Source of the DNA: Natronorubrum halophilum
Lineage (GTDB): Archaea > Halobacteriota > Halobacteria > Halobacteriales > Natrialbaceae
Assembly (NCBI RefSeq): GCF_003670115.1
Contig: NZ_QQTY01000002.1
Coordinates: 868,001-932,000 of the forward strand
Direction: 5' to 3'
Length of the DNA: 64,000 nt
Part shown: positions 1-64,000 of the stretch, in pieces
How positions within the stretch are numbered: position 1 is the stretch's first letter
How the letters are laid out: each line of letters starts with the position of its first letter
The notes under the pieces: model-generated
Told to the model about the DNA's origin: nothing
What the model saw: only the letters and a program-made list of their open reading frames with translations
Database searches by the model: none
Program-made: the position numbers and the translations under genes

Positions 1-2
1 GA

Positions 3-164
3 AAACCGACTCCCGTAACCGTATTCGGAGTGAACCTCCGTGAGCTATGCTATCCCCTCTCTCCAATCTGGTGTGAGGACTCGTGGACGATGGAATCGTC
101 GCGTTTCACTCGCACTTCACACTGGGAGGTCGGGCATTCAACGGAACTTGAGACTGTGTACTGA
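3..164 (+). CDS. possible 3' end of an ORF entering from the left edge
   Basis: An open frame runs from the window edge to a TGA at 162-164 and reads as 53 residues ending GHSTELETVY. I do not recognise it. The Trp/Cys-containing composition is not typical of a random antisense frame, but no domain is visible and other frames over the same bases are also open, so it may be a decayed remnant. Confidence 0.2.
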   Translation, partial: KPTPVTVFGVNLRELCYPLSPIWCEDSWTMESSRFTRTSHWEVGHSTELETVY

Positions 165-551
165 GTTACGAAGAGGACCAGAGCCACGCAATACCAATCA
201 GAGCATAACCGATTCCGGAGTCCGCAACAAGTACATTATCGCTCGAAAGACCGAGTCCTACATGAACAAGACCCGATATGACAAGCAGCGGGAGAAGCTT
301 CTGGACGCTCTCTTGTTGCACACACCGTAATCAGTTCACAGATATATAATACAGTTGATCCCTGTACTGATCAGTAACTACGTACGAGTAGTTACCGCTG
401 GCTTCCCACCAGTTACGGATACTGTGCGTAGCCTCGTGCAAGATACACAGCGCATCGTTCACACGCCAGTCGTTGCGAAGCCGCCGTTACCGGTAGCCGA
501 ATCGGTAATAGTATCTCGGCACGAGCCGATGTCCACCGTTGGTTTCGTTCA
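165..551. other. intergenic stretch, no convincing gene
   Basis: Short overlapping open frames occur on both strands but none has haloarchaeal codon bias or a recognisable motif. The part from about 361 to 466 resembles a segment at 3808-3883 (see repeat entries). Base composition is less GC-rich than the flanking genes, as for decayed DNA. Confidence 0.4.
361..466. repeat. diverged dispersed repeat, copy 1
   Basis: Shares the words CTGTACTGATC, AGCCTCGTGCAA and CACGCC in the same order with 3808-3883; the last two words are separated by the same distance in both copies, while the first gap differs by about 30 bp. It looks like an old intergenic repeat of unknown type. Confidence 0.35.
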
Positions 552-932
552 TCAGTTTTCGTAACTGACGATGGAACGGAAACCGCCGTACGACATGCGC
601 TCCGTGTCAAAGGGCATCTCCTCATCGAAGTTGTCCGGATCCATCGCGGGGTCTTCCATCACCTTCGCGTTCACCTCGTCGCGGTGGTCCCGCGACTCGA
701 ACACGATAAATGAGAACACGACCGTCTCGTTGTCCCCTGTTTCTGCGAGTTGTGGGAAGGTCACCGTCGGCATCCCATCCATGTCGGGCTCCATGTCGTC
801 TCCGACCCCTTCGAAGTACTCGAGAGCACCGTGTTCAATCCAGAGTTTTCCGGCCTCGTCGGCCATTTCGCGGTACGAATTGAGTTGATCATTCGGGATC
901 GGGATAACGAAGCCGTCAACGTAGCGTTCCAT
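552..932 (-). CDS. DUF1428 family protein
   Basis: 126-residue protein whose start (ERYVDGFVIPIPNDQLNSYREMA), central WIEHGALEYFEGVGDDMEPDM-type segment and FESRDHRDEVNAKVMEDP stretch match the DUF1428 (YbaA-like) family, which has a dimeric ferredoxin-like alpha/beta barrel fold. Length is typical of the family (about 115-125 residues), so the gene is complete. Its function is not known; members are small cytosolic proteins. It stands alone, with no operon partner: the next gene is a separate histidine kinase on the same strand about 280 bp away. Confidence 0.85.
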   Translation of the reverse strand: MERYVDGFVIPIPNDQLNSYREMADEAGKLWIEHGALEYFEGVGDDMEPDMDGMPTVTFPQLAETGDNETVVFSFIVFESRDHRDEVNAKVMEDPAMDPDNFDEEMPFDTERMSYGGFRSIVSYEN

Positions 933-1127
933 AACCTTAGTATAGGACGCGACGGGAGTTGAACTTTTTCTCTCACCGGCCGATATCTCTCGGTCGGTTG
1001 TCTATCTGCTCTGTAGTCAACACGCCGTTTTTGATAGTGTTCACGCAGAATGAGCAGCCGCTGTTGAATAGAACGCGCATATCTCACAGGAAGCTGACCC
1101 CTGACTGGAACGGATCAACCAGTCCGT

Positions 1128-1208
1128 ATAGTAACAACCGAAACGATTTCACACACTGATCGCACAGTTGTGCGATCAGGCCTGCATTGACGTTCAGCGG
1201 CTACGGTA
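1128..1208. repeat. 81 bp palindromic dispersed repeat (MITE/REP-like), copy 1
   Basis: Starts ATAGTAACAACCGAAA and has an internal hairpin CTGATCGCAC / GTGCGATCAG around a short loop. It is the inverted-orientation, more degenerate relative of the element at 21196-21277; its right terminus has decayed. It ends 8 bp beyond the stop codon of the minus-strand histidine kinase. No transposase is associated. Confidence 0.75.
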
Positions 1209-1216
1209 GAGTGATT

Positions 1217-3634
1217 TTACGTATCGTCACCGCTTGCAACAGGGAGCGTAAACGAAAAGGTCGCGCCCTCGCCCGGTTCGGACTCGACCCAGATGTCGCC
1301 ACCGTGACGCTCGACAATGCGCTTACAGAGCGCGAGGCCGACCCCCGTACCCGAATGCTCGCCCTGCGCGTGCAGGCGCTGGAATACTTCGAAGACACGC
1401 TCTCTGTCGTCCGGGTCAATTCCGATCCCATCGTCGGTGACTGAGACGATTACCTCGGAACCGTTCCGCACAGCCGAAACATCTACCTGTGGCGGGTCGT
1501 CGCTGTACTCGATGGCGTTATCGACCAAGTTCTGGAATACCTGGCGTAACTGCCCTGGGTCGCCCTCGACACGAGGCAGCGACTCGACCGTGATTGCGGC
1601 GTCGCTCTCTTCGATTTTTATCTTGAGGTCCCGGCGAACATCCGCGAGAACGGCGTCCAGATCGATCGGTTCGAAGGGATCGCCGCGCCTTTCGACCCGT
1701 GAATACTCGAGCAATCCCTTGATCATGTCGTGCATCCGGTCGGCACCATCGACGGCGAAGTCGATGAACTCCTTACCGTCCTCGTTGAGCTCATCGGCGT
1801 AGCGGCGTTCGATCAACTGGAGATAGCTCGTGACCATCCGCAGGGGTTCTTGCAGGTCGTGAGAGGCAGCGTAGGCGAACTGTTCGAGACGCTCGTTGGA
1901 TTCCTCGAGTCGCCGCTCGAACTGCTTGCGCTCGGTGATATCGGCCAGGGCGCCAGGGAACGACACTGGAGTACCGTCATCGTCGTACTCGACGTGACCG
2001 CGCGCAACGACCCAGCGAAGTTCGTCGTCGTCGTCCCAAACGCGGTACTCTTCTTCGTACTGCTCCCCCGATTCGATGGCGCCCTCGATTTTTCGTTTGA
2101 TCCGCTCGCGATCGTCTTCGTGGATGGTCAAGAGGAACTGGTCGAGTGATACGCCCTCGGTGGCCGCGTCGGGATCGATCCCGTACTTCTTGGCGAAGGA
2201 AGCACTGGTAACCATCTGGTCATCGGAAATATGCCACTCCCATGTTCCGACAGCGCCGGCTTCGGCCGCCGCCTCCAGTCGCTCTTTTGCATCCTCGAGA
2301 TAGCGCTCGCGTTCGACCCGCTCGGTTACGTCGTTTGCCGCTCCTAACCATCGAGTGATTTCGCCACCCTCATCCAAGAGCGGTGTGGCACGCGAGACAA
2401 TCCAAGCTACTGTGCCGTCTTCACGAACGACTCGGTGTTCCAACTCGAAGCTGCTTTTCGTGCGAATTGCTTCGTCAATGGCTTCCCGAACGTGCGGCTG
2501 GTCTTCGGGTGGAACGTATTTTTCGACCCATGACGGCCCTTGCTCGTCGGCGTCAGCGAGGAAATCCGACCCCGCTAAACTGTGCAACTCGGTCCAATCC
2601 GCGTTCGCACTGAACACTGCGTCCGACGTGGTTGTGACCAACGCGCGAAAGCGTTCTTCGCTCTCGTGCAGCTGTTCGTACGCTTCTCGCTTTGCCTGTT
2701 GTAGTAACTCCTGTCCGCGCAACACGATGTCCGATGCGAGCTGTGATTTTGCCGTGTCTGGATCGTGTAGCAGCTCCTGCTCGCCGTCTGCTTGGAGTTC
2801 CTGGACGATTGGAGTGATATCCTCGACACTGTGGACGACGTAGTCGATTTTGCCAGTCGCGTCAAACACCGGCGAATTGATCGGACTCCACCAGCGTTCC
2901 TCGAACTCGTCGCTGTCGGATTCGCGATCAGGGATCGGATAGTGCGTCACCGGCATGACGTCGGCCTCCCCGGTCTCCGCTACTCTCTCGAGTGATTCAC
3001 GCAGGTTTCCGACGCCCTCGGCCGGATCGTCGGGATTGTTCGGGAAGATTTCGAACAACGTCTTCCCCATAATCTCCGCCCGCTCGGTCATCGTCGCGTC
3101 CAGATACGCATCGCTCACGGCCACTATCTCGTGGTCCTCGGGCTGTACGATGAGATAGTTACCGGGCACGTTCTCGAACAGTCGACGAAAAGTCGCTTCG
3201 GTGGCTTCCGTTTCCGCCTGTTTGCGTTCGCCAATTTCGCGAACGATCCCGACTGTTCCTTGTACGGTATCATCCGCGTCGAGCACGTTCACCCGCACTT
3301 CGCAGCGAATTTGGTCCCCCTCGGCGGTCTCCATGGTGAGATCGAGTAACTCGCTTTGATCGGAGGGGGTCGCTCGGAGGCGGTCGATCTCGTGTTCGAT
3401 CGTCGTACTGTCGTCACCGAAAAGCACGGACACGTGCTCGCCGAGCAGTTCCTCACGTGTGTATCCGGCTATCTCGACGATGACGTTGTTGACCGAAACG
3501 AGGCGGTCTTCCGTGTCGAGTCGATAGATCCCGTCGTCGATCGTATTGAGGAGGGTGCGATAGTGCTGGAGAGCCTCGGTGTCGTCCGTTTCTCCCCAGA
3601 ACGCCTTTTCAGAAGCCCCGCCCCGTTCACTCAT
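1217..3634 (-). CDS. multi-PAS sensor histidine kinase
   Basis: About 805 residues. No transmembrane segment is visible, so it is probably a cytosolic sensor. Four PAS-type modules follow each other (roughly residues 20-140, 150-285, 325-450 and 455-575), each ending with an ITERK/IGERK-type PAC motif. The kinase core has an H box ASHDLQEPLR (phospho-acceptor His about 592), N box NLVDNAIEYS, and G boxes DDGIGI and GTGVGLAL, so it should autophosphorylate. No response regulator is adjacent; an orphan kinase is usual in haloarchaea. I chose the ATG at 3634 over a GTG two codons upstream. Ligands of the PAS domains cannot be told from sequence. Confidence 0.9.
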   Translation of the reverse strand: MSERGGASEKAFWGETDDTEALQHYRTLLNTIDDGIYRLDTEDRLVSVNNVIVEIAGYTREELLGEHVSVLFGDDSTTIEHEIDRLRATPSDQSELLDLTMETAEGDQIRCEVRVNVLDADDTVQGTVGIVREIGERKQAETEATEATFRRLFENVPGNYLIVQPEDHEIVAVSDAYLDATMTERAEIMGKTLFEIFPNNPDDPAEGVGNLRESLERVAETGEADVMPVTHYPIPDRESDSDEFEERWWSPINSPVFDATGKIDYVVHSVEDITPIVQELQADGEQELLHDPDTAKSQLASDIVLRGQELLQQAKREAYEQLHESEERFRALVTTTSDAVFSANADWTELHSLAGSDFLADADEQGPSWVEKYVPPEDQPHVREAIDEAIRTKSSFELEHRVVREDGTVAWIVSRATPLLDEGGEITRWLGAANDVTERVERERYLEDAKERLEAAAEAGAVGTWEWHISDDQMVTSASFAKKYGIDPDAATEGVSLDQFLLTIHEDDRERIKRKIEGAIESGEQYEEEYRVWDDDDELRWVVARGHVEYDDDGTPVSFPGALADITERKQFERRLEESNERLEQFAYAASHDLQEPLRMVTSYLQLIERRYADELNEDGKEFIDFAVDGADRMHDMIKGLLEYSRVERRGDPFEPIDLDAVLADVRRDLKIKIEESDAAITVESLPRVEGDPGQLRQVFQNLVDNAIEYSDDPPQVDVSAVRNGSEVIVSVTDDGIGIDPDDRERVFEVFQRLHAQGEHSGTGVGLALCKRIVERHGGDIWVESEPGEGATFSFTLPVASGDDT

Positions 3635-4010
3635 ATACACGTTGAGACCCTCGGCTCGGATAAGTTCCTTGCTTAGACGCTCTCTGTATCATTCGGAGGT
3701 TTGAGATCGAGCAGTACTACACCGATGGCTTTGTCGCCACGTTGCCGTAATTCGTCAGTCGAACGGTTTGCACGCCGAAAGCTCCCATTTCAGTGATAAA
3801 CGATTCTCTGTACTGATCGATCACTACTCTTCACAAGTCGATCCCAGCCTCGTGCAACATTCCTGCTCTATATCCCGCACGCCGTTCTTGACGAGTATCA
3901 GGTAGCTCGACGCGGTGAATGGTGTATGAACTCCCTCTCTTGATCTCCGAGTCGAGGCTGACGGAGCCAGCCGATACGCTCATTATCGGGGATCAAACAT
4001 ATTTCGAATA
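3635..4010. other. intergenic region between kinase and penicillin acylase genes
   Basis: Divergent promoter region of about 375 bp with no convincing gene. It contains the second copy of a diverged repeat (3808-3883). AT-rich stretches just before 4011 (CATATTTCGAATA) could serve the acylase promoter. Confidence 0.4.
3808..3883. repeat. diverged dispersed repeat, copy 2
   Basis: Shares CTGTACTGATC, AGCCTCGTGCAA and CACGCC with 361-466 in the same order. The 26 bp between the second and third words have the same length in both copies. Confidence 0.35.
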
Positions 4011-6440
4011 GTGCCAGCAGACACCACACGCCGCGGCGTTCTCGCCGGCGCGCTCGCCGCGGGAATCGGCGGCCTGACGCTGACCGGCGCTCGAGAACTG
4101 CTCGAGCAGTTCGCGCCCCTGTCGGGGCGGGCCTGGAACGCGGCCGACCGAACGCTTTCGGAGTCGGTCGAAAGCCCGCACGGCGAGGCGACCGTCCGCG
4201 TCGACGACGACGGCGTTCCGCACGTCGAAGCGGACGACGAGGCGGCGGCGTACTTCGCCGTCGGCTACGTCCAGGCGTTCGATCGACTCTTCCAACTCGA
4301 CCTCCAGCGGCGGGTTATGCGCGGCCAGCTCTCCGAACTCGTCGGCGACGCCACGCTCGAGGACGACGAGTTCCACGTGCGGATGGCGTTCGCCGAAGCG
4401 GCCGAAGCGACCTGGGAGCACATCGTCGGGACCCCCGCGGGAGCGCTCGTCGAGGCCTACGCGGACGGCGTCAACGAAGCGATCGAGCGCGAGCCCCTCC
4501 CCCTTGAGTTCGAACTTCTCGGATACGAACCGCGCGAGTGGACGCCGGTCGACTCGATGCTGATGGAAAAACAGATTTCGTGGGATCTGACGGGGAACTT
4601 CGGCGAACTCCGGCGGGAACTCGTGGCCGATCGGCTCGGCGAGGAGCTCGCCGAGACGCTGTATCCGGAGCGGCTGGATCACGACACGCCGATCCTCCGC
4701 GACGCCGTCGATGCGGATCGCCTCGAGGGCGGTGACAGCGATTCGGGTGACGAGACCGGGTCGGAGACGGGGAACTCGGACGGATCGAACGACGCAGTCG
4801 ACGCGGTCGGCTCGGAACTGGCGAGTTGGCTCTCGCGGTTCGAGTCGCCGACGGGCGTCGGATCGAACAGCTGGGTCGTCTCGGGCGAGCACACCGCCAG
4901 CGGGGCTCCGATCGTCGCGTACGATCCACACCTCACGCTGATGACGCCGCCGCTGTGGTACGAACAACACGTCGAGACGCTCGAGACCTCGGTTCGGGGG
5001 GCGACCTTCCCGGGCGTTCCCTTCGTCATTTCGGGAGCCAACGAGTCCGGCACGTGGTCGTTCACCAACGTCGGTGCCGACGTGCTCGATTGCTATCGCT
5101 ACGAGATCGATGCCGACGGCGAACGCTACCGGTATGCGGGCGAGTGGCGAGAGTTCGAAACTTCGGAGCGAGAACTCGCCGTCGCGGGTGATGAGAACCG
5201 GACGATCACCCTCCGGAGAACGGTCCACGGACCGGTGCTCGAGCGCGAGCAACGGACGGTCGGCGTCGCCTGGACCGGCCACACCGCCACCCGGACGACC
5301 GAGGCGATCTACGAGTTCGGCCGGAGCGGCGGTCTCGAGGACCTCCTCGAGGCGACCCGGAGGTTCGATCTGCCGACGCAGAATCTCGTCTACGCGGACA
5401 CCGACGGTCGGACGCTGTACTACGCGACGGGCAAACTCCCCGTCCGAACGGTCGACGGCGAGGCGGTGTCCGGGAATCGGGTCTTCGACGGCTCCGCGGG
5501 CGAGGGCGAGTGGGAGGGGTTCACTCCGTTCGGCGAGTCCTCGTGGGACGGGTTCGTCCCCTTCGAGGAGAAACCTCACGCGATCGATCCGGACGTGCTC
5601 GCGACGGCCAACCAGCGCGTCGTCGACGATCCCGAACACTACGTCGGCGTCGCCTACGCCTCGCCGTACCGCGGCGCGCGGATCTACGATCAGCTGGACG
5701 AGCGAGTTGCGAGCGGCGAGGCCACGGACCCCGAGTTTCACCGTGACCTCCAGTCCGATACCCGCGACGGACGGGCGGACCAGTTCGTGCCCGAACTGCT
5801 CGAGGCGCTCGAGGCCCACGAGGCCGACGACGGGCTCGAAGACGCTGCCGCGACGCTCGACGGCTGGGACCGACGGATGGACCGGAACAGCGCGGGTGCG
5901 CTCGTCTTCGCCCGGTGGGTGGACCACGTCCGCCGGCTGACCCTCGAGCCCCAGTTCGGGGACGCCAACCTCGACGAGTCGTACTATCCGGGCGATTGGG
6001 AAATCGCGACGCTCCCCGACGACAGCGACCTCTACGTGGACCGATCGCGAGCGGAAACGATGGTGGAGGCGCTGATGGAGGCGCTCGAGGAGATCGACGA
6101 CGAGGGCTGGGACGTCTACGGCGACTGGAACACGACGCGGACGATCGAACACCCGTTCGGCGCGGAGGCACCCTTCCTCGACTACGACGAGCGGCCGCTC
6201 GACGGGTCGCGCGCGACGGTCAATAACTACCGCGTCGAGAGCGCCGTCGGCTCCAGTTGGCGGATGGTCGTCGAACCCGGCGGGGACGCCACGGCGGTTC
6301 TGCCCGGCGGGAACTCCGGGGACTACTTCTCCGCACACTACGACGATCAGTTCGAGCGCTGGATCGACAACGACCAGAAACCGATGGACCGGACGAGCGA
6401 CGGCGACGTCACGGTCACGTTCACGGAGGGATCGTCGTGA
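4011..6440 (+). CDS. Tat-exported penicillin acylase family (Ntn-hydrolase)
   Basis: 809 residues from a GTG start. The N-terminus TTRRGVLAGALAAGIGG is a twin-arginine signal, so the enzyme is predicted to be exported folded. It matches the penicillin/acyl-homoserine lactone acylase family: alpha-chain motifs GYVQAFDRLFQLDLQRR early on, then GVGSNSWVVSG where the beta chain begins; autocleavage before Ser285 would expose the nucleophile. A Ser/Asp/Gly-rich stretch (about residues 240-265) just before it is probably the spacer peptide. Later family motifs YDPHL, PGVPFVISGANE and the C-terminal GGNSGDYFSAHYDDQF are present. Family enzymes hydrolyse side-chain amides of beta-lactams or acyl-homoserine lactones; the natural substrate here is unknown. 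It is followed closely by a small membrane protein gene. Confidence 0.92.
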   Translation: MPADTTRRGVLAGALAAGIGGLTLTGARELLEQFAPLSGRAWNAADRTLSESVESPHGEATVRVDDDGVPHVEADDEAAAYFAVGYVQAFDRLFQLDLQRRVMRGQLSELVGDATLEDDEFHVRMAFAEAAEATWEHIVGTPAGALVEAYADGVNEAIEREPLPLEFELLGYEPREWTPVDSMLMEKQISWDLTGNFGELRRELVADRLGEELAETLYPERLDHDTPILRDAVDADRLEGGDSDSGDETGSETGNSDGSNDAVDAVGSELASWLSRFESPTGVGSNSWVVSGEHTASGAPIVAYDPHLTLMTPPLWYEQHVETLETSVRGATFPGVPFVISGANESGTWSFTNVGADVLDCYRYEIDADGERYRYAGEWREFETSERELAVAGDENRTITLRRTVHGPVLEREQRTVGVAWTGHTATRTTEAIYEFGRSGGLEDLLEATRRFDLPTQNLVYADTDGRTLYYATGKLPVRTVDGEAVSGNRVFDGSAGEGEWEGFTPFGESSWDGFVPFEEKPHAIDPDVLATANQRVVDDPEHYVGVAYASPYRGARIYDQLDERVASGEATDPEFHRDLQSDTRDGRADQFVPELLEALEAHEADDGLEDAAATLDGWDRRMDRNSAGALVFARWVDHVRRLTLEPQFGDANLDESYYPGDWEIATLPDDSDLYVDRSRAETMVEALMEALEEIDDEGWDVYGDWNTTRTIEHPFGAEAPFLDYDERPLDGSRATVNNYRVESAVGSSWRMVVEPGGDATAVLPGGNSGDYFSAHYDDQFERWIDNDQKPMDRTSDGDVTVTFTEGSS

Positions 6441-6489
6441 CCGAATCGGATCGGCCGTCTACGTGGCCGACGGCGAGAACCACGCCGCC

Positions 6490-6828
6490 GTGAGCGAACG
6501 CGTCGAGACCGTCCTCGAGCGTCTCAGAACGGAGCCTCGAGCGCACGCCGTCGCGGTCGGTATCGCAATCGCCATCGGCCTAGTGCTCTCGTGGCTCCAC
6601 TGGTTCGGCCTCGTCCTCGGCGGCGGACTGATCGGACTCGTCTCGGCGACCCTGCCGCGTGCCGCTCTCGGCGCGGTCGGCTTCGGCGCGCTCGTTCTCG
6701 TCGTCTTCGCGCTCTCGCTCGGCGGATCACTGCGCCCCGTCCTCGAGATGACGCCGGTCGTCTATCTGACCGTCGCCAGTGCGATCGGCTTGCCGCTGTT
6801 TGGATCGCTGCTCAGGGGACTCGTCTGA
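6490..6828 (+). CDS. small hydrophobic membrane protein
   Basis: 112 residues from the GTG at 6490 (an in-frame GTG at 6463 would add nine). After a charged N-terminus (SERVETVLERLRTEPRAHA) come about three hydrophobic helices with few polar residues, ending GLPLFGSLLRGLV. No domain is recognised. It lies 50 bp behind the acylase gene on the same strand and may be cotranscribed with it; whether it interacts with the acylase is unknown. Confidence 0.7.
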   Translation: MSERVETVLERLRTEPRAHAVAVGIAIAIGLVLSWLHWFGLVLGGGLIGLVSATLPRAALGAVGFGALVLVVFALSLGGSLRPVLEMTPVVYLTVASAIGLPLFGSLLRGLV

Positions 6829-6884
6829 CTGTCGTAAGTTGCCGCACCACGTACCGTTTTTCCGTCGGCCCGCGTTCGATCGGT

Positions 6885-7859
6885 ATGGAGTACACGACCC
6901 TCGGTTCGACCGGAATGGAAGTCAGTCGGCTCTGTCTGGGCTGTATGAGTTTCGGCTCGAGCGACTGGCGTGAGTGGGTTCTGGACGACGAAGAGAGCGA
7001 GGAAATTATCGAGCGCGCGATCGACCTCGGAATCAACTTCTTCGATACGGCGAACATGTACTCGCGGGGCGAGTCCGAGCGTATTTTGGGCGATGCGCTC
7101 GAGGGCCATCGCGAGCGCTCGATCATCGCCACGAAAGGCTACTTCCAGATGCGTGAGGACGATCCGAACTCGGGCGGACTCTCCCGGAAGGCGATCGAGC
7201 AGGAACTCGCGGCCAGCCGAGACCGACTCGGAGTGGACACCATCGACCTCTACCAGCCCCACCGCTGGGATTACGACACGCCGGTCGAGACGACGCTCCG
7301 GGCGCTCGACGACGCGGTTCGGCGGGGCCACGTCCGCCACATCGGGGCGTCCTCGATGTGGGCACACCAGTTCGCGCAAGCGCTTTCGACGAGCGACCAG
7401 TTCGGTCTCGAGCGATTCGCGACGATGCAAAACCACTACAACCTCGTCTACCGCGAGGAGGAGCGTGAGATGCTGCCCCTCTGTGCGAACGAAGGGATCG
7501 GCGTGATGCCGTGGTCGCCGCTGGCTCGCGGCTATCTCACCCGTCCCCACGAGGAGATCGACGCCACGAAACGCGGCGAAACGGAAGAGCACATGTACGA
7601 ACATCCGTATCGGGAAGGCGGCGGGCGGGAGGTCAACGAGCGCGTCGCGGAGGTTGCGGCCGACAGGGACGTGACGATGGCCCAGATCTCGCTGGCGTGG
7701 TTGCTCCACAAAGAATGGGTCGACGCACCGATTATCGGCACGACGAGCGTCGAACACCTCGAGCAGGCCGTCGAGGCGCTCGAGATCTCGCTTTCGGAGT
7801 CGGATATCGCGTATCTCGAGGACCCCTACGAACCGGTTGCGGTGTCGGGTCACACCTGA
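6885..7859 (+). CDS. aldo/keto reductase
   Basis: 324 residues, full length for the family. The AKR catalytic tetrad is visible: Asp in FFDTANMYSRG, Tyr in the same segment, Lys in IIATKGYF and His in YQPHRWDYDTP. The cofactor-binding C-terminal half has PIIGTTSVEHLEQAVEAL, typical of NADP-binding AKRs. It most resembles the YakC/L-glyceraldehyde 3-phosphate reductase-type bacterial and archaeal AKRs, which reduce aldehydes or sugar carbonyls; the substrate cannot be assigned. The ATG at 6885 directly follows a short AT-poor leader and matches the conserved start EYTTLGSTGMEVSRLCLGCM. Confidence 0.95.
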   Translation: MEYTTLGSTGMEVSRLCLGCMSFGSSDWREWVLDDEESEEIIERAIDLGINFFDTANMYSRGESERILGDALEGHRERSIIATKGYFQMREDDPNSGGLSRKAIEQELAASRDRLGVDTIDLYQPHRWDYDTPVETTLRALDDAVRRGHVRHIGASSMWAHQFAQALSTSDQFGLERFATMQNHYNLVYREEEREMLPLCANEGIGVMPWSPLARGYLTRPHEEIDATKRGETEEHMYEHPYREGGGREVNERVAEVAADRDVTMAQISLAWLLHKEWVDAPIIGTTSVEHLEQAVEALEISLSESDIAYLEDPYEPVAVSGHT

Positions 7860-7873
7860 TCGGGCGCGTTTCG

Positions 7874-8428
7874 CTACGGCAGGGTCTCGACCGTCGCAAC
7901 GAGGTCGTCTTCCGTCTCCCAGTGGTACAGACGGTCCTCCGCCTCGAGCAACTCGAAGACGCCGTCTTCCATCCAGCCGTAGGGGTGGTCCTCCTCGGTG
8001 TCAGGGTACGCTCGCTTGAGCACGTGGCTCTTCTCGAAGTACTCCTCGGTACCTACGAGCAGGCCCTGCTCGACGAGGAACCCGCTCGGTTCTTTTTCGG
8101 CGACCCCGACGATGTGCGTGACGAGATCCGCGATCAGACAGAACTTCTGGATGCCGTTGTTCCAGCCGCCGCGAACGTCGCTCATTCGGAAGGCGTAGGC
8201 GTCCGAGCGGCGGTTGAGCCGGTCGACCACGAGATTCAATCGCGCCATCGGCTCGCGGTCGTAGTTTCCGAGGACGAAATACGAGCGCTCGCGCTCGTAA
8301 ACCGGCCGCAGTTCGCTCAGCGCGCGGAGGAGCGCCTCGTTCTCCGCGAGCGAGAGGCTATCGGCCTCGAGGCGCTCCGTCGCGCTCGTGAGGACCGCAT
8401 CCGGGATCGGCGGCGACTCATTCGTCAT
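7874..8428 (-). CDS. conserved haloarchaeal hypothetical protein
   Basis: 184 residues when started at the internal ATG (TNESPPIPDAVL), which looks better than an upstream start that adds only a Cys-containing seven-residue tail. Acidic, soluble, rich in aromatic residues in the middle (YERERSYFVLGNYDREPM and WNNGIQKFCLIADLV). No catalytic motif is evident. It converges on the aldo/keto reductase gene with a 14 bp gap and is divergent from the HTH regulator at 8571. Confidence 0.75.
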   Translation of the reverse strand: MTNESPPIPDAVLTSATERLEADSLSLAENEALLRALSELRPVYERERSYFVLGNYDREPMARLNLVVDRLNRRSDAYAFRMSDVRGGWNNGIQKFCLIADLVTHIVGVAEKEPSGFLVEQGLLVGTEEYFEKSHVLKRAYPDTEEDHPYGWMEDGVFELLEAEDRLYHWETEDDLVATVETLP

Positions 8429-8508
8429 GGCTCGTGGTTCGCAGGTCACGGAAATAGGGTTTGCTCCACCGTTTCCGTTTCCGAAACCTGTTCACTCTCT
8501 CCACGTGG

Positions 8509-8539
8509 GTTACCCAGGGGTGATTTACTCCAGGGTAAC
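8509..8539. promoter_or_regulatory. inverted repeat, candidate operator of the downstream HTH gene
   Basis: GTTACCC (8509-8515) is mirrored by GGGTAAC (8533-8539). The word CCAGGG also occurs three times as direct repeats (8514, 8530, 8549). The dyad lies 32-62 bp before the regulator's ATG, where an autoregulatory operator would be expected. Confidence 0.4.
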
Positions 8540-8570
8540 TTACTTGGTCCAGGGGTGCGTAGATGGCTCC

Positions 8571-8984
8571 ATGAGTACCGACGTGGGTTCGGCTAACGGG
8601 GCGGAGACGCGCGAACTCCTCCATTTCGTCACGCAACGGACGCGGTTCGCGCTGTGTACCAACATCCTCCAACACCCCGACCAGTTACCCTCGATGTACG
8701 AACTCGAGCAGTTGAATCCGAGCGTGAGCGAGGCGACCGTCTACAAACACGTCCAGAAGTTGATCGACGCCGGCATCGTCGAGGAGGCCACGCTGCCCGA
8801 CGAGGAGCGCCGACAGGGCTATCCGTGGAAGTTCTACGGCCTGTCCGATGAGGGTCGTCAGCTGCTCGAGAACCACAATTTGCTCGAGGCCGAGGAGACG
8901 CTCCAACGGATTTACGAGACGATTTCCGATAAATCCGAAAAGATGCGCAAGTACGAAGGCGCACCGCGTCCCGACGACGACTGA
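8571..8984 (+). CDS. winged-helix transcriptional regulator
   Basis: 137 residues. The N-terminal half has a winged helix: RELLHFVTQRTRFALCTNILQH, then recognition-helix sequence LNPSVSEATVYKHVQKLIDAGIVEEA and a wing that ends WKFYGLSDEGRQLLENH. It resembles the haloarchaeal PadR/ArsR-like one-domain regulators. The C-terminal tail (residues 100-137) is a charged helix that may dimerise. The start is the ATG at 8571. The inverted repeat just upstream suggests autoregulation. The targets are unknown; the divergent hypothetical gene at 7874-8428 shares the promoter region. Confidence 0.85.
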   Translation: MSTDVGSANGAETRELLHFVTQRTRFALCTNILQHPDQLPSMYELEQLNPSVSEATVYKHVQKLIDAGIVEEATLPDEERRQGYPWKFYGLSDEGRQLLENHNLLEAEETLQRIYETISDKSEKMRKYEGAPRPDDD

Positions 8985-9542
8985 GACAGCGCGTTCGGAC
9001 TCCATCGTTCGGCCAATCGATACGACGCAGTACCGTGAAACCGGGACCGCTGTAACCGTACACCGCGATCACGGATCCGCCAGTTTGCCGACCGTGATCG
9101 GGTCACGCTCCGGCGAACGGGAGAACGGACGATACTGGAAAACGGCTCTCGTCGAAACGGATCTACACCGGCAGTATGGCTCCTTCTGTGTCCGTTCGTA
9201 GCGATCGCTCGAGCCGTGATGACGGTTCGGTATCGAGCACTCAGGAATCGAATTCTTCGACACAGTTGCTGCTAGTAAATTGGCGAACGCCGTCGTGGTT
9301 GGGCCGTGACGGCGCGCGCCATCGCACCTTTGAAGTCGGAGAGTGAAATAGCTTGTGTGATTATCTGAGTGAATTCAGTGCCCGAGCGACGATAAGCTGA
9401 TTCTTCTCGAAATTATGACGAGTAGCATCGGAAGATGCCTCGACAACGGATAGGCACGTCGCTCCATGATACCAACAGGCGAATGCTTTTCCGCCTTCAC
9501 GACCTATCAGCGGTGTTCGGTTATCCGAACTCGTGGTTGGGC
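8985..9542. other. 558 bp intergenic region
   Basis: No gene with convincing codon bias on either strand. The second half (9320-9540) is relatively AT-rich and would hold the promoter of the TrmB-family gene. A longer in-frame extension of that gene to 9435 is open but lacks family similarity. Confidence 0.4.
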
Positions 9543-10358
9543 ATGTCAAGTGAAAACACAGCGGAAGCGGTTAGTCTGCTACAGGAACTCGGCCTCCAGG
9601 AGTACGAGGCGCGCTGCTTTTTGGCGTTGACTCGGCTCCCGTCGGGGACGGCCAAGGAAATACATGAAATCTCTGACGTTCCGCGGACGCGCGTGTACGA
9701 CGCCATTCGCGTCCTCGAGTCGCAGGGTCTGGTCGAGGTCCAACACTCGAGTCCCCAACAGTATCGGGCCGTCGAAATCGACGAGGCGACGCGGACGCTT
9801 CGCAAAAAGTACGACAATCGGATCGACACGCTCCACGCACAACTCGAGAGCGTCGAGCGGCGCGAACCCAACTCGGAGAGCGACCGGGTTCAGGAAGTCT
9901 GGTCGCTCTCGGGCCACGAGGCGATCGAGTCGCGAATGATCGACCTCATCGACGAAGCGGAGTCGGAAGTGGCGCTGCTCGTCGTCGACGAGGATATCCT
10001 GTCGGAGACGCTATTCGACGAGTTACACAGTGCAGTCGATCGGGAGCTCTCGATTCTCCTCGGCGGAAAGACTGACACAATTATCAACCAATTGGGCGTC
10101 GAACTGCCGACCGTCCGCGTCTTCGAAACCGGCCTCGACTGGCTCAGTTCGCACTCATCCGATCAGAACGTCGCCGTCAGCCGGATACTGCTCGTCGATC
10201 GGGAGACGCTCCTGATCGGAACGTACTATCCGAGCGACGACGACACCAAGGCGGACGAACAGGCGATCTTCGCCCGCGGTCTCGAGAACGGGATCGTGGT
10301 CCTCCTCCGCCGCCTGGTGTCGTCGGGACTGGCCGCCACCCACGATCCGGCGAAGTGA
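9543..10358 (+). CDS. TrmB family transcriptional regulator
   Basis: 271 residues. N-terminal winged helix (residues 1-75) carries the family pattern LLQELGLQEYEARCFLALTRLPSGTAKEIHEISDVPRTRVYDAIRVLESQGLVEVQ, then a short coiled linker, then a TrmB C-terminal sensor domain with a phospholipase D-like fold (EVWSLSGHEAIESRMIDLIDEAESEVALLV). TrmB regulators bind sugars and control sugar transport or glycolysis; in Halobacterium TrmB is a global metabolic regulator. Start at 9543 chosen because the conserved region begins eight residues in. No sugar transporter is adjacent. Confidence 0.92.
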   Translation: MSSENTAEAVSLLQELGLQEYEARCFLALTRLPSGTAKEIHEISDVPRTRVYDAIRVLESQGLVEVQHSSPQQYRAVEIDEATRTLRKKYDNRIDTLHAQLESVERREPNSESDRVQEVWSLSGHEAIESRMIDLIDEAESEVALLVVDEDILSETLFDELHSAVDRELSILLGGKTDTIINQLGVELPTVRVFETGLDWLSSHSSDQNVAVSRILLVDRETLLIGTYYPSDDDTKADEQAIFARGLENGIVVLLRRLVSSGLAATHDPAK

Positions 10359-10397
10359 CCGTTGTGAGCTGACACTCCTCGCGTCCAGGCAGATCTG

Positions 10398-11144
10398 TTA
10401 ACTCATGAATAGCCGCCTGTCGGCCCGCTCGTGGCGCATTCCCATGATCTCCGCGAGCGGCGCAAACGAGACCATCGCCGTCACGTCGTCGCCGACGCGG
10501 CGCTCGCAGACGGCCGCGATCACCGGCCGAAGCGACTCGAGCACCGACTGGATCTCGGTGTGGCCGAACCGGCCGAGCCGCTGGGCCGCCCCGAGCAGCC
10601 CCGTAACGAACGCGTAGGCGTGTGCGAGACAGGCCTCGAGTCTCGAGAGCCCCCGTGTTTCGGCGACGACACCGAAGACGACCGGGTAGTGGCCCGGCGT
10701 TTCGTCGGTCGCGATAGTCTCGGCGAACGCAGACTCGAGATCGTCGCTATCGCCACCGTTGTCGCGACTCCCCGTCGCGCAAGCGCCGGCCGATCGATCG
10801 TCCGTTTCCGCCAGCAGCTCGCACAGCTTCGCCCCCGCTTTCGTCGAACTCTCGCGAAACTCCCGCGGCATCGTTACCGCGTGGAATCGCTCGTCGACGG
10901 CCAGCAGAGCCTCGAGGTCGCCCGCACCGCTCGCGGCGTGGGCGTTCGCTACCGCGATGGTCTCGCAGGGGCCGACCACGCGCCGGAGGTAGCCCTCGAG
11001 CAGCGCCTGCAGATCGTCGCCGTCCTCGATCCGATCCTCGTTGATGTACTGCTCGACGCCGTAGGAAGCCGTGTAGCCGCCGACGGGGAGAAACGAGTCC
11101 GAGAGGCGGAGCGCGGTCAGAAACGAGTCGGGATCAGTGGTCAT
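10398..11144 (-). CDS. ureF: urease accessory protein UreF
   Basis: 248 residues. Shows the UreF start LRLSDSFLPVGGYTASYGVEQYINE and the helical core including EFRESSTKAGAKLCELL and HYPVVFGVVAE. UreF bridges UreD on the apoenzyme and the GTPase UreG and gates nickel delivery. It carries a non-conserved acidic, Asp/Gly/Ser-rich insertion in the middle (about residues 120-140). It is the last gene of the urease operon; its start overlaps the end of ureE by 11 bp, consistent with translational coupling. Confidence 0.95.
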   Translation of the reverse strand: MTTDPDSFLTALRLSDSFLPVGGYTASYGVEQYINEDRIEDGDDLQALLEGYLRRVVGPCETIAVANAHAASGAGDLEALLAVDERFHAVTMPREFRESSTKAGAKLCELLAETDDRSAGACATGSRDNGGDSDDLESAFAETIATDETPGHYPVVFGVVAETRGLSRLEACLAHAYAFVTGLLGAAQRLGRFGHTEIQSVLESLRPVIAAVCERRVGDDVTAMVSFAPLAEIMGMRHERADRRLFMS

Positions 11145-11775
11145 GATCGTGCTCGTTCGTCCGCGCTCCGTGCGGGTGATCGCGGTGGGTATCGTGTTTC
11201 CCGTGTTCGTGGCTGTGCTCCCTGTGCGAGTGCTCGTGAGCGTGGGCTCCGCGCTCGAAGTCGTGTGCGCGATCCGTCTCGGCGTGCTCGAGGTCCGTCA
11301 CGAACAGCTCCGCTTCGACGGTCGTCTCGTGGACGGCGGAACCGGGGACGATGTCGGCGACGACGCGCTCGACGATGTGGCGATCGGCCTCGAGCGGGAC
11401 GTAGACGACGCCGTCTTCGACCGCGAGGTCCCAGTGTTGGTTCCCGATTCGGTGGCCGAGTTCGATCGCCGCCTCGAGTCGCTCGGCGGTGGCTTCGGGA
11501 AGCGTCACCGCGAGCGCCTCCCGCGGCTCGAACACGATCACGATCATTCGATCGTCCTCGGCGAGCAGGACGTCGCCGGCCGAGACGGCGGCCCGGTCGA
11601 TGACGACGCCCACGTCCGTTCCCGCATCCGTCGTCGCCCGGAACCGCGAGCGCCGTCGGTTGTCGGCGTCGACGACGACTCGCTCGAGCGTGCCGGCGTC
11701 CGCGTGCTCGTCCCGTCGCGCCGCGAGGGCGTCGTCGTCGTGGACGTTTCCGACGACGCCGTCGATTCGCTCCAT
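11134..11775 (-). CDS. ureE: urease nickel metallochaperone UreE
   Basis: 213 residues when started at the ATG at 11775 (ERIDGVVGNVHDDDALAAR), which overlaps the ureD stop as ATGA. UreE N-terminal domain followed by the metal-binding C-terminal domain with GNQHWDLAVEDGVVYVPLEAD. The C-terminus is a histidine-rich tail with about 15 His in 43 residues, the classic nickel-storage tail. UreE brings Ni2+ to the UreG-UreF-UreD complex. An earlier in-frame start would add 20 residues of low similarity inside ureD. Confidence 0.95.
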   Translation of the reverse strand: MERIDGVVGNVHDDDALAARRDEHADAGTLERVVVDADNRRRSRFRATTDAGTDVGVVIDRAAVSAGDVLLAEDDRMIVIVFEPREALAVTLPEATAERLEAAIELGHRIGNQHWDLAVEDGVVYVPLEADRHIVERVVADIVPGSAVHETTVEAELFVTDLEHAETDRAHDFERGAHAHEHSHREHSHEHGKHDTHRDHPHGARTNEHDHDH

Positions 11776-12749
11776 CAGTACCGCCGGTCGGCTGGTGCGC
11801 CGACCCCCAATGTCCGTCGTCTGGTTTCGTCCCACGCGGCGCGGAGCGTCTCGGTCACGTCTGCCTCGCGGTGACCGAGAATCCGGACGATCGCTCCGCT
11901 GTCGCGAGGAAGCGTCGAGACGCCGGCCCGAACGCCCTCGCGGTCCGTGATTCGCCCGTAAATCGCGTCGGTCAGATCCTCGAGGTCGGCGTTCGTTCCC
12001 GTCGCTCCGTCGACCGACCCCTCGTCTCCGGTCGGCGTAAAGACGTACAGCGAGCCGACGACGCCGTACTCGCCGACACTCGCCGGATCGCGCGGGTCGC
12101 GTTCGTTCGGTCGCAGATCGACGGCGTCCGCACAGACCAATCGACCCTCGTGTTCGGCCTCGACGCGCGCGTGGTAGTGGTCGAAGCCGAAGGCCTCGTG
12201 GTCGCTCAACCCGTCCGGGACGAGGACGTCAGCCACGACGACGGTCGCGTCGTCTTCGAGTTCGACCGAGACGGTCTGCAGACAGCGCGCGTCCTCGTTG
12301 ATAATCGTCGGCCCCGGCAGGTACTCGAGGTAGCTCCCCGCTTCGGCCCGGAGCGAGGCGTCGAGGTGGGCGTAGTTCGCGCGCATGCTGTGGACCTTCG
12401 TCGCGCTCTGGGTCGTCACGCGGGCGCGAGCGCCCGCTCGAGCGTCGATCACCATGCCGTGTCGGTCCCCCTGTGCGACGCCGCCGGTCGGCTCCTGGGC
12501 GATTAACGTCGTGAGGCCGGGTGCCGGATCCGTCTCGAGCGTTCCCGTCAGGTGGTAGGGCACGTTGACGTAGTCCCGGACGAGTCGAGTCGGATTGTCT
12601 CCGTCGCGGGCGAACGTCGCCTCGAGCAGCCCGTTCTTTCCCGGTCCGCCGGCAGGGGCCTGCGCGAGGGACTCCTCGGCGTAGGCATCGAAGGCGGCCG
12701 GAAGGCGCGTCGCGTCGATCCCGCCGTCGCCCGGGTCGGCCAGACTCAC
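11775..12749 (-). CDS. ureD: urease accessory protein UreD (UreH)
   Basis: 324 residues. UreD scaffold features: [87 protein letters not shown]. UreD forms a beta-helical scaffold on the urease apoenzyme through which nickel passes. The 4 bp overlap with ureG upstream and the ATGA overlap with ureE downstream indicate one polycistronic unit. Contains an acidic Asp/Gly-rich insertion around residue 245 not needed for function. Confidence 0.95.
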
Positions 12750-13366
12750 GCGAACAGCACCTCTCGCTCGACGTGCTCGAGGACGTCGTCGACGCCGGAA
12801 CCGTCCTTACAGTTGGTGAAGACGAACGGTTCGTCGTCTCGCACCGCGGCGGCGTCGGCCTCGATCACGTCCAGATCGGCGTCGACGTGGGGCGCAAGGT
12901 CCGTCTTGTTGACGATCAGCAGGTCGGCCTGGGTGACGCCGGGGCCGCGCTTTCGCGGAATGTCCTCGCCCTCCGCGACGCTGATGATGAAGAGGAAGTA
13001 GTCGGCCAGTTCCGGGTTGAACGTGGCCGCGAGGTTGTCGCCGCCGCTTTCGATGAGGACGACGTCCAGTTCGGGGTGGCGCTCGGTGAACTCGTCGATG
13101 GCCGCGAGGTTCATCGACGGATCTTCGCGGATCCCCGTGTGCGGACAGGCACCCGTCTCGACGCCTCGGACCAGATCCTCGGGCAGGAGGTCGGCGAAGG
13201 ACTCCCGGAAGACGTCGGCGTCCTCCTGCGTCATGATGTCGTTCGCGATGACGCCGACGTCGTAGCCCCGCTCGACGAGTTCGGGGACGAGTCGCTTGAC
13301 CAGCGCCGTCTTACCGGAGCCGACCGGGCCGCCGAGTCCGACCTTCGCGACGTCTCGGTACCCCAT
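12746..13366 (-). CDS. ureG: urease accessory GTPase UreG
   Basis: 206 residues. SIMIBI-class GTPase: P-loop [14 protein letters not shown], the nickel-binding [17 protein letters not shown] motif with Cys-Pro-His, switch segment [17 protein letters not shown] and specificity motif [12 protein letters not shown] hydrolysis by UreG drives insertion of nickel into urease. The gene begins immediately after ureA (1 bp gap) and overlaps ureD. Typical family length, intact. Confidence 0.97.
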
Positions 13367-13834
13367 CTACTCGCCCTCCATCGGCTCGAGACCGCCATCT
13401 GTCGCGCGGGCCTCGGTCTCATCGTCGTCCGCTCCGTCGACTCCGTCTCTCCCGGCTCCCCTCCCGTCGATACCGCGCGCGAGGTCCTCCCCGGGACCCG
13501 GATCGACCGTCTCGAGTTGCTCGCGGCTGTCGGCACGGATCGGGTCGTGGATCGTCACGAGCTTGGTCCCGTCAGGGAAGACGGGCTCGACCTGGATCAT
13601 GTCGATCATCGAGGGAACGCCGTCCATCACGTCTTCGCGGGTAAGCAACTGGGTCGCCTCGGTCCTGATCCGGGCGACGGACTTTCCCTCGCGGGCGGCC
13701 TCGCAGGCCCAGTCGGAGATGTAGGCGACCGTCTCGGGGTGGTTGAGCTTCACGCCGCGGTCTCGCCGGCGGCGAGCGAGTTCGGCGGCCATGAACACCG
13801 TCAGTCGCTCCATCTCTTTGGGCGAGAGGTTCAT
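13367..13834 (-). CDS. ureA: urease gamma subunit UreA with acidic extension
   Basis: 155 residues. The first 100 are the canonical gamma subunit ([57 protein letters not shown]). The rest is a 55-residue Asp/Gly-rich tail not found in bacterial UreA, probably disordered. Start ATG is preceded at 13839-13846 by a strong Shine-Dalgarno GGAGGTGA, which fits translation in the middle of a polycistronic mRNA after a 126 bp gap from ureC. Confidence 0.95.
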
Positions 13835-13838
13835 CGGC

Positions 13839-13846
13839 TCACCTCC
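13839..13846 (-). promoter_or_regulatory. strong Shine-Dalgarno site of ureA
   Basis: On the minus strand GGAGGTGA lies four bases before the ureA ATG. It settles the start and is notable because the other genes of this operon overlap their neighbours instead. Confidence 0.7.
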
Positions 13847-13960
13847 GACCGAACCGGTGACCGGGCTGGATCGCTCGAGGCCGCCGTCCGAATCGGCCGG
13901 CTCGAGCGTGCTGTTCGCGGCGTCGATACCGTCGTGGCTGTCGTGTTGTGTGACATCTAT

Positions 13961-15667
13961 TCAGAGCAGATACCGCTGTGCGAGCGGCACGTCGGCGGCC
14001 GGCTCGCAGGTGACGTGTTCGCCGTTCACTTCGACCTCGAACGTCTGGGCGTCGATCTTGACGTCGTCCGGACAGTGATCGTTGTGCAGCATGTCCGACT
14101 TCCGGACGGATCGCGTGCCTGTTACGGGGCGGACGGGCGTCTTCAGGTCGTAGGCGTCGCCGACGTCGTTCTCGGAGGCGGCCTCGCTGACGAAGGTGAC
14201 CGAGAGCCCGTGTTTCGCCCGACCCTGTGCGCCGGCGCGTTCGCGGCCGATGACGGGTTCGCAGGTCATCAGCGAGCCGTTTGCCTCGCCCATCTGTGAC
14301 CAGACCGGGAACCCGCCCTTGATGACCGCCTTCGGCTTGATGCCGAAGAAGGCCGGATCCCACAGCGCGATGTCCGCGAGTTTGCCCGGCTCGAGCGAGC
14401 CGACGTACTCGTCGATGCCAGCGGTGATCGCCGGGTTGATCGTGTACTTGGCGACGTAGCGCTCGATACGGGCGTTGTCCGCGTCGGTCCCCTCGTCCGC
14501 CTCGAGCGGGCCGCGCTGATTTTTCATCTTGTGAGCGGTCTGCCACGTTCGACAGACCAGCTCGGCCATCCGTCCCATCGCCTGCGAGTCGGTGGTCATC
14601 ATCGAGATGGCTCCGGTGTCGTGGAGCACGTCCTCCGCGCCGAGCGTCTCCGCACGGATGCGCGACTCGGCGAACGCGACGTCCTCGGGGACGTCGGGAT
14701 TGAGATGGTGACAGACCATCACCATGTCCAGGTGCTCGTCGAACGTGTTCTCGGTGTAGGGCATCGACGGGTTCGTCGACGACGGCAGCATGTGTTCGTG
14801 GCCGATCAACTCGAGGACGTCCGGGGCGTGACCGCCGCCCGCGCCCTCGATGTGGAAGGTGTGGATCGCGCGGCCGTCGATGGCGTCGAAGGTGTCCTCG
14901 ACGAATCCCGACTCGTTCAAGGTGTCCGTGTGGATACAGACCTGCACGTCCTCCTCGTCCGCCACCTCGAGGCAGGTATCGATCGCCGCCGGCGTCGAGC
15001 CCCAGTCCTCGTGGAGTTTGAGCCCACAGGCACCGGCTTCGACCTGTTCGTGAAGGGCCGCGGGTTTGCTGCTGTTACCCTTGCCGTAGAAGCCGACGTT
15101 GACCGGCCACTCCTCGGCGGCCTGCAGGAACCGCTGAATGTTCCGCGGGCCGGGTGTACAGGTCGTCGCGCCGCCGCCGAAGCCGCCGCCGAGCATCGTC
15201 GTCACGCCCGAGGCGAGCGCGTGCTCGACCAGTTGCGGACTATTGAAATGGACGTGAATGTCTAACGCGCCAGGGGTCGCGATCAGCCCGTCAGCCGGAA
15301 CGGTGTCGGTGCTCGGGCCGATCACCATATCGACGCCGTCCATCGTATCGGGGTTGCCGGCCTTGCCGACGCCGACGATCTGTCCGTCGCGAACGCCGAT
15401 ATCACCCTTGCAGATCCCGAGAACGGGATCGACGATCACGACGTTCGTAAAGACCCAATCGAGCGTGCCTTCGGCCTGCGTCGTGCCGGATTGCATCCCC
15501 ATCCCGTCGCGCATCGTCTTTCCGCCGCCGAAGACGGCTTCTTCGCCGGGTACGCCGTAATCCGTCTCGATCTTCGCGAACAGATCCGTATCACCCAGCC
15601 GAAGTCGGTCGCCCTCGGTCGCCCCGAACAGGTCGGTGTACTCCCGACGCGGGAGTTCTCGGCTCAT
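13961..15667 (-). CDS. ureC: urease alpha (catalytic) subunit UreC
   Basis: 568 residues, full length. Amidohydrolase fold with nickel ligands in [10 protein letters not shown], carbamylated Lys in [12 protein letters not shown], His ligands in [12 protein letters not shown] and [15 protein letters not shown], the mobile flap [22 protein letters not shown] and the catalytic Asp in [10 protein letters not shown]. Hydrolyses urea to ammonia and carbamate. It follows ureB directly (stop and start adjacent) and shares the operon with the gamma subunit and accessory genes. Confidence 0.98.
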
Positions 15668-16078
15668 CTAGTCGTCCTCCGCGTCCGCGAGGTCGTTTCC
15701 GGGATCCGTCACGTAGCCCTTCGCCCGAGCGCGCTCCATCGCTCGAGTTGCGACGTCCTCGTCGTCGAGTTCCCCGCCGACGAGGCCGCCCATTCCGTGG
15801 AGGATACGATCGCCGCCGATGTCGACCAGGTCGACCTCGCGTTCACAGCCCGGTTCGAACCTGATCGCCGTCCCCGCCGGAATGTCTAGCCGGGTTCCGT
15901 AGGCGGCCTCGCGGTCGAACGCGAGACCGGGGTTGACCTCGAAGAAGTGAAAGTGCGAGCCGACCTGGACCGGTCGATCCCCGGTATTTTCGACAACCAC
16001 CGTCGTCGTCGGTCGTCCCTCGTTGATTCGGACCGGCTCTTCGGTCGGTCGCAGTTCGCCCGGAATGAACTCGCTCAT
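15668..16078 (-). CDS. ureB: urease beta subunit UreB
   Basis: 136 residues, first gene of the urease operon. Beta-subunit signature [46 protein letters not shown] and [24 protein letters not shown] are present. The last 35 residues are an acidic extension. Upstream, around 16112-16120 on the minus strand, CTATTAT could be the operon TATA box. Haloarchaea place ureB before ureC and ureA, the reverse of most bacteria, and this operon follows that order. Confidence 0.96.
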
Positions 16079-16434
16079 TCATCGATCACTCCGGATACTC
16101 CCGCACAGGTCCTGATAATAGGATCTTGCATTACAGTCGTGGTTATAGCGACAAACGACGTAAGTACTCTCGTGATTGCCAATACTTGCCCACAGATATT
16201 CGATACTAGTGATGTATTTCGATATGGAACACGCGCGTTGGTGCCCGTGGTCACCGTACTCGAGGAGGACGGTGGTGTGCTCTCGATCGCTAAGGGCACC
16301 CGACCGCGCCGTTCGTCGCGCTGATCGTCCCGCGGTGGGTTCCCCGAACGGGTCCGAGTACCGCGGTGCTGAAAGCGGAAACGACGGTGGTGACCGCCGG
16401 TGTTTTATACCGTGCCGGTCGTAACGTTCGGTCA
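16079..16434. other. divergent promoter region between urease operon and psmB
   Basis: About 355 bp, AT-rich in the half nearest ureB, without a convincing gene. Serves as the promoter region for both the urease operon (minus) and the proteasome beta gene (plus). Confidence 0.5.
16402..16410 (+). promoter_or_regulatory. TATA box of psmB
   Basis: TTTTATAC is centred about 29 bp before the psmB ATG at 16435, the spacing expected of a leaderless haloarchaeal transcript. Confidence 0.6.
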
Positions 16435-17166
16435 ATGCGATCACCCCAACATAATTCGGACTTCTCCCGCACCGTCGACCAGTTGGCCGACGACCCGAAC
16501 CCGTACGAGCCCGAAGTCGGTTCGATGCCCCAGAACGATCTCTCGCGCGCCGACCTCGAGAACGTCAACAAGACCGGCACGACGACGATCGGCATCTCGA
16601 CCGCCGACGGCGTCGTCATCGCGACGGACATGCGCGCCAGCCTCGGCGGTCGATTCGTCTCGAACAAGAACGTCCAGAAGGTCGAGCAGATCCACCCCAC
16701 CGCCGCCCTCACCCTCGTCGGCAGCGTCGGCGGCGCACAGTCGTTCATCGGCAGCCTCCGCGCTGAGGTCAACCTCTACGAAGCTCGACGCGGCGAGGAC
16801 ATGAGTATCGACGCGCTGGCCACGCTCGCGGGTAACTTCGCCCGCGGCGGCCCGTTCTTCGCCATCCACCCGATTCTGGGCGGCGTCGACGACGAAGGGA
16901 GCCACGTCTACAGCATCGACCCCGCCGGCGGCGTCATGGAAGACGACTACACCGTCACCGGCTCCGGGATGCAACTCGCGTACGGCCACTTAGAGCAGGC
17001 CTACGAACCGGACATGTCCACCGAGGAGGCGAAGACGGTCGCCGCCCGCGGCATCAAGTCCGCCGTCGAGCGCGACACCGGCTCCGGTAACGGCGTCTTC
17101 CTCTGTGAGATCACCGAGGATGGCGTCGACATCCACGGCCACCACGACTTCGACGAAGTTCTCTAA
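16435..17166 (+). CDS. psmB: 20S proteasome beta subunit
   Basis: 243 residues. A 48-residue propeptide ends NVNKTG, and autocleavage would expose Thr49 of TTTIGISTADGVVIATDMRAS as the N-terminal nucleophile. Active-site Lys/Asp context (MRASLGGRFVSNKN) and the conserved LVGSVGGAQSFIGSLR and TVTGSGMQLAYGHLEQAY follow. The propeptide length matches the roughly 49 residues known from Haloferax beta. With the alpha subunit (not in this window) it forms the 20S core that degrades proteins fed by PAN. The ATG at 16435 was chosen over an upstream in-frame start because of the TATA spacing and conserved N-terminus. Confidence 0.97.
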   Translation: MRSPQHNSDFSRTVDQLADDPNPYEPEVGSMPQNDLSRADLENVNKTGTTTIGISTADGVVIATDMRASLGGRFVSNKNVQKVEQIHPTAALTLVGSVGGAQSFIGSLRAEVNLYEARRGEDMSIDALATLAGNFARGGPFFAIHPILGGVDDEGSHVYSIDPAGGVMEDDYTVTGSGMQLAYGHLEQAYEPDMSTEEAKTVAARGIKSAVERDTGSGNGVFLCEITEDGVDIHGHHDFDEVL

Positions 17167-17306
17167 TCGGGCTCGAGCCGGCGCTTTTTGCGTTTCGACG
17201 ATTATCCGACCGTCAGTGGTCGCTCTCGAGATAGCCGCTTTTCACTCGGTAACGCTCGGGAGAACCCGCTACGGCAAGTACAGGTCGAGAATTGAACATC
17301 TTTCGA

Positions 17307-17489
17307 CTACATCGATTCAGCGATCTGCTCAATAGCTCGAACGAGACGCCAGGCGAGATACAGTGAGAAGACCGCAACTGCATAGCTAACCCAAAGAAGT
17401 ATTTCACCGGCGATGAAGACACTCGCCATCAATATCCCGCCGATAAACGATCCAATAAGGATAATTTCAACGATCCGCTGGTCAGCCAT
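17307..17489 (-). CDS. small two-helix membrane protein
   Basis: 60 residues: a short polar start (ADQRIVEI), then two closely spaced hydrophobic helices (about 8-30 and 32-50) and a charged end RLVRAIEQIAESM. Starts at the ATG at 17489. Moderate codon bias and a proper hydrophobicity profile argue for a real gene; function unknown. It converges on psmB. Confidence 0.6.
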   Translation of the reverse strand: MADQRIVEIILIGSFIGGILMASVFIAGEILLWVSYAVAVFSLYLAWRLVRAIEQIAESM

Positions 17490-17599
17490 AACGTACAGTT
17501 CAATTCAACGTTATTTTCACTTACGGTTTTCGGAGAGGTCGCGTTCAGTTCGCGGCTATGGTGAGTGTGTGATATTACGCAAAATCACATCCGGGAAAC

Positions 17600-17616
17600 G
17601 GGATTTCAACAGAGCC
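17600..17616. repeat. solo IS terminal-repeat-like sequence
   Basis: GGGATTTCAACAGAGCC matches the right terminal inverted repeat of the IS5-type element at 30404-30419. No transposase or partner repeat is seen within 1 kb, so it looks like a leftover end of an excised or decayed copy. Confidence 0.5.
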
Positions 17617-17665
17617 GGTTAGTACGATCGTCGATCCGCGCCCGCCGTTCGGAATCGAACCGACG

Positions 17666-18781
17666 CTAATTGATCCGTGCTCGGTGTTCGGCCTCGAGGT
17701 CGACCTCTGCGAGTTGCGTCGCACGACCGGTTTCGCTCGAGCGATAGATGGCGTCGATCACGCGCTGGACGATCAGCGCCTCCTCGATGGTGTTCGTCTC
17801 CGGGGTCGTCTCCGCGGCGATCGTCGCGAGGAACTGCTCGTCCTGTGCCTCGTAGCCCGTCAGCGACGAGTCGCCGGTCAGGGCCACGTTGGCGTAGTGG
17901 TCGCAGCCGGCCGTGCCGGCCTCGAGGATGTCAAGATTGGTGTCTCCGATATCGAACTGTGCACCAGCCTCCGTTCCGCGCACGCGGAAGGCCATGCTCT
18001 CCTCGCGGTTGGTCGCCCACGCGGCCTCGAGCGAGATCGTTTCCCCGTTCGCACACCGGATGAAGGCGCTGACCGAGTCGTCGACCTCGTACGTCTCGCT
18101 CTCGGCGTCCCAGTTCTCGCCGAACCCGTCGGGGTCGGCGTACTCCTCCTCCGTTCCGAACGTGGTTCTCGCGACGCCGGAGACTTCGCTTATCTCGGGG
18201 AAATCGAGCGTGTAAAGGGCGAGATCGAGGGCGTGGACGCCGATATCGAGCAGGGAACCGCCGCCAGCGAGTTCGGGGTCCGTGAACCAGGACCCGGGAC
18301 CGGGAACGCCGCGTCGCCGGACGTAGTTCGCCTCGATGTGGGTGAGGTCGCCGAACCGGCCGCGCGCGTGCTGTTCGTCGAACAGCGCCATCGACGCAGC
18401 GTGGCGGTTATGAAATCCCACCATGCAGATTCCGTCCGCAGCGGCCGCCGTCCGGGCGATCCGCTCTGCGCTCTCGAGGGTGTGTGCGAGCGGTTTCTCG
18501 ACGAGCACGTGACAGCCAGCCTCGAGGGCGTCGACGGCGATCGGTTCGTGAAACCGGTTGGGCGTCGTCACGATGACGGCATCGACGGCGTCGTCGACGA
18601 CGAGTCCCTCGTGGGTTTCGTAGGTCGTCGCCCCGTACTCGGTGGCAAAGCGCCGGCGCTGTTGCTCGACGAGGTCGGCTCCGGCAACGACCTCAGCGCC
18701 GAGTTCCGAGACGCTTCGCGCGTGAAGGTTCCCCATTCCGCCGAGACCGACGATACCGACACCGATTCCGGTGCCGATCAT
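17666..18781 (-). CDS. Gfo/Idh/MocA family sugar dehydrogenase
   Basis: 371 residues. N-terminal Rossmann fold with GIVGLGGMGNLHARSV for NAD(P), the family motif VEKPLAHTLESAERI and the His-containing LLDIGVHALDLALYTLDFPE segment of the C-terminal alpha/beta domain. These enzymes oxidise or reduce sugar hydroxyls. The divergent neighbour is a ThuA-domain protein; ThuA and ThuB (an Idh-family dehydrogenase) are paired in bacterial trehalose/disaccharide 3-keto metabolism, so a related role is plausible but not shown. Confidence 0.93.
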   Translation of the reverse strand: MIGTGIGVGIVGLGGMGNLHARSVSELGAEVVAGADLVEQQRRRFATEYGATTYETHEGLVVDDAVDAVIVTTPNRFHEPIAVDALEAGCHVLVEKPLAHTLESAERIARTAAAADGICMVGFHNRHAASMALFDEQHARGRFGDLTHIEANYVRRRGVPGPGSWFTDPELAGGGSLLDIGVHALDLALYTLDFPEISEVSGVARTTFGTEEEYADPDGFGENWDAESETYEVDDSVSAFIRCANGETISLEAAWATNREESMAFRVRGTEAGAQFDIGDTNLDILEAGTAGCDHYANVALTGDSSLTGYEAQDEQFLATIAAETTPETNTIEEALIVQRVIDAIYRSSETGRATQLAEVDLEAEHRARIN

Positions 18782-19060
18782 CGCGAAACCCCCGATTGTT
18801 GATCAGTCGGGAGGGACGTGTGCTGAGAAACATGGTATTTCGAGAGTGATTGTGTGCGGTCCCAGTCCATAGAGAGTGGCGGGGGGCGACCGAAATAAGA
18901 GTTGTGACCGATTAATCTCCATACTCATACTGTCTTTCAGGCTGAACGACAGTATTTCACGGAGTGTGTGTCGCATCTGCTGTCGTAATACTATCTTTAC
19001 GGGTGACAGTTCGGATCGTGTACCGGCCGACCTAAGAGCGTTCGCGCTGATAGCGAGGCG

Positions 19061-19774
19061 ATGGCTACGGTTACGATCTGGAACGAGTTTCGACACGAAC
19101 GCGAAGACGAGGACGTTGCGGCCGTCTATCCCGACGGTATTCACGCGACGATCGCCGACGGGCTCGCCGCTCACGGCGACGGCGAGACCGCCCACGAGAT
19201 CCGTACCGCGACGCTCGAGGAACCCGAGCACGGCCTCACCGAGGACGTCCTCGAGGAGACCGACGTCCTGTTGTGGTGGGGTCACGAGGCTCACGACGAG
19301 GTCTCGCACGCGGTCGCCGAGCGGGTACAGGAGCGGGTCCTCGAGGGAATGGGGCTGATCGTCCTTCACTCCGGGCACTACTCGAAACCCTTCAAGCGGC
19401 TCATGGGGACCACCTGCAGCCTCCAGTACCGCGAGGACGGCGCGAAAGAGCGGCTGTGGGTCGTCGATCCCGGCCACCCGATCGTCGACGGCCTCGGCGA
19501 ATCCCTCGAGTTGCCGCGGACGGAGATGTACGGCGAGCCGTTCGACGTCCCCGAACCCGACCGATTGGTGTTCGTCAGCTGGTTCGAAGGCGGCGAGGTG
19601 TTCCGTAGCGGTTGTTGCTACCGGCGCGGGAGCGGGCGAATCTTCTACTTCCGACCGGGTCACGAGACGTATCCGATCTACGAGAACGACGACGTGAAGC
19701 GGGTGCTCCACAACGCCGTCGACTGGGCCGCTCCCAGGGACGGCGCGCCGCGGACGTTCGGCGAGCGGGAGTGA
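19061..19774 (+). CDS. ThuA domain protein
   Basis: 237 residues, whole-length ThuA fold (class I glutamine amidotransferase-like): [62 protein letters not shown] and the C-terminal [34 protein letters not shown]. ThuA proteins act on keto-disaccharides in trehalose-type utilisation. It is divergent from the Gfo/Idh/MocA dehydrogenase, with a 280 bp shared promoter region that includes a small dyad ACTGTC / GACAGT at 18929-18953. No ABC sugar transporter is adjacent. Confidence 0.92.
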
Positions 19775-19790
19775 CGATACCGGGTGGCGC

Positions 19791-21077
19791 TCACCCGCTT
19801 CGCTGCGTATCGACCAGTTCGACGGCGACCTCGAGGTCGACATCGGTCGCTGATTCCAGTCGGTCCCGAACGGCGTCGGCGAAGTCGGGCGGTTCCTGCT
19901 CTCCGGGCGGGCGCTCGACGAGAACGGTCACCGACGCACGGCCCCCGGTGTAGACGTCGACGAGTTCGTACTCGACGTTACTCTCCTGAAAGTACAGTTC
20001 CTCGTACTCCGGATCGTCGCTCATCGCCTCGAGTTCGGTCCGGACGTCGTGTTCGACCGCGGCGGTCTGATAGGTCCCGTAGGTGACGCCGCCGAGCACG
20101 ACCGAGAGCACGGCGATCGCGACGAGAATGACGACGATTCGCGAGCGCAACCGGCCGTAAACGTGACCGATCCGCTCCGTTCGGTGCGGGCGATACCCCG
20201 AGAGCCACAACAGGATCAGCGCGGTGAGGTTGATCGAGAGCACGTTCACGAGAACGAGCGTGCCGGCGGTGAGGACGACGGCCGGGTGTCCCCAGGCGAT
20301 ACCGAGTCCGGCGGTGGCAGCCGGCGGCACGAGTGCAACCGCGATGGCGACACCGACGAGCACCGAGCCGACGTTACGGACGAGACTGATGACACCGGCG
20401 ACGCCCGATCCGAGCGCGAGAAACAGCGCGAGGACGCTCGGCGTGATGCGTTCTCTGATCTCGGGAACCGTCGTGATGTCGAACCCCGGCGGGAGCAACA
20501 CCGTCCCCCGAAGCGCCCAGCCGATCACCGCAGCCGTCGCGACTGCGACAGCGATCCCGACCACCTGCAGGAAAATCCCTCGCCTCGCGAGCGCGTCGTC
20601 GTCGACGACGACGCCCACGCTCGCGGAGAGCGCCGGCCCCATCAGCGGTGCGACGACCATCGCACCGATGATGGTCGCTGCGGAATCGAGCAACAGGCCG
20701 GCCGTCGCGATGACGGTACTCACCACGAGCAAAATGAAGTACGTCGACGCGGCGGGCGCGAGATCCGCCGCCCGCGATTGGAGCTCTTCCCGAGAGATTC
20801 TGGTTCCGTCGAACTCGCGGTGTAGTTCGTCCGTTCGATCCGAGACGATCGTCTCCGCGGCCGTGACGACCGTGTACGCCTCTTCGTCGAGGCCGGCGGT
20901 TCGAAGCTCCGAGAGAAACGGCTCGACGGCGGCCGGCGGGACGGGAACCGAGACGAGTGCCTCGAACTCCCCGTGGTCCGTTTGTCGGGAAACGGTGTAA
21001 TCGACTCCCGTCGCCGTCGCCGTCTCGAGGACGAGGTCCAGATCGCCGCGTGGAACGAACACCTGAACGAGGCGCAT
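19791..21077 (-). CDS. DUF389/TIGR00341 family membrane protein
   Basis: 428 residues. Soluble N-terminal part (residues 1-105), starting RLVQVFVPRGDLDLVLETA, then a DUF389 membrane core with about six helices, including the conserved GAMVVAPLMGPALSASVG and LVRNVGSVLVGVAIAVALVPPAATAGLGIAWG, and a polar C-terminal domain (about 330-428). Full length for the family. The molecular function is unknown; it is an integral cytoplasmic membrane protein. It converges with the ThuA gene, 17 bp apart. Confidence 0.93.
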   Translation of the reverse strand: MRLVQVFVPRGDLDLVLETATATGVDYTVSRQTDHGEFEALVSVPVPPAAVEPFLSELRTAGLDEEAYTVVTAAETIVSDRTDELHREFDGTRISREELQSRAADLAPAASTYFILLVVSTVIATAGLLLDSAATIIGAMVVAPLMGPALSASVGVVVDDDALARRGIFLQVVGIAVAVATAAVIGWALRGTVLLPPGFDITTVPEIRERITPSVLALFLALGSGVAGVISLVRNVGSVLVGVAIAVALVPPAATAGLGIAWGHPAVVLTAGTLVLVNVLSINLTALILLWLSGYRPHRTERIGHVYGRLRSRIVVILVAIAVLSVVLGGVTYGTYQTAAVEHDVRTELEAMSDDPEYEELYFQESNVEYELVDVYTGGRASVTVLVERPPGEQEPPDFADAVRDRLESATDVDLEVAVELVDTQRSG

Positions 21078-21195
21078 AGGTTCCCTACGACGAAGACGGG
21101 TTTAGGATGTCGCCACGGGGTCGTGACTGTCCGGCCCCCGTGTTACTACCGTGCCCGTTCCCGTCGGAGCGCGACCGAGGGGACGCCGGGCGGCT

Positions 21196-21277
21196 ATAGT
21201 AACAACTGAAAGTCAATGCACACCTGATCGCACGACGGCTGTGCGATCGGTGTGTAAATCGTTTCAGTTGTTACTAT
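21196..21277. repeat. 82 bp palindromic dispersed repeat (MITE/REP-like), copy 2
   Basis: Perfect 16 bp terminal inverted repeats (ATAGTAACAACTGAAA / TTTCAGTTGTTACTAT) flank an inner hairpin ACACCTGATCGCAC / GTGCGATCGGTGT. It overlaps the last 14 bases of the eIF2B-like gene and provides its final three residues and stop codon. The related copy at 1128-1208 lies in the opposite orientation. Confidence 0.85.
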
Positions 21278-22127
21278 CGAACACCTGTCGACCGTCGTCC
21301 GTGACGACGCTCTCGAGCAGCGAGACCGGCGTCGCGTCGTAGTTCGGATTTTCGACGGCGAACCCTTCGGCGGGCTCCGGCATGACCTCGCTGCCCGGCC
21401 GAAACTCGTTTTCGAAGACGAATCCCTCGGTGATGATCTTCGACGCCGACCCGAGCACGGTCACCGGCACGTCGAGTTGCGCGGCCGTCGCCGCGATCGG
21501 GAACGTCCCGACGCGGTTGTACAGCGTGTCCTCGACGATGCAGTCCATGCCGACGACGACGCGATCGCACTCCTCGAGGTAGACGCCGTTCGCGCTGTCG
21601 GTGATGAGCGTCGTTTCGATCCCCTCGATGTCGGCGAGCGCCCGCGCCGTCTTCCGGCCGATGTAACGCGGTCTGGCCTCCGTGACGTACACCTCGAAGC
21701 TCTTCCCGTCCGCGACCGCCCGCTCGAGGGCCTCGAGCACCGTCGAGGAGTAGTCGTGGGTCAGCAGCGTCGCGCCGTCCGCGAGGAATTCGGCGGCGTT
21801 TTCGGCGGCCAGCCGCTTGCCGGCTTCGACCCGCGAGACGACCTCGTCGATCTTCTCTCGGGTGTGTCGCTTCGCCGCCTCGACGCTGTCGTGGTCGGCG
21901 TCGGTGACGTCGTCGACGACCTCCCGGACCGCGTTCTGCAGTGACGCGTGGGACGGGTTCGCCCGCCGCAGCACGGAGCCGTTGCGCTCGAGCGAGCGCG
22001 TGTACTCCTCGACGGTAGCAAACTCCCGGTCGACAAGCTCCTCGAGGGCCTGCGTCGCGTGTACGGCCACAACCGAGGAGCTGTGGGTCTGCATCTCCTG
22101 GATTTCCTCGACCGTCTCGTCGATCAT
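21264..22127 (-). CDS. eIF2B-like / ribose-1,5-bisphosphate isomerase family protein
   Basis: 287 residues with the IF-2B fold: GATLLTHDYSSTVLEALERA, VYVTEARPRYIGRKTARALADIEGI, GMDCIVEDTLYNRVGTFPIAATAAQLDVPVTVLGSASKI. Archaeal members include true eIF2B-like proteins and ribose-1,5-bisphosphate isomerases of the AMP pathway; this one lacks the long conserved N-terminal part of full-length isomerases, so eIF2B-like is the safer call. The C-terminal residues SNN and the stop lie inside the 82 bp palindromic repeat, so the natural terminus has probably been replaced. Confidence 0.85.
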   Translation of the reverse strand: MIDETVEEIQEMQTHSSSVVAVHATQALEELVDREFATVEEYTRSLERNGSVLRRANPSHASLQNAVREVVDDVTDADHDSVEAAKRHTREKIDEVVSRVEAGKRLAAENAAEFLADGATLLTHDYSSTVLEALERAVADGKSFEVYVTEARPRYIGRKTARALADIEGIETTLITDSANGVYLEECDRVVVGMDCIVEDTLYNRVGTFPIAATAAQLDVPVTVLGSASKIITEGFVFENEFRPGSEVMPEPAEGFAVENPNYDATPVSLLESVVTDDGRQVFDSNN

Positions 22128-22190
22128 ACCTGCATGGATTCCCGTCAGCGCAAAAGGTGTTCCGGGTGCCGTCAGCGGCCGTGACCGTCC

Positions 22191-22517
22191 TCACTCGCGC
22201 GATTCGAACCCGAAGGTGCGCTGTAGTTCGGTTCCGATTCGGTCGGTGAGTTCCTCGAGAACGACGTCGAACTGGTCGTGGTCAGCAACCGAACCGACGC
22301 GAGCCCGGACGTCGTCGGGGAGTTCGACGCGGAACTCGCCGTCTCCGACGTAGAACGGCTCGCTCTCGCTCAGTACCTTGCGGTCGATGGCGCGGAGCAC
22401 CGTCGAATCGTACCGGCCGTGGAGTTGCTGATAGGCGTTCGAGTACGCCGCCTCGAGTTCCTCGAAGTAGTGTACGTACTTCTCCGCCTCGAACGTCTCG
22501 GGATCGAACTCGGTCAT
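22191..22517 (-). CDS. DUF5783-like conserved haloarchaeal protein
   Basis: 108 residues from the ATG at 22517 (TEFDPETFEAEKYVHYFEELEAAYSNAYQQLHGRYDS). Segments VLSESEPFYVGDGEFRVELPDDV and VVLEELTDRIGTELQRTFGF match the small acidic haloarchaeal family I know as DUF5783. Longer upstream translation is not conserved in character (Ser/Arg/Cys-rich) and is rejected. Function unknown; 60 bp downstream of it begins the eIF2B-like gene on the same strand. Confidence 0.75.
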   Translation of the reverse strand: MTEFDPETFEAEKYVHYFEELEAAYSNAYQQLHGRYDSTVLRAIDRKVLSESEPFYVGDGEFRVELPDDVRARVGSVADHDQFDVVLEELTDRIGTELQRTFGFESRE

Positions 22518-22920
22518 GGTCGATCGTGTGGCGGCGTGCGGGTAAACGGTTCGGGACGGCTTTGGAACGTGACACTCGTCCGGCGTGTTGCTCGAGAACG
22601 GATCGCTCGTGGAACGCGAGTCTCGTCCGACGTATTGCTCGAGGACAGATCGTTCGCGGAACGTGTTGCTATCCTGGCAACGGGGATTGCCACATCCTCC
22701 CCAACCGATTCGTTCGCTCGCGCTCACGGCTACGCCGTTCGCGTCCGCGGCGCTACGCGCCGCGCTCTCGCTCACTCATCCCTCGCGCAGCGTCGTCGAC
22801 CGCCCTCGCGTTCGCTCAGACGGTCGGCAGCGCGCGCCACCGCACGACGGGTGTCAACGGGCGTCGCCTTCCGGTACTCGCGACCGCAGACTTACGTCCT
22901 CGAGTCGCCTAGCTCCGTCG
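22518..22920. other. 403 bp intergenic region with imperfect repeats
   Basis: Holds the 47 bp tandem repeat at 22575-22668, followed by a very GC-rich stretch (22700-22850) in which GTTCGCTCGCGCTCAC-type words recur. No reading frame has a credible start and codon usage. Probably the debris of an old insertion plus the promoter of the 22921 gene. Confidence 0.4.
22575..22668. repeat. two-copy 47 bp imperfect tandem repeat
   Basis: A unit starting CTCGTCCGGCGTGTTGCTCG at 22575 is repeated at 22622 as CTCGTCCGACGTATTGCTCG; each unit ends in GGAACGCG / GGAACGTG. The bases just before the first unit (GGAACGTGACA) look like the end of a third, partial unit. Confidence 0.6.
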
Positions 22921-23244
22921 ATGACCGTCACCGTCCGCTACACCTGTCCCCACTGTAACGCCGTCGTGAGCCTCGAGCGACCGCCGGACCTGGCGGACCG
23001 GTCGGTCACCAAACTCCGGCAGCCGGGGTGGGAGTACGCGAAGCCGGACGACGCTGACCGGGAATCCGCCGACGGCGTCGCGTTCGTCTGCGGCGAGGAC
23101 GGACCGGTCACCGACCTCGAGGGGGAGCCGATCGAGGGCTGCGGCCGACCGTTTTACCTGAACTTCGTCCGCTACGAGCAGGGCGTCGAACTCGAGCCGA
23201 ACCCGCCGACCTACGGCGGTCCACGCTTCGATTTCGAGGGGTAG
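22921..23244 (+). CDS. small zinc-binding-like hypothetical protein
   Basis: 107 residues. N-terminal YTCPHCNAVVSLERPPDL is a CPxC knuckle; a second pair of cysteines (FVCGEDGP... and EGCGRPFYLNFVRYEQG) could complete a zinc ribbon. The rest is acidic with a Pro-rich end NPPTYGGPRFDFEG. Start is ATG at 22921. It lies 62 bp upstream of the Mrp/ApbC gene in the same direction and may be cotranscribed. No function is assigned. Confidence 0.75.
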   Translation: MTVTVRYTCPHCNAVVSLERPPDLADRSVTKLRQPGWEYAKPDDADRESADGVAFVCGEDGPVTDLEGEPIEGCGRPFYLNFVRYEQGVELEPNPPTYGGPRFDFEG

Positions 23245-23306
23245 CGCTCGCGACGGCCGCTCCGTTCGAACACAACCCTTTTCGACGCTGGGAAGCACGT
23301 ACTGAC

Positions 23307-24383
23307 ATGGACGAAGCCGCCGTTCGCGACCGCCTCCGGACGGTCGAAGATCCGGAACTCGGCGACGATATCGTGTCGCTCGGACTTCTCAACGACGTTA
23401 GCGTCGACGGCGAGCACGTCGACATCGATCTCGCGCTCGGTGCACCGTACTCGCCGACCGAAAGCAACATCGCCGGCGAGATCCGCGAACTGCTCATCGA
23501 GGACGGCCTCGAGCCGGATCTCTCGGCGAGCATTCCCGACCGCGACGATTTCAGCGGCGAGGATCAGGTGCTGCCGAACGTCAAGAACGTCATCGCCGTC
23601 TCCTCAGGGAAGGGCGGCGTCGGGAAGTCGACGGTCGCGGTCAATCTCGCCGCCGGGCTCTCGCAGCTGGGCGCGCAGGTCGGCCTCTTCGACGCCGACG
23701 TGTACGGCCCGAACGTGCCGCGGATGGTCGACGCCGACGAGCCGCCGATGGCGACCGAGGACGAAACCCTCGTCCCGCCGGAGAAGTACGGCGTGAAGCT
23801 GATGAGCATGGCCTTCCTGACCGGCGAGGACGACCCGGTTATCTGGCGCGGCCCGATGGTCCACAAGGTCATCACGCAACTCACCGAGGACGTCGAGTGG
23901 GGACACCTCGACTACCTCGTCATCGACCTTCCGCCGGGGACCGGCGACACCCAACTCACGATGCTCCAGACCATGCCCGTCACGGGTGCCGTCATCGTCA
24001 CGACGCCACAGGACGTCGCTTTAGACGACGCCCGGAAGGGCCTCGAGATGTTCGCCAAACACGACACCGTCGTTCTCGGTATCGCGGAGAACATGTCGAC
24101 GTTCGCCTGTCCCGACTGCGGCGGCGAACACGACATCTTCGGCTCCGGCGGCGGCCGGGAGTTCGCCGACACCCACGAGATGCCGTTCCTGGGCTCGATC
24201 CCGCTCGATCCGGCCGTCCGCGAGGGCGGCGACGGCGGCAAGCCGACCGTTCTCGAGGACGGTACCGACACCGGCGACGCCTTCCGGACGATCACCGAGA
24301 ACGTCGCGAACAACACGGGGATCGTCCACCGACGCGGCGTCTCGCAGGGCAGACGAAGCGAGGCCGCTTCGCCCGATCGATGA
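23307..24383 (+). CDS. apbC: Mrp/ApbC Fe-S carrier P-loop ATPase
   Basis: 358 residues. Residues 1-85 form a MIP18/DUF59 domain (EAAVRDRLRTVEDPELGDDIVSLGLLNDVSVDG). Then a deviant-Walker ParA-type ATPase: VSSGKGGVGKSTVAVNLAAGL, Walker B YLVIDLPPGTGDTQLT, and the cluster-binding pair in STFACPDCGGEHDIFGSGGG. Such proteins dimerise around an Fe-S cluster and pass it to target enzymes. The C-terminus is followed by the next gene with an ATGA overlap, so the two are translated together. Confidence 0.95.
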   Translation: MDEAAVRDRLRTVEDPELGDDIVSLGLLNDVSVDGEHVDIDLALGAPYSPTESNIAGEIRELLIEDGLEPDLSASIPDRDDFSGEDQVLPNVKNVIAVSSGKGGVGKSTVAVNLAAGLSQLGAQVGLFDADVYGPNVPRMVDADEPPMATEDETLVPPEKYGVKLMSMAFLTGEDDPVIWRGPMVHKVITQLTEDVEWGHLDYLVIDLPPGTGDTQLTMLQTMPVTGAVIVTTPQDVALDDARKGLEMFAKHDTVVLGIAENMSTFACPDCGGEHDIFGSGGGREFADTHEMPFLGSIPLDPAVREGGDGGKPTVLEDGTDTGDAFRTITENVANNTGIVHRRGVSQGRRSEAASPDR

Positions 24384-24637
24384 CCGCTGACGGCGACGGA
24401 ACCGAGGGCGAGGCGGACGCCGACCCCGCGTTCGACGCCGACCCCGAACGCGTCGCGCTCCTCCGCGCCGTCGCCGACGACGTCCGCGGCGAGACCAGCG
24501 AGAGCAAACAGCTCGCGAACATCCTGTACCGGACCAGCGACCTCTACGATCCCGACGAGGAGACCACTCCCGAGGAGATCGTCCGCAACGTCAAATTCAT
24601 TCTCGAGGTCAACGAGCGCGGCGGACTCGGCCGATGA
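24380..24637 (+). CDS. small acidic protein coupled to ApbC
   Basis: 85 residues, ATG overlapping the apbC stop (ATGA). Very acidic first 20 residues, then a helical region RVALLRAVADDVRGETSESKQLANILYRTSDLYDPDEETTPEEIVRNVKFILEV. Conserved-looking and with good codon bias; no cofactor motif or cysteine. The coupling suggests a helper or partner role with the Fe-S carrier, but this is an inference from position alone. Confidence 0.8.
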   Translation: MTADGDGTEGEADADPAFDADPERVALLRAVADDVRGETSESKQLANILYRTSDLYDPDEETTPEEIVRNVKFILEVNERGGLGR

Positions 24638-24763
24638 GCGGTCGACCGAGTCCGTTTTTACCGATCCGATCGTGGCTCGAGTGCCAGGCGCGTCACTTTT
24701 GCGGTCCCGCGGCCACACTCGAATGTGGGCGCAAATCACCGATCTCGAGCGAACCCCTACGGC

Positions 24764-25396
24764 ATGGACGAGGAGTGTCGGAACTGTCCGGCGCTCTGTG
24801 AGACGCGGACGCAAGTTGTCCACGGCTACGGCGACGTGGGCGCTGATTTCCTGTTCGTCGGCGAGCGACCGAGCGAGCGCGCGGACGAGATCGGCGTGCC
24901 GTTTGCAGCCCCCGATAGCGGCGCGGGCGGAGCTACCGGCGACCGCGGTGGTGACGCGGGGACCAGCCTTCGGCGGATGCTCGAACGGCTGGGGCTCTGT
25001 GATTCGACTTCGCCGCCGGACCGACCCGTCCTCGAGAACGTCTTTCTGACGAACCTCACGCGCTGTCGCGATCCCGATCGGAAGCCGACCGACGAGGAGA
25101 TAGGTAACTGCGATCCCTACCTCAACGCCGAGATTCGAATGATCAACCCCGAGATTCTCGTCCCCGTCGGCGAGCGAGCGCTGGCGGCGCTCGGAGCCGA
25201 GCACACGACGACGCCGGTCGACGAACTCGACCTGTCGACGGCCCACGCGACGCGGATCCGCGGCCGCGGGTTCGAACTCGTTCCCATGATCGACCCGCGG
25301 GCGCAGTCCGACGAGCAGACCCAGGCCTGGCTCGAGAGCTTCGTGGAGCTCATGGCGTCGGACTACCGACAGACGAAGGGACAGCGAGATCGGTGA
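24764..25396 (+). CDS. diverged family 4-like uracil-DNA glycosylase
   Basis: 210 residues from the ATG at 24764. The N-terminus EECRNCPALCETRTQVVHGYGDVGADFLFVGERPSERADEIGVPF has the Fe-S type cysteines (Cys4, Cys7, Cys11) and motif A region of family 4/5 UDGs, though GERPSE replaces GEGPGE. Two more cysteines near residues 101 and 116 (NLTRCRDPDRKP, GNCDPYLNAEI) could complete a 4Fe-4S cluster. The expected His-Pro-Ser motif near the C-terminus is replaced by MIDPRAQ. Its base specificity, or even whether it is catalytic, is therefore open. A TnpB element begins immediately after its stop codon. Confidence 0.85.
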   Translation: MDEECRNCPALCETRTQVVHGYGDVGADFLFVGERPSERADEIGVPFAAPDSGAGGATGDRGGDAGTSLRRMLERLGLCDSTSPPDRPVLENVFLTNLTRCRDPDRKPTDEEIGNCDPYLNAEIRMINPEILVPVGERALAALGAEHTTTPVDELDLSTAHATRIRGRGFELVPMIDPRAQSDEQTQAWLESFVELMASDYRQTKGQRDR

Positions 25397-25520
25397 ACTA
25401 CCCCACCCTACCGCTCGCCTGACGGCTCGCGCCTGAGGGTGGGGCTTCCTGTTTCAACGACGCGCTTTGCATCCACAACCGAGGACACAGGGAGCGCAGT
25501 CTCCACAGGCGTTGATTCGG
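25380..25520 (-). ncRNA. putative TnpB guide (omega) RNA scaffold
   Basis: In TnpB elements the guide RNA overlaps the 3' end of tnpB and continues through the right end into flanking DNA. Here the right-end hairpin (CCCCACCCT / AGGGTGGGG, 25401-25444) sits across the tnpB stop codon, and the flanking bases below 25400 would be the guide. Limits are inferred, not mapped. Confidence 0.4.
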
Positions 25521-26628
25521 AGCGTCCCGCTCCTAACTGCTCGATACCACGAGAAAGAATGTTCCACGCCGCGTTTGCGTCTCTATCCGCCTCGAACCCA
25601 CACGCCGGACACGAGTGTTCACGGACCCACAGAGGCTTGTCCGTCGAAACGCCGCAGGACGCGCACTCTTTGGTCGTTCCGCGTGGGTTCACGGCGACGA
25701 AGTGCGTTCTTTCCCGCTCACACTTGTATTCGAGCATCCGCAGGAACGTCCCCCACGCCGCACCTGCTCGATTGCGAGAGTTGCCCGGCAGTTCGACCAA
25801 GCCCTTCGCGTCCAAGTCTTCGACTGTCACAAGGTCGTACTCGCGGGCGTAGTAGTTCGAGAGCTTGTGGAGGAAGTCACGACGCTTTCGCTTGAGGTCG
25901 GCGTGACGCTCGGCTACGACTCGACGCTGTTTCTCCCAATTCGCGGAACCGTGTTCCTTTCGTGAGAGGTCGCGTTGAGCGCGTTCCAACCGCTCGCGTT
26001 CGTCGGACAGGTTGAGGGATTCGACCACCGTGCCGTCGGTGTCGTGAGCGTACTTGAGAATCCCCACGTCGATACCGACGCACTGATCAGGATTCTCCGG
26101 TTTCGCAGGCGAGTCGTCGGGCGTCTCGACACCGAGGATAGCGTACCACTTGCCGGTGGGTTCCTGCTTGACCGTGACGGTCTTTATCTCGGCGTCTTCA
26201 GGTAGGTAGCGGTGGAAGGTGAGCGGGATTTCTCCAAGTTTCGAGAGCCACAGTTTGGTCCGACCGCTCGTGTTCTTGAGCTTGAAGCCGGATTGACTGT
26301 AAGTGAAACTGCGGTACTCGCCCGGTGCTTTCCACTTGAGTTGGCCGACGCGGTAGCCATTCTCTTTGCGACCGCGAAGCGTCGAGAGATTGTCGTACAA
26401 CCGCTGAACGACTTTCTGAAGGACCTTCGAGTGAACGCTTTTCAGGTCGCTCCACCACTTCTTGAGACTCGACAAAAGTTTCTGCTCGGAGTATGCAGAG
26501 GTGTCGTCGGTGCGGTTGAGTCGGTGGAGGAAGTGGTTGTAGACCTGTCTACAGGTATCGACGGTCCACGCTAACTGCTCTTCGAGAGTGTCGGACGGTC
26601 GGAGTCGATACCTGTAGTTGTAGTTCAT
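25408..26628 (-). CDS. tnpB: TnpB RNA-guided endonuclease (IS1341-type)
   Basis: 406 residues, apparently intact. N-terminal helical/WED region (YNYRYRLRPSDTLEEQLAWTVDTCRQVYN), then RuvC-like nuclease: first Asp in CVGIDVGILKYAHD, Glu in DLVTVEDLDAKGL, last Asp in EADRDANAAWNIL. The zinc finger between them (CASCGVSTDKPLWVREHSCPACG) has all four Cys. TnpB cuts DNA matching its guide RNA next to a short TAM and so helps the element persist. The stop codon lies inside the right-end hairpin. The DUF2080 gene lies 8 bp upstream. Confidence 0.95.
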   Translation of the reverse strand: MNYNYRYRLRPSDTLEEQLAWTVDTCRQVYNHFLHRLNRTDDTSAYSEQKLLSSLKKWWSDLKSVHSKVLQKVVQRLYDNLSTLRGRKENGYRVGQLKWKAPGEYRSFTYSQSGFKLKNTSGRTKLWLSKLGEIPLTFHRYLPEDAEIKTVTVKQEPTGKWYAILGVETPDDSPAKPENPDQCVGIDVGILKYAHDTDGTVVESLNLSDERERLERAQRDLSRKEHGSANWEKQRRVVAERHADLKRKRRDFLHKLSNYYAREYDLVTVEDLDAKGLVELPGNSRNRAGAAWGTFLRMLEYKCERERTHFVAVNPRGTTKECASCGVSTDKPLWVREHSCPACGFEADRDANAAWNILSRGIEQLGAGRSESTPVETALPVSSVVDAKRVVETGSPTLRREPSGER

Positions 26629-26636
26629 CGGTGGTG

Positions 26637-26777
26637 CTACTCGTCAGGCTCGGTCGTTCGGACGACTTTCACGTCTGCGCCACGCCACCGTTTCGGGACG
26701 AGAACGTGAGCGCCGTTGCCGGTTGCTTTGGCCGTCCCGTCGATGACTTCGTGGCCTTCGATTTCATGTCTATCCAT
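26637..26777 (-). CDS. DUF2080 family transposon-associated small protein
   Basis: 46 residues (DRHEIEGHEVIDGTAKATGN, then GAHVLVPKRWRGADVKVVRTTEPDE), matching the DUF2080 family that in haloarchaea precedes tnpB. The VLVPKRWRG segment resembles an AbrB/SpoVT-type swapped-hairpin or small DNA/RNA-binding strand. It stops 8 bp before the tnpB ATG on the same strand, so it should be cotranscribed. It may regulate or assist the transposon genes; this is not established. Confidence 0.85.
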   Translation of the reverse strand: MDRHEIEGHEVIDGTAKATGNGAHVLVPKRWRGADVKVVRTTEPDE

Positions 26778-26942
26778 CACCTGTGTTTACACCTCGTTTC
26801 AACATAAAGGTGGTGGTGGGCCTGTGGGCCGAGTGTCGAACGTGTTTGAGAACCGTGCAGCGCTGTATCCCCTCCCTACTCGCTCCCTTCGGTCACTCGT
26901 TGAGGAAGGGGGCTTAGCGCCTCAATTCAGGTAAGAAACCGA

Positions 26943-27182
26943 CTACCAGTAGGGTCCGGCGCGCCACCGCCTGGACCGCGCACCGAGGATGACCAATCCG
27001 CCGACGAAGGCGACTGTGATCACGAGAACGCCGATCGTCGGCGCGAAGTACTCGCCGCCCGTCTCGAACAGATAGCTGTCGACGAAACTCCAGAGCCCGA
27101 GCGTCGCCAAGCCGGCGACGATCAGGACCCCGAGAAGTCCGACCGACCGCGGGATCGACCGCGTTACTGATTGTTCGTCCAT
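26943..27182 (-). CDS. small two-helix membrane protein
   Basis: 79 residues from ATG 27182 (DEQSVTRSIPRSVGLLGVLIVAG). Two hydrophobic helices at about residues 14-32 and 45-66, separated by an acidic-aromatic loop (FVDSYLFETGGEYFAP), then a basic tail RSRRWRAGPYW. Positive-inside distribution gives both ends in the cytoplasm. Unknown function. Its 3' end touches the left end of the TnpB element. Confidence 0.75.
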   Translation of the reverse strand: MDEQSVTRSIPRSVGLLGVLIVAGLATLGLWSFVDSYLFETGGEYFAPTIGVLVITVAFVGGLVILGARSRRWRAGPYW

Positions 27183-27319
27183 ACTGACCACCTTCCGTCC
27201 CACCACTATAGTTCGTCCGGCGCCGATCCGTTCGGTGATCGTCGACCTCGAGTCCCCGCCGCCGTCCGGCGAGGTGGGGAAGCGCCGCGTTCAAGGGTCG
27301 CGCACGCGGAGTCCTGAAC

Positions 27320-28087
27320 ATGATCGTCGTCGTTCCGGTCGACCCGCCCCGAGAGGGACTCGTGTTATCGTCGCTCGTCGAGCAAACGCCGCTTTCCGCC
27401 GCCGAAGCGGTCACGCTCTACGAAGCGACCGTCATCGACGTTCTTCGGGCCGTCGAGTCCAGCGGTGGCGACCTGCTGATCAACTACCGCGACGCGGACA
27501 CCCTCCCCGCGGCGGTCGCCGATGACGACGCCGAAGCGGAGGTGCGGGCGCTGGCAACCGACGCGCTCGGCGAATTCGAGGAGGAGAGCGGCGCTAACGG
27601 CGAAGGAACCGTCCGATTCGAACGCCAGGTCGGCTCGAGTCGCGCCGCGCGGGTCGGCAACACCGTCACCCACCTGCTCGAGCAGGAGGCGGCGAACAGC
27701 GTCGGTGTCCTCGAGCCGACGGCGCCGCTGGTCGGCCGGACGCAGATCGACGGCACGGCGATGTCGGTCCGCCGTCATGACGTCGTCCTCGGTCCCGCGT
27801 CGGACGGCCGGGTGTACCTCGCCGGCTTTCGCGAGCCGATCGATTTCACCGACGCGTACGCAGTCCCCGAGGTGGCCACGCTGGCCGCACGGAGCGCCGA
27901 AGCGGGACTCGGGGTCGGTTTCGCACCGATGCTCCCAACCGTGGCGACGCCCGCTGGGCTTCGATCGACGCTCGCGATGCTCGAGGCGCGCCGGAGCGCC
28001 GACCAGCCGGGCGCGGCGGCGACGGCTGCAGTCGTCGACGAGTTGGGGCTGGAGATCGGAGACGGAGAGTTGCTCGAGCGAGCGTAG
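27320..28087 (+). CDS. haloarchaeal nucleotidyltransferase-like hypothetical protein
   Basis: 255 residues, acidic. The start IVVVPVDPPREGLVLSSLVEQTPLSAAEAVTLYEATVIDVLRAV and later GVLEPTAPLVGRTQIDGTAMSVRRHDVVLGPASDGRVYLAGFREPIDF resemble the GT-A fold of DUF2064/CofC-like nucleotidyl or glycosyl transferases, with DVVLGPASDGRVYLAG in the place of the family's metal-binding region. The match is by pattern only. In other haloarchaea it would lie just upstream of tRNA-Ser; here the integrative element separates them. Confidence 0.7.
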   Translation: MIVVVPVDPPREGLVLSSLVEQTPLSAAEAVTLYEATVIDVLRAVESSGGDLLINYRDADTLPAAVADDDAEAEVRALATDALGEFEEESGANGEGTVRFERQVGSSRAARVGNTVTHLLEQEAANSVGVLEPTAPLVGRTQIDGTAMSVRRHDVVLGPASDGRVYLAGFREPIDFTDAYAVPEVATLAARSAEAGLGVGFAPMLPTVATPAGLRSTLAMLEARRSADQPGAAATAAVVDELGLEIGDGELLERA

Positions 28088-28128
28088 ACCGATAACCCTT
28101 TTTGAGCGTACGGGAAAGGTGAAGGCGA

Positions 28129-28148
28129 GGTGGGGTGGCAGAGCGGCC
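28129..28148 (+). repeat. attL: fragment of the tRNA-Ser 5' end
   Basis: Identical over 20 bp to the acceptor-stem and D-arm start of tRNA-Ser at 31807; identity stops abruptly on both sides. The native upstream flank of the tRNA should be the sequence at 28088-28128. Confidence 0.85.
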
Positions 28149-28373
28149 CACAAGGCCTCTATTAGCCTTTCTGCGAAATTTGACTGGACTTTTACCCGCT
28201 GGGTGAATCAGACTGCGTTCACTATACCCTGACTGGAGCAGAGAGTGTAAATTCACCAGCCCGATAGAACAGTATTATCGCCAGTAAAGTTGATACCGAG
28301 TAGCTAGATCGTTGTCGGAAGTTGTTTGTATTTTCAGAATTAGTTATATGATAGGTATGGGGGTGTATCTTTG

Positions 28374-28925
28374 ATGTCGAAAGTTGTGCTGAAAGGAGAG
28401 TTCCACTCCAGTAAGGGTGATTTGAAGGAGGAGAAGGAATTAGTGAAACAGGATTTCGATGTTTTAGTCCTAGAGGGTCAAGAAACAGAGTCTGATTATA
28501 GTTTGACAGAGGGATGGTTCCAAATCTCTATTGCAGCTATGTTCTGGCTTGCTGGAAGAATCTATGTTTCGAAAGATATCTTGTTGGACTTGGTCGAGGT
28601 CCAAGATACGGAAGTGATGTTCACGCGAAAAGCTGATTCTGATCTCTTGGAGAATACACCGCTCTCTATGAAATTGTTCTCGGCAATATTGTTCTATACT
28701 TTGGTCCCTGGGAGCGTAGCTGTCGGACTGATATTTCCTAAGATGTGGGGTGCGACTATTCTCTTTCTAGGATTTGTATTGCCTGTTCTGGGAATTCGGA
28801 TTGTCAACACTCGACTAACTCGTGATGAGAAGAACCGTGACAAGATCATGGCGGACAAGATCGCTGATGCTGTGAATGAAGATAAAGATGTTTTGGCAAT
28901 AGTCGGTAATGGTCATGTCAATTGA
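28374..28925 (+). CDS. short TraB-like membrane protein (element cargo)
   Basis: 183 residues, AT-rich codons unlike the host. It resembles a shortened TraB/PrgY protein: N-terminal VLKGEFHSSKGDLKEEKELVKQDFDVLVLEGQE corresponds to the family's GTAHVS...PDVVAVEL region, and the end RDKIMADKIADAVNEDKDVLAIVGNGHVN to its RD.YMA...VVAVVGAGHV motif. Unlike classical TraB (about 350-400 residues) two to four hydrophobic helices lie between the two motifs (about residues 50-70 and 100-140). PrgY/TraB shut down peptide pheromones in enterococci; archaeal roles are unknown. ATG 28374 chosen; a TTG precedes it by one codon. Confidence 0.7.
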   Translation: MSKVVLKGEFHSSKGDLKEEKELVKQDFDVLVLEGQETESDYSLTEGWFQISIAAMFWLAGRIYVSKDILLDLVEVQDTEVMFTRKADSDLLENTPLSMKLFSAILFYTLVPGSVAVGLIFPKMWGATILFLGFVLPVLGIRIVNTRLTRDEKNRDKIMADKIADAVNEDKDVLAIVGNGHVN

Positions 28926-29220
28926 ATAGTAAAGAACCTACCGAATAGTATTGACCTGAATGTTCGTCGCCCCGCCTACGCTAGATTAGACAGACAGCAT
29001 ATCCAAGAGATAGCTTTTCCAATTTTCGAGATGGTATTAGTTCTCTATTCCCTCTATCTTCTCGTCTCTTGGTTCCTGCTTCAAGTAACACGCATCTCTC
29101 CTGATCTTTTCTAGTTGCTTTTAAGACATCTTCTTAAATATTACATTCTCATCGGATTAATTCTAAATGGCTCTGTTGAAACCCTTAGTGAGTTACATAT
29201 CCAGTCGGTAGTTTGAGTAG

Positions 29221-29986
29221 ATGCAGACCCTCCCAAAGTCTCGGTTGCTCCGGTTTGTCGAAGAAGCATTTCAGTTAGCGCAACGTGCCGTAGCTCGATA
29301 CTCCTCAAAGTTCGGAAGACACAACGTATCGAACACTTCTCGACGAACTCATTGAGATGCCCCGTATTCGGAGCGCGATCAACCTCACCGAACTTCCTGC
29401 TCCATCCACGCTATGCAAAGCGTTCGGTAGACTCGATATGGCCGTCTGGAGAATGGTTCTCAATCTCTCTGTTTCACTACTCCCGACCAACGGAGTTACG
29501 GGGATCGACGCTTCGGGCTTCGACCGCAGTCACGCCTCAAAACACTACACAAAACGAACCGAACTCACGATTCAGCAGCTCAAAGTGACGCTACTGGTCG
29601 ATACGAAGCTAAACGCAGTCCTCGATCTACACGTGACGACGACACGAAAACACGATAGCCAGATCGCTCCCTCGTTGATCAAACGCAATCCCGAGCATAT
29701 TGACATTCTTCTCGGTGACAAAGGGTACGACGACCAGAAAATCAGACGACTTGCCCGTCAATACGAAGTTCGTCCACTGATTAAGCATCGTGAGTTCACA
29801 TCGCCCCACAAGGCATGGAACGCACGCTTAGACGCTGATCTCTACGGACAGCGGAGTCAATCCGAGACTGTCAACTCAACACTCAAGCGAAAGTACGGTG
29901 CGTTCGTCCGCTCACGACGCTGGTGGAAACAATTCCGTGAACTCACCATCGCTTGTCTCGTTCATAATATCGACCGATCACTCTGA
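29221..29986 (+). pseudogene. IS5-group transposase, frame broken by internal deletion
   Basis: The ATG at 29221 opens QTLPKSRLLRFVEEAFQLAQRAVARYSSKF, the usual N-terminus, but the frame is lost near 29310. Translation resumes in another frame with TTYRTLLDELIEMPRIRS and continues to the TGA at 29984. DDE motifs are present (GIDASGFDRSHASKHY, LLGDKGYDDQKIRRLA, QRSQSETVNSTLKRKYGAF). From the family length I infer that about 15 residues are missing at the break. Not functional as written unless expressed as a fragment. Confidence 0.8.
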
Positions 29987-30021
29987 GCAGTCAATTCAGG
30001 ATGAAAGTATCATAGAACAGC

Positions 30022-30273
30022 TCAAGCGGATGCAGAACGCCGTTTTGCAGCGTGTACTCCGAGAAGATAGATTAGGATGACGAGAAGTTCGACTACGACT
30101 AACTCGATGACAGTACTGAAAACGAATGCAAGCCCCACTCCTAGAACGAATACAGATGCTCCTACGACTACCGGGGAGCGCGAGCCATACTTTTTCGCCT
30201 CAGAATAGACGAACCACGAGATGAGAGCTTGTACGACGAGGAATATCGGGGTTCCAATACCGAATGCAGGCAT
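30022..30273 (-). CDS. small membrane protein inside the element
   Basis: 83 residues: PAFGIGTPIFLVVQALISWFVYSEAKKYGSRSPVVVGASVFVLGVGLAFVF, then two more hydrophobic stretches and a basic end HAAKRRSASA. Three helices predicted. The VYSEAKKYGSRSP loop resembles the short 'A-K-x-R-G' loops of other haloarchaeal mini membrane proteins. Function unknown; AT-rich like the rest of the element. Confidence 0.5.
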   Translation of the reverse strand: MPAFGIGTPIFLVVQALISWFVYSEAKKYGSRSPVVVGASVFVLGVGLAFVFSTVIELVVVELLVILIYLLGVHAAKRRSASA

Positions 30274-30560
30274 AGAAACATATTTTTCCGTCTATACAAG
30301 TACTTTCGGTGAAGATTGTCCACACCTCTTGACGGAGAGATGAACGGTAACTACGCAGTTCCCATCTACCGACTGTTTCATTCTAGATTGTGTATGAAGA
30401 ATAGGATTTCAACAGAGCCTTCTGAATCTATTCTTTCTACTCAGCACTCCTATTTGATAGCAACCAGTGTGATCGACACTTGCTCCGTTACCTACTTGGC
30501 CTGTTTCTAACGGTTTTTCACAATTTTATTGATAAAGGAACTGCGCTACTATTTTTCCGA

Positions 30561-31658
30561 TTAACCCATTCTATCTAAAGCATCCCTCCGATCCTTGACT
30601 GGAGCTTGATCATATTTCATTGTCGTCTCTGAACGTCTATGTCGAAGTTGACTCTGAGCAGCTGCTAAACCTTCTTCTCGAGCCATGTAGGTCCCCACTG
30701 AGTGTCTAATCGTATACCAGCTAATGTCCCGATCAATATCTGCAATTTCGCATAGATTATCGAGGAGAACACGCAAAGAGGACGAACTGTAAGGGTTGCT
30801 ATGACGTGTTAGCCATAGCGAATCATTGTCGTCGTACTTCTCGTAGAGATCTCGTTCAAGCAACCATCGCCCAAGAATATCAGCTGTTTCCCGCCGAAGG
30901 CTAACAACCCAGTTTTCTTCATTCTTCGATGATTCTTTCTCTGGGATTCGTAAAACGGCATTCTCTACATCCACCCAGTATGTTTTTGCGCGTCCGACTT
31001 CGATCGGACGTAATCCGGCGTCAAGACTTGTATGCACTATAGATGGATATTTGAATCCGTTTGCTCGATTCCAGTCTTCTTGGGTTATCTCTTTCTTAGC
31101 CTTTCCGAAGCGCCGAGCTAAATGTATTTTCCACTTATCGCGTCCATCCGGATCAAGAGCGCTATAGGCGGGAACAGTCCCGTATTCGAGAGATGCTTCT
31201 CGAAGTTTACGACGCTCTTTTTCTGTCACAAAGTCCTTTGGTTGCGAAACACTCGAGCTTCCTTTTAGTTTGATGTCCGGGTCCCATTTGTCTGTCGCTG
31301 AGTGCCACCTGAATAGGGCCTTCAAAGCCAGCTGGACGTTATTCAGATGACTTTTGGTATAATCGTCCTTCACCAGTTCTCGAAGATATAATTCTGCCTC
31401 GTCGTGTGTCATCTGAACAGAGTAGCCGTCTTGACGATCCCATGTCCACCTATAGAACTTGTCAGTGATTGCTGCATAATTTCTGGCGGTGTCGTGGGCA
31501 TATCCCTCAAGTGCTTCGGGGTCTTTTCCGAAGTTCGCAAGCCACTCAATGAGGTCTCGACGGTGGTGTTCGTAGTCTACCCATTGGCGTTCATTCAGAT
31601 ATTCTTCACTCGGGCCAGGGATTAAAACGATACCTTCAACTTTCTCGGTGTCTTTCAT
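30561..31658 (-). CDS. tyrosine recombinase/integrase of the tRNA-Ser element
   Basis: 365 residues. N-terminal SAM-like core-binding domain (HHRRDLIEWLANFGKDPEALEGYAHDTARNYAAITDKFYRW), then catalytic domain with first Arg in TSLDAGLRPIEVGRA, Lys in PEKESSKNEENWVV, second Arg in SWYTIRHSVGTYMARE, His in QSQLRHRRSETTMKYDQ and nucleophile Tyr in TMKYDQAP. It looks intact and so could still be active. It sits 150 bp from the tRNA-Ser gene, its presumed attachment site. AT-rich codons show recent foreign origin. Confidence 0.93.
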   Translation of the reverse strand: MKDTEKVEGIVLIPGPSEEYLNERQWVDYEHHRRDLIEWLANFGKDPEALEGYAHDTARNYAAITDKFYRWTWDRQDGYSVQMTHDEAELYLRELVKDDYTKSHLNNVQLALKALFRWHSATDKWDPDIKLKGSSSVSQPKDFVTEKERRKLREASLEYGTVPAYSALDPDGRDKWKIHLARRFGKAKKEITQEDWNRANGFKYPSIVHTSLDAGLRPIEVGRAKTYWVDVENAVLRIPEKESSKNEENWVVSLRRETADILGRWLLERDLYEKYDDNDSLWLTRHSNPYSSSSLRVLLDNLCEIADIDRDISWYTIRHSVGTYMAREEGLAAAQSQLRHRRSETTMKYDQAPVKDRRDALDRMG

Positions 31659-31662
31659 CGAA

Positions 31663-31734
31663 TCAGCCCCTCAGAGCATGGTTAACAGCGGTTCCAATAC
31701 GATTCAATCTAGCTTCGGTGGAATACGTGTCCAT
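31663..31734 (-). CDS. possible 23-residue leader ORF before the integrase
   Basis: ATG at 31734 opens DTYSTEARLNRIGTAVNHAL followed by RG and a TGA at 31663-31665, only 4 bp before the integrase start. It may be a short cotranscribed peptide or a remnant of an earlier integrase N-terminus. No similarity recognised. Confidence 0.3.
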   Translation of the reverse strand: MDTYSTEARLNRIGTAVNHALRG

Positions 31735-31806
31735 GGTTGCTATGTTGGATTGAAGCCGTATATCGCCTGATTTCGGGGGGTACAAGCCCTAACAGCTATT
31801 AAGCTT

Positions 31807-31890
31807 GGTGGGGTGGCAGAGCGGCCTAACGCGCCTGCCTTGAGAGCAGGTGGCCTCCAAGCCTCATGGGTTCAAATCCCATCCCCACCG
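31807..31890 (+). tRNA. tRNA-Ser (anticodon TGA)
   Basis: 84 nt. Acceptor stem GGTGGGG / CCCCACC with discriminator G, anticodon stem CCTGC / GCAGG around loop CTTGAGA (anticodon TGA), long class II variable arm, T loop in GGTTCAAATCCC. The 5' first 20 bp are repeated at 28129-28148 as the attL of the adjacent integrative element, so its upstream promoter now comes from element DNA. Confidence 0.96.
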
Positions 31891-31942
31891 TTTTCCGCGA
31901 GCGAATACGACGAACGTAGTGAGGAGTCTCTCGAGCGGAAAA
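31891..31942 (+). terminator. inverted repeat just downstream of tRNA-Ser
   Basis: TTTTCCGC (31891-31898) pairs with GCGGAAAA (31935-31942); flanking GAG / CTC extends the stem. Position just after the tRNA suggests a 3' processing or termination structure, but it could also be a remnant of past integration. Confidence 0.4.
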
Positions 31943-32011
31943 CGAAACGATGGGATTTGAACTACGCCGAGACGGTCGTCCTCGCTTCGCTCGGACGCTG
32001 CGACTCGTTTC

Positions 32012-32031
32012 GTTCAAATCCCATCCTCACC
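32012..32031 (+). repeat. copy of the tRNA-Ser 3' end
   Basis: GTTCAAATCCCATCCTCACC matches the tRNA-Ser 3' end (31870-31889) at 19 of 20 positions. An inverted copy of its first 14 bases lies at 31949-31962. It looks like an att scar from a different, earlier integration at the 3' end of the same tRNA. Confidence 0.65.
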
Positions 32032-32086
32032 ACTGTGCATGTGACAGAGTGGGTTGCCCGGACGGCGATTCTCGAGCCCCTCGAGC

Positions 32087-33130
32087 CTACTGGTAGGACA
32101 GTTCGAGGTCGCGCGCTCGGCCCAGCAGGTCCTCGTCGTAGTACGTTTCAGTCTGCTCGGGGCGGGTCCCGTCGATCGCACGGACCTGCTGGATCGTATT
32201 GCGGAAGACCTTGAACGTCGCCTCGTCGACCATCTGACCGTCGAGGGTGACCGCGCCGGTCCCCTCGCGTTTGGCCGCGTTGAAGCGCTCGATCTTGCTC
32301 ACGTCGCGCTCGAGTTCGTCCGGTGTGGGCATGTGGATCGTGTTGGCCTGAATCGTCTGTTTAGGGTAGAGAGACCAGGAGCCGTCGAGTCCGAGGTGGG
32401 CCTCGTGTTCGACCTGATCCGCGTAGGCGTCGGCGTTGTAGTAGGTCAGGCCGGCCCGTTCCTTGAACAGGTCGTCGAACGGACCGCCGATACAGAGCAG
32501 ATCGGCGGCGCTGGCTTCGTTCGAGAGCGCCTCGAGGAGGCCGTCCCAGCGCGGGCGGCCGGTGCCGAGGTCTCGAGCGCCGAGTTCGGCGGCGTAGTCG
32601 ACGGGGCCGAAGACCAGCGCGGTGAGCCGGGATTCCGCGCCGAACTTCGAAATTTCGCGGAGATCCGAGCGGGCGCGCCCGGTCTCGACGATGATCGAGA
32701 GGCGGATCGAGCCGTCCGCGTAGCCGTGTTCGGCTTCGGCTTCCGCGACGACTTCGGCGGCGCGCTCGACGTCTTCGACGCGGCCGACCTTGGGAACGAC
32801 GACGCCGTCGAGTTCGTCGCCGATCTCGCCGACGAGTCGGTCGATCTGTTCGCGGCCGCGGTCGCGGAAGGACTCGTCCTCGTAGCTCCACTCGACGCGG
32901 GGCCAGATCTCGCCGGGGAAGTCGTACTCGGGAACGAGTTCGATCGTGTTCTCGAGCCCCTCGTCTTTCATGTTCGGGGCCGTCCCGTCCTCCATGTCAG
33001 GGACGAGCCAGTCGGGAGCCTGGAAGCCCTCGGCCTCGAGGCCCGAACGGAGGTACTTCGCCGAGTCGTCTTTCGGGACGCCGGCCGGTGCGGTCTGGAA
33101 GGTTCGGCAGAGTCGGATGTCGTCGGTCAT
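32087..33130 (-). CDS. beta-methylmalyl-CoA/malyl-CoA lyase (HpcH/HpaI-CitE family)
   Basis: 347 residues. TIM-barrel lyase with LVPDMEDGTAPNMKDEGLENTIE, the Mg-binding IIVETGRARSDLREI, and LVFGPVDYAAELGARD. In the haloarchaeal methylaspartate cycle this type cleaves beta-methylmalyl-CoA to glyoxylate and propionyl-CoA (and makes malyl-CoA from acetyl-CoA and glyoxylate). Its place directly after the mesaconyl-CoA hydratase gene supports that assignment over plain citrate lyase beta. Last gene of the five-gene minus-strand cluster; 54 bp from mch. Confidence 0.92.
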   Translation of the reverse strand: MTDDIRLCRTFQTAPAGVPKDDSAKYLRSGLEAEGFQAPDWLVPDMEDGTAPNMKDEGLENTIELVPEYDFPGEIWPRVEWSYEDESFRDRGREQIDRLVGEIGDELDGVVVPKVGRVEDVERAAEVVAEAEAEHGYADGSIRLSIIVETGRARSDLREISKFGAESRLTALVFGPVDYAAELGARDLGTGRPRWDGLLEALSNEASAADLLCIGGPFDDLFKERAGLTYYNADAYADQVEHEAHLGLDGSWSLYPKQTIQANTIHMPTPDELERDVSKIERFNAAKREGTGAVTLDGQMVDEATFKVFRNTIQQVRAIDGTRPEQTETYYDEDLLGRARDLELSYQ

Positions 33131-33184
33131 GTGTATGAGGTTGTGTTTGGAGTCGTCTGCAGTCGGTGTCGTGCGTCGATCGAG

Positions 33185-34327
33185 TCAGCGGGAGCGCTTT
33201 CGAATCTCCGCCGTGCGCGTGCCCGAGTAGACGGGTTCGTCGTCCTGGTTGAACGCGACGTGTTCGAACCGGACGGTGCCCGCCTCGTCGCTGCCCGCAT
33301 CGTCCGTGGCGGAGAGCACGCGCGTGAACGCGTAGACGGTGTCGCCCACCGCGACGAAGGTGTGGAACGATTCGTCGTCGAAGCCGACCTCGCGCCAGGT
33401 TCGCTCGTCGGAGCGGGCGTGACCCAGCGCCGTCGAGCGGGTGACGTCGCCGTAGGTGACGATGCCGCCCGACGGCGAGTCGGCCATCACGTCGACGTTG
33501 TGGTGTTGTTTGGCCGTGTTGAGCGTCGCGAGGGGCAGGGAGGCGACGGTGACGTCGTCCTGCGTCCGGCCGCGCTCGTGCCGGTAGGCGACGGCCGCAT
33601 CGCGACCGTCGGCCTCCTCGAGGGCGTCGACGAAGTCCTCGAAGTAGCCGCCGTCGGGTGCGACGAACGCCGCCGGGAGAGTGGGTTCGTCGTCGTCCGC
33701 GTCGGCGGCCGCGGCCCCACCGTCGGTTCCCTCACCGTTCCCGTCCGCCGCGACGGGGTCGCGCCGCGGGATCATGTTCGTGCGCTCGTAGGAACAGAGC
33801 ACGTCGCCGGTCTCGGCGTCCGTTCCACGGGTGCGCCAGGAGACGATGCCGTACTTCGGTCGGGAACTCGAGGTCGCCCTATCGACGACCTCGCTTTCGA
33901 CGTGGAGTTCGGTGCCCGCGTAGACGGGTGTCTCGGGGAATCGCACGTCGGTGCGGCCGAGGAAGTAACCGCCCTTCTCGCTCAGGTCCTCGACGGTGAT
34001 ACCCAGCGTGGCGGCGGTGAGGTAGTCCGGGTGAATCGGCGGCTCCTCGTAACCGCGGGCTTCGGCGGCGTCGGTCCGCCAGTAGGCGGGGTCGTGGTTG
34101 AGCGTCTGGCTCATCCAGGACTCGTTGCCCCAGCGGGTGAGCGTGAGCCCGGGATCGTGTTCGACGACGTCGCCCTCGGCGAAGTCCTCGAAGCAGTTGC
34201 CCTTCTCCCTGGTCTCGACCCGCTCGAGCGCCCGCGCGAACGTGTCGGGGTCCGTCAGGTCGATCGGTTGCGGATCGCTTCGCGCTCCGCTCCCGTCGTC
34301 GGAGTTTCCTCGCGATTCCCTAGTCAT
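33185..34327 (-). CDS. mch: mesaconyl-CoA hydratase (double MaoC domain)
   Basis: 380 residues: N-terminal hotdog with NCFEDFAEGDVVEHDPGLTLTRWGNESWMSQTLNHDPAYW and a C-terminal MaoC-like domain (QDDVTVASLPLATLNTAKQHHNVDVM, HTFVAVGDTVYAFTRVL). Hydrates mesaconyl-C1-CoA to beta-methylmalyl-CoA in the methylaspartate cycle. The two halves are joined by an acidic, Asp/Ala/Gly-rich linker (about 208-230). Start codon overlaps the 3' end of mal by 8 bp, so translation is coupled. Confidence 0.92.
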   Translation of the reverse strand: MTRESRGNSDDGSGARSDPQPIDLTDPDTFARALERVETREKGNCFEDFAEGDVVEHDPGLTLTRWGNESWMSQTLNHDPAYWRTDAAEARGYEEPPIHPDYLTAATLGITVEDLSEKGGYFLGRTDVRFPETPVYAGTELHVESEVVDRATSSSRPKYGIVSWRTRGTDAETGDVLCSYERTNMIPRRDPVAADGNGEGTDGGAAAADADDDEPTLPAAFVAPDGGYFEDFVDALEEADGRDAAVAYRHERGRTQDDVTVASLPLATLNTAKQHHNVDVMADSPSGGIVTYGDVTRSTALGHARSDERTWREVGFDDESFHTFVAVGDTVYAFTRVLSATDDAGSDEAGTVRFEHVAFNQDDEPVYSGTRTAEIRKRSR

Positions 34328-35597
34328 CTGCGGTCACCTCGTCGGTGGTGGTTGTTAACGCTTCCCGTTCGCGTCGGGCGATCGTTCGTCGCATCTCGTT
34401 TTCGACGATCATGTAGCCCTCGTCGAAGCCCATGCCGGGCTTTGCGAGCACCTGCGCCGCGTCGGTCGCGAGCGCGACGTGAGCGCAGGCACGCGCTGAG
34501 GTGTCTGTCTCGTTGCAGGTTCCGCCGAGGTACGCCCGGGTGTCGGTCCCCTCGCAGTAGCGGACCGCCTGTCCGCTGCGGTGGATGCCGCCGAGGTCGG
34601 GCGTCTTGATCTGTACGAGATCGGCCGCCTCGGCGTCGACGAACGCCCGGACGTCCTCGAAGGTGTTACACCACTCGTCGGCGACGATGTCGACGGAGAC
34701 GCCGGCGGCTTTGAGCCCCTCGCGGAGTTCGACCATCGCCTCGATCTGTGCGGGACGGCTGCCGGCGTCCATCGGCCCCTCGATCTGGATCGGGTAGGGT
34801 GCGGCGGCGTCCTCGAGTGCGGCGAAGTAGTCGACGACTTCCTCGCGGTCGTAGGGTGCCTCGAAGATCTCGCCGATCATGCCGTAGACGTCGATGTGGA
34901 ATCGGGGCTCGTAGCCGTCGGGACCGAGTTCCTGCGAGCGTTCGGTCAGCCACTCCACGTACTCGAGCAGCGTCTCGCCGTTCTCGCCGATCTTTTCGAC
35001 GCTGTTGATCAGCGCGTGTGGCAGGACGGGGACGCCCTTGACGAACATCTTCTCGGTGTTGATGTAGCGATTGTCGCCGGACTGGCCGAAGACGGGCACC
35101 GGCTCCGTCGCGGGCTCGGTGCCGAAGGCGTCGGCCAGCACGTCCGTGCGCGTCGCGTTCTCGGCTTCGGCCGCGGCAGCCAGCAGCGCCTGCGAGACGC
35201 CGTAGCGAATCGCCGTGTGGAGACGGTCGCCTTCGACCCGCATCTCCTCGAGTAACTCGGCGTTCTCGAGGAACGCCGTCGCGTCGCGCCCCTCGAGTTC
35301 GTCGGCGACGGGGCCTTCGATGATCGGGGCGTACTCCTCGGCTTTGAACAGCGGGTCGCGTCCGCCGGCACCGGAGTACTGGACGGCGGCGCAGTCGCCG
35401 CGGACGACGGTGCCGTCCGCGAGTTCGACGTCGACGATGATGCTCTCGCCGGCCTGGCGAATCTCGTCGAAGCCGTCGGTAACGGGCTCACCGTCGTAGA
35501 TGAAGCCGTCGTGTTCGGCACCGTGCTTGATCGCGCGCTGGTCGTCGAAGAAGAACCCGGCGTAGCCGGGCGTGGCGTACATTCCTGTAATGATCAT
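34320..35597 (-). CDS. mal: methylaspartate ammonia-lyase
   Basis: 425 residues. Enolase-superfamily fold: N-terminal capping domain TPGYAGFFFDDQRAIKHGAEHDGFIYDG, then barrel with HIDVYGMIGEIF, PIQIEGPMDAGSRPAQIEAM, VADEWCNTFEDVRAF and catalytic-Lys region LVQIKTPDLGGIHRSGQAVRY. Eliminates ammonia from 3-methylaspartate to give mesaconate. The 4 bp ATGA-type overlap with glmE above and 8 bp overlap with mch below show a tight operon. Confidence 0.96.
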   Translation of the reverse strand: MIITGMYATPGYAGFFFDDQRAIKHGAEHDGFIYDGEPVTDGFDEIRQAGESIIVDVELADGTVVRGDCAAVQYSGAGGRDPLFKAEEYAPIIEGPVADELEGRDATAFLENAELLEEMRVEGDRLHTAIRYGVSQALLAAAAEAENATRTDVLADAFGTEPATEPVPVFGQSGDNRYINTEKMFVKGVPVLPHALINSVEKIGENGETLLEYVEWLTERSQELGPDGYEPRFHIDVYGMIGEIFEAPYDREEVVDYFAALEDAAAPYPIQIEGPMDAGSRPAQIEAMVELREGLKAAGVSVDIVADEWCNTFEDVRAFVDAEAADLVQIKTPDLGGIHRSGQAVRYCEGTDTRAYLGGTCNETDTSARACAHVALATDAAQVLAKPGMGFDEGYMIVENEMRRTIARREREALTTTTDEVTADD

Positions 35598-37033
35598 GGT
35601 TTAACGTCACCCTGCGGTCGGCCGATGAGTTTGCCGTCGCTGATCGCGTCGACGTCGTCCGCGACCATTCGGAACGACTGTTTGCGACCCTCGGTGTCCG
35701 CGCGTTGGGACAGTCGGGCCTTGTGAATCTCCTTGATGTCGTCGTCCATCTCGAGGTCGGCCCACTCGAAGATGCGGACGCGACCGTCGTCGTCTCGAGC
35801 GGGGAGCACGGCACCGGCCGCGCTGTCGCTGGGGGCGAACGGCACGTCGAGCGCGCCGGAGTCGAAGGCCTTGAGGGTTCCCTGGACGACGTCGCCGTCG
35901 CCGTGTTCGAAGATGGTATCCATCAGACAGCGCGTCTCGCGCTCGATGAGATCCTGTTCTTCCTCGATGCCGTCGATATCGATCTGCTGTTCGATGGCCA
36001 TGTCGATGACCTGTCGCGTGGTGCGCAGGCCCGCGGAGTTCGCTTCCATGGTCGGCACGCCCTGGAACTCCTGTGGAGACTTGGTGATGACCTTGTCCGG
36101 TTGGGCGATGGCGGCGGTCATTCCTCCGAAGCTGATCACGCCGTTGGCGCGAGCCTCGTCCGGCGGGAAGCCCCCCATCCACTCGTGGAAAACGGTGGTG
36201 ACGACGACCTCGTCGGGCAGGTACTCCCTGCCCAGCTTCTTGAGCGCGTTCAGTGCGGCGACGTCCTGGACGACGTTGCCGACCTGTCCGTAGCCGAGCG
36301 TGAGCGAGCGCACGCCCTGCGTCGCGGCCAGTTTCCCCTCCACGATCATGATCGCGATCGCGATCGAAGGCGGGACGAGCGTCCCCGTGAGGGGACCGAA
36401 GGGCTCGCGGTTGATCCGCACGCCGCGTTCGGTATAGGCACCCGCCAGCCGGTCGACGAACTGCCACTTCTCGATGGTCTCCGCGAGTCCGTGGCGTTTC
36501 GTGTACGGAATGTTGTAGGAGATCGGGCCGCCCTCGAAGCTCTGGAAGCCGCCGGCGAAGGTGATCGCCGCGAGGAGTCGGGCGTCCGGCGTCCCGTGAC
36601 GAACCTCGATCGGCGCGTCGACCGCGTCGATCAGTTTGCGACAGCCGTCGACGCCGTGGTTGACGGCCGGGAAGCCGTTGAGCGTGTCGTCACCCGTCTC
36701 GCGGGCCTTCTCGAGGCCCTGTTGGGCCTTCTCGTACTCGTTATCGCGCGTGTACGAGTCGATCGTGGTCGGAATGAGATCCGCCTTCCCCTCTTCGAGA
36801 AGGTACTGTGAGAGCTCGATCTGATCGTCGAGCCGAGGAACGCCGGCTCGAGGCTGGAGGAGCGGCTTGTCGGCCGACTCCAGAACGTCCGCGAACCGCT
36901 TGCGCTCGGGCAGCGATTCGTGGTACGCGATCGCCTCCTCGAAATCGACGGCGTCGCCGGTGTGCCAGTCGGATCGGATCTCTTCGTCGATACGCCGTAG
37001 CTCGTCGGAGGGAATACGTTCGTCTCGTATCAT
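35594..37033 (-). CDS. glmE: glutamate mutase epsilon (catalytic) subunit
   Basis: 479 residues. GlmE signature regions QPRAGVPRLDDQIELSQYLLEEGKADLIPTTIDSYTRDNEYEKAQ, SFEGGPISYNIPYTKRHGLAETIEKWQ and FHEWMGGFPPDEARANGVISFGG. With the S subunit and adenosylcobalamin it rearranges glutamate to threo-3-methylaspartate, the entry step of the methylaspartate cycle. Directly abuts glmS upstream. Confidence 0.96.
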   Translation of the reverse strand: MIRDERIPSDELRRIDEEIRSDWHTGDAVDFEEAIAYHESLPERKRFADVLESADKPLLQPRAGVPRLDDQIELSQYLLEEGKADLIPTTIDSYTRDNEYEKAQQGLEKARETGDDTLNGFPAVNHGVDGCRKLIDAVDAPIEVRHGTPDARLLAAITFAGGFQSFEGGPISYNIPYTKRHGLAETIEKWQFVDRLAGAYTERGVRINREPFGPLTGTLVPPSIAIAIMIVEGKLAATQGVRSLTLGYGQVGNVVQDVAALNALKKLGREYLPDEVVVTTVFHEWMGGFPPDEARANGVISFGGMTAAIAQPDKVITKSPQEFQGVPTMEANSAGLRTTRQVIDMAIEQQIDIDGIEEEQDLIERETRCLMDTIFEHGDGDVVQGTLKAFDSGALDVPFAPSDSAAGAVLPARDDDGRVRIFEWADLEMDDDIKEIHKARLSQRADTEGRKQSFRMVADDVDAISDGKLIGRPQGDVKP

Positions 37034-37474
37034 CTAGGAACTGATGGTAGCGCGTTCCGACTCGGTCGGTGTGATCTGCAGATCCTGTCGGAGGGCCGCG
37101 ATCGCGTCTTCGGGGTCCGTTTCGGAGTCGAAGACGCGGTCGAAGCCGAGCTCTCGGAACGTCCGTCTGGTCTGCTCGAAGTCGTCCTGACCGACGGCGA
37201 GGTTGCCGCCGATGTAGGAGACGGCGTCGACACCGGCCGCCTCGAGAACCTGATGGAACCCCTGACAGTCTTGCTCGGCGTGGCCGTAGAGCGAAGAGAC
37301 CAGTACGGCCTCGGCGTCGTGGTCTACCGCCGCCTCGGCGAACTCCTCCTGGGAGGTCTGAACACCGAGGTTGACAACGTCGAAGCCTGCTGCACTGAAG
37401 GCCTGCTCTAAGATTGTGATTCCAACGACGTGGGCGTCGGAGCCGATCACGCCGAGGACGACCGTTTGGGACAT
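37034..37474 (-). CDS. glmS: glutamate mutase S (cobalamin-binding) subunit
   Basis: 146 residues from the ATG at 37474 (SQTVVLGVIGSDAHVVGITILEQAFSAAGFDVVNLGVQTSQ). The B12-binding motif is present: DAHVVG (DxHxxG), then VLVSSLYGHAEQD and YIGGNLAVG. Forms the sigma2 part of the mutase that carries the cofactor. First gene of the minus-strand cluster; the 150 bp before it is the shared, AT-rich promoter region of the divergent CoA-transferase. Confidence 0.95.
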   Translation of the reverse strand: MSQTVVLGVIGSDAHVVGITILEQAFSAAGFDVVNLGVQTSQEEFAEAAVDHDAEAVLVSSLYGHAEQDCQGFHQVLEAAGVDAVSYIGGNLAVGQDDFEQTRRTFRELGFDRVFDSETDPEDAIAALRQDLQITPTESERATISS

Positions 37475-37625
37475 CGTATGCAGAACCATGAGGAACTACC
37501 CTATAAACCTAATGATCTTCCATGATAATACTCCTTAAACATCCTAACAGCGTCCCTATGGTACGACCTCACAACATACATGATCTATGGTAAGGGTTTT
37601 GGTCGTGTGTGGGAACGGCCAGTAC

Positions 37626-38804
37626 ATGGGAGCGCTCTCGAATCTCCGTGTGCTGGACCTGACCCAGGTGCTTGCCGGACCGTACTGTACGATGTTACTC
37701 GCGGACATGGGTGCGGACGTCGTCAAAATCGAACGCCCCGGCGGGGACCTCATCCGATCGAATCCGCCGTTCGTGGACGACGCCGAGGCGGAAGCCTACG
37801 GCGGGTACTTCCAGAGCGTCAACCGCGGCAAGCGGAGTATCGAACTGGACTTCGGCGACGACGAGGACCGCGCGGACTTCCTCTCGCTCGTCGAAACCGC
37901 TGACATCGTCGTCGAGAACTACCGCGCGGGAACGATGGAGAAGTACGACCTGAGCTACGAGACGCTGACGGAGTACAACTCCGATCTCATCTACTCCTCG
38001 ATCCGCGGCTTCGGCGACCCGCGCACGGGAGAAACCGACCGGCAGGGCCAGCCCTCCTTCGACCTCATCGCGCAGGCGCTCGGGGGCGTCATGGAGATCA
38101 CGGGACAGGAAGACGGGCCGCCGACGAAAACCGGCCCCGGCGTGGGCGATCTGTTTACGGCGACGCTGAACTGCATCGGCATCCTCGCGGCGGTCAACCA
38201 CCGCGAGCAGACCGGCGAGGGCCAGTACGTCGACACGGCCATGTACGACTCGATGCTCAGCTTCACCGAACGGGCAATCTACCAGCAGTCCTACGCCGGC
38301 GAAGCCCCGACCCGGCGGGGGAACTCCCACCCGACGCTGTTTCCCTACGACGCCTTCGAAACCGACGACGGCTACGTCGTCATCGCCGCCTTCGGCACCA
38401 ATCACTGGCAAGAGGTCTGTAACGCGATGGGGCGCGAGGATCTCGCCGAGGAGTACCCCACCGCCGCGGAACGCCTCGAGCACCGCGAGGCCCTGCGCGA
38501 GGAACTCGTCGACTGGACGGCCGAGCGGACCAACGACGAACTCATCGATACCCTCGAGGGTCGCGTGCCGGTCGCGCCGGTCCAGACCACCGAGGAGATC
38601 TTCGAGGATCCCCACGTGGACGCTCGAGACATGCTGGTGGCGGTCGAACAGCCCGGAGCCGACCGAGACGTCGAGATCGCCGGCAACCCGATCAAGATGT
38701 CCAAAACGACGCCGGAGCCGCGGGGAAGGGCACCGCTGCTCGATGAACACCGCGAAGACGTACTGGGCGAGGAAGCGGACGCCGAGAAGCCGGCCGACGA
38801 CTGA
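37626..38804 (+). CDS. mct: succinyl-CoA:mesaconate CoA-transferase (family III)
   Basis: 392 residues from the ATG at 37626 (GALSNLRVLDLTQVLAGPYCTMLLADMGADVVKIERP). Family III CoA-transferase with EKYDLSYETLTEYNSDLIYSSIRGFG, catalytic Asp in TGPGVGDLFTATL, and CoA-binding regions near the N-terminus. In the methylaspartate cycle this enzyme activates mesaconate using succinyl-CoA. Divergent from the rest of the cluster but part of the same pathway. An in-frame GTG 39 bp upstream is less likely. Confidence 0.93.
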   Translation: MGALSNLRVLDLTQVLAGPYCTMLLADMGADVVKIERPGGDLIRSNPPFVDDAEAEAYGGYFQSVNRGKRSIELDFGDDEDRADFLSLVETADIVVENYRAGTMEKYDLSYETLTEYNSDLIYSSIRGFGDPRTGETDRQGQPSFDLIAQALGGVMEITGQEDGPPTKTGPGVGDLFTATLNCIGILAAVNHREQTGEGQYVDTAMYDSMLSFTERAIYQQSYAGEAPTRRGNSHPTLFPYDAFETDDGYVVIAAFGTNHWQEVCNAMGREDLAEEYPTAAERLEHREALREELVDWTAERTNDELIDTLEGRVPVAPVQTTEEIFEDPHVDARDMLVAVEQPGADRDVEIAGNPIKMSKTTPEPRGRAPLLDEHREDVLGEEADAEKPADD

Positions 38805-39055
38805 TACGGATCGGTGTACCGTTTTCCGACGGACCGTACGAGGCGGACCGGTCCGCTCACCGTGCGATTCTGTCTTGTTCCCGTTTTCGCGCGCGTACGA
38901 ACGGCTACGTTCTCCGCCCCGGCTGTGACCGAACTGTCAGGCTCAGCGGGGCTGTTGCCGGGTCAACGCTCAAGTCGAACGAACTCGACAACGTGATCAC
39001 GTCGATTCCGTCGCCGACTCGATCACGCGTCGACGGTTCGAGAACCACGCCAATC

Positions 39056-41062
39056 ATGGTCGATGACTCACCAGCCGAGACGAGTACCGACGATTCTCGC
39101 CTCTCGCGTCGCGGCTACCTCCTCGCGGCCGGCGGCCTGGGGGCCGGTCTGGCGGGTGGCTACGCGGGGTACCGCCATCTCCTCGAGGGGCGGCCGGACG
39201 ATTCGCCCCCGCTCGGTGACCCGCCGGAGCGACGGGAGGATTTCCTCTGGCTCGGGGGCACCCTCTGGCGCGACGACGCGGTCCGGGAGAATCTCTTCGC
39301 GTTCGCGCGCCGCCACGACCTCGCGGTCGTGCTCGTAAAGACCCACTCGAGCGAAACGCCCCTCGACGAGAACCTCGAGGCGCTGTTGACCGCCGCGAGC
39401 GAGTTCGATCTCGAGGTCTGGCTCAACGTCGGACTGCTAAACGACATCCACGCCGAGGCGTTCGTCTCCGACGACGACGCCCGCGAGCGGCACCTCGATC
39501 GGCTCAGGGAGGTCGCGCGCCTTCACGGCGACCTGTTCGATACCGGACGCATCATCCTCTGGCAGGAGGCACCGGTCATGGGGCAGTGGGTCGAGGGCGG
39601 CGACTGGAACGAAGCGGCGGTCGACAACCTGATCGAGTTCGGTCCGGAGATCTTCGACGCCCAGAAGCGGGCCATCGAGGGGGCGAACGACGCGCTCGAC
39701 GTCGGCCTCTTCGTCCACTTTCCGTACATCGTCGACTCGAAGCGACCCGAGGTGTTCGAGGCGCTCGCGCGAGGCCTCCGGCGTCGAAACGCGGATCCCG
39801 ACTTCGCGGTCGTCGATTTCTACCGGGGCTGGTACGAGAAGGACGTCGGGCCGGAACGGGCCGACGAAGCCGTCCGCAGCCTCGTCACGAACGCGCGTGT
39901 GGCGCTCGAGAACCGACCCGTGTTCTACCTCGGACAGAGCCACACCATCAACCCGAACCACACGCCGAGCAAGCAGGCGATGCGGATGAATCTGCGGGCC
40001 TCGATCGACGCCGGGGCGGCCGGCCTGAGCTGGTACGCTCGCAGCGGGTACGAGCCGACCGAGAGCGGGTTCGATCCCTTCGTGCCGAACGTCGAGGGGG
40101 CCGAACTCGACGGCGACTCGATCAACACGGTGACGATCGCCCGCGACCGGTTCCTGTACCCGTGGCTGGCGACGCTCGAAACCGGGCACGGGTTCGACGC
40201 GGACGAAGCGTTCGATCTCTGGCTGCTCGGCGACGGCTTCGACTTCCACGACCACCGGCTGTCGGTACGCACCGCCGACGGGACGTGGGAGTACGTCGGT
40301 GACTTCGGCGGGTACGCCGACGGCGACTACCCCGACGGCAGCGAGGCCACCGACCGAGCGACCGTTTTTCGCGCGCTGGATCGCGACCGCCTCCTCGAGG
40401 ACGGCGCGCTCGAGTGTCGAATCGAGACGGTCGCGGGAAGTTCCGGGGCCGACCTGCGGTCAGCGTTCGCGATGCCCTGCGACCCGGACGCCTACGTGAG
40501 CGAGCGAGACGCCGCGGCGTTCGCCCGCGAGGACGCGCCGCTCGAGGCGGTCAGTCTCGGACACGCGAGCGAGCGCACCGCGTTAGCGCCGGGCGAACGG
40601 CAACGGGTCACGGTTCCCGTCGACGGGCGGGGAGCGTCGCTCGAGCGGCTCCCCCACCCCGACCACCTCGAGGTACTCGATCGGCTGGCGGCGTTCGAAG
40701 AGCGCGAGGACGTCGATCCGTCTACTCGCTTCGATCTCTGGGTTCGGGGCTCGGATCTCGCGGATCCGTCCGCCGTCCCGCCGATTCTCGACACGGACGG
40801 AAACGAGCGAGCGCCCGCGGACGTCGGCATCGTCGCGTCGACGGACGACGCCGCCGTCTGTTACGGGCTCGAGCGCGAGCGATTCCTCGCGGACGGCGGA
40901 CTCGAACTGGCCGACGGGACGGATGCCTCCGTCGAGACGGCCTACGCGATGCCGTACGCCGGCCGTGCTACGTTCCGCTCGCCCGCTCGAGTCGCCGAAC
41001 TGCTTTCCGAGCAGCCCGACGAAGCGGAGATATTCAGCCTCGAGCGCGTGGAACCGGAATGA
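39056..41062 (+). CDS. Tat-exported protein with TIM-barrel-like domain, function unknown
   Basis: 668 residues from the ATG at 39056. Starts with an acidic stretch then a Tat signal SRRGYLLAAGGLGAGLAGGYAGY. Residues about 60-345 look like a glycoside-hydrolase-like beta/alpha barrel: FLWLGGTLWRDDAVRENLFAF, VVLVKTHSSETPLDENLEALL, IILWQEAPVMGQWVEGGDWNEAAVD, LFVHFPYIVDSKRPEVFEAL, and GLSWYARSGYEPTESGFDPF. The second half is beta-rich and contains a tandem-like pair of segments each ending in an 'FAMPCD / YAMPYA' motif. Active-site acids cannot be assigned with confidence. Export suggests an extracellular role, perhaps with polysaccharides. Confidence 0.85.
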   Translation: MVDDSPAETSTDDSRLSRRGYLLAAGGLGAGLAGGYAGYRHLLEGRPDDSPPLGDPPERREDFLWLGGTLWRDDAVRENLFAFARRHDLAVVLVKTHSSETPLDENLEALLTAASEFDLEVWLNVGLLNDIHAEAFVSDDDARERHLDRLREVARLHGDLFDTGRIILWQEAPVMGQWVEGGDWNEAAVDNLIEFGPEIFDAQKRAIEGANDALDVGLFVHFPYIVDSKRPEVFEALARGLRRRNADPDFAVVDFYRGWYEKDVGPERADEAVRSLVTNARVALENRPVFYLGQSHTINPNHTPSKQAMRMNLRASIDAGAAGLSWYARSGYEPTESGFDPFVPNVEGAELDGDSINTVTIARDRFLYPWLATLETGHGFDADEAFDLWLLGDGFDFHDHRLSVRTADGTWEYVGDFGGYADGDYPDGSEATDRATVFRALDRDRLLEDGALECRIETVAGSSGADLRSAFAMPCDPDAYVSERDAAAFAREDAPLEAVSLGHASERTALAPGERQRVTVPVDGRGASLERLPHPDHLEVLDRLAAFEEREDVDPSTRFDLWVRGSDLADPSAVPPILDTDGNERAPADVGIVASTDDAAVCYGLERERFLADGGLELADGTDASVETAYAMPYAGRATFRSPARVAELLSEQPDEAEIFSLERVEPE

Positions 41063-41417
41063 ACTACACTCGGCTATATACAGCACGCAGAACGAGTCGA
41101 GGCTGAAATCGGCCGATGGTCCTTCTCGAGAGGTCAGGCCCCGCTCGGAGAGTATATTGTTTGGCTCGCAGACGGTCGAGACACAGCGATCATCGCCCTC
41201 GGAAACCGAACGACAAACCGCAACCGAGGAAGAGAATCGAGAGTTACGGTACTGCAGTCTCGAAACCCCCGCTCGAGTCGGTAACGAAATCTCGGTCTCG
41301 AGCCCCGTTTACGGACCGAACTCTCATCCCCTCCTGCCGGGTTCGATGGTGGTGTGTCGTAGCCGGTTCGAACCCGCCAGCCGAGAGCCCGGCTACCCGC
41401 CGCGGCTCGAGTCCTCC
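41063..41417. other. 355 bp intergenic region
   Basis: No gene with credible start and codon bias on either strand. A GGTTCGAACC word near 41371 recalls a T loop, but the surrounding stems do not form a tRNA. Confidence 0.4.
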
Positions 41418-41579
41418 CTATTCGAACTCGAGCACGGGTGGCATCACCCGACAGCCACAGGGGACGGCCGAGCCGGTCGCCGGACCGGACACCGTCGTCG
41501 CAACGATCTCGGAGCCACAGCGCGGACACTCGGGGAACGACGCGGACTCGCGGTCCGATTCCTCGGGGTTGCCGTTCAC
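41418..41579 (-). CDS. 53-residue zinc-ribbon protein
   Basis: GTG start at 41579, TAG at 41418-41420. Sequence contains ESASFPECPRCGSEIVATTV and later AVPCGCRVMPPVLEFE, i.e. a CPxC knuckle and a CGC pair 20 residues on, enough for one zinc. Such mini zinc-ribbon proteins are abundant in haloarchaea. A GTG two codons upstream is an alternative start. A palindromic TATA region lies about 70 bp upstream. Confidence 0.7.
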   Translation of the reverse strand: MNGNPEESDRESASFPECPRCGSEIVATTVSGPATGSAVPCGCRVMPPVLEFE

Positions 41580-41902
41580 TCCCACGGCGAAACCCCTCCA
41601 ATCCGCACTGCTGCTGGTCGATAGCGATGCGTCAGCGTTGCGGGATGTTTATATCCCGCCAGAATGTATGCAATCATGGCTTTGACCCTTGCGGGTTGGA
41701 AGCCACGTCTCGGGTGTCATCACCACCCGGGGCATTTCGATACCCCCGTATGGAGTGTGGATTCCGTTCTGATTGTTGAACTATGGCATCTTATATCTAC
41801 TGGATATTAGGGGAAACGAGGTGTCGGTTCTCGAGTCAGGACGGAGAAAGCGGGCTCGAGTCGGCGAACTCGAGGACCGACTCGAGACAGTGTGAAAAGG
41901 AG
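41580..41902. other. intergenic region between zinc-ribbon and HTH genes
   Basis: Apart from the palindrome at 41640-41659 no feature is evident. The sequence near 41780-41810 is AT-rich. Confidence 0.4.
41640..41659 (-). promoter_or_regulatory. palindrome enclosing a TATA-like box
   Basis: GCGGGAT (41640-41646) and ATCCCGC (41653-41659) flank a GTTTAT core; on the minus strand the core reads ATATAAAC. A regulator bound here would cover the TATA box of the zinc-ribbon gene. Confidence 0.4.
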
Positions 41903-42292
41903 CTACGAGGGGTCGACGCCGGTGATGTTGCGACGATCCGCGTCGATCTCCTGGCGTCCGAGATGCGTGATCTTGTAGAACGTCTGGCGGCCGTCACCGT
42001 CGTCGGGTGCGCCGGTCCGCGCGACGAGCCCGACGTCGACGAGTTTGCCGAGGTGGTGGCTGAGGTCGAAGCTGTCATCGTCGATCGCGCCGGCGAGTTC
42101 CGCTCGCGCGACCTCGTCTCGTTCCCGGAGGAGGAACAGGATCGCGTACCGTCTCTCGTCGCCGAGCGCTGCTTTTCGGGTGGCGTGATCGGCGAGCGTT
42201 CCCATACTGCCGTCGAAGAGCCGCTGGTCAACGTACTGTTCGAGATCGCCGTCGTCGGGCGTGGACGTCGTGTAAGCGGTTTCAGCGGCCAT
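41903..42292 (-). CDS. ArsR-like winged-helix regulator
   Basis: 129 residues. Helix-turn-helix core DHATRKAALGDERRYAILFLLRERDEVARAELAGAIDDDSFDLSHHLGKLVDVGLVARTGAPDDGDGRQTFYKITHLGRQEID with a typical ArsR-type recognition helix and wing. N-terminal 30 residues are acidic and probably disordered. A DNA-binding repressor or activator with unknown targets; ATG at 42292. Divergent from DUF5785-like gene at 42536 with a 240 bp AT-rich gap. Confidence 0.85.
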   Translation of the reverse strand: MAAETAYTTSTPDDGDLEQYVDQRLFDGSMGTLADHATRKAALGDERRYAILFLLRERDEVARAELAGAIDDDSFDLSHHLGKLVDVGLVARTGAPDDGDGRQTFYKITHLGRQEIDADRRNITGVDPS

Positions 42293-42535
42293 CGTTGGCT
42301 GGACGTACGGCGTGGTGCTGTATGAGGGTGGCGGTTACAGAGAATATATTCTTTGTTTTTCGTTTATATTTCCTGCGTGCGTTTTCTCACGAGTTATGAA
42401 TAGTCCTTTTGCCCCCGTACGACGGGCGTTCCGGACGCCGCCCATCCCAAACCGTCGCTGGTGTCGACTCGAGTCGCGTCCCTCCCGCCAGGCCGGAGAG
42501 TAACCCTTTTGCGGGACCCCCGCACACGTCCCCGT

Positions 42536-42856
42536 ATGGACTGGCCACACGATCCCGACGGCGAGGAAGCGAGCGAAGGGATGCGCAAGTTTGACATGCG
42601 GATCATCGCGGACAAAGTCGACGACGAGGAGGACTTCCCGATGAAGCGCGACGAGTTCGTCGCGGAGCACGGCGACGATCCGATCCGGATCAACTACAAG
42701 CGGGTCGTCCCGATGCGCGAAATCTTCGAGTACGTCGAACCGGAGGAGTTCGAGACGATCCTCGACATGCACAAGGCGGTCGGCAACGCGATGCGCGCTG
42801 GCGATTTCTGGGAGTACCACCCGAAGGGTGCCGACCCGGAAAAGAAACACGCCTGA
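42536..42856 (+). CDS. DUF5785-like haloarchaeal protein
   Basis: 106 residues starting DWPHDPDGEEASEGMRKFDMRIIADKVDDEEDFPMKRDEFV, with later YKRVVPMREIFEYVEPEEFETILDMHKAVGNAMRAGDFWEYHPKGADP. This matches the haloarchaeal family I know as DUF5785. Function is unknown; related sequences are compact soluble proteins. It precedes the GTP cyclohydrolase III gene by about 100 bp in the same direction and might be cotranscribed. Leaderless promoter likely (TAACCCTTTTGC about 30 bp upstream). Confidence 0.8.
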   Translation: MDWPHDPDGEEASEGMRKFDMRIIADKVDDEEDFPMKRDEFVAEHGDDPIRINYKRVVPMREIFEYVEPEEFETILDMHKAVGNAMRAGDFWEYHPKGADPEKKHA

Positions 42857-42952
42857 GCACCGACTCGGGTCGCCCGACGCTCGCCTGTTCTCCCCGTCTC
42901 GAATCTGGATTACGTATCACTTATACGACGGCGTTCGAAAGGATTCGTCACC

Positions 42953-43717
42953 GTGACTACTACGCAGGTGACGCTCGTTCAGATCGACAACTACGGGCCG
43001 TGGACGGTGACACCGGAGCCCCGACGGGAGGCTGATCTGCAGACGCTTCAGTCCCGGCTCTACGCCGACATCTCTCAGTTCGTCGGGAACCGCGGCGGCT
43101 ACACCTTCTTCACTCGCTTCGACAACATGATCGCCGTCACGAACGGCCTCGACCTCGCGGACCACGCGCTCCTTCAGGAGTCCGTCGGCAACCGCTACCC
43201 CGTGACGCTCAGTTTCGGCGTCGCGACCGACGCCAGCCCCGTACGGGCCCTCGCAGACGCGACGAAGTACGTCCAGGACGCCGGCAGCGCACAGGACAAG
43301 AACCGACAGGAGTGTCTCGAGGGGCGCGTCCTTGAAGACGATCACCGAACCGACGAGGACGTCCAGATCGCACACTTCGACGTCATCAACGCGACCGGCC
43401 AGTACACCGACGAACTCAACGCCTTCGACACGTTCATCGAGATCGAACAGGGGTACGCCGAACTCATGCGCCACATGCGCTACGCCCACGAGAGCCTCTC
43501 CTTTTTCGTCGGCGGCGACAACATCATCGTCGTCTGTCCGGAGCTCACGGAAGCGGACTACGAGGAGGCGGTCTCTCACGTCGAAGAAGCCGTCGACGTC
43601 GAACTGCAGGTGGGTGCCGGTCGCGGTACGAGCGCCCACGACGCCGGATTCGCCGCGAAACACGCCCTCGAGTGCTGTCGAGCCAACGGCACCCGAGTCG
43701 AACTCGACTGGGAATAG
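42953..43717 (+). CDS. gch3: GTP cyclohydrolase III (archaeal, FAPy-GMP forming)
   Basis: 254 residues from a GTG start. Matches archaeal GTP cyclohydrolase IIa/III (ArfA): VTLVQIDNYGPWTVTPEPRREADLQTLQSRLYADI, GGYTFFTRFDNMIAVTNG, and ESLSFFVGGDNIIVVCPE with the palm-like nucleotidyl cyclase fold. It opens GTP to the formamidopyrimidine nucleotide at the start of archaeal riboflavin and F420 synthesis. Full length; no partner gene is adjacent except the DUF5785 gene upstream. Confidence 0.95.
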   Translation: MTTTQVTLVQIDNYGPWTVTPEPRREADLQTLQSRLYADISQFVGNRGGYTFFTRFDNMIAVTNGLDLADHALLQESVGNRYPVTLSFGVATDASPVRALADATKYVQDAGSAQDKNRQECLEGRVLEDDHRTDEDVQIAHFDVINATGQYTDELNAFDTFIEIEQGYAELMRHMRYAHESLSFFVGGDNIIVVCPELTEADYEEAVSHVEEAVDVELQVGAGRGTSAHDAGFAAKHALECCRANGTRVELDWE

Positions 43718-43839
43718 CTTCCGAGTTCGGCGGCTACGGGAGGAGAGACGCCTCGAGAGGCGAACTACGGATCTTCGTGACGGATTTGCTTAAGTGTGGT
43801 GGAGGTAGCTTTTAGCCGATGTGTGGCCATTGTTCACAT

Positions 43840-44451
43840 ATGGAATCGGAACTGTCGGTCAGGGATGTCCTGACGACCGAATACGTCGGTGTCAGCGAAT
43901 CGGACACCGTTCGCGGCGCAGTCGAGTTGATGCGTCAAGAGCGAGCGAGTTGCGTCCTCGTCGTTCGCGGCAGCGACCCCGTCGGCATCATGACCGAGTG
44001 GGACGTGCTCGGCGTCGTTGCCGATGACCACGAACCGTCCGACACCACCATCGGCGACGTGATGACGTCGCCCGTCATCACGTTCGGTTCGAACCGATCG
44101 CTAACCGACGCGGCCAGCACGATGGCCCGCGAGAACATCCGCAACATCGTGGTCGAAGACGGCGACGGCGTGATCGGGTTGCTCACCCAGCGAGACGTCA
44201 TCGCCGCCGCGGGCTCGTTCCAGGCCGCGATGAAACCGACGCGCTCGAGCGCGCTCGAGGAGAGTCGATCGACGGACGAGCGTGTCGGACAGATCGCGCC
44301 CGAATCCGGCGAGGAGACCGAGTCGACGCTGCTCCCGAACGGCGGCGACGAGTACACCACCCAGGGAGTCTGTGAGGCCTGCGGAACCCTCGCAGATGCG
44401 CTGTGGGATGCAAACGGCCAGCTGGTCTGTGCGGATTGCCGGACGGTTTGA
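43840..44451 (+). CDS. CBS-pair protein with C-terminal zinc ribbon
   Basis: 203 residues from ATG 43840 (ESELSVRDVLTTEYVGVSESDTVRGAVELMRQERASCVLVVRGSDP). Two CBS domains (residues 1-60 and 65-125), TTIGDVMTSPVITFGSN and GVIGLLTQRDVIAA; then an acidic linker and a C-terminal CEACGTLADALWDANGQLVCADC zinc ribbon. CBS pairs bind adenine nucleotides and act as energy sensors. An ATG seven codons upstream would add CGHCSH, so a longer zinc-binding start remains possible. Confidence 0.9.
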   Translation: MESELSVRDVLTTEYVGVSESDTVRGAVELMRQERASCVLVVRGSDPVGIMTEWDVLGVVADDHEPSDTTIGDVMTSPVITFGSNRSLTDAASTMARENIRNIVVEDGDGVIGLLTQRDVIAAAGSFQAAMKPTRSSALEESRSTDERVGQIAPESGEETESTLLPNGGDEYTTQGVCEACGTLADALWDANGQLVCADCRTV

Positions 44452-44589
44452 CCGCTCCCCGTCGAACGATCCCCTCGAGTCGTCACTGGTCGCACAGTAC
44501 AGCCGGCGTCACTGCTTCGTGTCAACAGTCACCGACGGCAATTAATCCGATAGAAAGACCTTTCGGGGGCGGCGATGCACTGACCGATA

Positions 44590-45816
44590 ATGACCGATAC
44601 CCTCGACGACCTCGACGTCGAAGGGACTACCGTCGGCGTTCGCGTCGACGTCAACAGCCCCATCGGTGACGATGACACGCTCGCCGACGACGCCCGACTG
44701 CGTGCCCACGTCGACACCCTCTCGGAACTGCTCGATCGTGGCGGCCGGGTCGCCGTCCTCGCCCACCAGGGCCGTCCCGGCGGTGACGACTTCGTCTCTC
44801 TCGAGTCCCACGCGGACCGCCTCTCGGAACTTCTCGAGCGTCCCGTCGAGTACGTCGATGCGACGTTCAGCGACGCCGCCCGCGACGCCGTCATCGACCT
44901 CGAAAACGGCGACTGCGTCGTCCTCGAGAACACGCGCTTCTACAGCGAGGAGTACATGGAGTTCGAGCCCGAGCGAGCGGCCCAGACGCATCTCGTGGCA
45001 GGGCTCGCGCCGGTACTCGACGCCTACGTCAACGATGCGTTCGCCGCGGCCCACCGCTCACAGCCGTCGCTCGTCGGATTTCCGACCGTACTGCCCGGCT
45101 ACGCCGGCCGCGTGATGGAGTCCGAACTCGACGTGCTGGGGTCGATCGAGGAGACGCCCGAACCGCGCGTCTACTGCCTCGGCGGCGCGAAAGTCACCGA
45201 CTCGATCGACGTCGCCTGGAACGTCCTCGAGAAGGGCCTCGCCGATCACGTCCTGACCGCGGGCGTCGTCGGCAACGTCTTCCTCATCGCCGACGGCGTC
45301 GACCTCGGCGACGCGAGTTCCGACTTCATCTACGATCAGGGCTACTGGGACGAGATCGATCGCGCCGCCGACCTGCTCGACGCCTACGGCGAGCACGTCG
45401 CGATCCCGCGCGACGTGGCCGTCGAGCGCGACGGCGAACGACACGAAATCGGCGTCAACGCCCTCCCGCCGGGGAACGGCGAGGCCGCGATGGACATCGG
45501 CGAATCGACGCTCTCGTACTATCGGCGGATTCTCGAGAACGCCGGCACGGTGATCCTCAACGGTCCCGCCGGCGTCTTCGAGGAGGCGGCCTTCGAGACC
45601 GGAACCCGAGAGCTCTACAACGCTGCGACGGACGTCGAGACGAGCATCGTCGGCGGCGGCGACACCGCCTCGGCCCTGCGACGGCTCGGCCTCGAGGGGT
45701 TCTCCCACGTCAGCACCGGCGGCGGTGCCGCGTTACGGATGCTCACTGCGGAACCACTGCCTGCCGTCACAGCACTCGACGATGGTCCCTACCAACAACA
45801 GCCAGCCGACGATTGA
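44590..45816 (+). CDS. pgk: phosphoglycerate kinase
   Basis: 408 residues. N-terminal substrate-binding RVDVNSPIGDDDTLADDARLRAHVDTL, AVLAHQGRPGGDDF, ENTRFYSEEYM, VNDAFAAAHRSQPSLVGF and PGYAGRVMESEL; hinge and nucleotide site YCLGGAKVTDSIDVAWNVLE and the C-terminal VGGGDTASALRRLGLEGFSHVSTGGGAALRML. Converts 1,3-bisphosphoglycerate and ADP to 3-phosphoglycerate and ATP. The C-terminus is overlapped by 35 bp by the following acetyltransferase gene, so the two are probably co-regulated. Confidence 0.97.
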   Translation: MTDTLDDLDVEGTTVGVRVDVNSPIGDDDTLADDARLRAHVDTLSELLDRGGRVAVLAHQGRPGGDDFVSLESHADRLSELLERPVEYVDATFSDAARDAVIDLENGDCVVLENTRFYSEEYMEFEPERAAQTHLVAGLAPVLDAYVNDAFAAAHRSQPSLVGFPTVLPGYAGRVMESELDVLGSIEETPEPRVYCLGGAKVTDSIDVAWNVLEKGLADHVLTAGVVGNVFLIADGVDLGDASSDFIYDQGYWDEIDRAADLLDAYGEHVAIPRDVAVERDGERHEIGVNALPPGNGEAAMDIGESTLSYYRRILENAGTVILNGPAGVFEEAAFETGTRELYNAATDVETSIVGGGDTASALRRLGLEGFSHVSTGGGAALRMLTAEPLPAVTALDDGPYQQQPADD

Positions 45817-46312
45817 GATCGAACACGCGTCTCAGGACGATATCGAGGCGGTCACGGATCTCTGGGTTCGCCTCGCTCGCGACCAGCGCGAGTACGAGTC
45901 CTACGTCCGGGCTGCCGACAACCGCGAGACGATGCGTGCCACCCTCTCAGCCCACCAGGTCAACGGCGGCCTGCTCGTTGCCCGCCTCGATAGGGAGGTT
46001 ATCGGCTTTACCTCCTTCACCATCGAACGTGGCTCGCTCGAACTCGACGGCACCCGCGGGCTCCTCTCGAACCTGTACGTCGATCCTGCCGCCCGCGATC
46101 GGGGCGTCGGGTCGGCACTACTCGAGGCCGCCGAGGAGACCCTCCGTGAACAGGGCGCGGACGTGATGATCCTCGAGGTGATGGCCGAAAACGAGGACGC
46201 GCGGCGGTTTTACAGGCGACAGGGGTACGACACCTACCGGGTCGCGATGGAGCGCTCGCTCGAGGACGAGGGGGCGTCCGAAAACGATACACATTCAAAG
46301 GAGGACGGCTAA
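45782..46312 (+). CDS. GNAT family N-acetyltransferase
   Basis: 176 residues from the ATG at 45782, which lies inside the end of pgk. Acetyl-CoA binding core motif in LLSNLYVDPAARDRGVGSALLEAAEETLREQGADVMILEVMAENEDARRFYRRQGYD. Acts on a small molecule or protein N-terminus; substrate unknown. A C-terminal acidic tail (GASENDTHSKEDG) is haloarchaeal decoration. Confidence 0.93.
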   Translation: MVPTNNSQPTIEIEHASQDDIEAVTDLWVRLARDQREYESYVRAADNRETMRATLSAHQVNGGLLVARLDREVIGFTSFTIERGSLELDGTRGLLSNLYVDPAARDRGVGSALLEAAEETLREQGADVMILEVMAENEDARRFYRRQGYDTYRVAMERSLEDEGASENDTHSKEDG

Positions 46313-46323
46313 TCGAAAACTGC

Positions 46324-46397
46324 GCCAGGGGAGCATGGGGGGTTCATGCACTCGACTTGTAATCGAGACTCCCGGGGTTCAAATCCCTGCCCTGGCT
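46324..46397 (+). tRNA. tRNA-Thr (anticodon TGT)
   Basis: 74 nt. Acceptor stem GCCAGGG / CCCTGGC with discriminator T, D stem GCAT / ATGC, anticodon stem CTCGA / TCGAG enclosing CTTGTAA (anticodon TGT), T loop in GGGGTTCAAATCCCTG. Lies 11 bp behind the acetyltransferase stop. Confidence 0.96.
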
Positions 46398-46846
46398 TAT
46401 ATTCTCGGACTCAAAACCTCTACCGACGGGTATTGGCGCTTTTGGGAACCGATCGTTCCCGATATCCGAACCGCTTGTTCAACGCCCCTTCTGACAGTGC
46501 AGGGTGTTTCGCGTGACGACCTCCTCGTCGCCGGCGCTCGGCGCGGCCGTCAGGACGAGGTGACTACTGTCCGCGACACCGTGCGACCGGCTGTTCGATC
46601 CCGGCGACGTCGAACGCGACGAGGACGAGCCGCGGGGGTCGCTCAACCACCCATCCACGGCCGCGTTTCGACCGTTCGATCGTTATAACGTCGGCTCGAT
46701 TTCGTCGGGTCGGTAGGTCGTCCGTGTCGCGTCGTTTCTCTCTCGAATGCGCGGACGACAGGTAAACGCGATCGCTGCTTTTGAGAGAATACATGACTAT
46801 CATGATTTCGATAACGTTTAATATCGTCTAACGTCGTTGACACGAC
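46398..46846. other. 449 bp intergenic region
   Basis: A frame ending at TAG near 46714 has protein-like acidic composition (LFDPGDVERDEDEPRGSLNH) but no start codon, so it may be a gene remnant. The last 80 bp are AT-rich and hold the promoter of the 46847 gene. Confidence 0.35.
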
Positions 46847-47098
46847 ATGACTACCGACCAGTCGGGCTACAAGTTGCGGTTTCGTGCGGGAGGGTTCGAG
46901 CAACAGGTAATCTACCTGATTATGCTGCTTCAGGCGACTCTGGTGGTGCTCCTCGTCTTTCTGTCGATGTGGTGGGTTCACTTCACCATCAGCGCCTGGT
47001 TTAGTCCACGGGGATCGATCACGGATACCCTCGTGGCAGTTCCGTTCTTGGTCGGGATCGCGGTGATGATCGCCCTGTTCAACTATCTGTATGAGTAG
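46847..47098 (+). CDS. small two-helix membrane protein
   Basis: 83 residues: polar start TTDQSGYKLRFRAGGFEQQ, helices at about residues 20-42 (VIYLIMLLQATLVVLLVFLSM) and 60-82 (DTLVAVPFLVGIAVMIALFNYL). Starts at ATG 46847 with an AT-rich upstream region (GTTTAATATCG). Function unknown. Confidence 0.65.
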   Translation: MTTDQSGYKLRFRAGGFEQQVIYLIMLLQATLVVLLVFLSMWWVHFTISAWFSPRGSITDTLVAVPFLVGIAVMIALFNYLYE

Positions 47099-47335
47099 TT
47101 CTCCGCTCTCCTTCCCCGCTCGAATCCTTTCAGGTCGGCGTTGCCGGCCGCCACTGAAGCCGCTATCGCGGCGTGCCTGTCTCGAAGCGACGCCCGCTAC
47201 GCCCGTTGTCCCTACGACCGGTCAGACTCGAGATCGAACGCGCGTTCCCGACGATCTCGAGGAATGCCATCCACGCCGCTCGAGTGCAGCACCTGCGAAC
47301 AGTGCCTCGAGGCGAGAATCACGATCGAGGAGCAG

Positions 47336-48388
47336 TTACGACGGCCGCTCGGCAGCACTGGCTTGCGGGAGTAAAAAGCGGACGACGTTTCCCCGCGGGG
47401 AGCGTCGCTCGAAGGAGAGTTCACCGCCGAGGGAGTCGACGCACCACTTCATCACCCAGAGACCGACGCCGGAGCCGTGATAGGTGCTACTCGTCGGTAC
47501 TTCGTCGTCGAGTGCGTCGATTTCGATCTCGGGAATGAACGGCCCGTTATCGATGAACCGAATCTCTCCCTGGCCGGCATTCGCATCCTCGGTGATAACC
47601 ACCGTTACGGACGGAGTCTCGCGATCGTTGTGGACAATGGCGTTCTCGATGGCGTGTCTGATCGCGTAGTGGAGTGCGCGATCCGCGTTCACGTGGACCT
47701 CCGACCGGACATCGACGGTCAGATCGGCCTTCGGATACTCGGATCGCCCCTCTTTGACTTGTTCTCGGACGACGTCGCCGATGTTCATCGGATGGCGCTG
47801 CGTCGCGCTAGGTTCCGCGATTTCCTCGATCTGGCGGATCGAGTCGCTCAACGACCCGATTTCGGCGGCGATATCCAGGATCGTCCCGATCTCCGTTTCG
47901 AACGTATCCTCTTTGATCGCGGATTGGATACGATCGGCGTATCCCATAAGAAGGTTCGTCTCGTTTCGGAGGTTGTGTCGAACCACCCTGCTCAAAAGGC
48001 GTAACCGGCGCTCCCGAGCCTTGTATCTGGTTATGTCGCGGATTTCTGCGATGACGACCGGGGTTGCGTCGATCGTCGTCCGTTTGAGATGGGCACAGAC
48101 CCACAGCAGTTCACCGTTCACGCGCTCGACGCGCCATTCGAACGTCTGTGGATCGCCATTAGCAGCGGCCTGGATCAGACGAACCGCCTCGTTTTGGGAA
48201 AATCTTGTCGAAGGTGCGGTGAAATCTTCTACGTTCATCTCCCGAATCACTGCACTGGAGTGTCCGTACAGCTGTTCTATCTGATCGTTCACGTCGAGGA
48301 TTTCACCTGTTTGTGGATCGTGCACGATAATCCCGACAGTTAGATCATCGAATATTTCGGGGAGCGTTACCGATTCTGATTCGCCCAT
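47336..48388 (-). CDS. PAS-domain sensor histidine kinase
   Basis: 350 residues from the ATG at 48388. One PAS domain (about 12-130, FDDLTVGIIVHDPQTGEILDVNDQIEQLYGH and EIRDITRYKARERRLR), then HisKA-like H box RVVRHNLRNETNLLMGYA and a HATPase_c domain with IRHAIENAIVHND (N box) and GSGVGLWVMKWCVDSLGG (G2). The G1 box reads FIDNGPFIPEIEI, with Phe where haloarchaeal relatives usually have Gly. No response regulator nearby. An earlier in-frame start would add nine residues. Confidence 0.9.
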   Translation of the reverse strand: MGESESVTLPEIFDDLTVGIIVHDPQTGEILDVNDQIEQLYGHSSAVIREMNVEDFTAPSTRFSQNEAVRLIQAAANGDPQTFEWRVERVNGELLWVCAHLKRTTIDATPVVIAEIRDITRYKARERRLRLLSRVVRHNLRNETNLLMGYADRIQSAIKEDTFETEIGTILDIAAEIGSLSDSIRQIEEIAEPSATQRHPMNIGDVVREQVKEGRSEYPKADLTVDVRSEVHVNADRALHYAIRHAIENAIVHNDRETPSVTVVITEDANAGQGEIRFIDNGPFIPEIEIDALDDEVPTSSTYHGSGVGLWVMKWCVDSLGGELSFERRSPRGNVVRFLLPQASAAERPS

Positions 48389-48710
48389 TAGTGTGAATAG
48401 GTAAGGAACTAGCAAAAGTTCTGTTGCGAAAGGGCTTGAGTATCACGCGAACATTCTCGTCTCGAACGACCGTTTCGGAACGACGCGCCGCGGATCGAGC
48501 GACCGCGAGTCGATTCTGCGGGACCGACGTCACTCGAGGGTTCGAGCGACGCCTGCCTCGTGACCGATCGGTTTCTCACACCGCCAGGAACGCCCGACCG
48601 TCCCATCGAACATCGACAGCCGACCGGCCGTCAACCGATATCGAACCGTCGCCGACGAAGCTTCCACCGACCGAAAACGGACCCGACGTCCGGCGGCCCC
48701 GCAGTGCCGT
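48389..48710. other. intergenic region upstream of the kinase
   Basis: 322 bp without a convincing gene; the kinase promoter would lie at its low-coordinate end. Confidence 0.4.
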
Positions 48711-49937
48711 TCACCTCGAGCACGTGCTGTCGGCCGTGGAATCGGTCGACTTCGTGGTCGTGTGGCCGTCGCCAGATTTGTCGGTTTTCTTTCCGGGTGT
48801 TCCGTCATCCATCTCGTCTGGTTCGTCGGCGTCAGGACCGGACCCCGGCTCTCCGTCACCGATGTCGGGGACCTCAGCGTCGGTGCCGAGGTCGTCGACC
48901 ATCCAGACCACGTCGGACGTGAACGTCCCGTCGGCCGTGATCACCCACGGGATGATCTGACAGGTGTGACAGAGTCCTCCATCGACGGTGAGCGATGCCG
49001 TGTCCGTCGTCCCCGTGACGGTGCTTTCGCCGAGAATGACGTCGGCCTGACTGAGCCACCAGACGACGCGGTCGAGGTTCCCGTCGGGATCGGTAACGTC
49101 GATTTCGAGGGTGGTCGTCTCGTCGGGATCGACCTCGAGGATCCCGGCCGCCGGTCTCGCAGCGTCGATACTGGGATCGACGAGACCGTCCGGCGTGACG
49201 GTGACGGTCCAGCTCGCGCGGTACTGCTCGCCGTCGACCTCGACCCCGGCGACGACGTCGACGGTGCCCTCGGTCTCGAAGGTCTCCTGCCAGAACTGTG
49301 CGTTTTGCTCCGCGTAGTAGACGCCCTGCCACGGATCCGTCAGCGTGTCGCCGACGTTCTCGCCGTCGACCCACCAGGTGGTCGTCTGCGTCGCGTCGGG
49401 ATCGACAGTGCCCACCTCGAAGTGGACCGTCGTCCCGGGTTGAACGCTCGGATCTCGTTCGGGAAAGCGCAACCCCTCGTTCAGTTCGTCGACCCCGAGG
49501 AGCGTCACCGTCCGTTCGTCCGAGTCGCCGTTGGCTTCGACCCGGACGGTCACGTTCCCGTCCTGTGCGACGGGTTCGGTCCGGTAACTCGCCGGGAAGG
49601 GGCGTTCCGTCTCTCCGGGTTCGATCGTCAGCGTCACGTTCCCGGCCGACTCGTCGTCGACGAAGTACTCGACGGTCGGTCTGACGGTCCGATCGGTCGG
49701 GTTCTCGACTTCGACGGTCCACTCGAGCAGCGCTCCGCTCGAGATCGTCTCCGGAATCTCGACGATCCGGACGGAGACCGGCGCGTCGTCGGTGTCGGCC
49801 GTCGCAGCGCTGTCGTCAACCGCTCCACCGTCATCGCTGGCTGTTGCAGTGTCGTTTTCGACTGATGCAGTTCCGACGTGTGCGGCCGGGACGATACCTC
49901 CGACGGCGACTCCTTTCAAAAGCGTTCGTCTGTTCAC
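48711..49937 (-). CDS. Tat-exported protein with Ig/CARDB-like repeats
   Basis: 408 residues from GTG 49937, where NRRTLLKGVAVGGIVPAAHVGTA forms a Tat signal with RR and an AxA-type cleavage region. The mature part is beta-rich with repeated phrases (LEWTVEVENPTDRTVRPTVEYFVD, TVHFEVGTVDPDATQTTTWWVDGE, LEIDVTDPDGNLDRVVWWLSQAD), typical of CARDB/PKD adhesion-like domains. The end is a Lys/Ser/Thr/Asp-rich tail (PGKKTDKSGDGHTTTKSTDS) with Cys near the terminus. Probably a surface or secreted structural protein. Confidence 0.8.
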   Translation of the reverse strand: MNRRTLLKGVAVGGIVPAAHVGTASVENDTATASDDGGAVDDSAATADTDDAPVSVRIVEIPETISSGALLEWTVEVENPTDRTVRPTVEYFVDDESAGNVTLTIEPGETERPFPASYRTEPVAQDGNVTVRVEANGDSDERTVTLLGVDELNEGLRFPERDPSVQPGTTVHFEVGTVDPDATQTTTWWVDGENVGDTLTDPWQGVYYAEQNAQFWQETFETEGTVDVVAGVEVDGEQYRASWTVTVTPDGLVDPSIDAARPAAGILEVDPDETTTLEIDVTDPDGNLDRVVWWLSQADVILGESTVTGTTDTASLTVDGGLCHTCQIIPWVITADGTFTSDVVWMVDDLGTDAEVPDIGDGEPGSGPDADEPDEMDDGTPGKKTDKSGDGHTTTKSTDSTADSTCSR

Positions 49938-50259
49938 GTATCTGACCTCGTAGTGGTCGCCAACCTCGAATCGGACCAAAAGTCTGTACTACCGTTGTCC
50001 ACTCAAATTGAATATTGGAGCGAGGTGGTTACTCCTGTAGTATCGATGGTAGAGGCTACTGGACTGTTGGCTGGGGTTAACAGCGGGAGATCAGTTCGTA
50101 GATCGCTGGGTTCGGAAGCGACCGGCGGACGGTCCCCTTCCGAGGACGCTCCGGACGCGAGTCGTTCAGTTGAGGGGAAACGAGATAAAGAGAGCCGGCA
50201 GAACGGGCGAGGGAGTCGCGTTTCGGGGAGCCTACGAGACGGGTATCATTATCGTATTG
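49938..50259. other. intergenic region
   Basis: 322 bp, no gene recognised; possible promoter of the secreted protein gene in the first 80 bp. Confidence 0.4.
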
Positions 50260-50886
50260 CTACGAATCGCGTCTGGCGACTCGCGTCTCGCCTGTGAGCG
50301 CGTCGACGTGGACGTGGACGGTTTTCGAATCGGTCTCGAGGGGAACGATCCAGGAGGCGCTAGTTCGATGCGGGTCCTCGAGGACGGTAAGATCCCCCGC
50401 GTCGATCCCCGTCTCCTCGGCTGCGAGCGCCTCTCGAGCGATCTTCTCGGCTTCTTCGGCGTCTTCGATCCGGATGTCGTCGGTCAGGCGAACGGTCACG
50501 ACCGGCACGTCAGCCATGCGGACGACCCGTTCGGTCACGCTACCGACGAGGACCCGGTCGAGACCGGTCCGTCCCTGCGTCCCCATGACGATCATGTCGA
50601 TATCGTGTTCGTCGGCGTACTCGAGGATTTCCTCGTGGGGAACCCCTCGCTCGACCGCCGTCACGGTCTCGATCCCCTCTCGAGTCGCTTCGGACTCGAT
50701 GCGTTCGACCGCCCGGTAGGCGGCGGGTGTCGCCGTGCCGTTCTGGAGCGTGCCGAGTGGCCCCTCCGGCACGACCGACAGGGCGTGAATCGTCGCATCG
50801 AAGCGATCCGCGATCGTCAGGCCGTGAGAGATCGATTGGCGGGTCCCGTCGCTCCCGTCCGTCGGGATAAGAACGTCCTGGTACAT
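50260..50886 (-). CDS. UspA universal stress protein with C-terminal PepSY-like extension
   Basis: 208 residues. Residues 1-140 are a complete UspA domain (YQDVLIPTDGSDGTRQSISHGLTIADRFDATIHALSVV, ATP-binding GTQGRTGLDRVLVGSVTERVVR). The remaining 65 residues, ending VHVHVDALTGETRVARRDS, look like a PepSY-type beta-strand region. UspA proteins bind ATP and aid stress survival; the added domain may bind a peptide or protein partner. Divergent from the membrane protein gene at 51007. Confidence 0.9.
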   Translation of the reverse strand: MYQDVLIPTDGSDGTRQSISHGLTIADRFDATIHALSVVPEGPLGTLQNGTATPAAYRAVERIESEATREGIETVTAVERGVPHEEILEYADEHDIDMIVMGTQGRTGLDRVLVGSVTERVVRMADVPVVTVRLTDDIRIEDAEEAEKIAREALAAEETGIDAGDLTVLEDPHRTSASWIVPLETDSKTVHVHVDALTGETRVARRDS

Positions 50887-51006
50887 CGGAACCGGACGTT
50901 AGGGTTACCGACGTATATAGCCTCGAATCGCGTCCGATCGATATTCGCCGCCACCGAACGTCAAATAGCCAATAAAACTATCTGTCCAGTACGAATAGTG
51001 TGGAAT

Positions 51007-51834
51007 ATGACCGGACGGTTTCGAGACGGTGTGGCGGTTACTAACGCCAGCCTCGACGTGTTTCGGAAGCGCCCACGACTCGCGGTCCTTCCCCTGCTGA
51101 GTCTCGCCGCGGTCGGGAGTGCGTACGCGGTTCTCGCCGTCGCGATCCTCCGCTACGAACTCGTCGGTGCGCTGTTTACGAGCAGTCTCGTTCGGTACGG
51201 CGTACTATTCGTCGCGCTCGCGGTTTCCTCCGGCGTTGGGATTTTCTTCAACGCCGCGGTGGTCCACTGCGCGACGCGGCAGTTCGCCGGCGAGGAGACG
51301 TCGGTGAGCGAGGGGGTGGCCGCTGCCTGGGAGGCCCGCACCGCGATCGTGAAGTGGGGACTCGTCTCCGCGACGATCGGAACCGTCCTCTACATCGCCG
51401 AGGACAACGTCCCCGGCGTCGGTACGCTCACGAGGTCCGTTCTCGATTTGGGGTGGGCGCTTCTGACGTTCTTCATCGTCCCGGTGATCGTCACGGACCG
51501 GACGGGATCGCTCCGATCCGACCTGCGAAAGAGCGGCGACGCGTTCTCTCGAACGTGGGGCGAAAGCCTCACCGCCACGATCGGGATCGGGCTGGCACTG
51601 CTCCCAGTGAGCCTGCTCGGCGTCTGTTTGCTCGTGTACGCCTATCTCTTCGCGACGGGTCCCACCGCGTTCGTCGCAGGCGTACTCGGCGGCCTGCTCC
51701 TCGTCGCGACCATCGTCGTCACGCAGGTTCTCGGTATGATCATCCGCGCCGCACTCTACCGGTACGCGGTGACCGGAGACCCCGTCGGCCCGCTCGTCGA
51801 CCTCGAACCCGGGCAGCTCTTCGACGAGCGCTGA
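51007..51834 (+). CDS. DUF6159-like multi-pass membrane protein
   Basis: 275 residues from ATG 51007 (TGRFRDGVAVTNASLDVFRKRPRLAVLPLLSLAAVGSAYAVLAVAILRY). About six transmembrane helices; the conserved loop GEESTSV-like AGEETSVSEGVAAAWEARTAIVKWGLVSATIGTVLY and FFIVPVIVTDRTGSLRSDLRKSGDAFSRTWGESL match a prokaryotic family I know as DUF6159. Function unknown. The much longer upstream in-frame extension is antisense to the UspA gene and is rejected. Confidence 0.85.
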   Translation: MTGRFRDGVAVTNASLDVFRKRPRLAVLPLLSLAAVGSAYAVLAVAILRYELVGALFTSSLVRYGVLFVALAVSSGVGIFFNAAVVHCATRQFAGEETSVSEGVAAAWEARTAIVKWGLVSATIGTVLYIAEDNVPGVGTLTRSVLDLGWALLTFFIVPVIVTDRTGSLRSDLRKSGDAFSRTWGESLTATIGIGLALLPVSLLGVCLLVYAYLFATGPTAFVAGVLGGLLLVATIVVTQVLGMIIRAALYRYAVTGDPVGPLVDLEPGQLFDER

Positions 51835-52140
51835 TCAGCCGACCGTCGACGGCTGGCCCATCGTCGAAGCGACCGACTGTCCAGTCGTACGGAACCGACC
51901 ACGATCGGACTCGCATACGCCCGCGCGGCGTTCGTCGAGGGTTCCGACAGCTACGAGTCGAACTCTTCAGCCCGCTCGAGTAACGATCCGATCGCGATCG
52001 GCGATTCGCGCTCGTACTCACGACGATCACGGCGATCGATCGACCGTCTTCGCTCGCGTCGGCTGGTTCTCGAAGATTGGACAGTCCCCTCGTATATTGG
52101 TAATCTTTTTCACGACACACGGAAACGTATTGCTCGGAGT
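51835..52140. other. intergenic region
   Basis: 306 bp without a gene; AT-rich end contains the promoter of the acyl-CoA ligase (TATTGGTAATCTTTTTCACG about 40 bp before the ATG). Confidence 0.4.
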
Positions 52141-53745
52141 ATGACAAATATTGTCACTAATATCGCGGCCGCCGTCGAGGCGCACGGCGAGAATACCGCG
52201 ATCGGGTATCAGGGGTCTGAAACGAGCTACGAGGAGTTCTGGGGGCAAACTGGGGCCTTCGCCGCTGCGCTCGAGGAACGAGGGGTGGGGGCGGATGATC
52301 GGGTTGCGATCTATCTGCCGAACGTTCCGCCGTTTCTGATCGCCTTCCACGGGACGCTGCGGGCCGGCGGGACCGTCGTCCCGATGAACCCCCAGTACAA
52401 GGCGCGTGAGATCGGCCACCTGCTCGGAGACAGCGAGGCCAAAGTGGTCGTCGCGCTGGCCGATCTCGTTCCGTTCGTCGCAGAGGTACAGGACGAGACG
52501 AGCGTCGAACATATCGTGAGCGTTGGTGGCGACGCGGAGGGTGCGATCGCGCTCGAGGAATTCCTCGAGCCGGGCGATCCCGACATCGTCGATCGGGCCG
52601 ACGACGACGTCGCCGTCCAGCCGTACACCTCGGGGACGACGGGTCAGCCGAAGGGCGTCCAGCTCACCCACGCGAACCTCACGTCGAACGCGAACGCCGC
52701 GTCGGAACTGATCCCGGACGGGATCCGTGAAGACGACAAACAGCTCGGCGTGCTCCCGCTGTTCCACATCTACGGGATGACCGTCGTGATGAACTCGACG
52801 CTGTTCAACGGCGGAGCCTACTACCCGATGGCCTCGTGGGACGCTCAGGAGGCGGTCTCGCTCATCGAGGACGAGCAACTCACGCTGATGCACGGCGTGC
52901 CCGCGATGTACAACGACGTCATCAACCAGCCCGACGCCGAGGCGTTCGATCTGTCGTCGCTGCGGCTGTGCGGTGTCGGCGGATCGGGCATTCCGGTCGA
53001 GGTCCTGCGCCGGTTCGAGGAGCTGTACGAGCCGACGATCTACGAGGGATACGGCCTGACCGAGACGAGTCCGATCACCCACTTCAACAGCCCGATCGAA
53101 GGGCGACGCATCGGCAGCATCGGCAAGACCGTTCCGGGGGTCGACTCGAAGGTCGTCGATAGCGCGAAACGAAGCTCCGCCGACCGTTCGGGCGGCGACT
53201 TCGAGGAAGTCCCGCCGGTCGAGAGAGGACCGCTCGACGAGGACGAGGCCGACCTCCACGAGATCACCGGCGAGATCGTCGTCGCCGGCCCCAACGTGAT
53301 GAAAGGCTACTACGGCCTGCCCGAGGCCAACGAGGAGGCGTTCACCGAGGAGGGCGGCCGACGGTGGTTCCACACCGGCGATATCGGCTACCACGACGAG
53401 GACGGCTTCTTCTACGTCGTCGACCGCGAGAAACACATGATCGTCACGGGCGGCTACAACGTCTATCCGCGCGAGGTCGAGGAGTTGCTCTTCGAGCACG
53501 AGGCCGTCGCCGACGCCGCCGTCGCCGGCATTCCGGACGAGCGCCGGGGCGAGACCATCAAGGCCTTCATCGTTCCGAGACCCGACGCAGACGTGACGGC
53601 CGACGAGATCAGGGAGTACTGCCTGACCAGCCTCGCCGAGTACAAACACCCGCGCGAGGTCGAGTTCGTCGAGGAACTCCCGCGGACGACGACCGGAAAG
53701 GTCCAGAAGTTCAAACTCCGCGAGGAAGAGACGGGGGCGACATAA
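52141..53745 (+). CDS. acyl-CoA synthetase (AMP-forming)
   Basis: 534 residues. ANL superfamily: P-loop-like YTSGTTGQPKGVQLTHANL, A5 motif YEGYGLTETSP, A7 region WFHTGDIGYHDEDGFFYVVDREKHMIVTGGYNVYPREVE and catalytic Lys in LPRTTTGKVQKFKL. Activates a carboxylic acid (fatty or aromatic) to its CoA ester. A Ser/Asp-rich insertion sits near residue 345. Its stop overlaps the start of an enoyl-CoA hydratase by one base (TAATG), so the two act in the same beta-oxidation-type pathway. Confidence 0.95.
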   Translation: MTNIVTNIAAAVEAHGENTAIGYQGSETSYEEFWGQTGAFAAALEERGVGADDRVAIYLPNVPPFLIAFHGTLRAGGTVVPMNPQYKAREIGHLLGDSEAKVVVALADLVPFVAEVQDETSVEHIVSVGGDAEGAIALEEFLEPGDPDIVDRADDDVAVQPYTSGTTGQPKGVQLTHANLTSNANAASELIPDGIREDDKQLGVLPLFHIYGMTVVMNSTLFNGGAYYPMASWDAQEAVSLIEDEQLTLMHGVPAMYNDVINQPDAEAFDLSSLRLCGVGGSGIPVEVLRRFEELYEPTIYEGYGLTETSPITHFNSPIEGRRIGSIGKTVPGVDSKVVDSAKRSSADRSGGDFEEVPPVERGPLDEDEADLHEITGEIVVAGPNVMKGYYGLPEANEEAFTEEGGRRWFHTGDIGYHDEDGFFYVVDREKHMIVTGGYNVYPREVEELLFEHEAVADAAVAGIPDERRGETIKAFIVPRPDADVTADEIREYCLTSLAEYKHPREVEFVEELPRTTTGKVQKFKLREEETGAT

Positions 53746-54545
53746 TGGCGCTCGGCGAAGCAGTCCGCCTCGAGATCGAGGCCGACGGTCCCGCGACGAT
53801 CACGCTCGACCAACCTGATCGCCGTAACGCCCTCTCCGCGGCGATCAGCACCGGCATCCTGGAGGCGCTCGAGGAGATCGAGGGCAGCGACGCCCGCTGT
53901 GTGATCCTCGAGGGCTCCGGTGGCTCGTTTTCCGCCGGCGGCGACATCGAGCGGATGGTCGCGGGCATCGAGAACGATATTCCGGCCGACGAGCAGGTTC
54001 GCCGCCTCGAGCGCTCGTCGAACGAACTGATAACGCGACTGGTGAAGTTCCCGGTGCCGACGATCGCGCTGGTCGACGGGGCCGCCGTCGGCGCGGGGGC
54101 GAACCTCGCGCTCGCCTGTGACATCCAACTCGCCAGCGAACGGGCGGCCTTCGGCTTCGTCTTCCGACAGGTCGGCCTGAGCGTCGACGCCGGCACCTCA
54201 TACCTGCTGCCGCGCGTCGTCGGCGAGAACGTCGCCAAGGAACTCGTGTTGACCGGCGACATCATCGGTGCCGACCGCGCGGACGATCTCGGCCTCGTGA
54301 ATCACGTCTACGACGACGACGAGTTCGACGCGGAAGTCGAGGCCTTCGTCGAGAAGATCGTCTCCGGACCCCCGGTCGCACTCCGTCACGCGAACCGACT
54401 GATCGGCGAGGGCGTAGAGAAATCGCTCGAGCAGGCGCTGACCGACGAAGCGATCGCGCAGGGGCTCGCATTCGACACGGACGACCACGAGGAGGGCGTC
54501 ACCGCCTTCTTCGAGGACCGCGATCCCGAGTACCAAGGTCGCTGA
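53745..54545 (+). CDS. enoyl-CoA hydratase/isomerase
   Basis: 266 residues, TAATG-coupled to the acyl-CoA ligase. Crotonase fold: oxyanion segments GGSFSAGGDIERMVAG and VDGAAVGAGANLALACDIQLASERAAFGFVFRQVGLSVDAGTSYLLPRVVG. The second active-site glutamate of true hydratases is replaced by the SVDAGTS loop seen in PaaG-type isomerases, so it may be an isomerase rather than a hydratase. Probably works on the CoA esters made by the ligase. Confidence 0.93.
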   Translation: MALGEAVRLEIEADGPATITLDQPDRRNALSAAISTGILEALEEIEGSDARCVILEGSGGSFSAGGDIERMVAGIENDIPADEQVRRLERSSNELITRLVKFPVPTIALVDGAAVGAGANLALACDIQLASERAAFGFVFRQVGLSVDAGTSYLLPRVVGENVAKELVLTGDIIGADRADDLGLVNHVYDDDEFDAEVEAFVEKIVSGPPVALRHANRLIGEGVEKSLEQALTDEAIAQGLAFDTDDHEEGVTAFFEDRDPEYQGR

Positions 54546-54609
54546 CGACGCGGCCTACGGCCCGAGCTTGGACATCGCACGGCGGGGCCTATCGATTGTT
54601 CTGACGGAG

Positions 54610-55065
54610 TTACTCGGTCCGAGCGCTCCGCGCGCCGGTCGGGATCAGCGTCGACACCCGTGCGTTCTCCTTGATCCGCAACCCGCCGTCGGCGACGGTC
54701 AGCGGCATCAACGGCAGGTGCGAGGCGACCAGCACCGACGGGTGCGAGCCGCCGCGAGCCAACAGTTCGTTTCGCGGCTGAAGCTGTGCGGGTTCCTCGA
54801 GATCGGTCAGGAACTCGTTGTGCTGGATGACGTACTGGCCGCCCTCCAGGTTCCACCAGCCGAACTCGTCGTCCGGGTCGCGGAGGTCGGTGGGAACCGG
54901 CTCGAGGTCGGCGTCCTCGAGTTCGTCACCCCCGAAGTCGAGGCTGCCGGGGCCGGCGACGCGATAGATCGCGCTGACCGTCAGATCGATGCCGTGCTCG
55001 TGAACCTGTGTCGGTTCGTAGACGAGATTGTCGACGACGTCGACGAGGGGATTCTCGGCGGACAT
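54610..55065 (-). CDS. dCTP deaminase/dUTPase-like protein
   Basis: 151 residues from ATG 55065 (SAENPLVDVVDNLVYEPTQVHEHGIDLTVSAIYRVAGPGSLDFGG). Shares the jelly-roll dUTPase pattern: GWWNLEGGQYVIQHNEFLTDLEEPAQLQPRNELLARGGSHPSVLVASHLPLMPL. Haloarchaeal homologues are annotated as dUTP hydrolases that keep uracil out of DNA. The motif with the catalytic Asp is less clear here, so the substrate is not certain. Divergent from the MOSC-domain gene. Confidence 0.8.
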   Translation of the reverse strand: MSAENPLVDVVDNLVYEPTQVHEHGIDLTVSAIYRVAGPGSLDFGGDELEDADLEPVPTDLRDPDDEFGWWNLEGGQYVIQHNEFLTDLEEPAQLQPRNELLARGGSHPSVLVASHLPLMPLTVADGGLRIKENARVSTLIPTGARSARTE

Positions 55066-55301
55066 TTCGGTTACCCTGACGATTTCGAGCGATAAAAAAT
55101 GTGTCCTCGAACGGCGGCAGGGGAGCCGTCTCTGGTGGAAGATCGGCAACTATCGACACCTCTCGACGCGTCAGCCGAAACGGTGTGCGCTCTGCTCACG
55201 CCCGTCGCAGGCCACACCGGATCGCACCGATCCGTTTGCGATCGCAACACGAATCGCGCGAACGGATACACATATGCGTCGGCGCGGCGACAGCATGCAC
55301 A

Positions 55302-56141
55302 ATGCCCCACCTCCAGCGCATTCGCGTGCATCCGATCAAGTCCCTCGATGCGGTATCCGTCCCCGAAGCCGAAATCGTCGATAACGGCGGGTTGACGTGG
55401 GACCGACGGTACGCGATCGTCGAGCAGTCGTCGGGCGAATCGGCGGCAATCGAGTCGGAGACCAGATACGTCAACGGCAAGCGAGAGCGGCGGATCCACG
55501 GACTCGAGGCCGCGTACGACCTCGAGCGCGAGACGGTCACGGTCGGCGAGGCTGACAGCGACGAAACGCACACGTTCCACCTCGAACTCGATCGGGACTG
55601 CTTCGCCACGTGGCTCTCGGAGTACTTCGGCTACGGGGTGGCGGTCGTCCGCGACGACGAGGGCGGTTTTCCCGACGATACGGACGCGTCGGGACCGACC
55701 GTCATCAGCACGGGCACGCTCGAAGCGGTCGCCTCGTGGTACGACGACATCGACGCCGCCGAGTTGTGTCGTCGGCTGCGGCCGAACCTCGTCGTGGACG
55801 ACGCGCCCGCGTTCTGGGAAGACCGGCTCTACGACGCGCCCGGGCGGGTCGTCCCCTTCGAGATCGGGGCGGTCGCGCTACGCGGCGTCAATCCGTGCCA
55901 GCGGTGCGTCGTTCCGACGCGGGACCCCGACACGGGCGAGGAGACCGAGGGCTTCCGGGAAACGTTCGTCGAGCGTCGCCGGGCGACCCTTCCCGAATGG
56001 GCCGGGGAGGCGTGGTTCGATCACTACTTCCGACTGATGGTCAACACGCACGTCCCGGAATCGTCGTGGAACGAGACGCTGTCCGTCGACGACCCGGTCG
56101 TCGTCGGCGAAACGCTCGCGGATCCGAACCCGGCCGATTGA
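55302..56141 (+). CDS. MOSC domain protein
   Basis: 279 residues from ATG 55302. N-terminal MOSC_N beta-barrel (LQRIRVHPIKSLDAVSVPEAEIVDNGGLTWDRRYAIVE) and C-terminal MOSC domain with ALRGVNPCQRCVVPTRDPDTGEE, in which the Cys-containing PCQRCVVPTRDP is the probable molybdenum-cofactor/sulfur site. Members include YcbX/mARC-type reductases for N-hydroxylated compounds. No partner ferredoxin gene is adjacent. Confidence 0.93.
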   Translation: MPHLQRIRVHPIKSLDAVSVPEAEIVDNGGLTWDRRYAIVEQSSGESAAIESETRYVNGKRERRIHGLEAAYDLERETVTVGEADSDETHTFHLELDRDCFATWLSEYFGYGVAVVRDDEGGFPDDTDASGPTVISTGTLEAVASWYDDIDAAELCRRLRPNLVVDDAPAFWEDRLYDAPGRVVPFEIGAVALRGVNPCQRCVVPTRDPDTGEETEGFRETFVERRRATLPEWAGEAWFDHYFRLMVNTHVPESSWNETLSVDDPVVVGETLADPNPAD

Positions 56142-56238
56142 CCGCACCCGAACGCGTACGCTTCGCCACCCGACGCTAATTTTCACTTCTGGTATTCGGG
56201 ACCAAAGCGCAAAGAGGGACGTCCGAGTTCCGGTTGTC

Positions 56239-59200
56239 ATGGGATACGGCCTCGATATCGGACCGGGAGCACTCCGGGCGGCCGCCGGCACGTCGGACGA
56301 GGTGACGATCGAGTCGGTACCGCCGGTCGTGACTGCGACCGACGAGGAAACACTCGAGTCGGCCGACGGCGAGCGGAGTGCAGGGCTGGTAGACGACCGA
56401 ACGGGCGACGGACTGTTCGTCGAACATGGCGGGAAGAGGTACGCCGTCGGACCGACCGCGAGCGCCGTTTCCGACGCCGCAGACGGCGATCCGGTATCGC
56501 TGTTCTCGAGCGGTGTCCTCACCGTCGAGGGATACACCGAACCGGCGCTCGAGGCGTTGATCGACGACGTCCTCGAGCGCGTCGAACCGGCGGACGGACG
56601 ACTCTGTTATACGACGCCGGGGACGCTGGTCGACGCGGCGGAGCCGACCGACGCCCACCGCGAGACCGTCGAGTCGGTCCTCGTCGACCGCGGGGTCGAA
56701 TCGACGCCGATTAGCAGAGGGTTCGCCGTCGTTTACGACCAGTTCGTTGCGGACAACTACACCGGACTCGGCATCTGCCTCGGAATCCAGACGACGAGCG
56801 TCGCGCTCTCCTACTACGGCGTGCCCGCGCTGGCCTTCTCGCTCGCGAAGGGCAGCGAGTGGGTGGTCGAGCGGGCCGCAACCGAAACCGGCCGCGAGCG
56901 GACGCAGGTCGCGACCGTCCTCGAGGAGTTCGCGCTCGATCCCGACGCGGCGACGGGCGGGATCGAGAGCGCGCTCGCGCAGGCGTACGACGCGCTAATC
57001 GGCGAGATCACCGAGGCGATCGAAACCGAAGCCGACGAGAACGACGTCCAGCAGGGGATGGCGATCCCCATCGCAGTCGCCGGATCGGGCGCGGTCGACG
57101 GCCTCGAGTTCCTTCTCGGCGGTCGATTCGACGCGGTAGCGCTCCCGTTCTCGGTCCGCGAGGTTCGGCTCGCGGACGATCCCGCTGCGAGCGCTGCCAG
57201 GGGGGCGCTCGCAGCGGCCGAGGACGACGTCGACGCCTACGAGGACGTCACGTGGTCGGCATCCGACGCGGATGACAGTACCGGCGACGGTGGTGGCCCA
57301 CCCTCGTCCGCGATCGAGATCGGCGGTGCGGACGAACAGACGGCGCTAACCTTCGACGACGACGCGCTCGGCGGCGGCGGCGACGCGGCGCACGCCCGAG
57401 CGGACGACGCCATCGAACAGCTATTCGATCGACTCGCCAACCGTGACGAGGAGATCCAATCGGTTCGGACCGACCTCGAGTCGGCCGTCGAGGAACTGGA
57501 GTACATCGAGGCCCAAACCGCCGATGCCCAGCGGGTTGCAGATCTCGAGGAGACGACGGCGGACGAGCGAACGGCGCTCGAGAACCGACTCGGCGACCTC
57601 GCGTCCGATCTCGAGGGCGTGACCGATCGCACGAACGCGTTGGACGATCGCCTCGAGAGGGTCCAAACGGCGCTCGGTGAACTCGAGGCGGAAACCGCGT
57701 CAGCAGCCGACCTCGAAGCCCTCACGGAGACCGTCTCGCGGCTCGACGACGGGTTCGAGGGGATCAACGAGGACGTCGAACGGATCGAGACCCGGATCAC
57801 GGGACTCGCCGGTCGACTCGAGGAACAGGCGACCCGGATCGGTTCCGTCTCGAATCGCGCCGATAAGCGCGCCGAGCAGGCCGACGACGAACGCGATCGG
57901 CTCGCGGACGAAATCAGCACCGTCGAGAGCGAACTGAAGCACGAAGTCGGTACCGTCGAGGGTGAACTGGAGGACGAGATCGACGCTCTCGAGACGACGA
58001 TCGCGGACGAAATCGGCGTCGTCGAGGACGAACTCGAGACGGCCGATGATCGACTCGACGAGATCGAGGAACGGATCGAGGCCGAGACAGACAGTTTCGA
58101 CGAGCGGGTCGCCGACCTCGGCGGGCAAATCGAGACGACTACCGCAGATATCGAGGCGATCGAAGCGGACCTCGCCTCGACGGACGACCGCGTCGAGACC
58201 CTGGACGACGATCTGACCGACGTCCGTAACTCCGCGAGCGCCCGTTCCGACGCGCTCGAGAACCGACTCGAGAGCATCGGCGAAACGATCGACGAACTCG
58301 AGTCGATGACGGCCGACGACGAGCGAGTTTCGGCCGTCGAGGACGATCTTGCGGCCCTCGAGACGGAACTCGGTTCGCTCGACGGCGCGATGTCGGCCCT
58401 CTCGGAGACGGTGGCCGGGGTCGAAGAGCGGGCGGCGTCCGCGGAATCGGTCGACGAGATTACGGTCCACCTCGAGACGGTCGAAAGCGATATCGACGAT
58501 CTCGAGGAGACAGTACACGCGTTCGAAGAGATGCTCGAGGATCGACTTGACGAGACGGCGGAGGGCCTCGAAACGCGCTTCGAGGAAACGACAAGCGACC
58601 TCGAGAGACGACTCGACGAGGCCGCTGCGGCGATCGACGACAGACTAACCGAACTCGAGGGGACGACCGAGCGCCTCGAAGCGGGGAGCGCCGACGACGA
58701 GACCGTTGTGGCGCTATCCGACTCGCTCGCGGACACCCGCGACGCGGTCGAATCGGTGACGGCGGACCTCGGTGATCTTCGAACGGAGTTCGCGGCGGAG
58801 ACCGACGCGCTCGAAACGCGCTTCGATGACGTCGATGGCCGTTCGGCCGATATCGAGTCCCGGCTCGACGAGGTGAGCGAAGCCGTCGGAGCGGTCGAAA
58901 CCGACGTCGAACGGGTCACCGAGACGGTCGCGTCGCTCGAGCGCGACGTCGAGACGATTCCGGACGACCTCGAGCGCCGTCTCGAGGACGCGGTTGATCG
59001 CATCGATGATCTCGCGGACGACACTACCGACCTCGCCCGCGACGCTGACGACCTCGGCGACCGTACCGGTCGGCTCGACGAGCGGACGAGCGATCACACC
59101 TCTCGCCTCGAAGAACAGGCCGCCCGTCTCGAGGAGTACGACGCTCGTTTCGAGTCACTCACGACCGATATCGACGATCTCGCGACGACGCTCGAGGGAG

Positions 59201-59544
59201 TCCCCGACGAATCCGCCGTCGATTCGATCAGAACCCGACTCACAGCGGTCGACGAACGGTTGACTGCCCTCGAGTCACGGATGGGAGCCACGCGGTCGAG
59301 TCGGGATGACGACCTCGAGGAGATCCGGTCGGAGCTCGCGGTTCTCCGGGAACGAACGCCCGACGCTGCCCGGGACGGCGGGAGCGACGGGCTGACGGCC
59401 CTTTCCCCGATCGTTGCTGGCGGTGGCGGGGCCGGCGTCGTGACGGGTGGCGCGCTCGCGCTCACCGGTGCCGGACTGGTGGGTGCCGCCGCGGTCGTGG
59501 TCGGCCTCGTTCTGCTCGGCGTCGCGGTTGCGGTCGATCGCTAA
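56239..59544 (+). CDS. giant actin-fold / coiled-coil / membrane-anchored protein
   Basis: 1101 residues. Residues 1-340 look like an actin/Hsp70-type nucleotide-binding fold: phosphate-1-like GYGLDIGPGALRAAAG, phosphate-2-like GLGICLGIQTTSVALSYYGVPALAFSLAKG and adenosine-like AIPIAVAGSGAVDGLEFLLGGRF, though key acidic residues are missing. After an acidic Asp/Gly linker (340-385) comes a coiled coil of roughly 640 residues (385-1030) made of Glu/Asp/Leu/Thr heptads (e.g. DRLDEIEERIEAETDSFDER). The end (about 1055-1100) has two hydrophobic helices rich in Gly/Ala/Val (AGGGGAGVVTGGALALTGAGLVGAAAVVVG). This architecture suggests an envelope-tethered cytoskeletal or scaffolding protein. No partner gene is adjacent. 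Confidence 0.9.
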   Translation: MGYGLDIGPGALRAAAGTSDEVTIESVPPVVTATDEETLESADGERSAGLVDDRTGDGLFVEHGGKRYAVGPTASAVSDAADGDPVSLFSSGVLTVEGYTEPALEALIDDVLERVEPADGRLCYTTPGTLVDAAEPTDAHRETVESVLVDRGVESTPISRGFAVVYDQFVADNYTGLGICLGIQTTSVALSYYGVPALAFSLAKGSEWVVERAATETGRERTQVATVLEEFALDPDAATGGIESALAQAYDALIGEITEAIETEADENDVQQGMAIPIAVAGSGAVDGLEFLLGGRFDAVALPFSVREVRLADDPAASAARGALAAAEDDVDAYEDVTWSASDADDSTGDGGGPPSSAIEIGGADEQTALTFDDDALGGGGDAAHARADDAIEQLFDRLANRDEEIQSVRTDLESAVEELEYIEAQTADAQRVADLEETTADERTALENRLGDLASDLEGVTDRTNALDDRLERVQTALGELEAETASAADLEALTETVSRLDDGFEGINEDVERIETRITGLAGRLEEQATRIGSVSNRADKRAEQADDERDRLADEISTVESELKHEVGTVEGELEDEIDALETTIADEIGVVEDELETADDRLDEIEERIEAETDSFDERVADLGGQIETTTADIEAIEADLASTDDRVETLDDDLTDVRNSASARSDALENRLESIGETIDELESMTADDERVSAVEDDLAALETELGSLDGAMSALSETVAGVEERAASAESVDEITVHLETVESDIDDLEETVHAFEEMLEDRLDETAEGLETRFEETTSDLERRLDEAAAAIDDRLTELEGTTERLEAGSADDETVVALSDSLADTRDAVESVTADLGDLRTEFAAETDALETRFDDVDGRSADIESRLDEVSEAVGAVETDVERVTETVASLERDVETIPDDLERRLEDAVDRIDDLADDTTDLARDADDLGDRTGRLDERTSDHTSRLEEQAARLEEYDARFESLTTDIDDLATTLEGVPDESAVDSIRTRLTAVDERLTALESRMGATRSSRDDDLEEIRSELAVLRERTPDAARDGGSDGLTALSPIVAGGGGAGVVTGGALALTGAGLVGAAAVVVGLVLLGVAVAVDR

Positions 59545-59660
59545 TCCGCGACGAACCTGCCGAGATCGACCGTCGAGTAGCTCTTCGGAAATCCACGAGC
59601 GGTAGCAAAAACTCGAAGACGCCGCTCGCAGGGCTGTAGACGCGACGGACGACGACTCGA

Positions 59661-59816
59661 CTACTCCCGGATCAACTCGACGTTTCGCATCTCGCCCCCG
59701 CATCGCCGACAGGTGCTCACGAGCGCGTCCGAGACCGTCTCTCGACGACCACACGCGACGCACTCGTACTCGAGCGGCTCAGCGAGTGCCATGAGCGTGC
59801 GTAGGTACTGATACAT
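59661..59816 (-). CDS. 51-residue rubrerythrin-like zinc-ribbon protein
   Basis: ATG at 59816 (YQYLRTLMALAEPLEYECVACGRRETVSDALVSTCRRCGGEMRNVELIRE). Two CxxC pairs (ECVACG and TCRRCGG) form a zinc ribbon of the small haloarchaeal 'rubrerythrin-like' (DUF7129) type. Function unknown; these mini-proteins often sit in protein-protein interaction roles. Longer upstream in-frame sequence is not conserved. Confidence 0.8.
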   Translation of the reverse strand: MYQYLRTLMALAEPLEYECVACGRRETVSDALVSTCRRCGGEMRNVELIRE

Positions 59817-60104
59817 GTTAACTCTTTTCGTGGTGAACAGAACCGCCGGCGTCTCGTCGACGACGGTCACCACGAGTGCGACGGACAGTTTCGTTCGTGG
59901 ACCGCTTCGTTTGCGCCCCCTCGTGGATCGGTGTCCGCGAGGCGGAGACGATCGACTCGCTCGAGGGCAGCCCGAACTGTGGCGGTCCACGAGAAATATC
60001 GCGGTTGCCCGTGGGTAGACTCGGTTCCCAGGGAGTCGTCGCGGTCGCCGATCAGTCGCTGCTTCGACCGGGTTCGTAGCCCGTCGCTCACTCGAGGGCG
60101 GTCA

Positions 60105-60575
60105 TCAATCGAAGTCCGGCAGATCCTCCGGCGGTTCGTACTGCGCCTCCCAGTCGATGTACTCCGCTTTGAGGAGCACTGAAACGATCTGGCCGAACTC
60201 GGTCAGTTCGGCGTTGATCGAGGAGACGGTTCCCCACGTGTCGAGTTCGGGATGGTACTCTCGAGTCTGCCAGTCCTCCGGAATGCCGGGGGCGTGGTAG
60301 CCGACCCTGTCGGCGAAATCGTCCCAGAAGAAGTCGAACCCGGCGAAGAGGTCGAGATCGCGAGCGATCTCGTACTCTCGCTCCTCGAGGTCAGTGTCCT
60401 CAAGCCACTCCTCGAAGGCTTCCTCCCACGCGCCCTCCTCGAGGAACGCCTGGAGGTCCTCGCGCCTGTAGTCGATCTCGTCGGCACCGTCGGCGCTGAT
60501 CGTCGCGTCCTCGTACTCGTTCGGATCGACGAACTCCAGTTCCGGCGGATCGGGGGCTTCGACCTCGAGCGTCAT
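60105..60575 (-). CDS. acidic conserved hypothetical protein
   Basis: 156 residues from ATG 60575 (TLEVEAPDPPELEFVDPNEYEDATISADGADEID). Extremely acidic (EEGAWEEAFEEWLEDTDLEEREYEIARDLDLF) with a C-terminal aromatic part (FGQIVSVLLKAEYIDWEAQYEPPEDLPDFD). No motif for cofactor or DNA binding. An earlier start with a basic N-terminus is unlikely. Function unknown. Confidence 0.75.
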   Translation of the reverse strand: MTLEVEAPDPPELEFVDPNEYEDATISADGADEIDYRREDLQAFLEEGAWEEAFEEWLEDTDLEEREYEIARDLDLFAGFDFFWDDFADRVGYHAPGIPEDWQTREYHPELDTWGTVSSINAELTEFGQIVSVLLKAEYIDWEAQYEPPEDLPDFD

Positions 60576-60712
60576 GGGCGGACGTAAGGCGGGTTCGCGG
60601 ATAAGAATTCCCACCTCGCGTCCGCCCGAGCGGCGGCACCCGCAGGCCCCAGCGAGCGGTTCGCTCAGAGCCGATCCCTACAATTATTTCCACCACGGTC
60701 CAACAGGCACCT

Positions 60713-61111
60713 ATGGGCAGTGAGAGCGGTGGGAGGAGCTACTCCCTCACGGAGATCTTCGCGATCAAGTTCGTCCTCGCCGATGTGCTGATCATCGCCG
60801 CATTAGTGTTAGCCGGGCCGCTGTACGCGGTCGCGATCACCGCGCTGTTCGTGGTGAGTACGTTTCTCATCTGGCACCTCACGCAGCGTACCGAGGGGAG
60901 TGGCGACGGCGAAGCGGCCAGCACCGGGGAAACGGTCGATCAGGCGGCTACCGCGCACGATGCCGTCACGAAACTGCAAGAGCGCTACGCGGCCGGCGAA
61001 CTCTCCGACGCCGAGTTCGAAGCGAAACTCGAGCGGCTGATCGAATCCAACGAGCAAGCCGACGCCGCGGGAATCGACACGGCGGAACTCGAACTCGAGC
61101 GCTCGGAGTGA
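60713..61111 (+). CDS. SHOCT-domain membrane protein
   Basis: 132 residues: two N-terminal transmembrane helices (residues 18-36 and 39-56, FVLADVLIIAALVLAGPLYAVAITALFVVSTFLIWHL), then an acidic linker and a SHOCT domain AHDAVTKLQERYAAGELSDAEFEAKLERLIESNEQ, a short C-terminal oligomerisation motif. Common in haloarchaeal membrane proteins; function unknown. Starts at ATG 60713. Confidence 0.9.
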   Translation: MGSESGGRSYSLTEIFAIKFVLADVLIIAALVLAGPLYAVAITALFVVSTFLIWHLTQRTEGSGDGEAASTGETVDQAATAHDAVTKLQERYAAGELSDAEFEAKLERLIESNEQADAAGIDTAELELERSE

Positions 61112-61227
61112 CCGAGCCGCCGCGCTCGACTCCACCGCGCCCCGGTCGCGGACCAGCACACCCGATCGCCCTACTGCCGTCGCACCGATCCCAACACTCA
61201 ATCGTCGGTCGGCCGTAGCCGTAAGCG

Positions 61228-62007
61228 ATGACCGACTACGAGGCGGCGATCCTCGACGTGGACGGCACCATCGTTCGAGGCGAAGCGTTGCTCCCGAACG
61301 TGACCGACGGGCTCTCGACGCTCGAGGACGCCGGCATCGCTCGACTCCTGTTCTCGAACAATCCGACGCGCGGCAGCGATCACTACGGCGAGCAACTCGA
61401 ACCGCACGGGATCGACGTCGATCCCGAGACCGTGCTCACCTCGGCGACGGTTTCGGCGGCGTATCTCGCGACGACCCACCCCGACGAGCGGGTGTACCTC
61501 GTCGGGAGCGAGCGACTCGAGGCGATCCTCGAAGACGCGAGCGTCGAGTTGACGGACGATCCCGACAGCGCTGATGTGGTTCTCGGCTCGTTCGACGAGA
61601 CCTTCTCCTACGGCACGCTCTGGGAGTCACTGCGAGCGCTCGAGGACGGAGTTCCGTTCTACGGGACCGACCCCGACACGACGATTCCGATCGACGACGG
61701 GCGGATCCCCGGCTCCGGAGCGATCCTCGCCGCGATGGAGGCCGTCGCCGACCGCGAGCCGGACGCGATCCTCGGCAAACCCTCTGCGGTCGCCGCGGCG
61801 GCGGCGATGAACCGCCTCGAGAGCGATCCCGAACGAACGCTCGTCGTCGGCGACCGCCTCAACACCGACATCGCGCTGGGGAAACGGGCCGGCATGACGA
61901 CCGCGCTCGTGCTCACCGGCATCACGGATCGGGACGATATCGACGGTGCGGAGGTTCAACCTGACTACGTCCTCGAGTCGCTCGCTGATATCGAGACGAT
62001 CCTGTAG
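61228..62007 (+). CDS. HAD superfamily hydrolase, NagD/HAD-IIA type
   Basis: 259 residues. Motif I DVDGTIVRGE, motif II LLFSNNPTRGSDHYG, motif III/IV GKPSAVAAAAAMNRL and VVGDRLNTDIALGKRAGMTTALVLTG, plus the HAD-IIA cap between. These act as phosphatases on sugar phosphates or nucleotides (e.g. 4-nitrophenyl phosphatase). Substrate unknown. Start at ATG 61228, complete gene. Confidence 0.95.
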   Translation: MTDYEAAILDVDGTIVRGEALLPNVTDGLSTLEDAGIARLLFSNNPTRGSDHYGEQLEPHGIDVDPETVLTSATVSAAYLATTHPDERVYLVGSERLEAILEDASVELTDDPDSADVVLGSFDETFSYGTLWESLRALEDGVPFYGTDPDTTIPIDDGRIPGSGAILAAMEAVADREPDAILGKPSAVAAAAAMNRLESDPERTLVVGDRLNTDIALGKRAGMTTALVLTGITDRDDIDGAEVQPDYVLESLADIETIL

Positions 62008-62139
62008 GCCGAGACCCACCCGAATCGTATCCAGCCAGTTCCGGTGCGGACTATCCCGCGACTATTCTGCAGGCGCTTCGCGCTGTAAACTGTACATGCA
62101 AGAGACATACTTATCAGCGACCGTCACTGTGTTCTTACT

Positions 62140-62376
62140 ATGAAAGCACGAATCAAACGCGTCATGTGTCGGTCACGGTACGCCGCGATGGGTGCAGCGC
62201 TCGGAGCCGCAGTCGGTGCCGTCTTCGGTCGGAATGCCGCGAGCACCGGCGGTGCAGTCGGCGCGCTGATCGGTGCGACGGCTGCGGACACACGTGACAC
62301 CGCGAGTTCCTTCTTCGAGGAGGCCACGGAGACCGAGTTCAACCCGCTGTCAAATAGCGACGACGAACCGAACTGA
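62140..62376 (+). CDS. small glycine-zipper membrane protein
   Basis: 78 residues. A basic start KARIKRVMCRSRYAAMG is followed by a helix with a Gly every four residues (AALGAAVGAVFGRNAASTGGAVGALIGATAADTRD), the glycine-zipper pattern of membrane-inserting or oligomerising helices, and an acidic Ser-rich tail. ATG at 62140 with an AT-rich upstream region. Function unknown. Confidence 0.7.
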   Translation: MKARIKRVMCRSRYAAMGAALGAAVGAVFGRNAASTGGAVGALIGATAADTRDTASSFFEEATETEFNPLSNSDDEPN

Positions 62377-62492
62377 ACGGCAGTTTCGGACCAGCAGCGC
62401 TCTTCGCCGAACTCGTTTCTCGGATCGGTTCCGTCGACAAGCGGCGGCGCTCCACCGCAAGAGAGTTACGGGATTGGTGATTTTATTGACGT

Positions 62493-63545
62493 ATGACCGA
62501 GTTCGTCACCCCGCCCGCGCTCGAGCCCGGTGACCGGGTCGCCGTCGTCGCTCCGTCATCGAACCCCGCGCCGGAGTTCCCACACGTGTACGACCTCGGA
62601 CTGGAACGCCTCCGGTCGGTGTTCGATCTCGAACCGGTCGAGTACCCGACCGCGCAGAAGGGGAGCGAGTACCTCGCCGACCACCCCGAGGAACGCGCAC
62701 GGGACGTGATGAACGCGTTCGCCGACCCCGATATCCGCGGCGTCATCAGCGTTATCGGCGGCAACGATCAGATTCGGATCCTCGAGCACCTCGATCCCGA
62801 CGTGCTTCGGGAGAACCCGACCCGGTTCTACGGCTACAGCGACAACACGCAACTCGCGCTCTTCCTGTGGAACCTCGGGATCGTCTCCTACTACGGGCCG
62901 ACCGTGATGGTCGAACTCGGGATGGACGGGTCGCTCTTCGACCACACGATCGACGACACCAGTCGCGCGTTCTTCGAGGAGTCGTTCGGCCGCCTCGAGC
63001 CGGCCGCCGAGTTCACCGACGAGCCCGGCGAGTGGGCCGATCCCACGTCGCTCGAGAAGCCACGCGAGACCGAACCGAACCCGGGCTGGACGTGGGCCGG
63101 CGGTGACGACGTCGTCGAGGGACGCGTCTGGGGCGGCTGTCTCGAGAGCCTCGACCAGCGTCTGCTTACGGATCGATTCCTGCCCGACGAAGACGACCTC
63201 GAGGGGGCGATCCTCGCGATCGAGACGTCGGAAGAGCTGCCGGCCCCCACCTGGGTCGCGGGTGTACTTCGAGCGCTGGGGGAACGGCGACTCCTCGAGC
63301 GCTTCGACGGCGTCCTGGTCGGCCGGCCGGCGGCGCGGTCGCACCTGGAAGACACCCCACCGGAGCAGCGCGAACGGTATCGAGAACGACAGCGCGAGGC
63401 GATATCGAGCGTCTTCAACGGATACAATCCAGAGGCACCGATCGTCTTCGACGTCGACTTCGGACACACGTGGCCGACGACGCCGATTCCGATCGGAAGC
63501 CGCGTCACAATCGACCCCGGAAGCGAGACGATCCGATTCGAGTGA
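62493..63545 (+). CDS. S66 family LD-carboxypeptidase/MccF-like peptidase
   Basis: 350 residues. Starts VTPPALEPGDRVAVVAPSSNPAPEFP, nucleophile elbow region PTRFYGYSDNTQLALFLW (Ser), central RVWGGCLESLDQRLL with Glu in AIETSEELPAP and C-terminal VDFGHTWPTTPIPIGSRVTIDP with the catalytic His. S66 peptidases trim cell-wall peptides in bacteria or self-immunity peptides (MccF cuts microcin C-type nucleotide peptides). Archaea lack murein, so a detoxifying or peptide-processing role is likelier. Confidence 0.93.
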   Translation: MTEFVTPPALEPGDRVAVVAPSSNPAPEFPHVYDLGLERLRSVFDLEPVEYPTAQKGSEYLADHPEERARDVMNAFADPDIRGVISVIGGNDQIRILEHLDPDVLRENPTRFYGYSDNTQLALFLWNLGIVSYYGPTVMVELGMDGSLFDHTIDDTSRAFFEESFGRLEPAAEFTDEPGEWADPTSLEKPRETEPNPGWTWAGGDDVVEGRVWGGCLESLDQRLLTDRFLPDEDDLEGAILAIETSEELPAPTWVAGVLRALGERRLLERFDGVLVGRPAARSHLEDTPPEQRERYRERQREAISSVFNGYNPEAPIVFDVDFGHTWPTTPIPIGSRVTIDPGSETIRFE

Positions 63546-63560
63546 TAGTCCCTTCGCTGG

Positions 63561-63995
63561 TCAGCAGTTTCCGTTCTCTCCCTCGAGCGCACGCGCTCGA
63601 AGCTGCTCGCCCTCCTTGCTGCTGACGGTCAACTCGGGAACCGTCGTCGGGCTGTTGTCCTCGTCGATCGCGACGTAGACGAAGTACGATTCGGTTGTCT
63701 TCTCGCGCTCTCGCGTCCGCAGGTCCTCGCGTTCGGTGACCAATCGAACCCGGACGCTCGAGGTGCCCGAATCGTACACGTAGGCCGTAATGTAGGCCGT
63801 GTCGCCGACCGGAATCGGTCGTTCGAAGTTCATCTGGTCGACGCGGGCGGTGACGCAGGTTTGCCCGGAAAACCGCATCGCGGACATCGCACCGACCTCG
63901 TCCATCCACTTCATGACGTTTCCGCCGTGGGCGCTCTCGAGCATGTTTGCGTGGTTCGGCTGGACCATCTCGCGGTTCTCGATCAGCGTTTCCAT
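63561..63995 (-). CDS. hotdog acyl-CoA thioesterase, start may be beyond the window
   Basis: 144 residues visible. YciA/BACH-type hotdog with MVQPNHANMLESAHGGNVMKWMDEVGAMSAMRFSG (Asp/Glu active-site region) and DQMNFERPIPVGDTAYITAYVYDSGTSSVRVRLVTERED. It hydrolyses acyl-CoA thioesters. The first visible ATG lies at 63995, 5 bp from the edge, and relatives have about ten more residues, so the true start may lie outside. Converges with the S66 peptidase gene. Confidence 0.9.
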   Translation of the reverse strand: METLIENREMVQPNHANMLESAHGGNVMKWMDEVGAMSAMRFSGQTCVTARVDQMNFERPIPVGDTAYITAYVYDSGTSSVRVRLVTEREDLRTREREKTTESYFVYVAIDEDNSPTTVPELTVSSKEGEQLRARALEGENGNC

Positions 63996-64000
63996 GAGAT

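Follow-up and report, generated by a model that had tools for sequence, protein, structure and literature searches.

A truncated TIKI/TraB-like membrane protein gene in an element integrated at a tRNA-Ser gene of Natronorubrum halophilum

To our knowledge, little is known of the archaeal members of the TIKI/TraB superfamily. The locus described here raises the question of whether a short reading frame in Natronorubrum halophilum encodes such a protein as the cargo of a mobile element and, if so, what role the protein might have. Proteins of the TIKI/TraB kind cleave signalling proteins in animals (PMC12329661), and in plasmid-bearing bacteria they govern the response to pheromones (PMC7117660). 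A small accessory form, carried by plasmids and integrated islands beside defence genes, would offer a compact handle on the archaeal role. The window, meaning the whole stretch of DNA that was analysed (64,000 nucleotides), is part of a 4.67 Mb genome.

An element at the 5' end of a tRNA-Ser gene

The 3,678 bp (3.68 kb) between 28129 and 31806 are best explained as an element inserted at the 5' end of a tRNA-Ser gene, because eight of nine congeners carry an intact tRNA-Ser at the equivalent spot and the repeat starts at nearly the same distance from the flanking gene. The element and its target comprise the following features:

28129-28148, + strand: left attachment repeat of 20 bp, a copy of the 5' end of tRNA-Ser, in exact direct repeat with 31807-31826
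29169-30419, no strand assigned: insertion sequence (IS) with 17-bp inverted repeats and near-matching flanks TTCTAAAT/TTCTGAAT (repeat search; flanks read directly)
29357-29986, + strand: IS transposase frame, 209 aa, 89% identical to a relative in locus L036 that is longer at 273 aa
30561-31658, - strand: tyrosine-recombinase integrase, 365 aa (PHROG integrase, E 9.6e-22), 147 bp from tRNA-Ser
31806-31891, + strand: tRNA-Ser (tga), the target gene (tRNA call), with the right attachment repeat at 31807-31826

All 10 genomes of the genus have the gene on the left flank (27320-28087), and in the window the repeat starts 45 nt after its last codon. The site is empty in eight of nine congeners, where an intact tRNA-Ser lies 44 nt (seven genomes) or 63 nt (one genome) past this gene, and the integrase was not matched in the stretches fetched from these eight. 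The ninth congener (G352) has two tRNA-Ser copies 6.0 kb apart around an integrase that is 70% identical; the TraB-like protein was not matched within its element at this same site. The GC content is 0.46 in 28149-31806, compared with 0.65 in 20000-28128 and 0.66 in 31892-40000. The marks of a tRNA-targeted element are all present, and the proposal of an earlier sequence-only reading that the gene is mobile-element cargo is borne out by the integrase, the 20-bp tRNA-derived repeats on both sides, and the empty site in relatives. The closest integrases (61-70% identity) lie beside tRNA-Ser(tga) in 8 of 8 loci examined and are accompanied by different ORFs, and in none of the eight stretches fetched around them was the TraB-like protein matched. 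Apart from the IS, the TraB-like gene is the only recognisable cargo of the element.

The near-matching flanks of the IS look like an aged target duplication, and the IS is the sole full-length copy found in its own genome, with partial matches elsewhere. The IS also contains an 83-aa membrane-type ORF (30022-30273, - strand), in the stretch that separates the transposase from the right inverted repeat. Since the related IS in L036 does not match this DNA, the ORF may be a passenger. Two further observations concern the surroundings. The 3' end of tRNA-Ser (31870-31889) is repeated with 95% identity 142 bp downstream (32012-32031), perhaps a remnant of a further integration event at this tRNA, and a 406-aa ORF at 25408-26628 (- strand) has, by eye, the look of a TnpB-type transposon protein.

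A compact gene family and an in-frame stop

The ORF at 28374-28925 encodes 183 amino acids (P0001), beginning VVLKGEFHSS...LVLEG and ending IVGNGHVN. We read it as a real gene and not a chance frame, because 25 of 391 haloarchaeal genomes contain a homologue and because each end has residues conserved without exception in the 21 aligned sequences. The protein search (E<=1e-3) gave 27 matches in these 25 genomes, its own included, which belong to 20 of 86 genera; seven other congeners sampled in that search had no homologue. Five plasmid records also contain a homologue, with the provisos that two of the five are the same-length plasmid of one species and that three overlap with the set of genomes. 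Relatives share between 70% (Haloferax gibbonsii ATCC 33959) and about 30% identity with the window protein. A search of genome contigs returned no loci with the single protein and six with an alignment (A2). On the phage side, P0001 had no PHROG match, two scans of viral contigs gave no relative, and phage records gave no match. Among the matches listed in literature searches, there was no paper on the family.

Alignment A1 consists of the window protein and 20 full-length relatives. Left out of it were a sequence with a run of N (L038), one identical to the protein of L039 (L040), a fragment at a contig edge (L048), and three weak matches that were not recovered by tblastn (L049, L051, L053), whereas the two distant sequences L050 and L052 were moved to a separate alignment (A8). 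The family is compact, at 241-286 aa and typically about 240 aa, figures that depend on the chosen starts. The residues invariant in 21 of 21 sequences are K7, E9, H11, S13, D16, E20, E34, T84, R85, G118, L130, R155, A160, G178, and H181. The gene and its landmarks are as follows:

28374-28925, + strand: TraB/TIKI-like membrane protein gene, nonsense-truncated, 183 aa (homologue search, alignment, models)
28395-28406, + strand: first motif G-E-F-H, residues 8-11, with E9 and H11 invariant in 21/21
28473-28475, + strand: codon of Glu34, at the end of strand 2, invariant in 21/21
28623-28628, + strand: codons of Thr84-Arg85, at the end of strand 3, invariant in 21/21
28674-28817, + strand: predicted membrane hairpin inside the core, about residues 101-148 (hydropathy; two long helices in both models)
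28836-28838, + strand: codon of Arg155, invariant in 21/21
28905-28916, + strand: second motif G-x-x-H, residues 178-181, with G178 and H181 invariant in 21/21
28923-28925, + strand: premature in-frame TGA; all 20 relatives in A1 extend 56-66 residues further
28926-29114, + strand: rest of the ancestral frame, no longer translated, with 62 codons and a TAG (29112-29114), alignable with the relatives

The window copy is truncated by a nonsense codon, because the relatives read on past this point and the frame beyond the TGA still matches them. The stretch at 28926-29114 is homologous to their C-terminal tail and membrane helix. Past the TGA, 33 of the 62 compared codons specify the same residue as the H. 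gibbonsii copy (one of the 62 faces the stop of that copy), and the differences number 25/12/36 at the first, second, and third codon positions, a pattern that suggests selection on this stretch for much of the period since the two diverged. Upstream of the TGA, 127 of 183 residues are identical to the H. gibbonsii copy, and dN/dS for this pre-stop part (NG86) is 0.21/2.79, with dS saturated. As a result of the truncation, the interval 28374-28925 spans no more than roughly three quarters of the gene as it was ancestrally. The sequence-only reading had described a version at half the usual length; the family is indeed compact, but much of the shortness of the window copy comes from the premature TGA and not from a design of its own, and so its brevity has two causes. 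The window copy retains the motif residues. Because it lacks the last part of the core as well as the C-terminal helix, it is probably inactive and decaying.

An unlikely alternative is that an error of sequencing or assembly produced the TGA and that the window copy is intact: the coding pattern that persists past the stop would fit it, but the element shows signs of decay otherwise, namely an IS with a shortened transposase frame. In practical terms, the gene in the window calls for annotation as a truncated copy.

Relationship to the TIKI/TraB superfamily

The window protein falls under every curated profile cut-off. Its top Pfam match is PF04187 (ChaN) at 20.6 bits (E 4.7e-4; cut-off 27.7), followed in the superfamily by PF01963 at 15.8 bits (cut-off 26.8) and TIGR00261 at 14.7 bits (cut-off 178.35), and an unrelated ThiS-like model scores between the two Pfam families at 18.5 bits (E 0.0022). 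When ten relatives, including the distant L050 and L052, were scanned with Pfam, PF01963 matched nine, always from profile position 211-216 to 243-262 and with a best score of 18.2 bits; PF04187 matched five and PF05139 two, none of them above the cut-off. We take PF01963, PF04187, and PF05139 to form one superfamily. Part of this grouping follows PMC6254334. Unrelated Pfam models reached similar scores, though each in few proteins. The C-terminal GxxH segment of PF01963 is present in the sense that nine of ten relatives match this same profile stretch. The first motif, GTxH in 8 of 8 haloarchaeal TraB proteins, is absent, and ExH stands there in 21 of 21 family members.

Profile-profile alignment (hhalign) of the family with eight haloarchaeal TraB proteins gave a probability of 93.9 and an E-value of 1.6e-7 over just 46 C-terminal columns. 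The family profile has some match (E<=0.001) in 324 of 391 genomes, and many of the matches listed fall in long frames, from profile position of about 158. The profile of A1 also finds the TraB of its own genome, which is itself above the PF01963 cut-off and is the one TraB checked with that model; in this large TraB gene, the PF01963 match starts 310 bp beyond the window's right end, at G000:C2:932310. A search of 116 haloarchaeal genomes with PF04187 gave zero matches, with the gene of P0001 itself among those missed. Searching PDB sequences with the family profile returned no TIKI chain; it gave triosephosphate isomerases (E 0.03 to 0.88) and one designed TIM barrel (E 1.4), which we set aside as probable chance matches.

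A further likeness lies in the order of the invariant residues. The residues given as essential in VvRRSP are Glu-3900, His-3902, Glu-3930, His-4030, and Arg-4001 (PMC6254334), and by order and spacing, the basis on which the two were compared, E9, H11, E34, R155, and H181 of the family reproduce the RRSP series of E-x-H, E, R, and H. The intervals from H to E and from R to H are 28 and 29 residues in RRSP, compared with 23 and 26 in the family.

An AlphaFold2 (AF2) model of the H. gibbonsii homologue from seven sequences (pLDDT 83.3, pTM 0.75) has strands at 4-9, 30-36, 80-85, and 173-178 with helices in between, long helices at 97-120 and 123-148, and a C-terminal helix at 207-244. The model of the window protein (pLDDT 77.4, pTM 0.62) again contains both long helices, and the window protein is hydrophobic at about residues 101-148; the membrane helices that had been noted between its two ends are supported by hydropathy and by the models alike. 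Foldseek with the H. gibbonsii model found nothing in the PDB at E<=0.001, the best row being unrelated, and its top row in a viral library was a TraB family protein from a Marseillevirus (E 2.3e-3, prob 1.00, TM 0.40). The top hit in a VIA rerun was 8b6h_DQ (Z 10.4, 5.5 A, 165 residues), a chain that the PDB calls 'TraB family protein'; this rerun covered Foldseek's best 1000 rows, and the absence of other families from it carries no meaning. Unrelated SonM methyltransferases (Z 9.2-9.8, 3.0-3.2 A, 108-115 residues) were tied with TraB by the rule of the tool. HopBA1 (Z 8.9, 4.3 A, 146 residues), Bcr135 (3b55; Z 8.5, 3.9 A, 145 residues), and EreC (Z 8.3, 4.5 A, 154 residues) came next, and PMT (Z 7.0) and RRSP (5w6l; Z 6.5) were in lower rows amid SRP GTPases (about 7) and others. 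For the window model, TraB again headed the VIA rows (Z 8.7 over 162 residues at 6.7 A), in a tie with a methyltransferase (Z 8.5), and was second in the viral library (E 0.05, prob 0.87).

The model alternates strands and helices, and TraB, HopBA1, Bcr135, and EreC are among its VIA rows, but the unrelated methyltransferases are tied with TraB. The predicted fold by itself provides moderate evidence. The superfamily reading becomes persuasive because the fold rows agree with the motifs and the profiles. Membership of the TIKI/TraB superfamily is in our judgement supported, not proved, and the compact haloarchaeal family would be a new subfamily of this known superfamily. The relation to TraB/PrgY suggested earlier accordingly holds at the superfamily level, through weak Pfam matches, the hhalign result, and the first place of TraB in two fold comparisons. 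The profile search that had been proposed as a check linked the family to TraB by hhalign and missed all curated cut-offs; structure prediction placed TraB at the top of VIA, but in a tie with methyltransferases and with nothing from Foldseek in the PDB.

Genomic context, proposed function and known systems

Relatives of the gene lie on plasmids and mobile islands, several beside integrases and defence-type genes. The neighbours analysed were 113 of 171 ORFs of 110-900 aa from 21 loci, hand-picked within about 4-5 kb on either side, together with the integrase of the window; 13 ORFs of more than 900 aa and the near-duplicate locus L035 were omitted. As controls, 20 regions in 20 of the same genomes provided 177 ORFs, of which a random 114 were used. 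With PADLOC (E<=1e-5), 77 families were matched among the 114 neighbours and 12 among the 114 controls, a tally that counts families, several of which one protein can match, and that compares mobile regions with mostly chromosomal ones. Pfam Phage_integrase was found in 7 of 114 neighbours (one being that of the window) versus at most 1 of 114 controls, whereas the total of Pfam families matched was 103 for controls and 65 for neighbours. Ten neighbours were also scanned singly with PADLOC, of which five matched, two of them as QatC, and five did not.

No conserved partner gene was found across the loci; the one cluster common to eight loci is an opposite-strand overlap of the gene itself, and the remaining clusters occur in at most five. 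Integrases lie near the relatives in L028, L029, L032, L050, and L052, and defence-type neighbours include PDC-S11 in L037, ThiF/E1 in L056, and a metallo-beta-lactamase-fold protein in L041 that matches several defence models. In L028 and L032, the TraB-like gene adjoins a QatC cassette, for which identities between the two loci are 78% for the 159/182-aa gene, 80% for the 141-aa gene, and 59% for QatC. This three-gene cassette (about 155-180 aa, 140 aa, and QatC) occurs in 10 of 371 genomes (L028, L032, L206-L213). A constant Qat component was rejected as an identity for the TraB-like gene, which stands beside the cassette in two of the 10 genomes and is absent from the fetched stretch in the other eight. 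Word searches found neither 'TIKI' nor 'TraB' in the main text of PMC7159879 (eLife 2020) and PMC12419801 (eLife 2025), and no 'TraB' in the QueC family paper PMC13329287. Separately, in the region L050:7508-15335, an integrase at a tRNA-Glu precedes the distant homologue, a second tRNA-Glu is called 7.7 kb away, and a gene beside the homologue has a weak, below-cut-off HEPN match.

The computations establish homology within the family, the invariant residues, the truncation, and the integration. We propose with moderate confidence that the window gene is a truncated member of a compact family of TIKI/TraB membrane proteins, carried as cargo of the tRNA-Ser element. Intact members are predicted to be membrane-anchored hydrolases, probably peptidases, with a putative active site formed by the ExH, E, R, and GxxH residues, whose invariance suggests that the site is probably hydrolytic. 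The two-helix hairpin after strand 3 and the C-terminal helix would tether the core to the membrane's inner face; this core is probably cytoplasmic because no signal peptide is seen by eye and a positively charged loop follows the second helix. The target may be something at the membrane that is important to invading or competing elements or viruses. A role in conflict between elements or viruses and the host, which draws on guilt by association, is offered more tentatively, at somewhat short of an even chance. The broader idea that compact membrane-inserted TIKI enzymes are unrecognised modular effectors of immunity or counter-immunity, acting at the inner face and swapped among cassettes such as that of QatC, with the window as a fossil, is a speculation that we consider rather unlikely.

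The sequence-only reading had suggested exclusion or signalling, and one alternative is exclusion or self-signal shutdown in the style of PrgY/TraB, in which a peptide or receptor is degraded so that the host neither takes up nor answers the same element. Superfamily kinship with TraB, carriage on plasmids and integrated elements, and the example of PrgY, described as a plasmid-borne membrane peptidase thought to work outside the cell (PMC7117660), all speak for it. However, the core of the present family is predicted to be cytoplasmic and inspection by eye shows no signal peptide, the gene was not matched in any of the eight stretches fetched for sister elements that share the integrase type, and the neighbours of the relatives suggest defence or mobile-element conflict in preference to signalling; we regard exclusion as quite improbable, and pheromone-type signalling finds no support. 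A catalytically dead TIKI fold with a structural or regulatory role at the membrane has precedent in superfamily members without the catalytic set, such as PMT (PMC6254334), but E9, H11, E34, R155, and H181 would not be expected to remain invariant in 21 of 21 sequences without chemistry or binding, which makes this account very improbable. Of the ten relatives scanned, PF04187 matches five and PF01963 nine. The least probable alternative is a ChaN-type membrane protein that handles haem or a cofactor without hydrolase activity, for although PF04187 is the top Pfam match and the GExH motif presumably resembles that of ChaN, the match is below its cut-off and there is no haem family among the 25 listed of 65 Pfam families in the 114 neighbours.

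A putative membrane-anchored hydrolase of the TIKI/TraB type can be compared with several known systems. Like haloarchaeal and archaeal TraB (PF01963, TIGR00261), the family has the C-terminal segment R-D..A..........V.AVVG.GH..GI..L and, by eye, an R after strand 3, a hydrophobic insert before the C-terminal segment, and a hydrophobic tail; in the eight haloarchaeal TraB proteins, the insert follows the D-R of strand 3, again by eye, and so has a corresponding position. Unlike them, it has about 240 aa instead of about 425-590 aa in the eight aligned TraB proteins, carries GExH and not GTxH, falls under the family cut-off, and occurs in 25 of 391 genomes, whereas the broader profile search matches something in 324. 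A second, more varied family of short haloarchaeal TIKI-like membrane proteins, of about 210-300 aa (A8: L050, L052, L121-L127), resembles it in profile-profile comparison (prob 98.8 over 196 columns), in the hydrophobic insert, and in the E, R, and GxxH found in 9 of 9 members, but it is less uniform in the first motif, with ExH in 5 of 9 sequences as aligned, and its members L050 and L052 are without the C-terminal membrane helix by hydropathy. The enterococcal PrgY/TraB proteins are likewise membrane proteins of the same superfamily on mobile elements; the haloarchaeal family is presumably shorter than the PrgY/TraB of enterococcal pheromone plasmids, and it differs from them in its predicted inner-face core. 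Finally, RRSP, Bcr135/EreC, and HopBA1 are similar to the family at the level of the model (Z 6.5-8.9), and RRSP shares E-x-H, E, R, and H in the same order with similar spacing, whereas the membrane hairpin within the core sets the family apart from all of these proteins.

Follow-up and report, generated by a model that had tools for sequence, protein, structure and literature searches.

What does a haloarchaeal cell do with an actin-type domain that carries its own long coiled coil and its own membrane anchor? The question is raised by one open reading frame of Natronorubrum halophilum, lying in the 64,000-nucleotide stretch of DNA analysed here (the window; contig NZ_QQTY01000002.1, positions 868,001 to 932,000). 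The initial annotation read its 1101-residue product as an actin/Hsp70-like fold (residues 1–340), a very long acidic coiled coil (385–1030) and two C-terminal hydrophobic helices, and suggested that it could connect a filament or a nucleotide switch to the cell envelope. The frame is real and runs exactly between the ends first proposed, with an ATG at 56239 and a stop codon at 59542–59544; the boundaries given for head and coil are right to within ~15 residues. The features are collected in Table 1.

Table 1. Features of the long protein and its gene (nucleotide positions are those of the window).
Feature	Residues	Nucleotides	Strand	Basis or remark
Whole gene: actin-fold head, coiled coil, membrane hairpin		56239..59544	+	1101 aa
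Volactin-family actin fold	1-335	56239..57243	+	PF25216, AF2, Foldseek
Arg160, at the position of the catalytic Glu	160	56716..56718	+	volactin E152, aligned with MamK E143
Degraded phosphate-2 loop, CLGIQTTS	180-187	56776..56799	+	volactin SFGAGMTN
YYGVP, conserved hairpin at putative actin W-loop position	192-196	56812..56826	+	
Gly/Asp/Ser-rich linker	336-385	57244..57393	+	low conservation, dN/dS 0.52-0.70
Acidic coiled coil	386-1045	57394..59373	+	heptad periodicity
First hydrophobic helix, Gly-rich, short	1062-1075	59422..59463	+	AF2, low to medium confidence
Second hydrophobic helix, likely transmembrane	1079-1100	59473..59538	+	AF2 pLDDT ~90, hydropathy, conserved in aligned tails

The start codon is backed by the orthologues, nearly all of which open with MxxGLDIG or a similar motif. 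Measured against three orthologues, dN/dS is 0.21–0.32 for the head, which is the most conserved part, 0.44–0.49 for the coil and 0.25–0.48 for the tail; the protein is under purifying selection, with ratios of 0.2–0.5 outside the linker. A chance reading frame or a wrong choice of strand is ruled out by the orthologues, the conserved start and these ratios. Long antisense frames, such as a Ser/Arg-rich one of 595 aa at 57237–59024 (minus strand) opposite the coil, are artefacts of the GC-rich, low-complexity coding strand.

The head belongs to the volactin family, a name absent from the initial annotation, and is not merely actin/Hsp70-like. Pfam profile PF25216 (Volactin; curated cut-off 35 bits) matches residues 1–327 over its full length (profile positions 1–321 of 321) with 397 bits and an E value of 7.7e-119, and the most divergent long proteins also match it full length, with 206–257 bits. 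An AF2 model of residues 1–340, built from the window's own sequence and those of relatives, has a pLDDT of 86.6 and a pTM of 0.87. A Foldseek search of the PDB with this model gave 555 matches at E≤0.001, headed by MamK (5ljv, 1.3e-12), BeeR and MreB (E 1e-12 to 1e-11); a single-sequence PDB search found nothing, whereas profile searches did match. The actin half of the first assignment stood, with a more specific family. An Hsp70/DnaK head was rejected: Hsp70 structures match the fold less well, and volactin is the family found by Pfam. A viral origin was also rejected; viral proteins give only distant actin/Hsp70-fold matches.

The genome also encodes a normal, standalone volactin of 342 aa (L048:7941-8969, minus strand; G000:C2 ~1125940-1126968), on the same contig and ~200 kb from the long protein. 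Volactin (VolA, HVO_2015), typically ~340 aa, has neither coil nor tail and keeps Glu152, Asn11, the GAG loop and GGT, most of which the long protein has lost. The head is 31–36% identical to standalone volactins. We do not regard the long protein as a VolA orthologue, as it falls outside the clade of standalone volactins, has 1101 residues with coil and tail against ~340–370 aa, and has lost most of these nucleotide-site residues.

The coil first described as very long and acidic is indeed both. Hydrophobic residues in 386–1045 recur with a period near 3.5 (peak 23.4; the highest of 500 shuffles reached 11.8), and coil-like windows cover 96% of the segment, compared with a mean of 17% (maximum 39%) in 20 shuffled versions. 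Its 660 residues include three prolines and carry a net charge of -146; core positions are mostly L, I or V, and the remaining positions mostly D or E. As one straight helix it would by arithmetic measure ~98 nm. NCBIfam matches to SMC, Rad50 and others score far below the curated cut-offs, and several Pfam coil families that exceed their own cut-offs are generic coil matches to unrelated proteins; none of these was accepted as a relative. Examined for a non-actin head and for the lack of a coil in residues 385–1030, the proposed architecture survived on both points.

The two C-terminal helices were also recovered. An AF2 model of residues 960–1101 shows two coil helices followed by both of them, and the Kyte-Doolittle maximum of the tail is 2.78; the predicted helix or hairpin is long enough to span a membrane, as in an integral membrane protein. 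A tail motif of approximately AGGGGAGVVAG...G...VGAxAVVLGVVLL...R is recognisable in nearly all members from Natrialbaceae, and the long proteins of two other families end in a different but equally hydrophobic segment. Within the genome, the only full match to a model of the tail is the long protein itself; other matches score weakly and fall mainly on the model's coil portion.

Far from being a local oddity, the long protein is an ancient sister of volactin. A volactin-family match above the cut-off is present in 233 of the 391 haloarchaeal genomes sampled and the long protein in 80, namely 75 of 101 Natrialbaceae genomes (counted by open-frame length) and, in a more diverged form, five genomes of two further haloarchaeal families. 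Every genome with the long protein also has a standalone volactin, and among the 391 no genome lacking volactin gave any match. The architecture is constant; in 49 long proteins, two of them cut by contig ends, the head-to-tail span ranges from 115 to 905 residues with a median of 602. Mean identity is 88% among volactins, 50% among Natrialbaceae long proteins and 32% between the two groups, and by this measure the long proteins evolve faster than the volactins, yet under purifying selection.

In a careful tree the standalone volactins form one group, with all long proteins as its sister (86/71). A quick tree with more rows moves the long proteins from the other two families to a place beside volactin instead, and this alternative to a single long-protein group is not rejected (p-AU 0.37). 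In either tree the volactin/long-protein split predates the haloarchaeal families, so that a recent duplication inside Natrialbaceae is unsupported. The topologies suggest that a single fusion ancestral to all long proteins is likely.

Whether the head could act as a nucleotide switch depends on its active site. A profile built from volactins only aligns Glu152 with MamK E143 and SFGAGMTN with the DIGAGTTD phosphate-2 loop, with moderate posterior support in both cases. Substituting D161 or E143 of MamK, or the matching residues of other actins, does away with both ATPase activity and filament dynamics (PMC5059902). The position of MamK D161 is Ser in volactin itself and is therefore not informative. 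Glu152, however, is Glu in 54 of 54 volactins and in none of 49 long proteins, which have K, R, T, S, Q, A or P there (volactin and long-protein residues were compared by alignment, the head model being that of the long protein). Asn11 is likewise kept in 0/49. Among main-clade members, Gly176 survives in 2/45, being mostly Q or E, and Thr277 in 1/45, GGT having become AG(S/D/E/P); the GAG of the phosphate-2 loop is mostly GxQ or ExQ, and in general Gx(Q/E) or worse. Most adenosine-site residues have likewise been replaced. Asp6, most Gly8 and the adenosine-site Gly276 are still present.

Overall, 13 nucleotide-site positions are retained at 0.38, compared with 0.35 for other volactin-invariant positions (p 0.81), whereas MamK, at far lower identity, keeps both the Glu and the GAG loop. 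Since ATP turnover would favour retention of the site, this comparison is the chief reason for regarding the head as probably ATPase-inactive, and by its catalytic Glu and phosphate loops the head does not qualify as an actin ATPase of the MreB/ParM/MamK type. Loss of catalysis is no proof that nucleotide binding is lost.

These substitutions bear directly on the idea that the long protein is a self-polymerising, membrane-anchored actin of the MreB or FtsA kind that uses ATP as a switch. The actin fold is complete in most members and Asp6 and Gly276 persist, as do most Gly8; moreover, FtsA is active with a non-canonical subdomain. The catalytic Glu is nevertheless gone throughout and the phosphate-2 loop, Asn11 and Thr277 are degraded, and 5/49 long proteins lack most or all of subdomain IB, which makes self-polymerisation less likely. 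We consider this reading improbable. Of the two functions first suggested, a link between a filament and the envelope is the most plausible, and the nucleotide switch is disfavoured by the loss of the catalytic Glu and of most volactin-invariant phosphate-loop residues.

The pattern of conservation over the head is uneven. With subdomain limits set by hand from predicted secondary structure, long proteins keep 40% and 35% of volactin-invariant residues in subdomain IIA and 50% in the C-terminal piece of IA, against 9% in IB. The YYxVP hairpin is invariant in volactin, and in Natrialbaceae long proteins Y192, Y193 and V195 are kept in 45/45 and P196 in 44/45. From the order of motifs, taken without superposition, we infer that it corresponds to the W-loop of actin, which makes a longitudinal contact.

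The explanation that we prefer, at a probability of roughly 0.45, is that the long protein is a membrane-anchored, catalytically inactive relative of volactin that tethers or caps volactin filaments. It is backed by the constant presence of volactin in the same genome, the volactin-family head, the eroded site and the better preservation of IIA than of IB. The predicted hairpin would insert in the cytoplasmic membrane, leaving the rest of the protein in the cytoplasm, and the coil would dimerise and hold the head up to ~100 nm off the membrane. The conserved lower face of the head (subdomain IIA with the YYxVP hairpin) may bind a volactin subunit, while the head would be unable to hydrolyse ATP or to let the filament grow on through its diverged subdomain IB. 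A subunit with a sound filament face on one side and a defective one on the other would suit a cap or an anchor, and the head may thus secure or block one filament end instead of serving as an ordinary subunit. In Haloferax volcanii, volactin filaments touch the membrane by their tips and bridge the cytoplasm, so a membrane link for filaments is a real need, and volactin-binding factors, as yet unnamed, have been proposed there (PMC10869688).

Several observations count against tethering or capping. Volactin is reportedly the only identified actin homologue of Haloferax volcanii (PMC7617734), whose anchor must therefore be something else, and the 26 of 101 Natrialbaceae genomes that lack the long protein indicate that use of volactin does not always call for it. 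Long proteins from the other two families do not retain the YYxVP hairpin, which counts against the proposal too, as does the absence of cytoskeletal neighbour genes (see below). Nor does a lost subdomain IB necessarily point to capping, because this subdomain changes rapidly in many actin folds. A fuller version of the tether or cap proposal, which we advance more tentatively, starts from a volactin duplicate that forfeited ATPase activity and acquired both a membrane hairpin and a rod up to ~100 nm long; it would now nucleate or cap the ends of volactin filaments at the cytoplasmic membrane. This would be the first case in archaea of actin itself giving rise to an actin tether.

The same family resemblance and shared genome would also suit a co-assembling regulator, a poisoned, coil-decorated subunit that enters volactin filaments along their length and slows their turnover or bundles them at the membrane. 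ATPase-dead MamK subunits do form stable filaments (PMC5059902). Two-sided incorporation is made less likely by the diverged subdomain IB, and Haloferax volactin filaments do not run parallel to the membrane (PMC10869688); we regard this role as improbable.

A further candidate dispenses with volactin. The coil makes up most of the protein and varies greatly in length, which suggests a spacer, and the head is catalytically eroded, so the whole could be a membrane-bound scaffold, intermediate-filament-like or a golgin-like tether, in which a GspL/PilM-type head dimerises or docks onto a non-volactin partner. PilM is among the fold matches of the head, and GspL combines a degenerate actin fold with a membrane helix. 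The head resembles volactin far more than PilM or FtsA, however, and is the part under strongest constraint, and no pilus, secretion or division gene occurs among the annotated neighbours, which include MOSC, MFS and metabolic genes. We think such a scaffold unlikely. No neighbour with a cytoskeletal role is conserved in 18 loci compared, 12 of which have MOSC upstream and 11 of which have an MFS gene downstream. Two small proteins without a Pfam match, encoded at 54610–55149 and 60105–60614 (both minus strand), keep their position near the long gene in 9/18 loci.

Comparison with known systems underlines the unusual layout. MamK, BeeR and MreB (5ljv, 8r2n, 8aam) are 14–20% identical to the head over the fold; they lack a long coil and, unlike the long protein, retain the catalytic residues. 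MreB contacts the membrane through RodZ and by a loop or helix of its own. GspL, PilM and FtsA are likewise actin-fold proteins that work at the membrane, but their domains are laid out differently, their sequences are distant and none has a coil hundreds of residues long. Tail-anchored coiled-coil tethers, golgins among them, share a long coil, a C-terminal membrane anchor and a binding head by analogy and not by homology. Salactin, the haloarchaeal actin homologue of polar filaments, belongs to a different family and lacks coil and tail.

The initial annotation knew of no described haloarchaeal actin homologue that carries its own long coil and membrane tail. Our literature search found none in the volactin family or among other archaeal actins, albeit with incomplete coverage of archaeal-actin reviews, where a prior mention is possible; the fusion is widespread. 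The family of the head is already in Pfam; apparently unreported are the architecture, its distribution and the way in which the catalytic site has been lost systematically. Very few partners of archaeal actins are known, and no anchor has been reported for the membrane-bound tips of Haloferax volactin filaments (PMC10869688). For Natrialbaceae, the long protein offers a specific candidate for a link between actin and membrane that can be put to the test, and there natural variants in spacer length and natural losses allow comparison. If the tether or cap explanation is true, a pseudo-enzyme actin has become an accessory factor of its own filament, comparable to eukaryotic actin-related proteins, and these archaea have a genetically encoded link from filament to envelope.

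We note some irregularities among other actin-family genes. One Natrialbaceae genome without the long protein (G374) has its volactin gene in two pieces on the same strand, covering profile positions 1–101 and 95–332 and ~8.8 kb apart, as if split by an insertion (L137, G374:C54:66867-67586; L146, 57721-58026). Another genome, G130, carries two equally scoring full volactins on different contigs and a third copy spread over two frames (L136, L139, L147). The weak matches of 350–430 aa that served as outgroup, presumably salactin, form a second haloarchaeal actin-like family with the motif GVKLGSTRTV (L158–L178); it is probably salactin with its paralogues, and within one genus (f4 g82) some genomes carry two or three copies.
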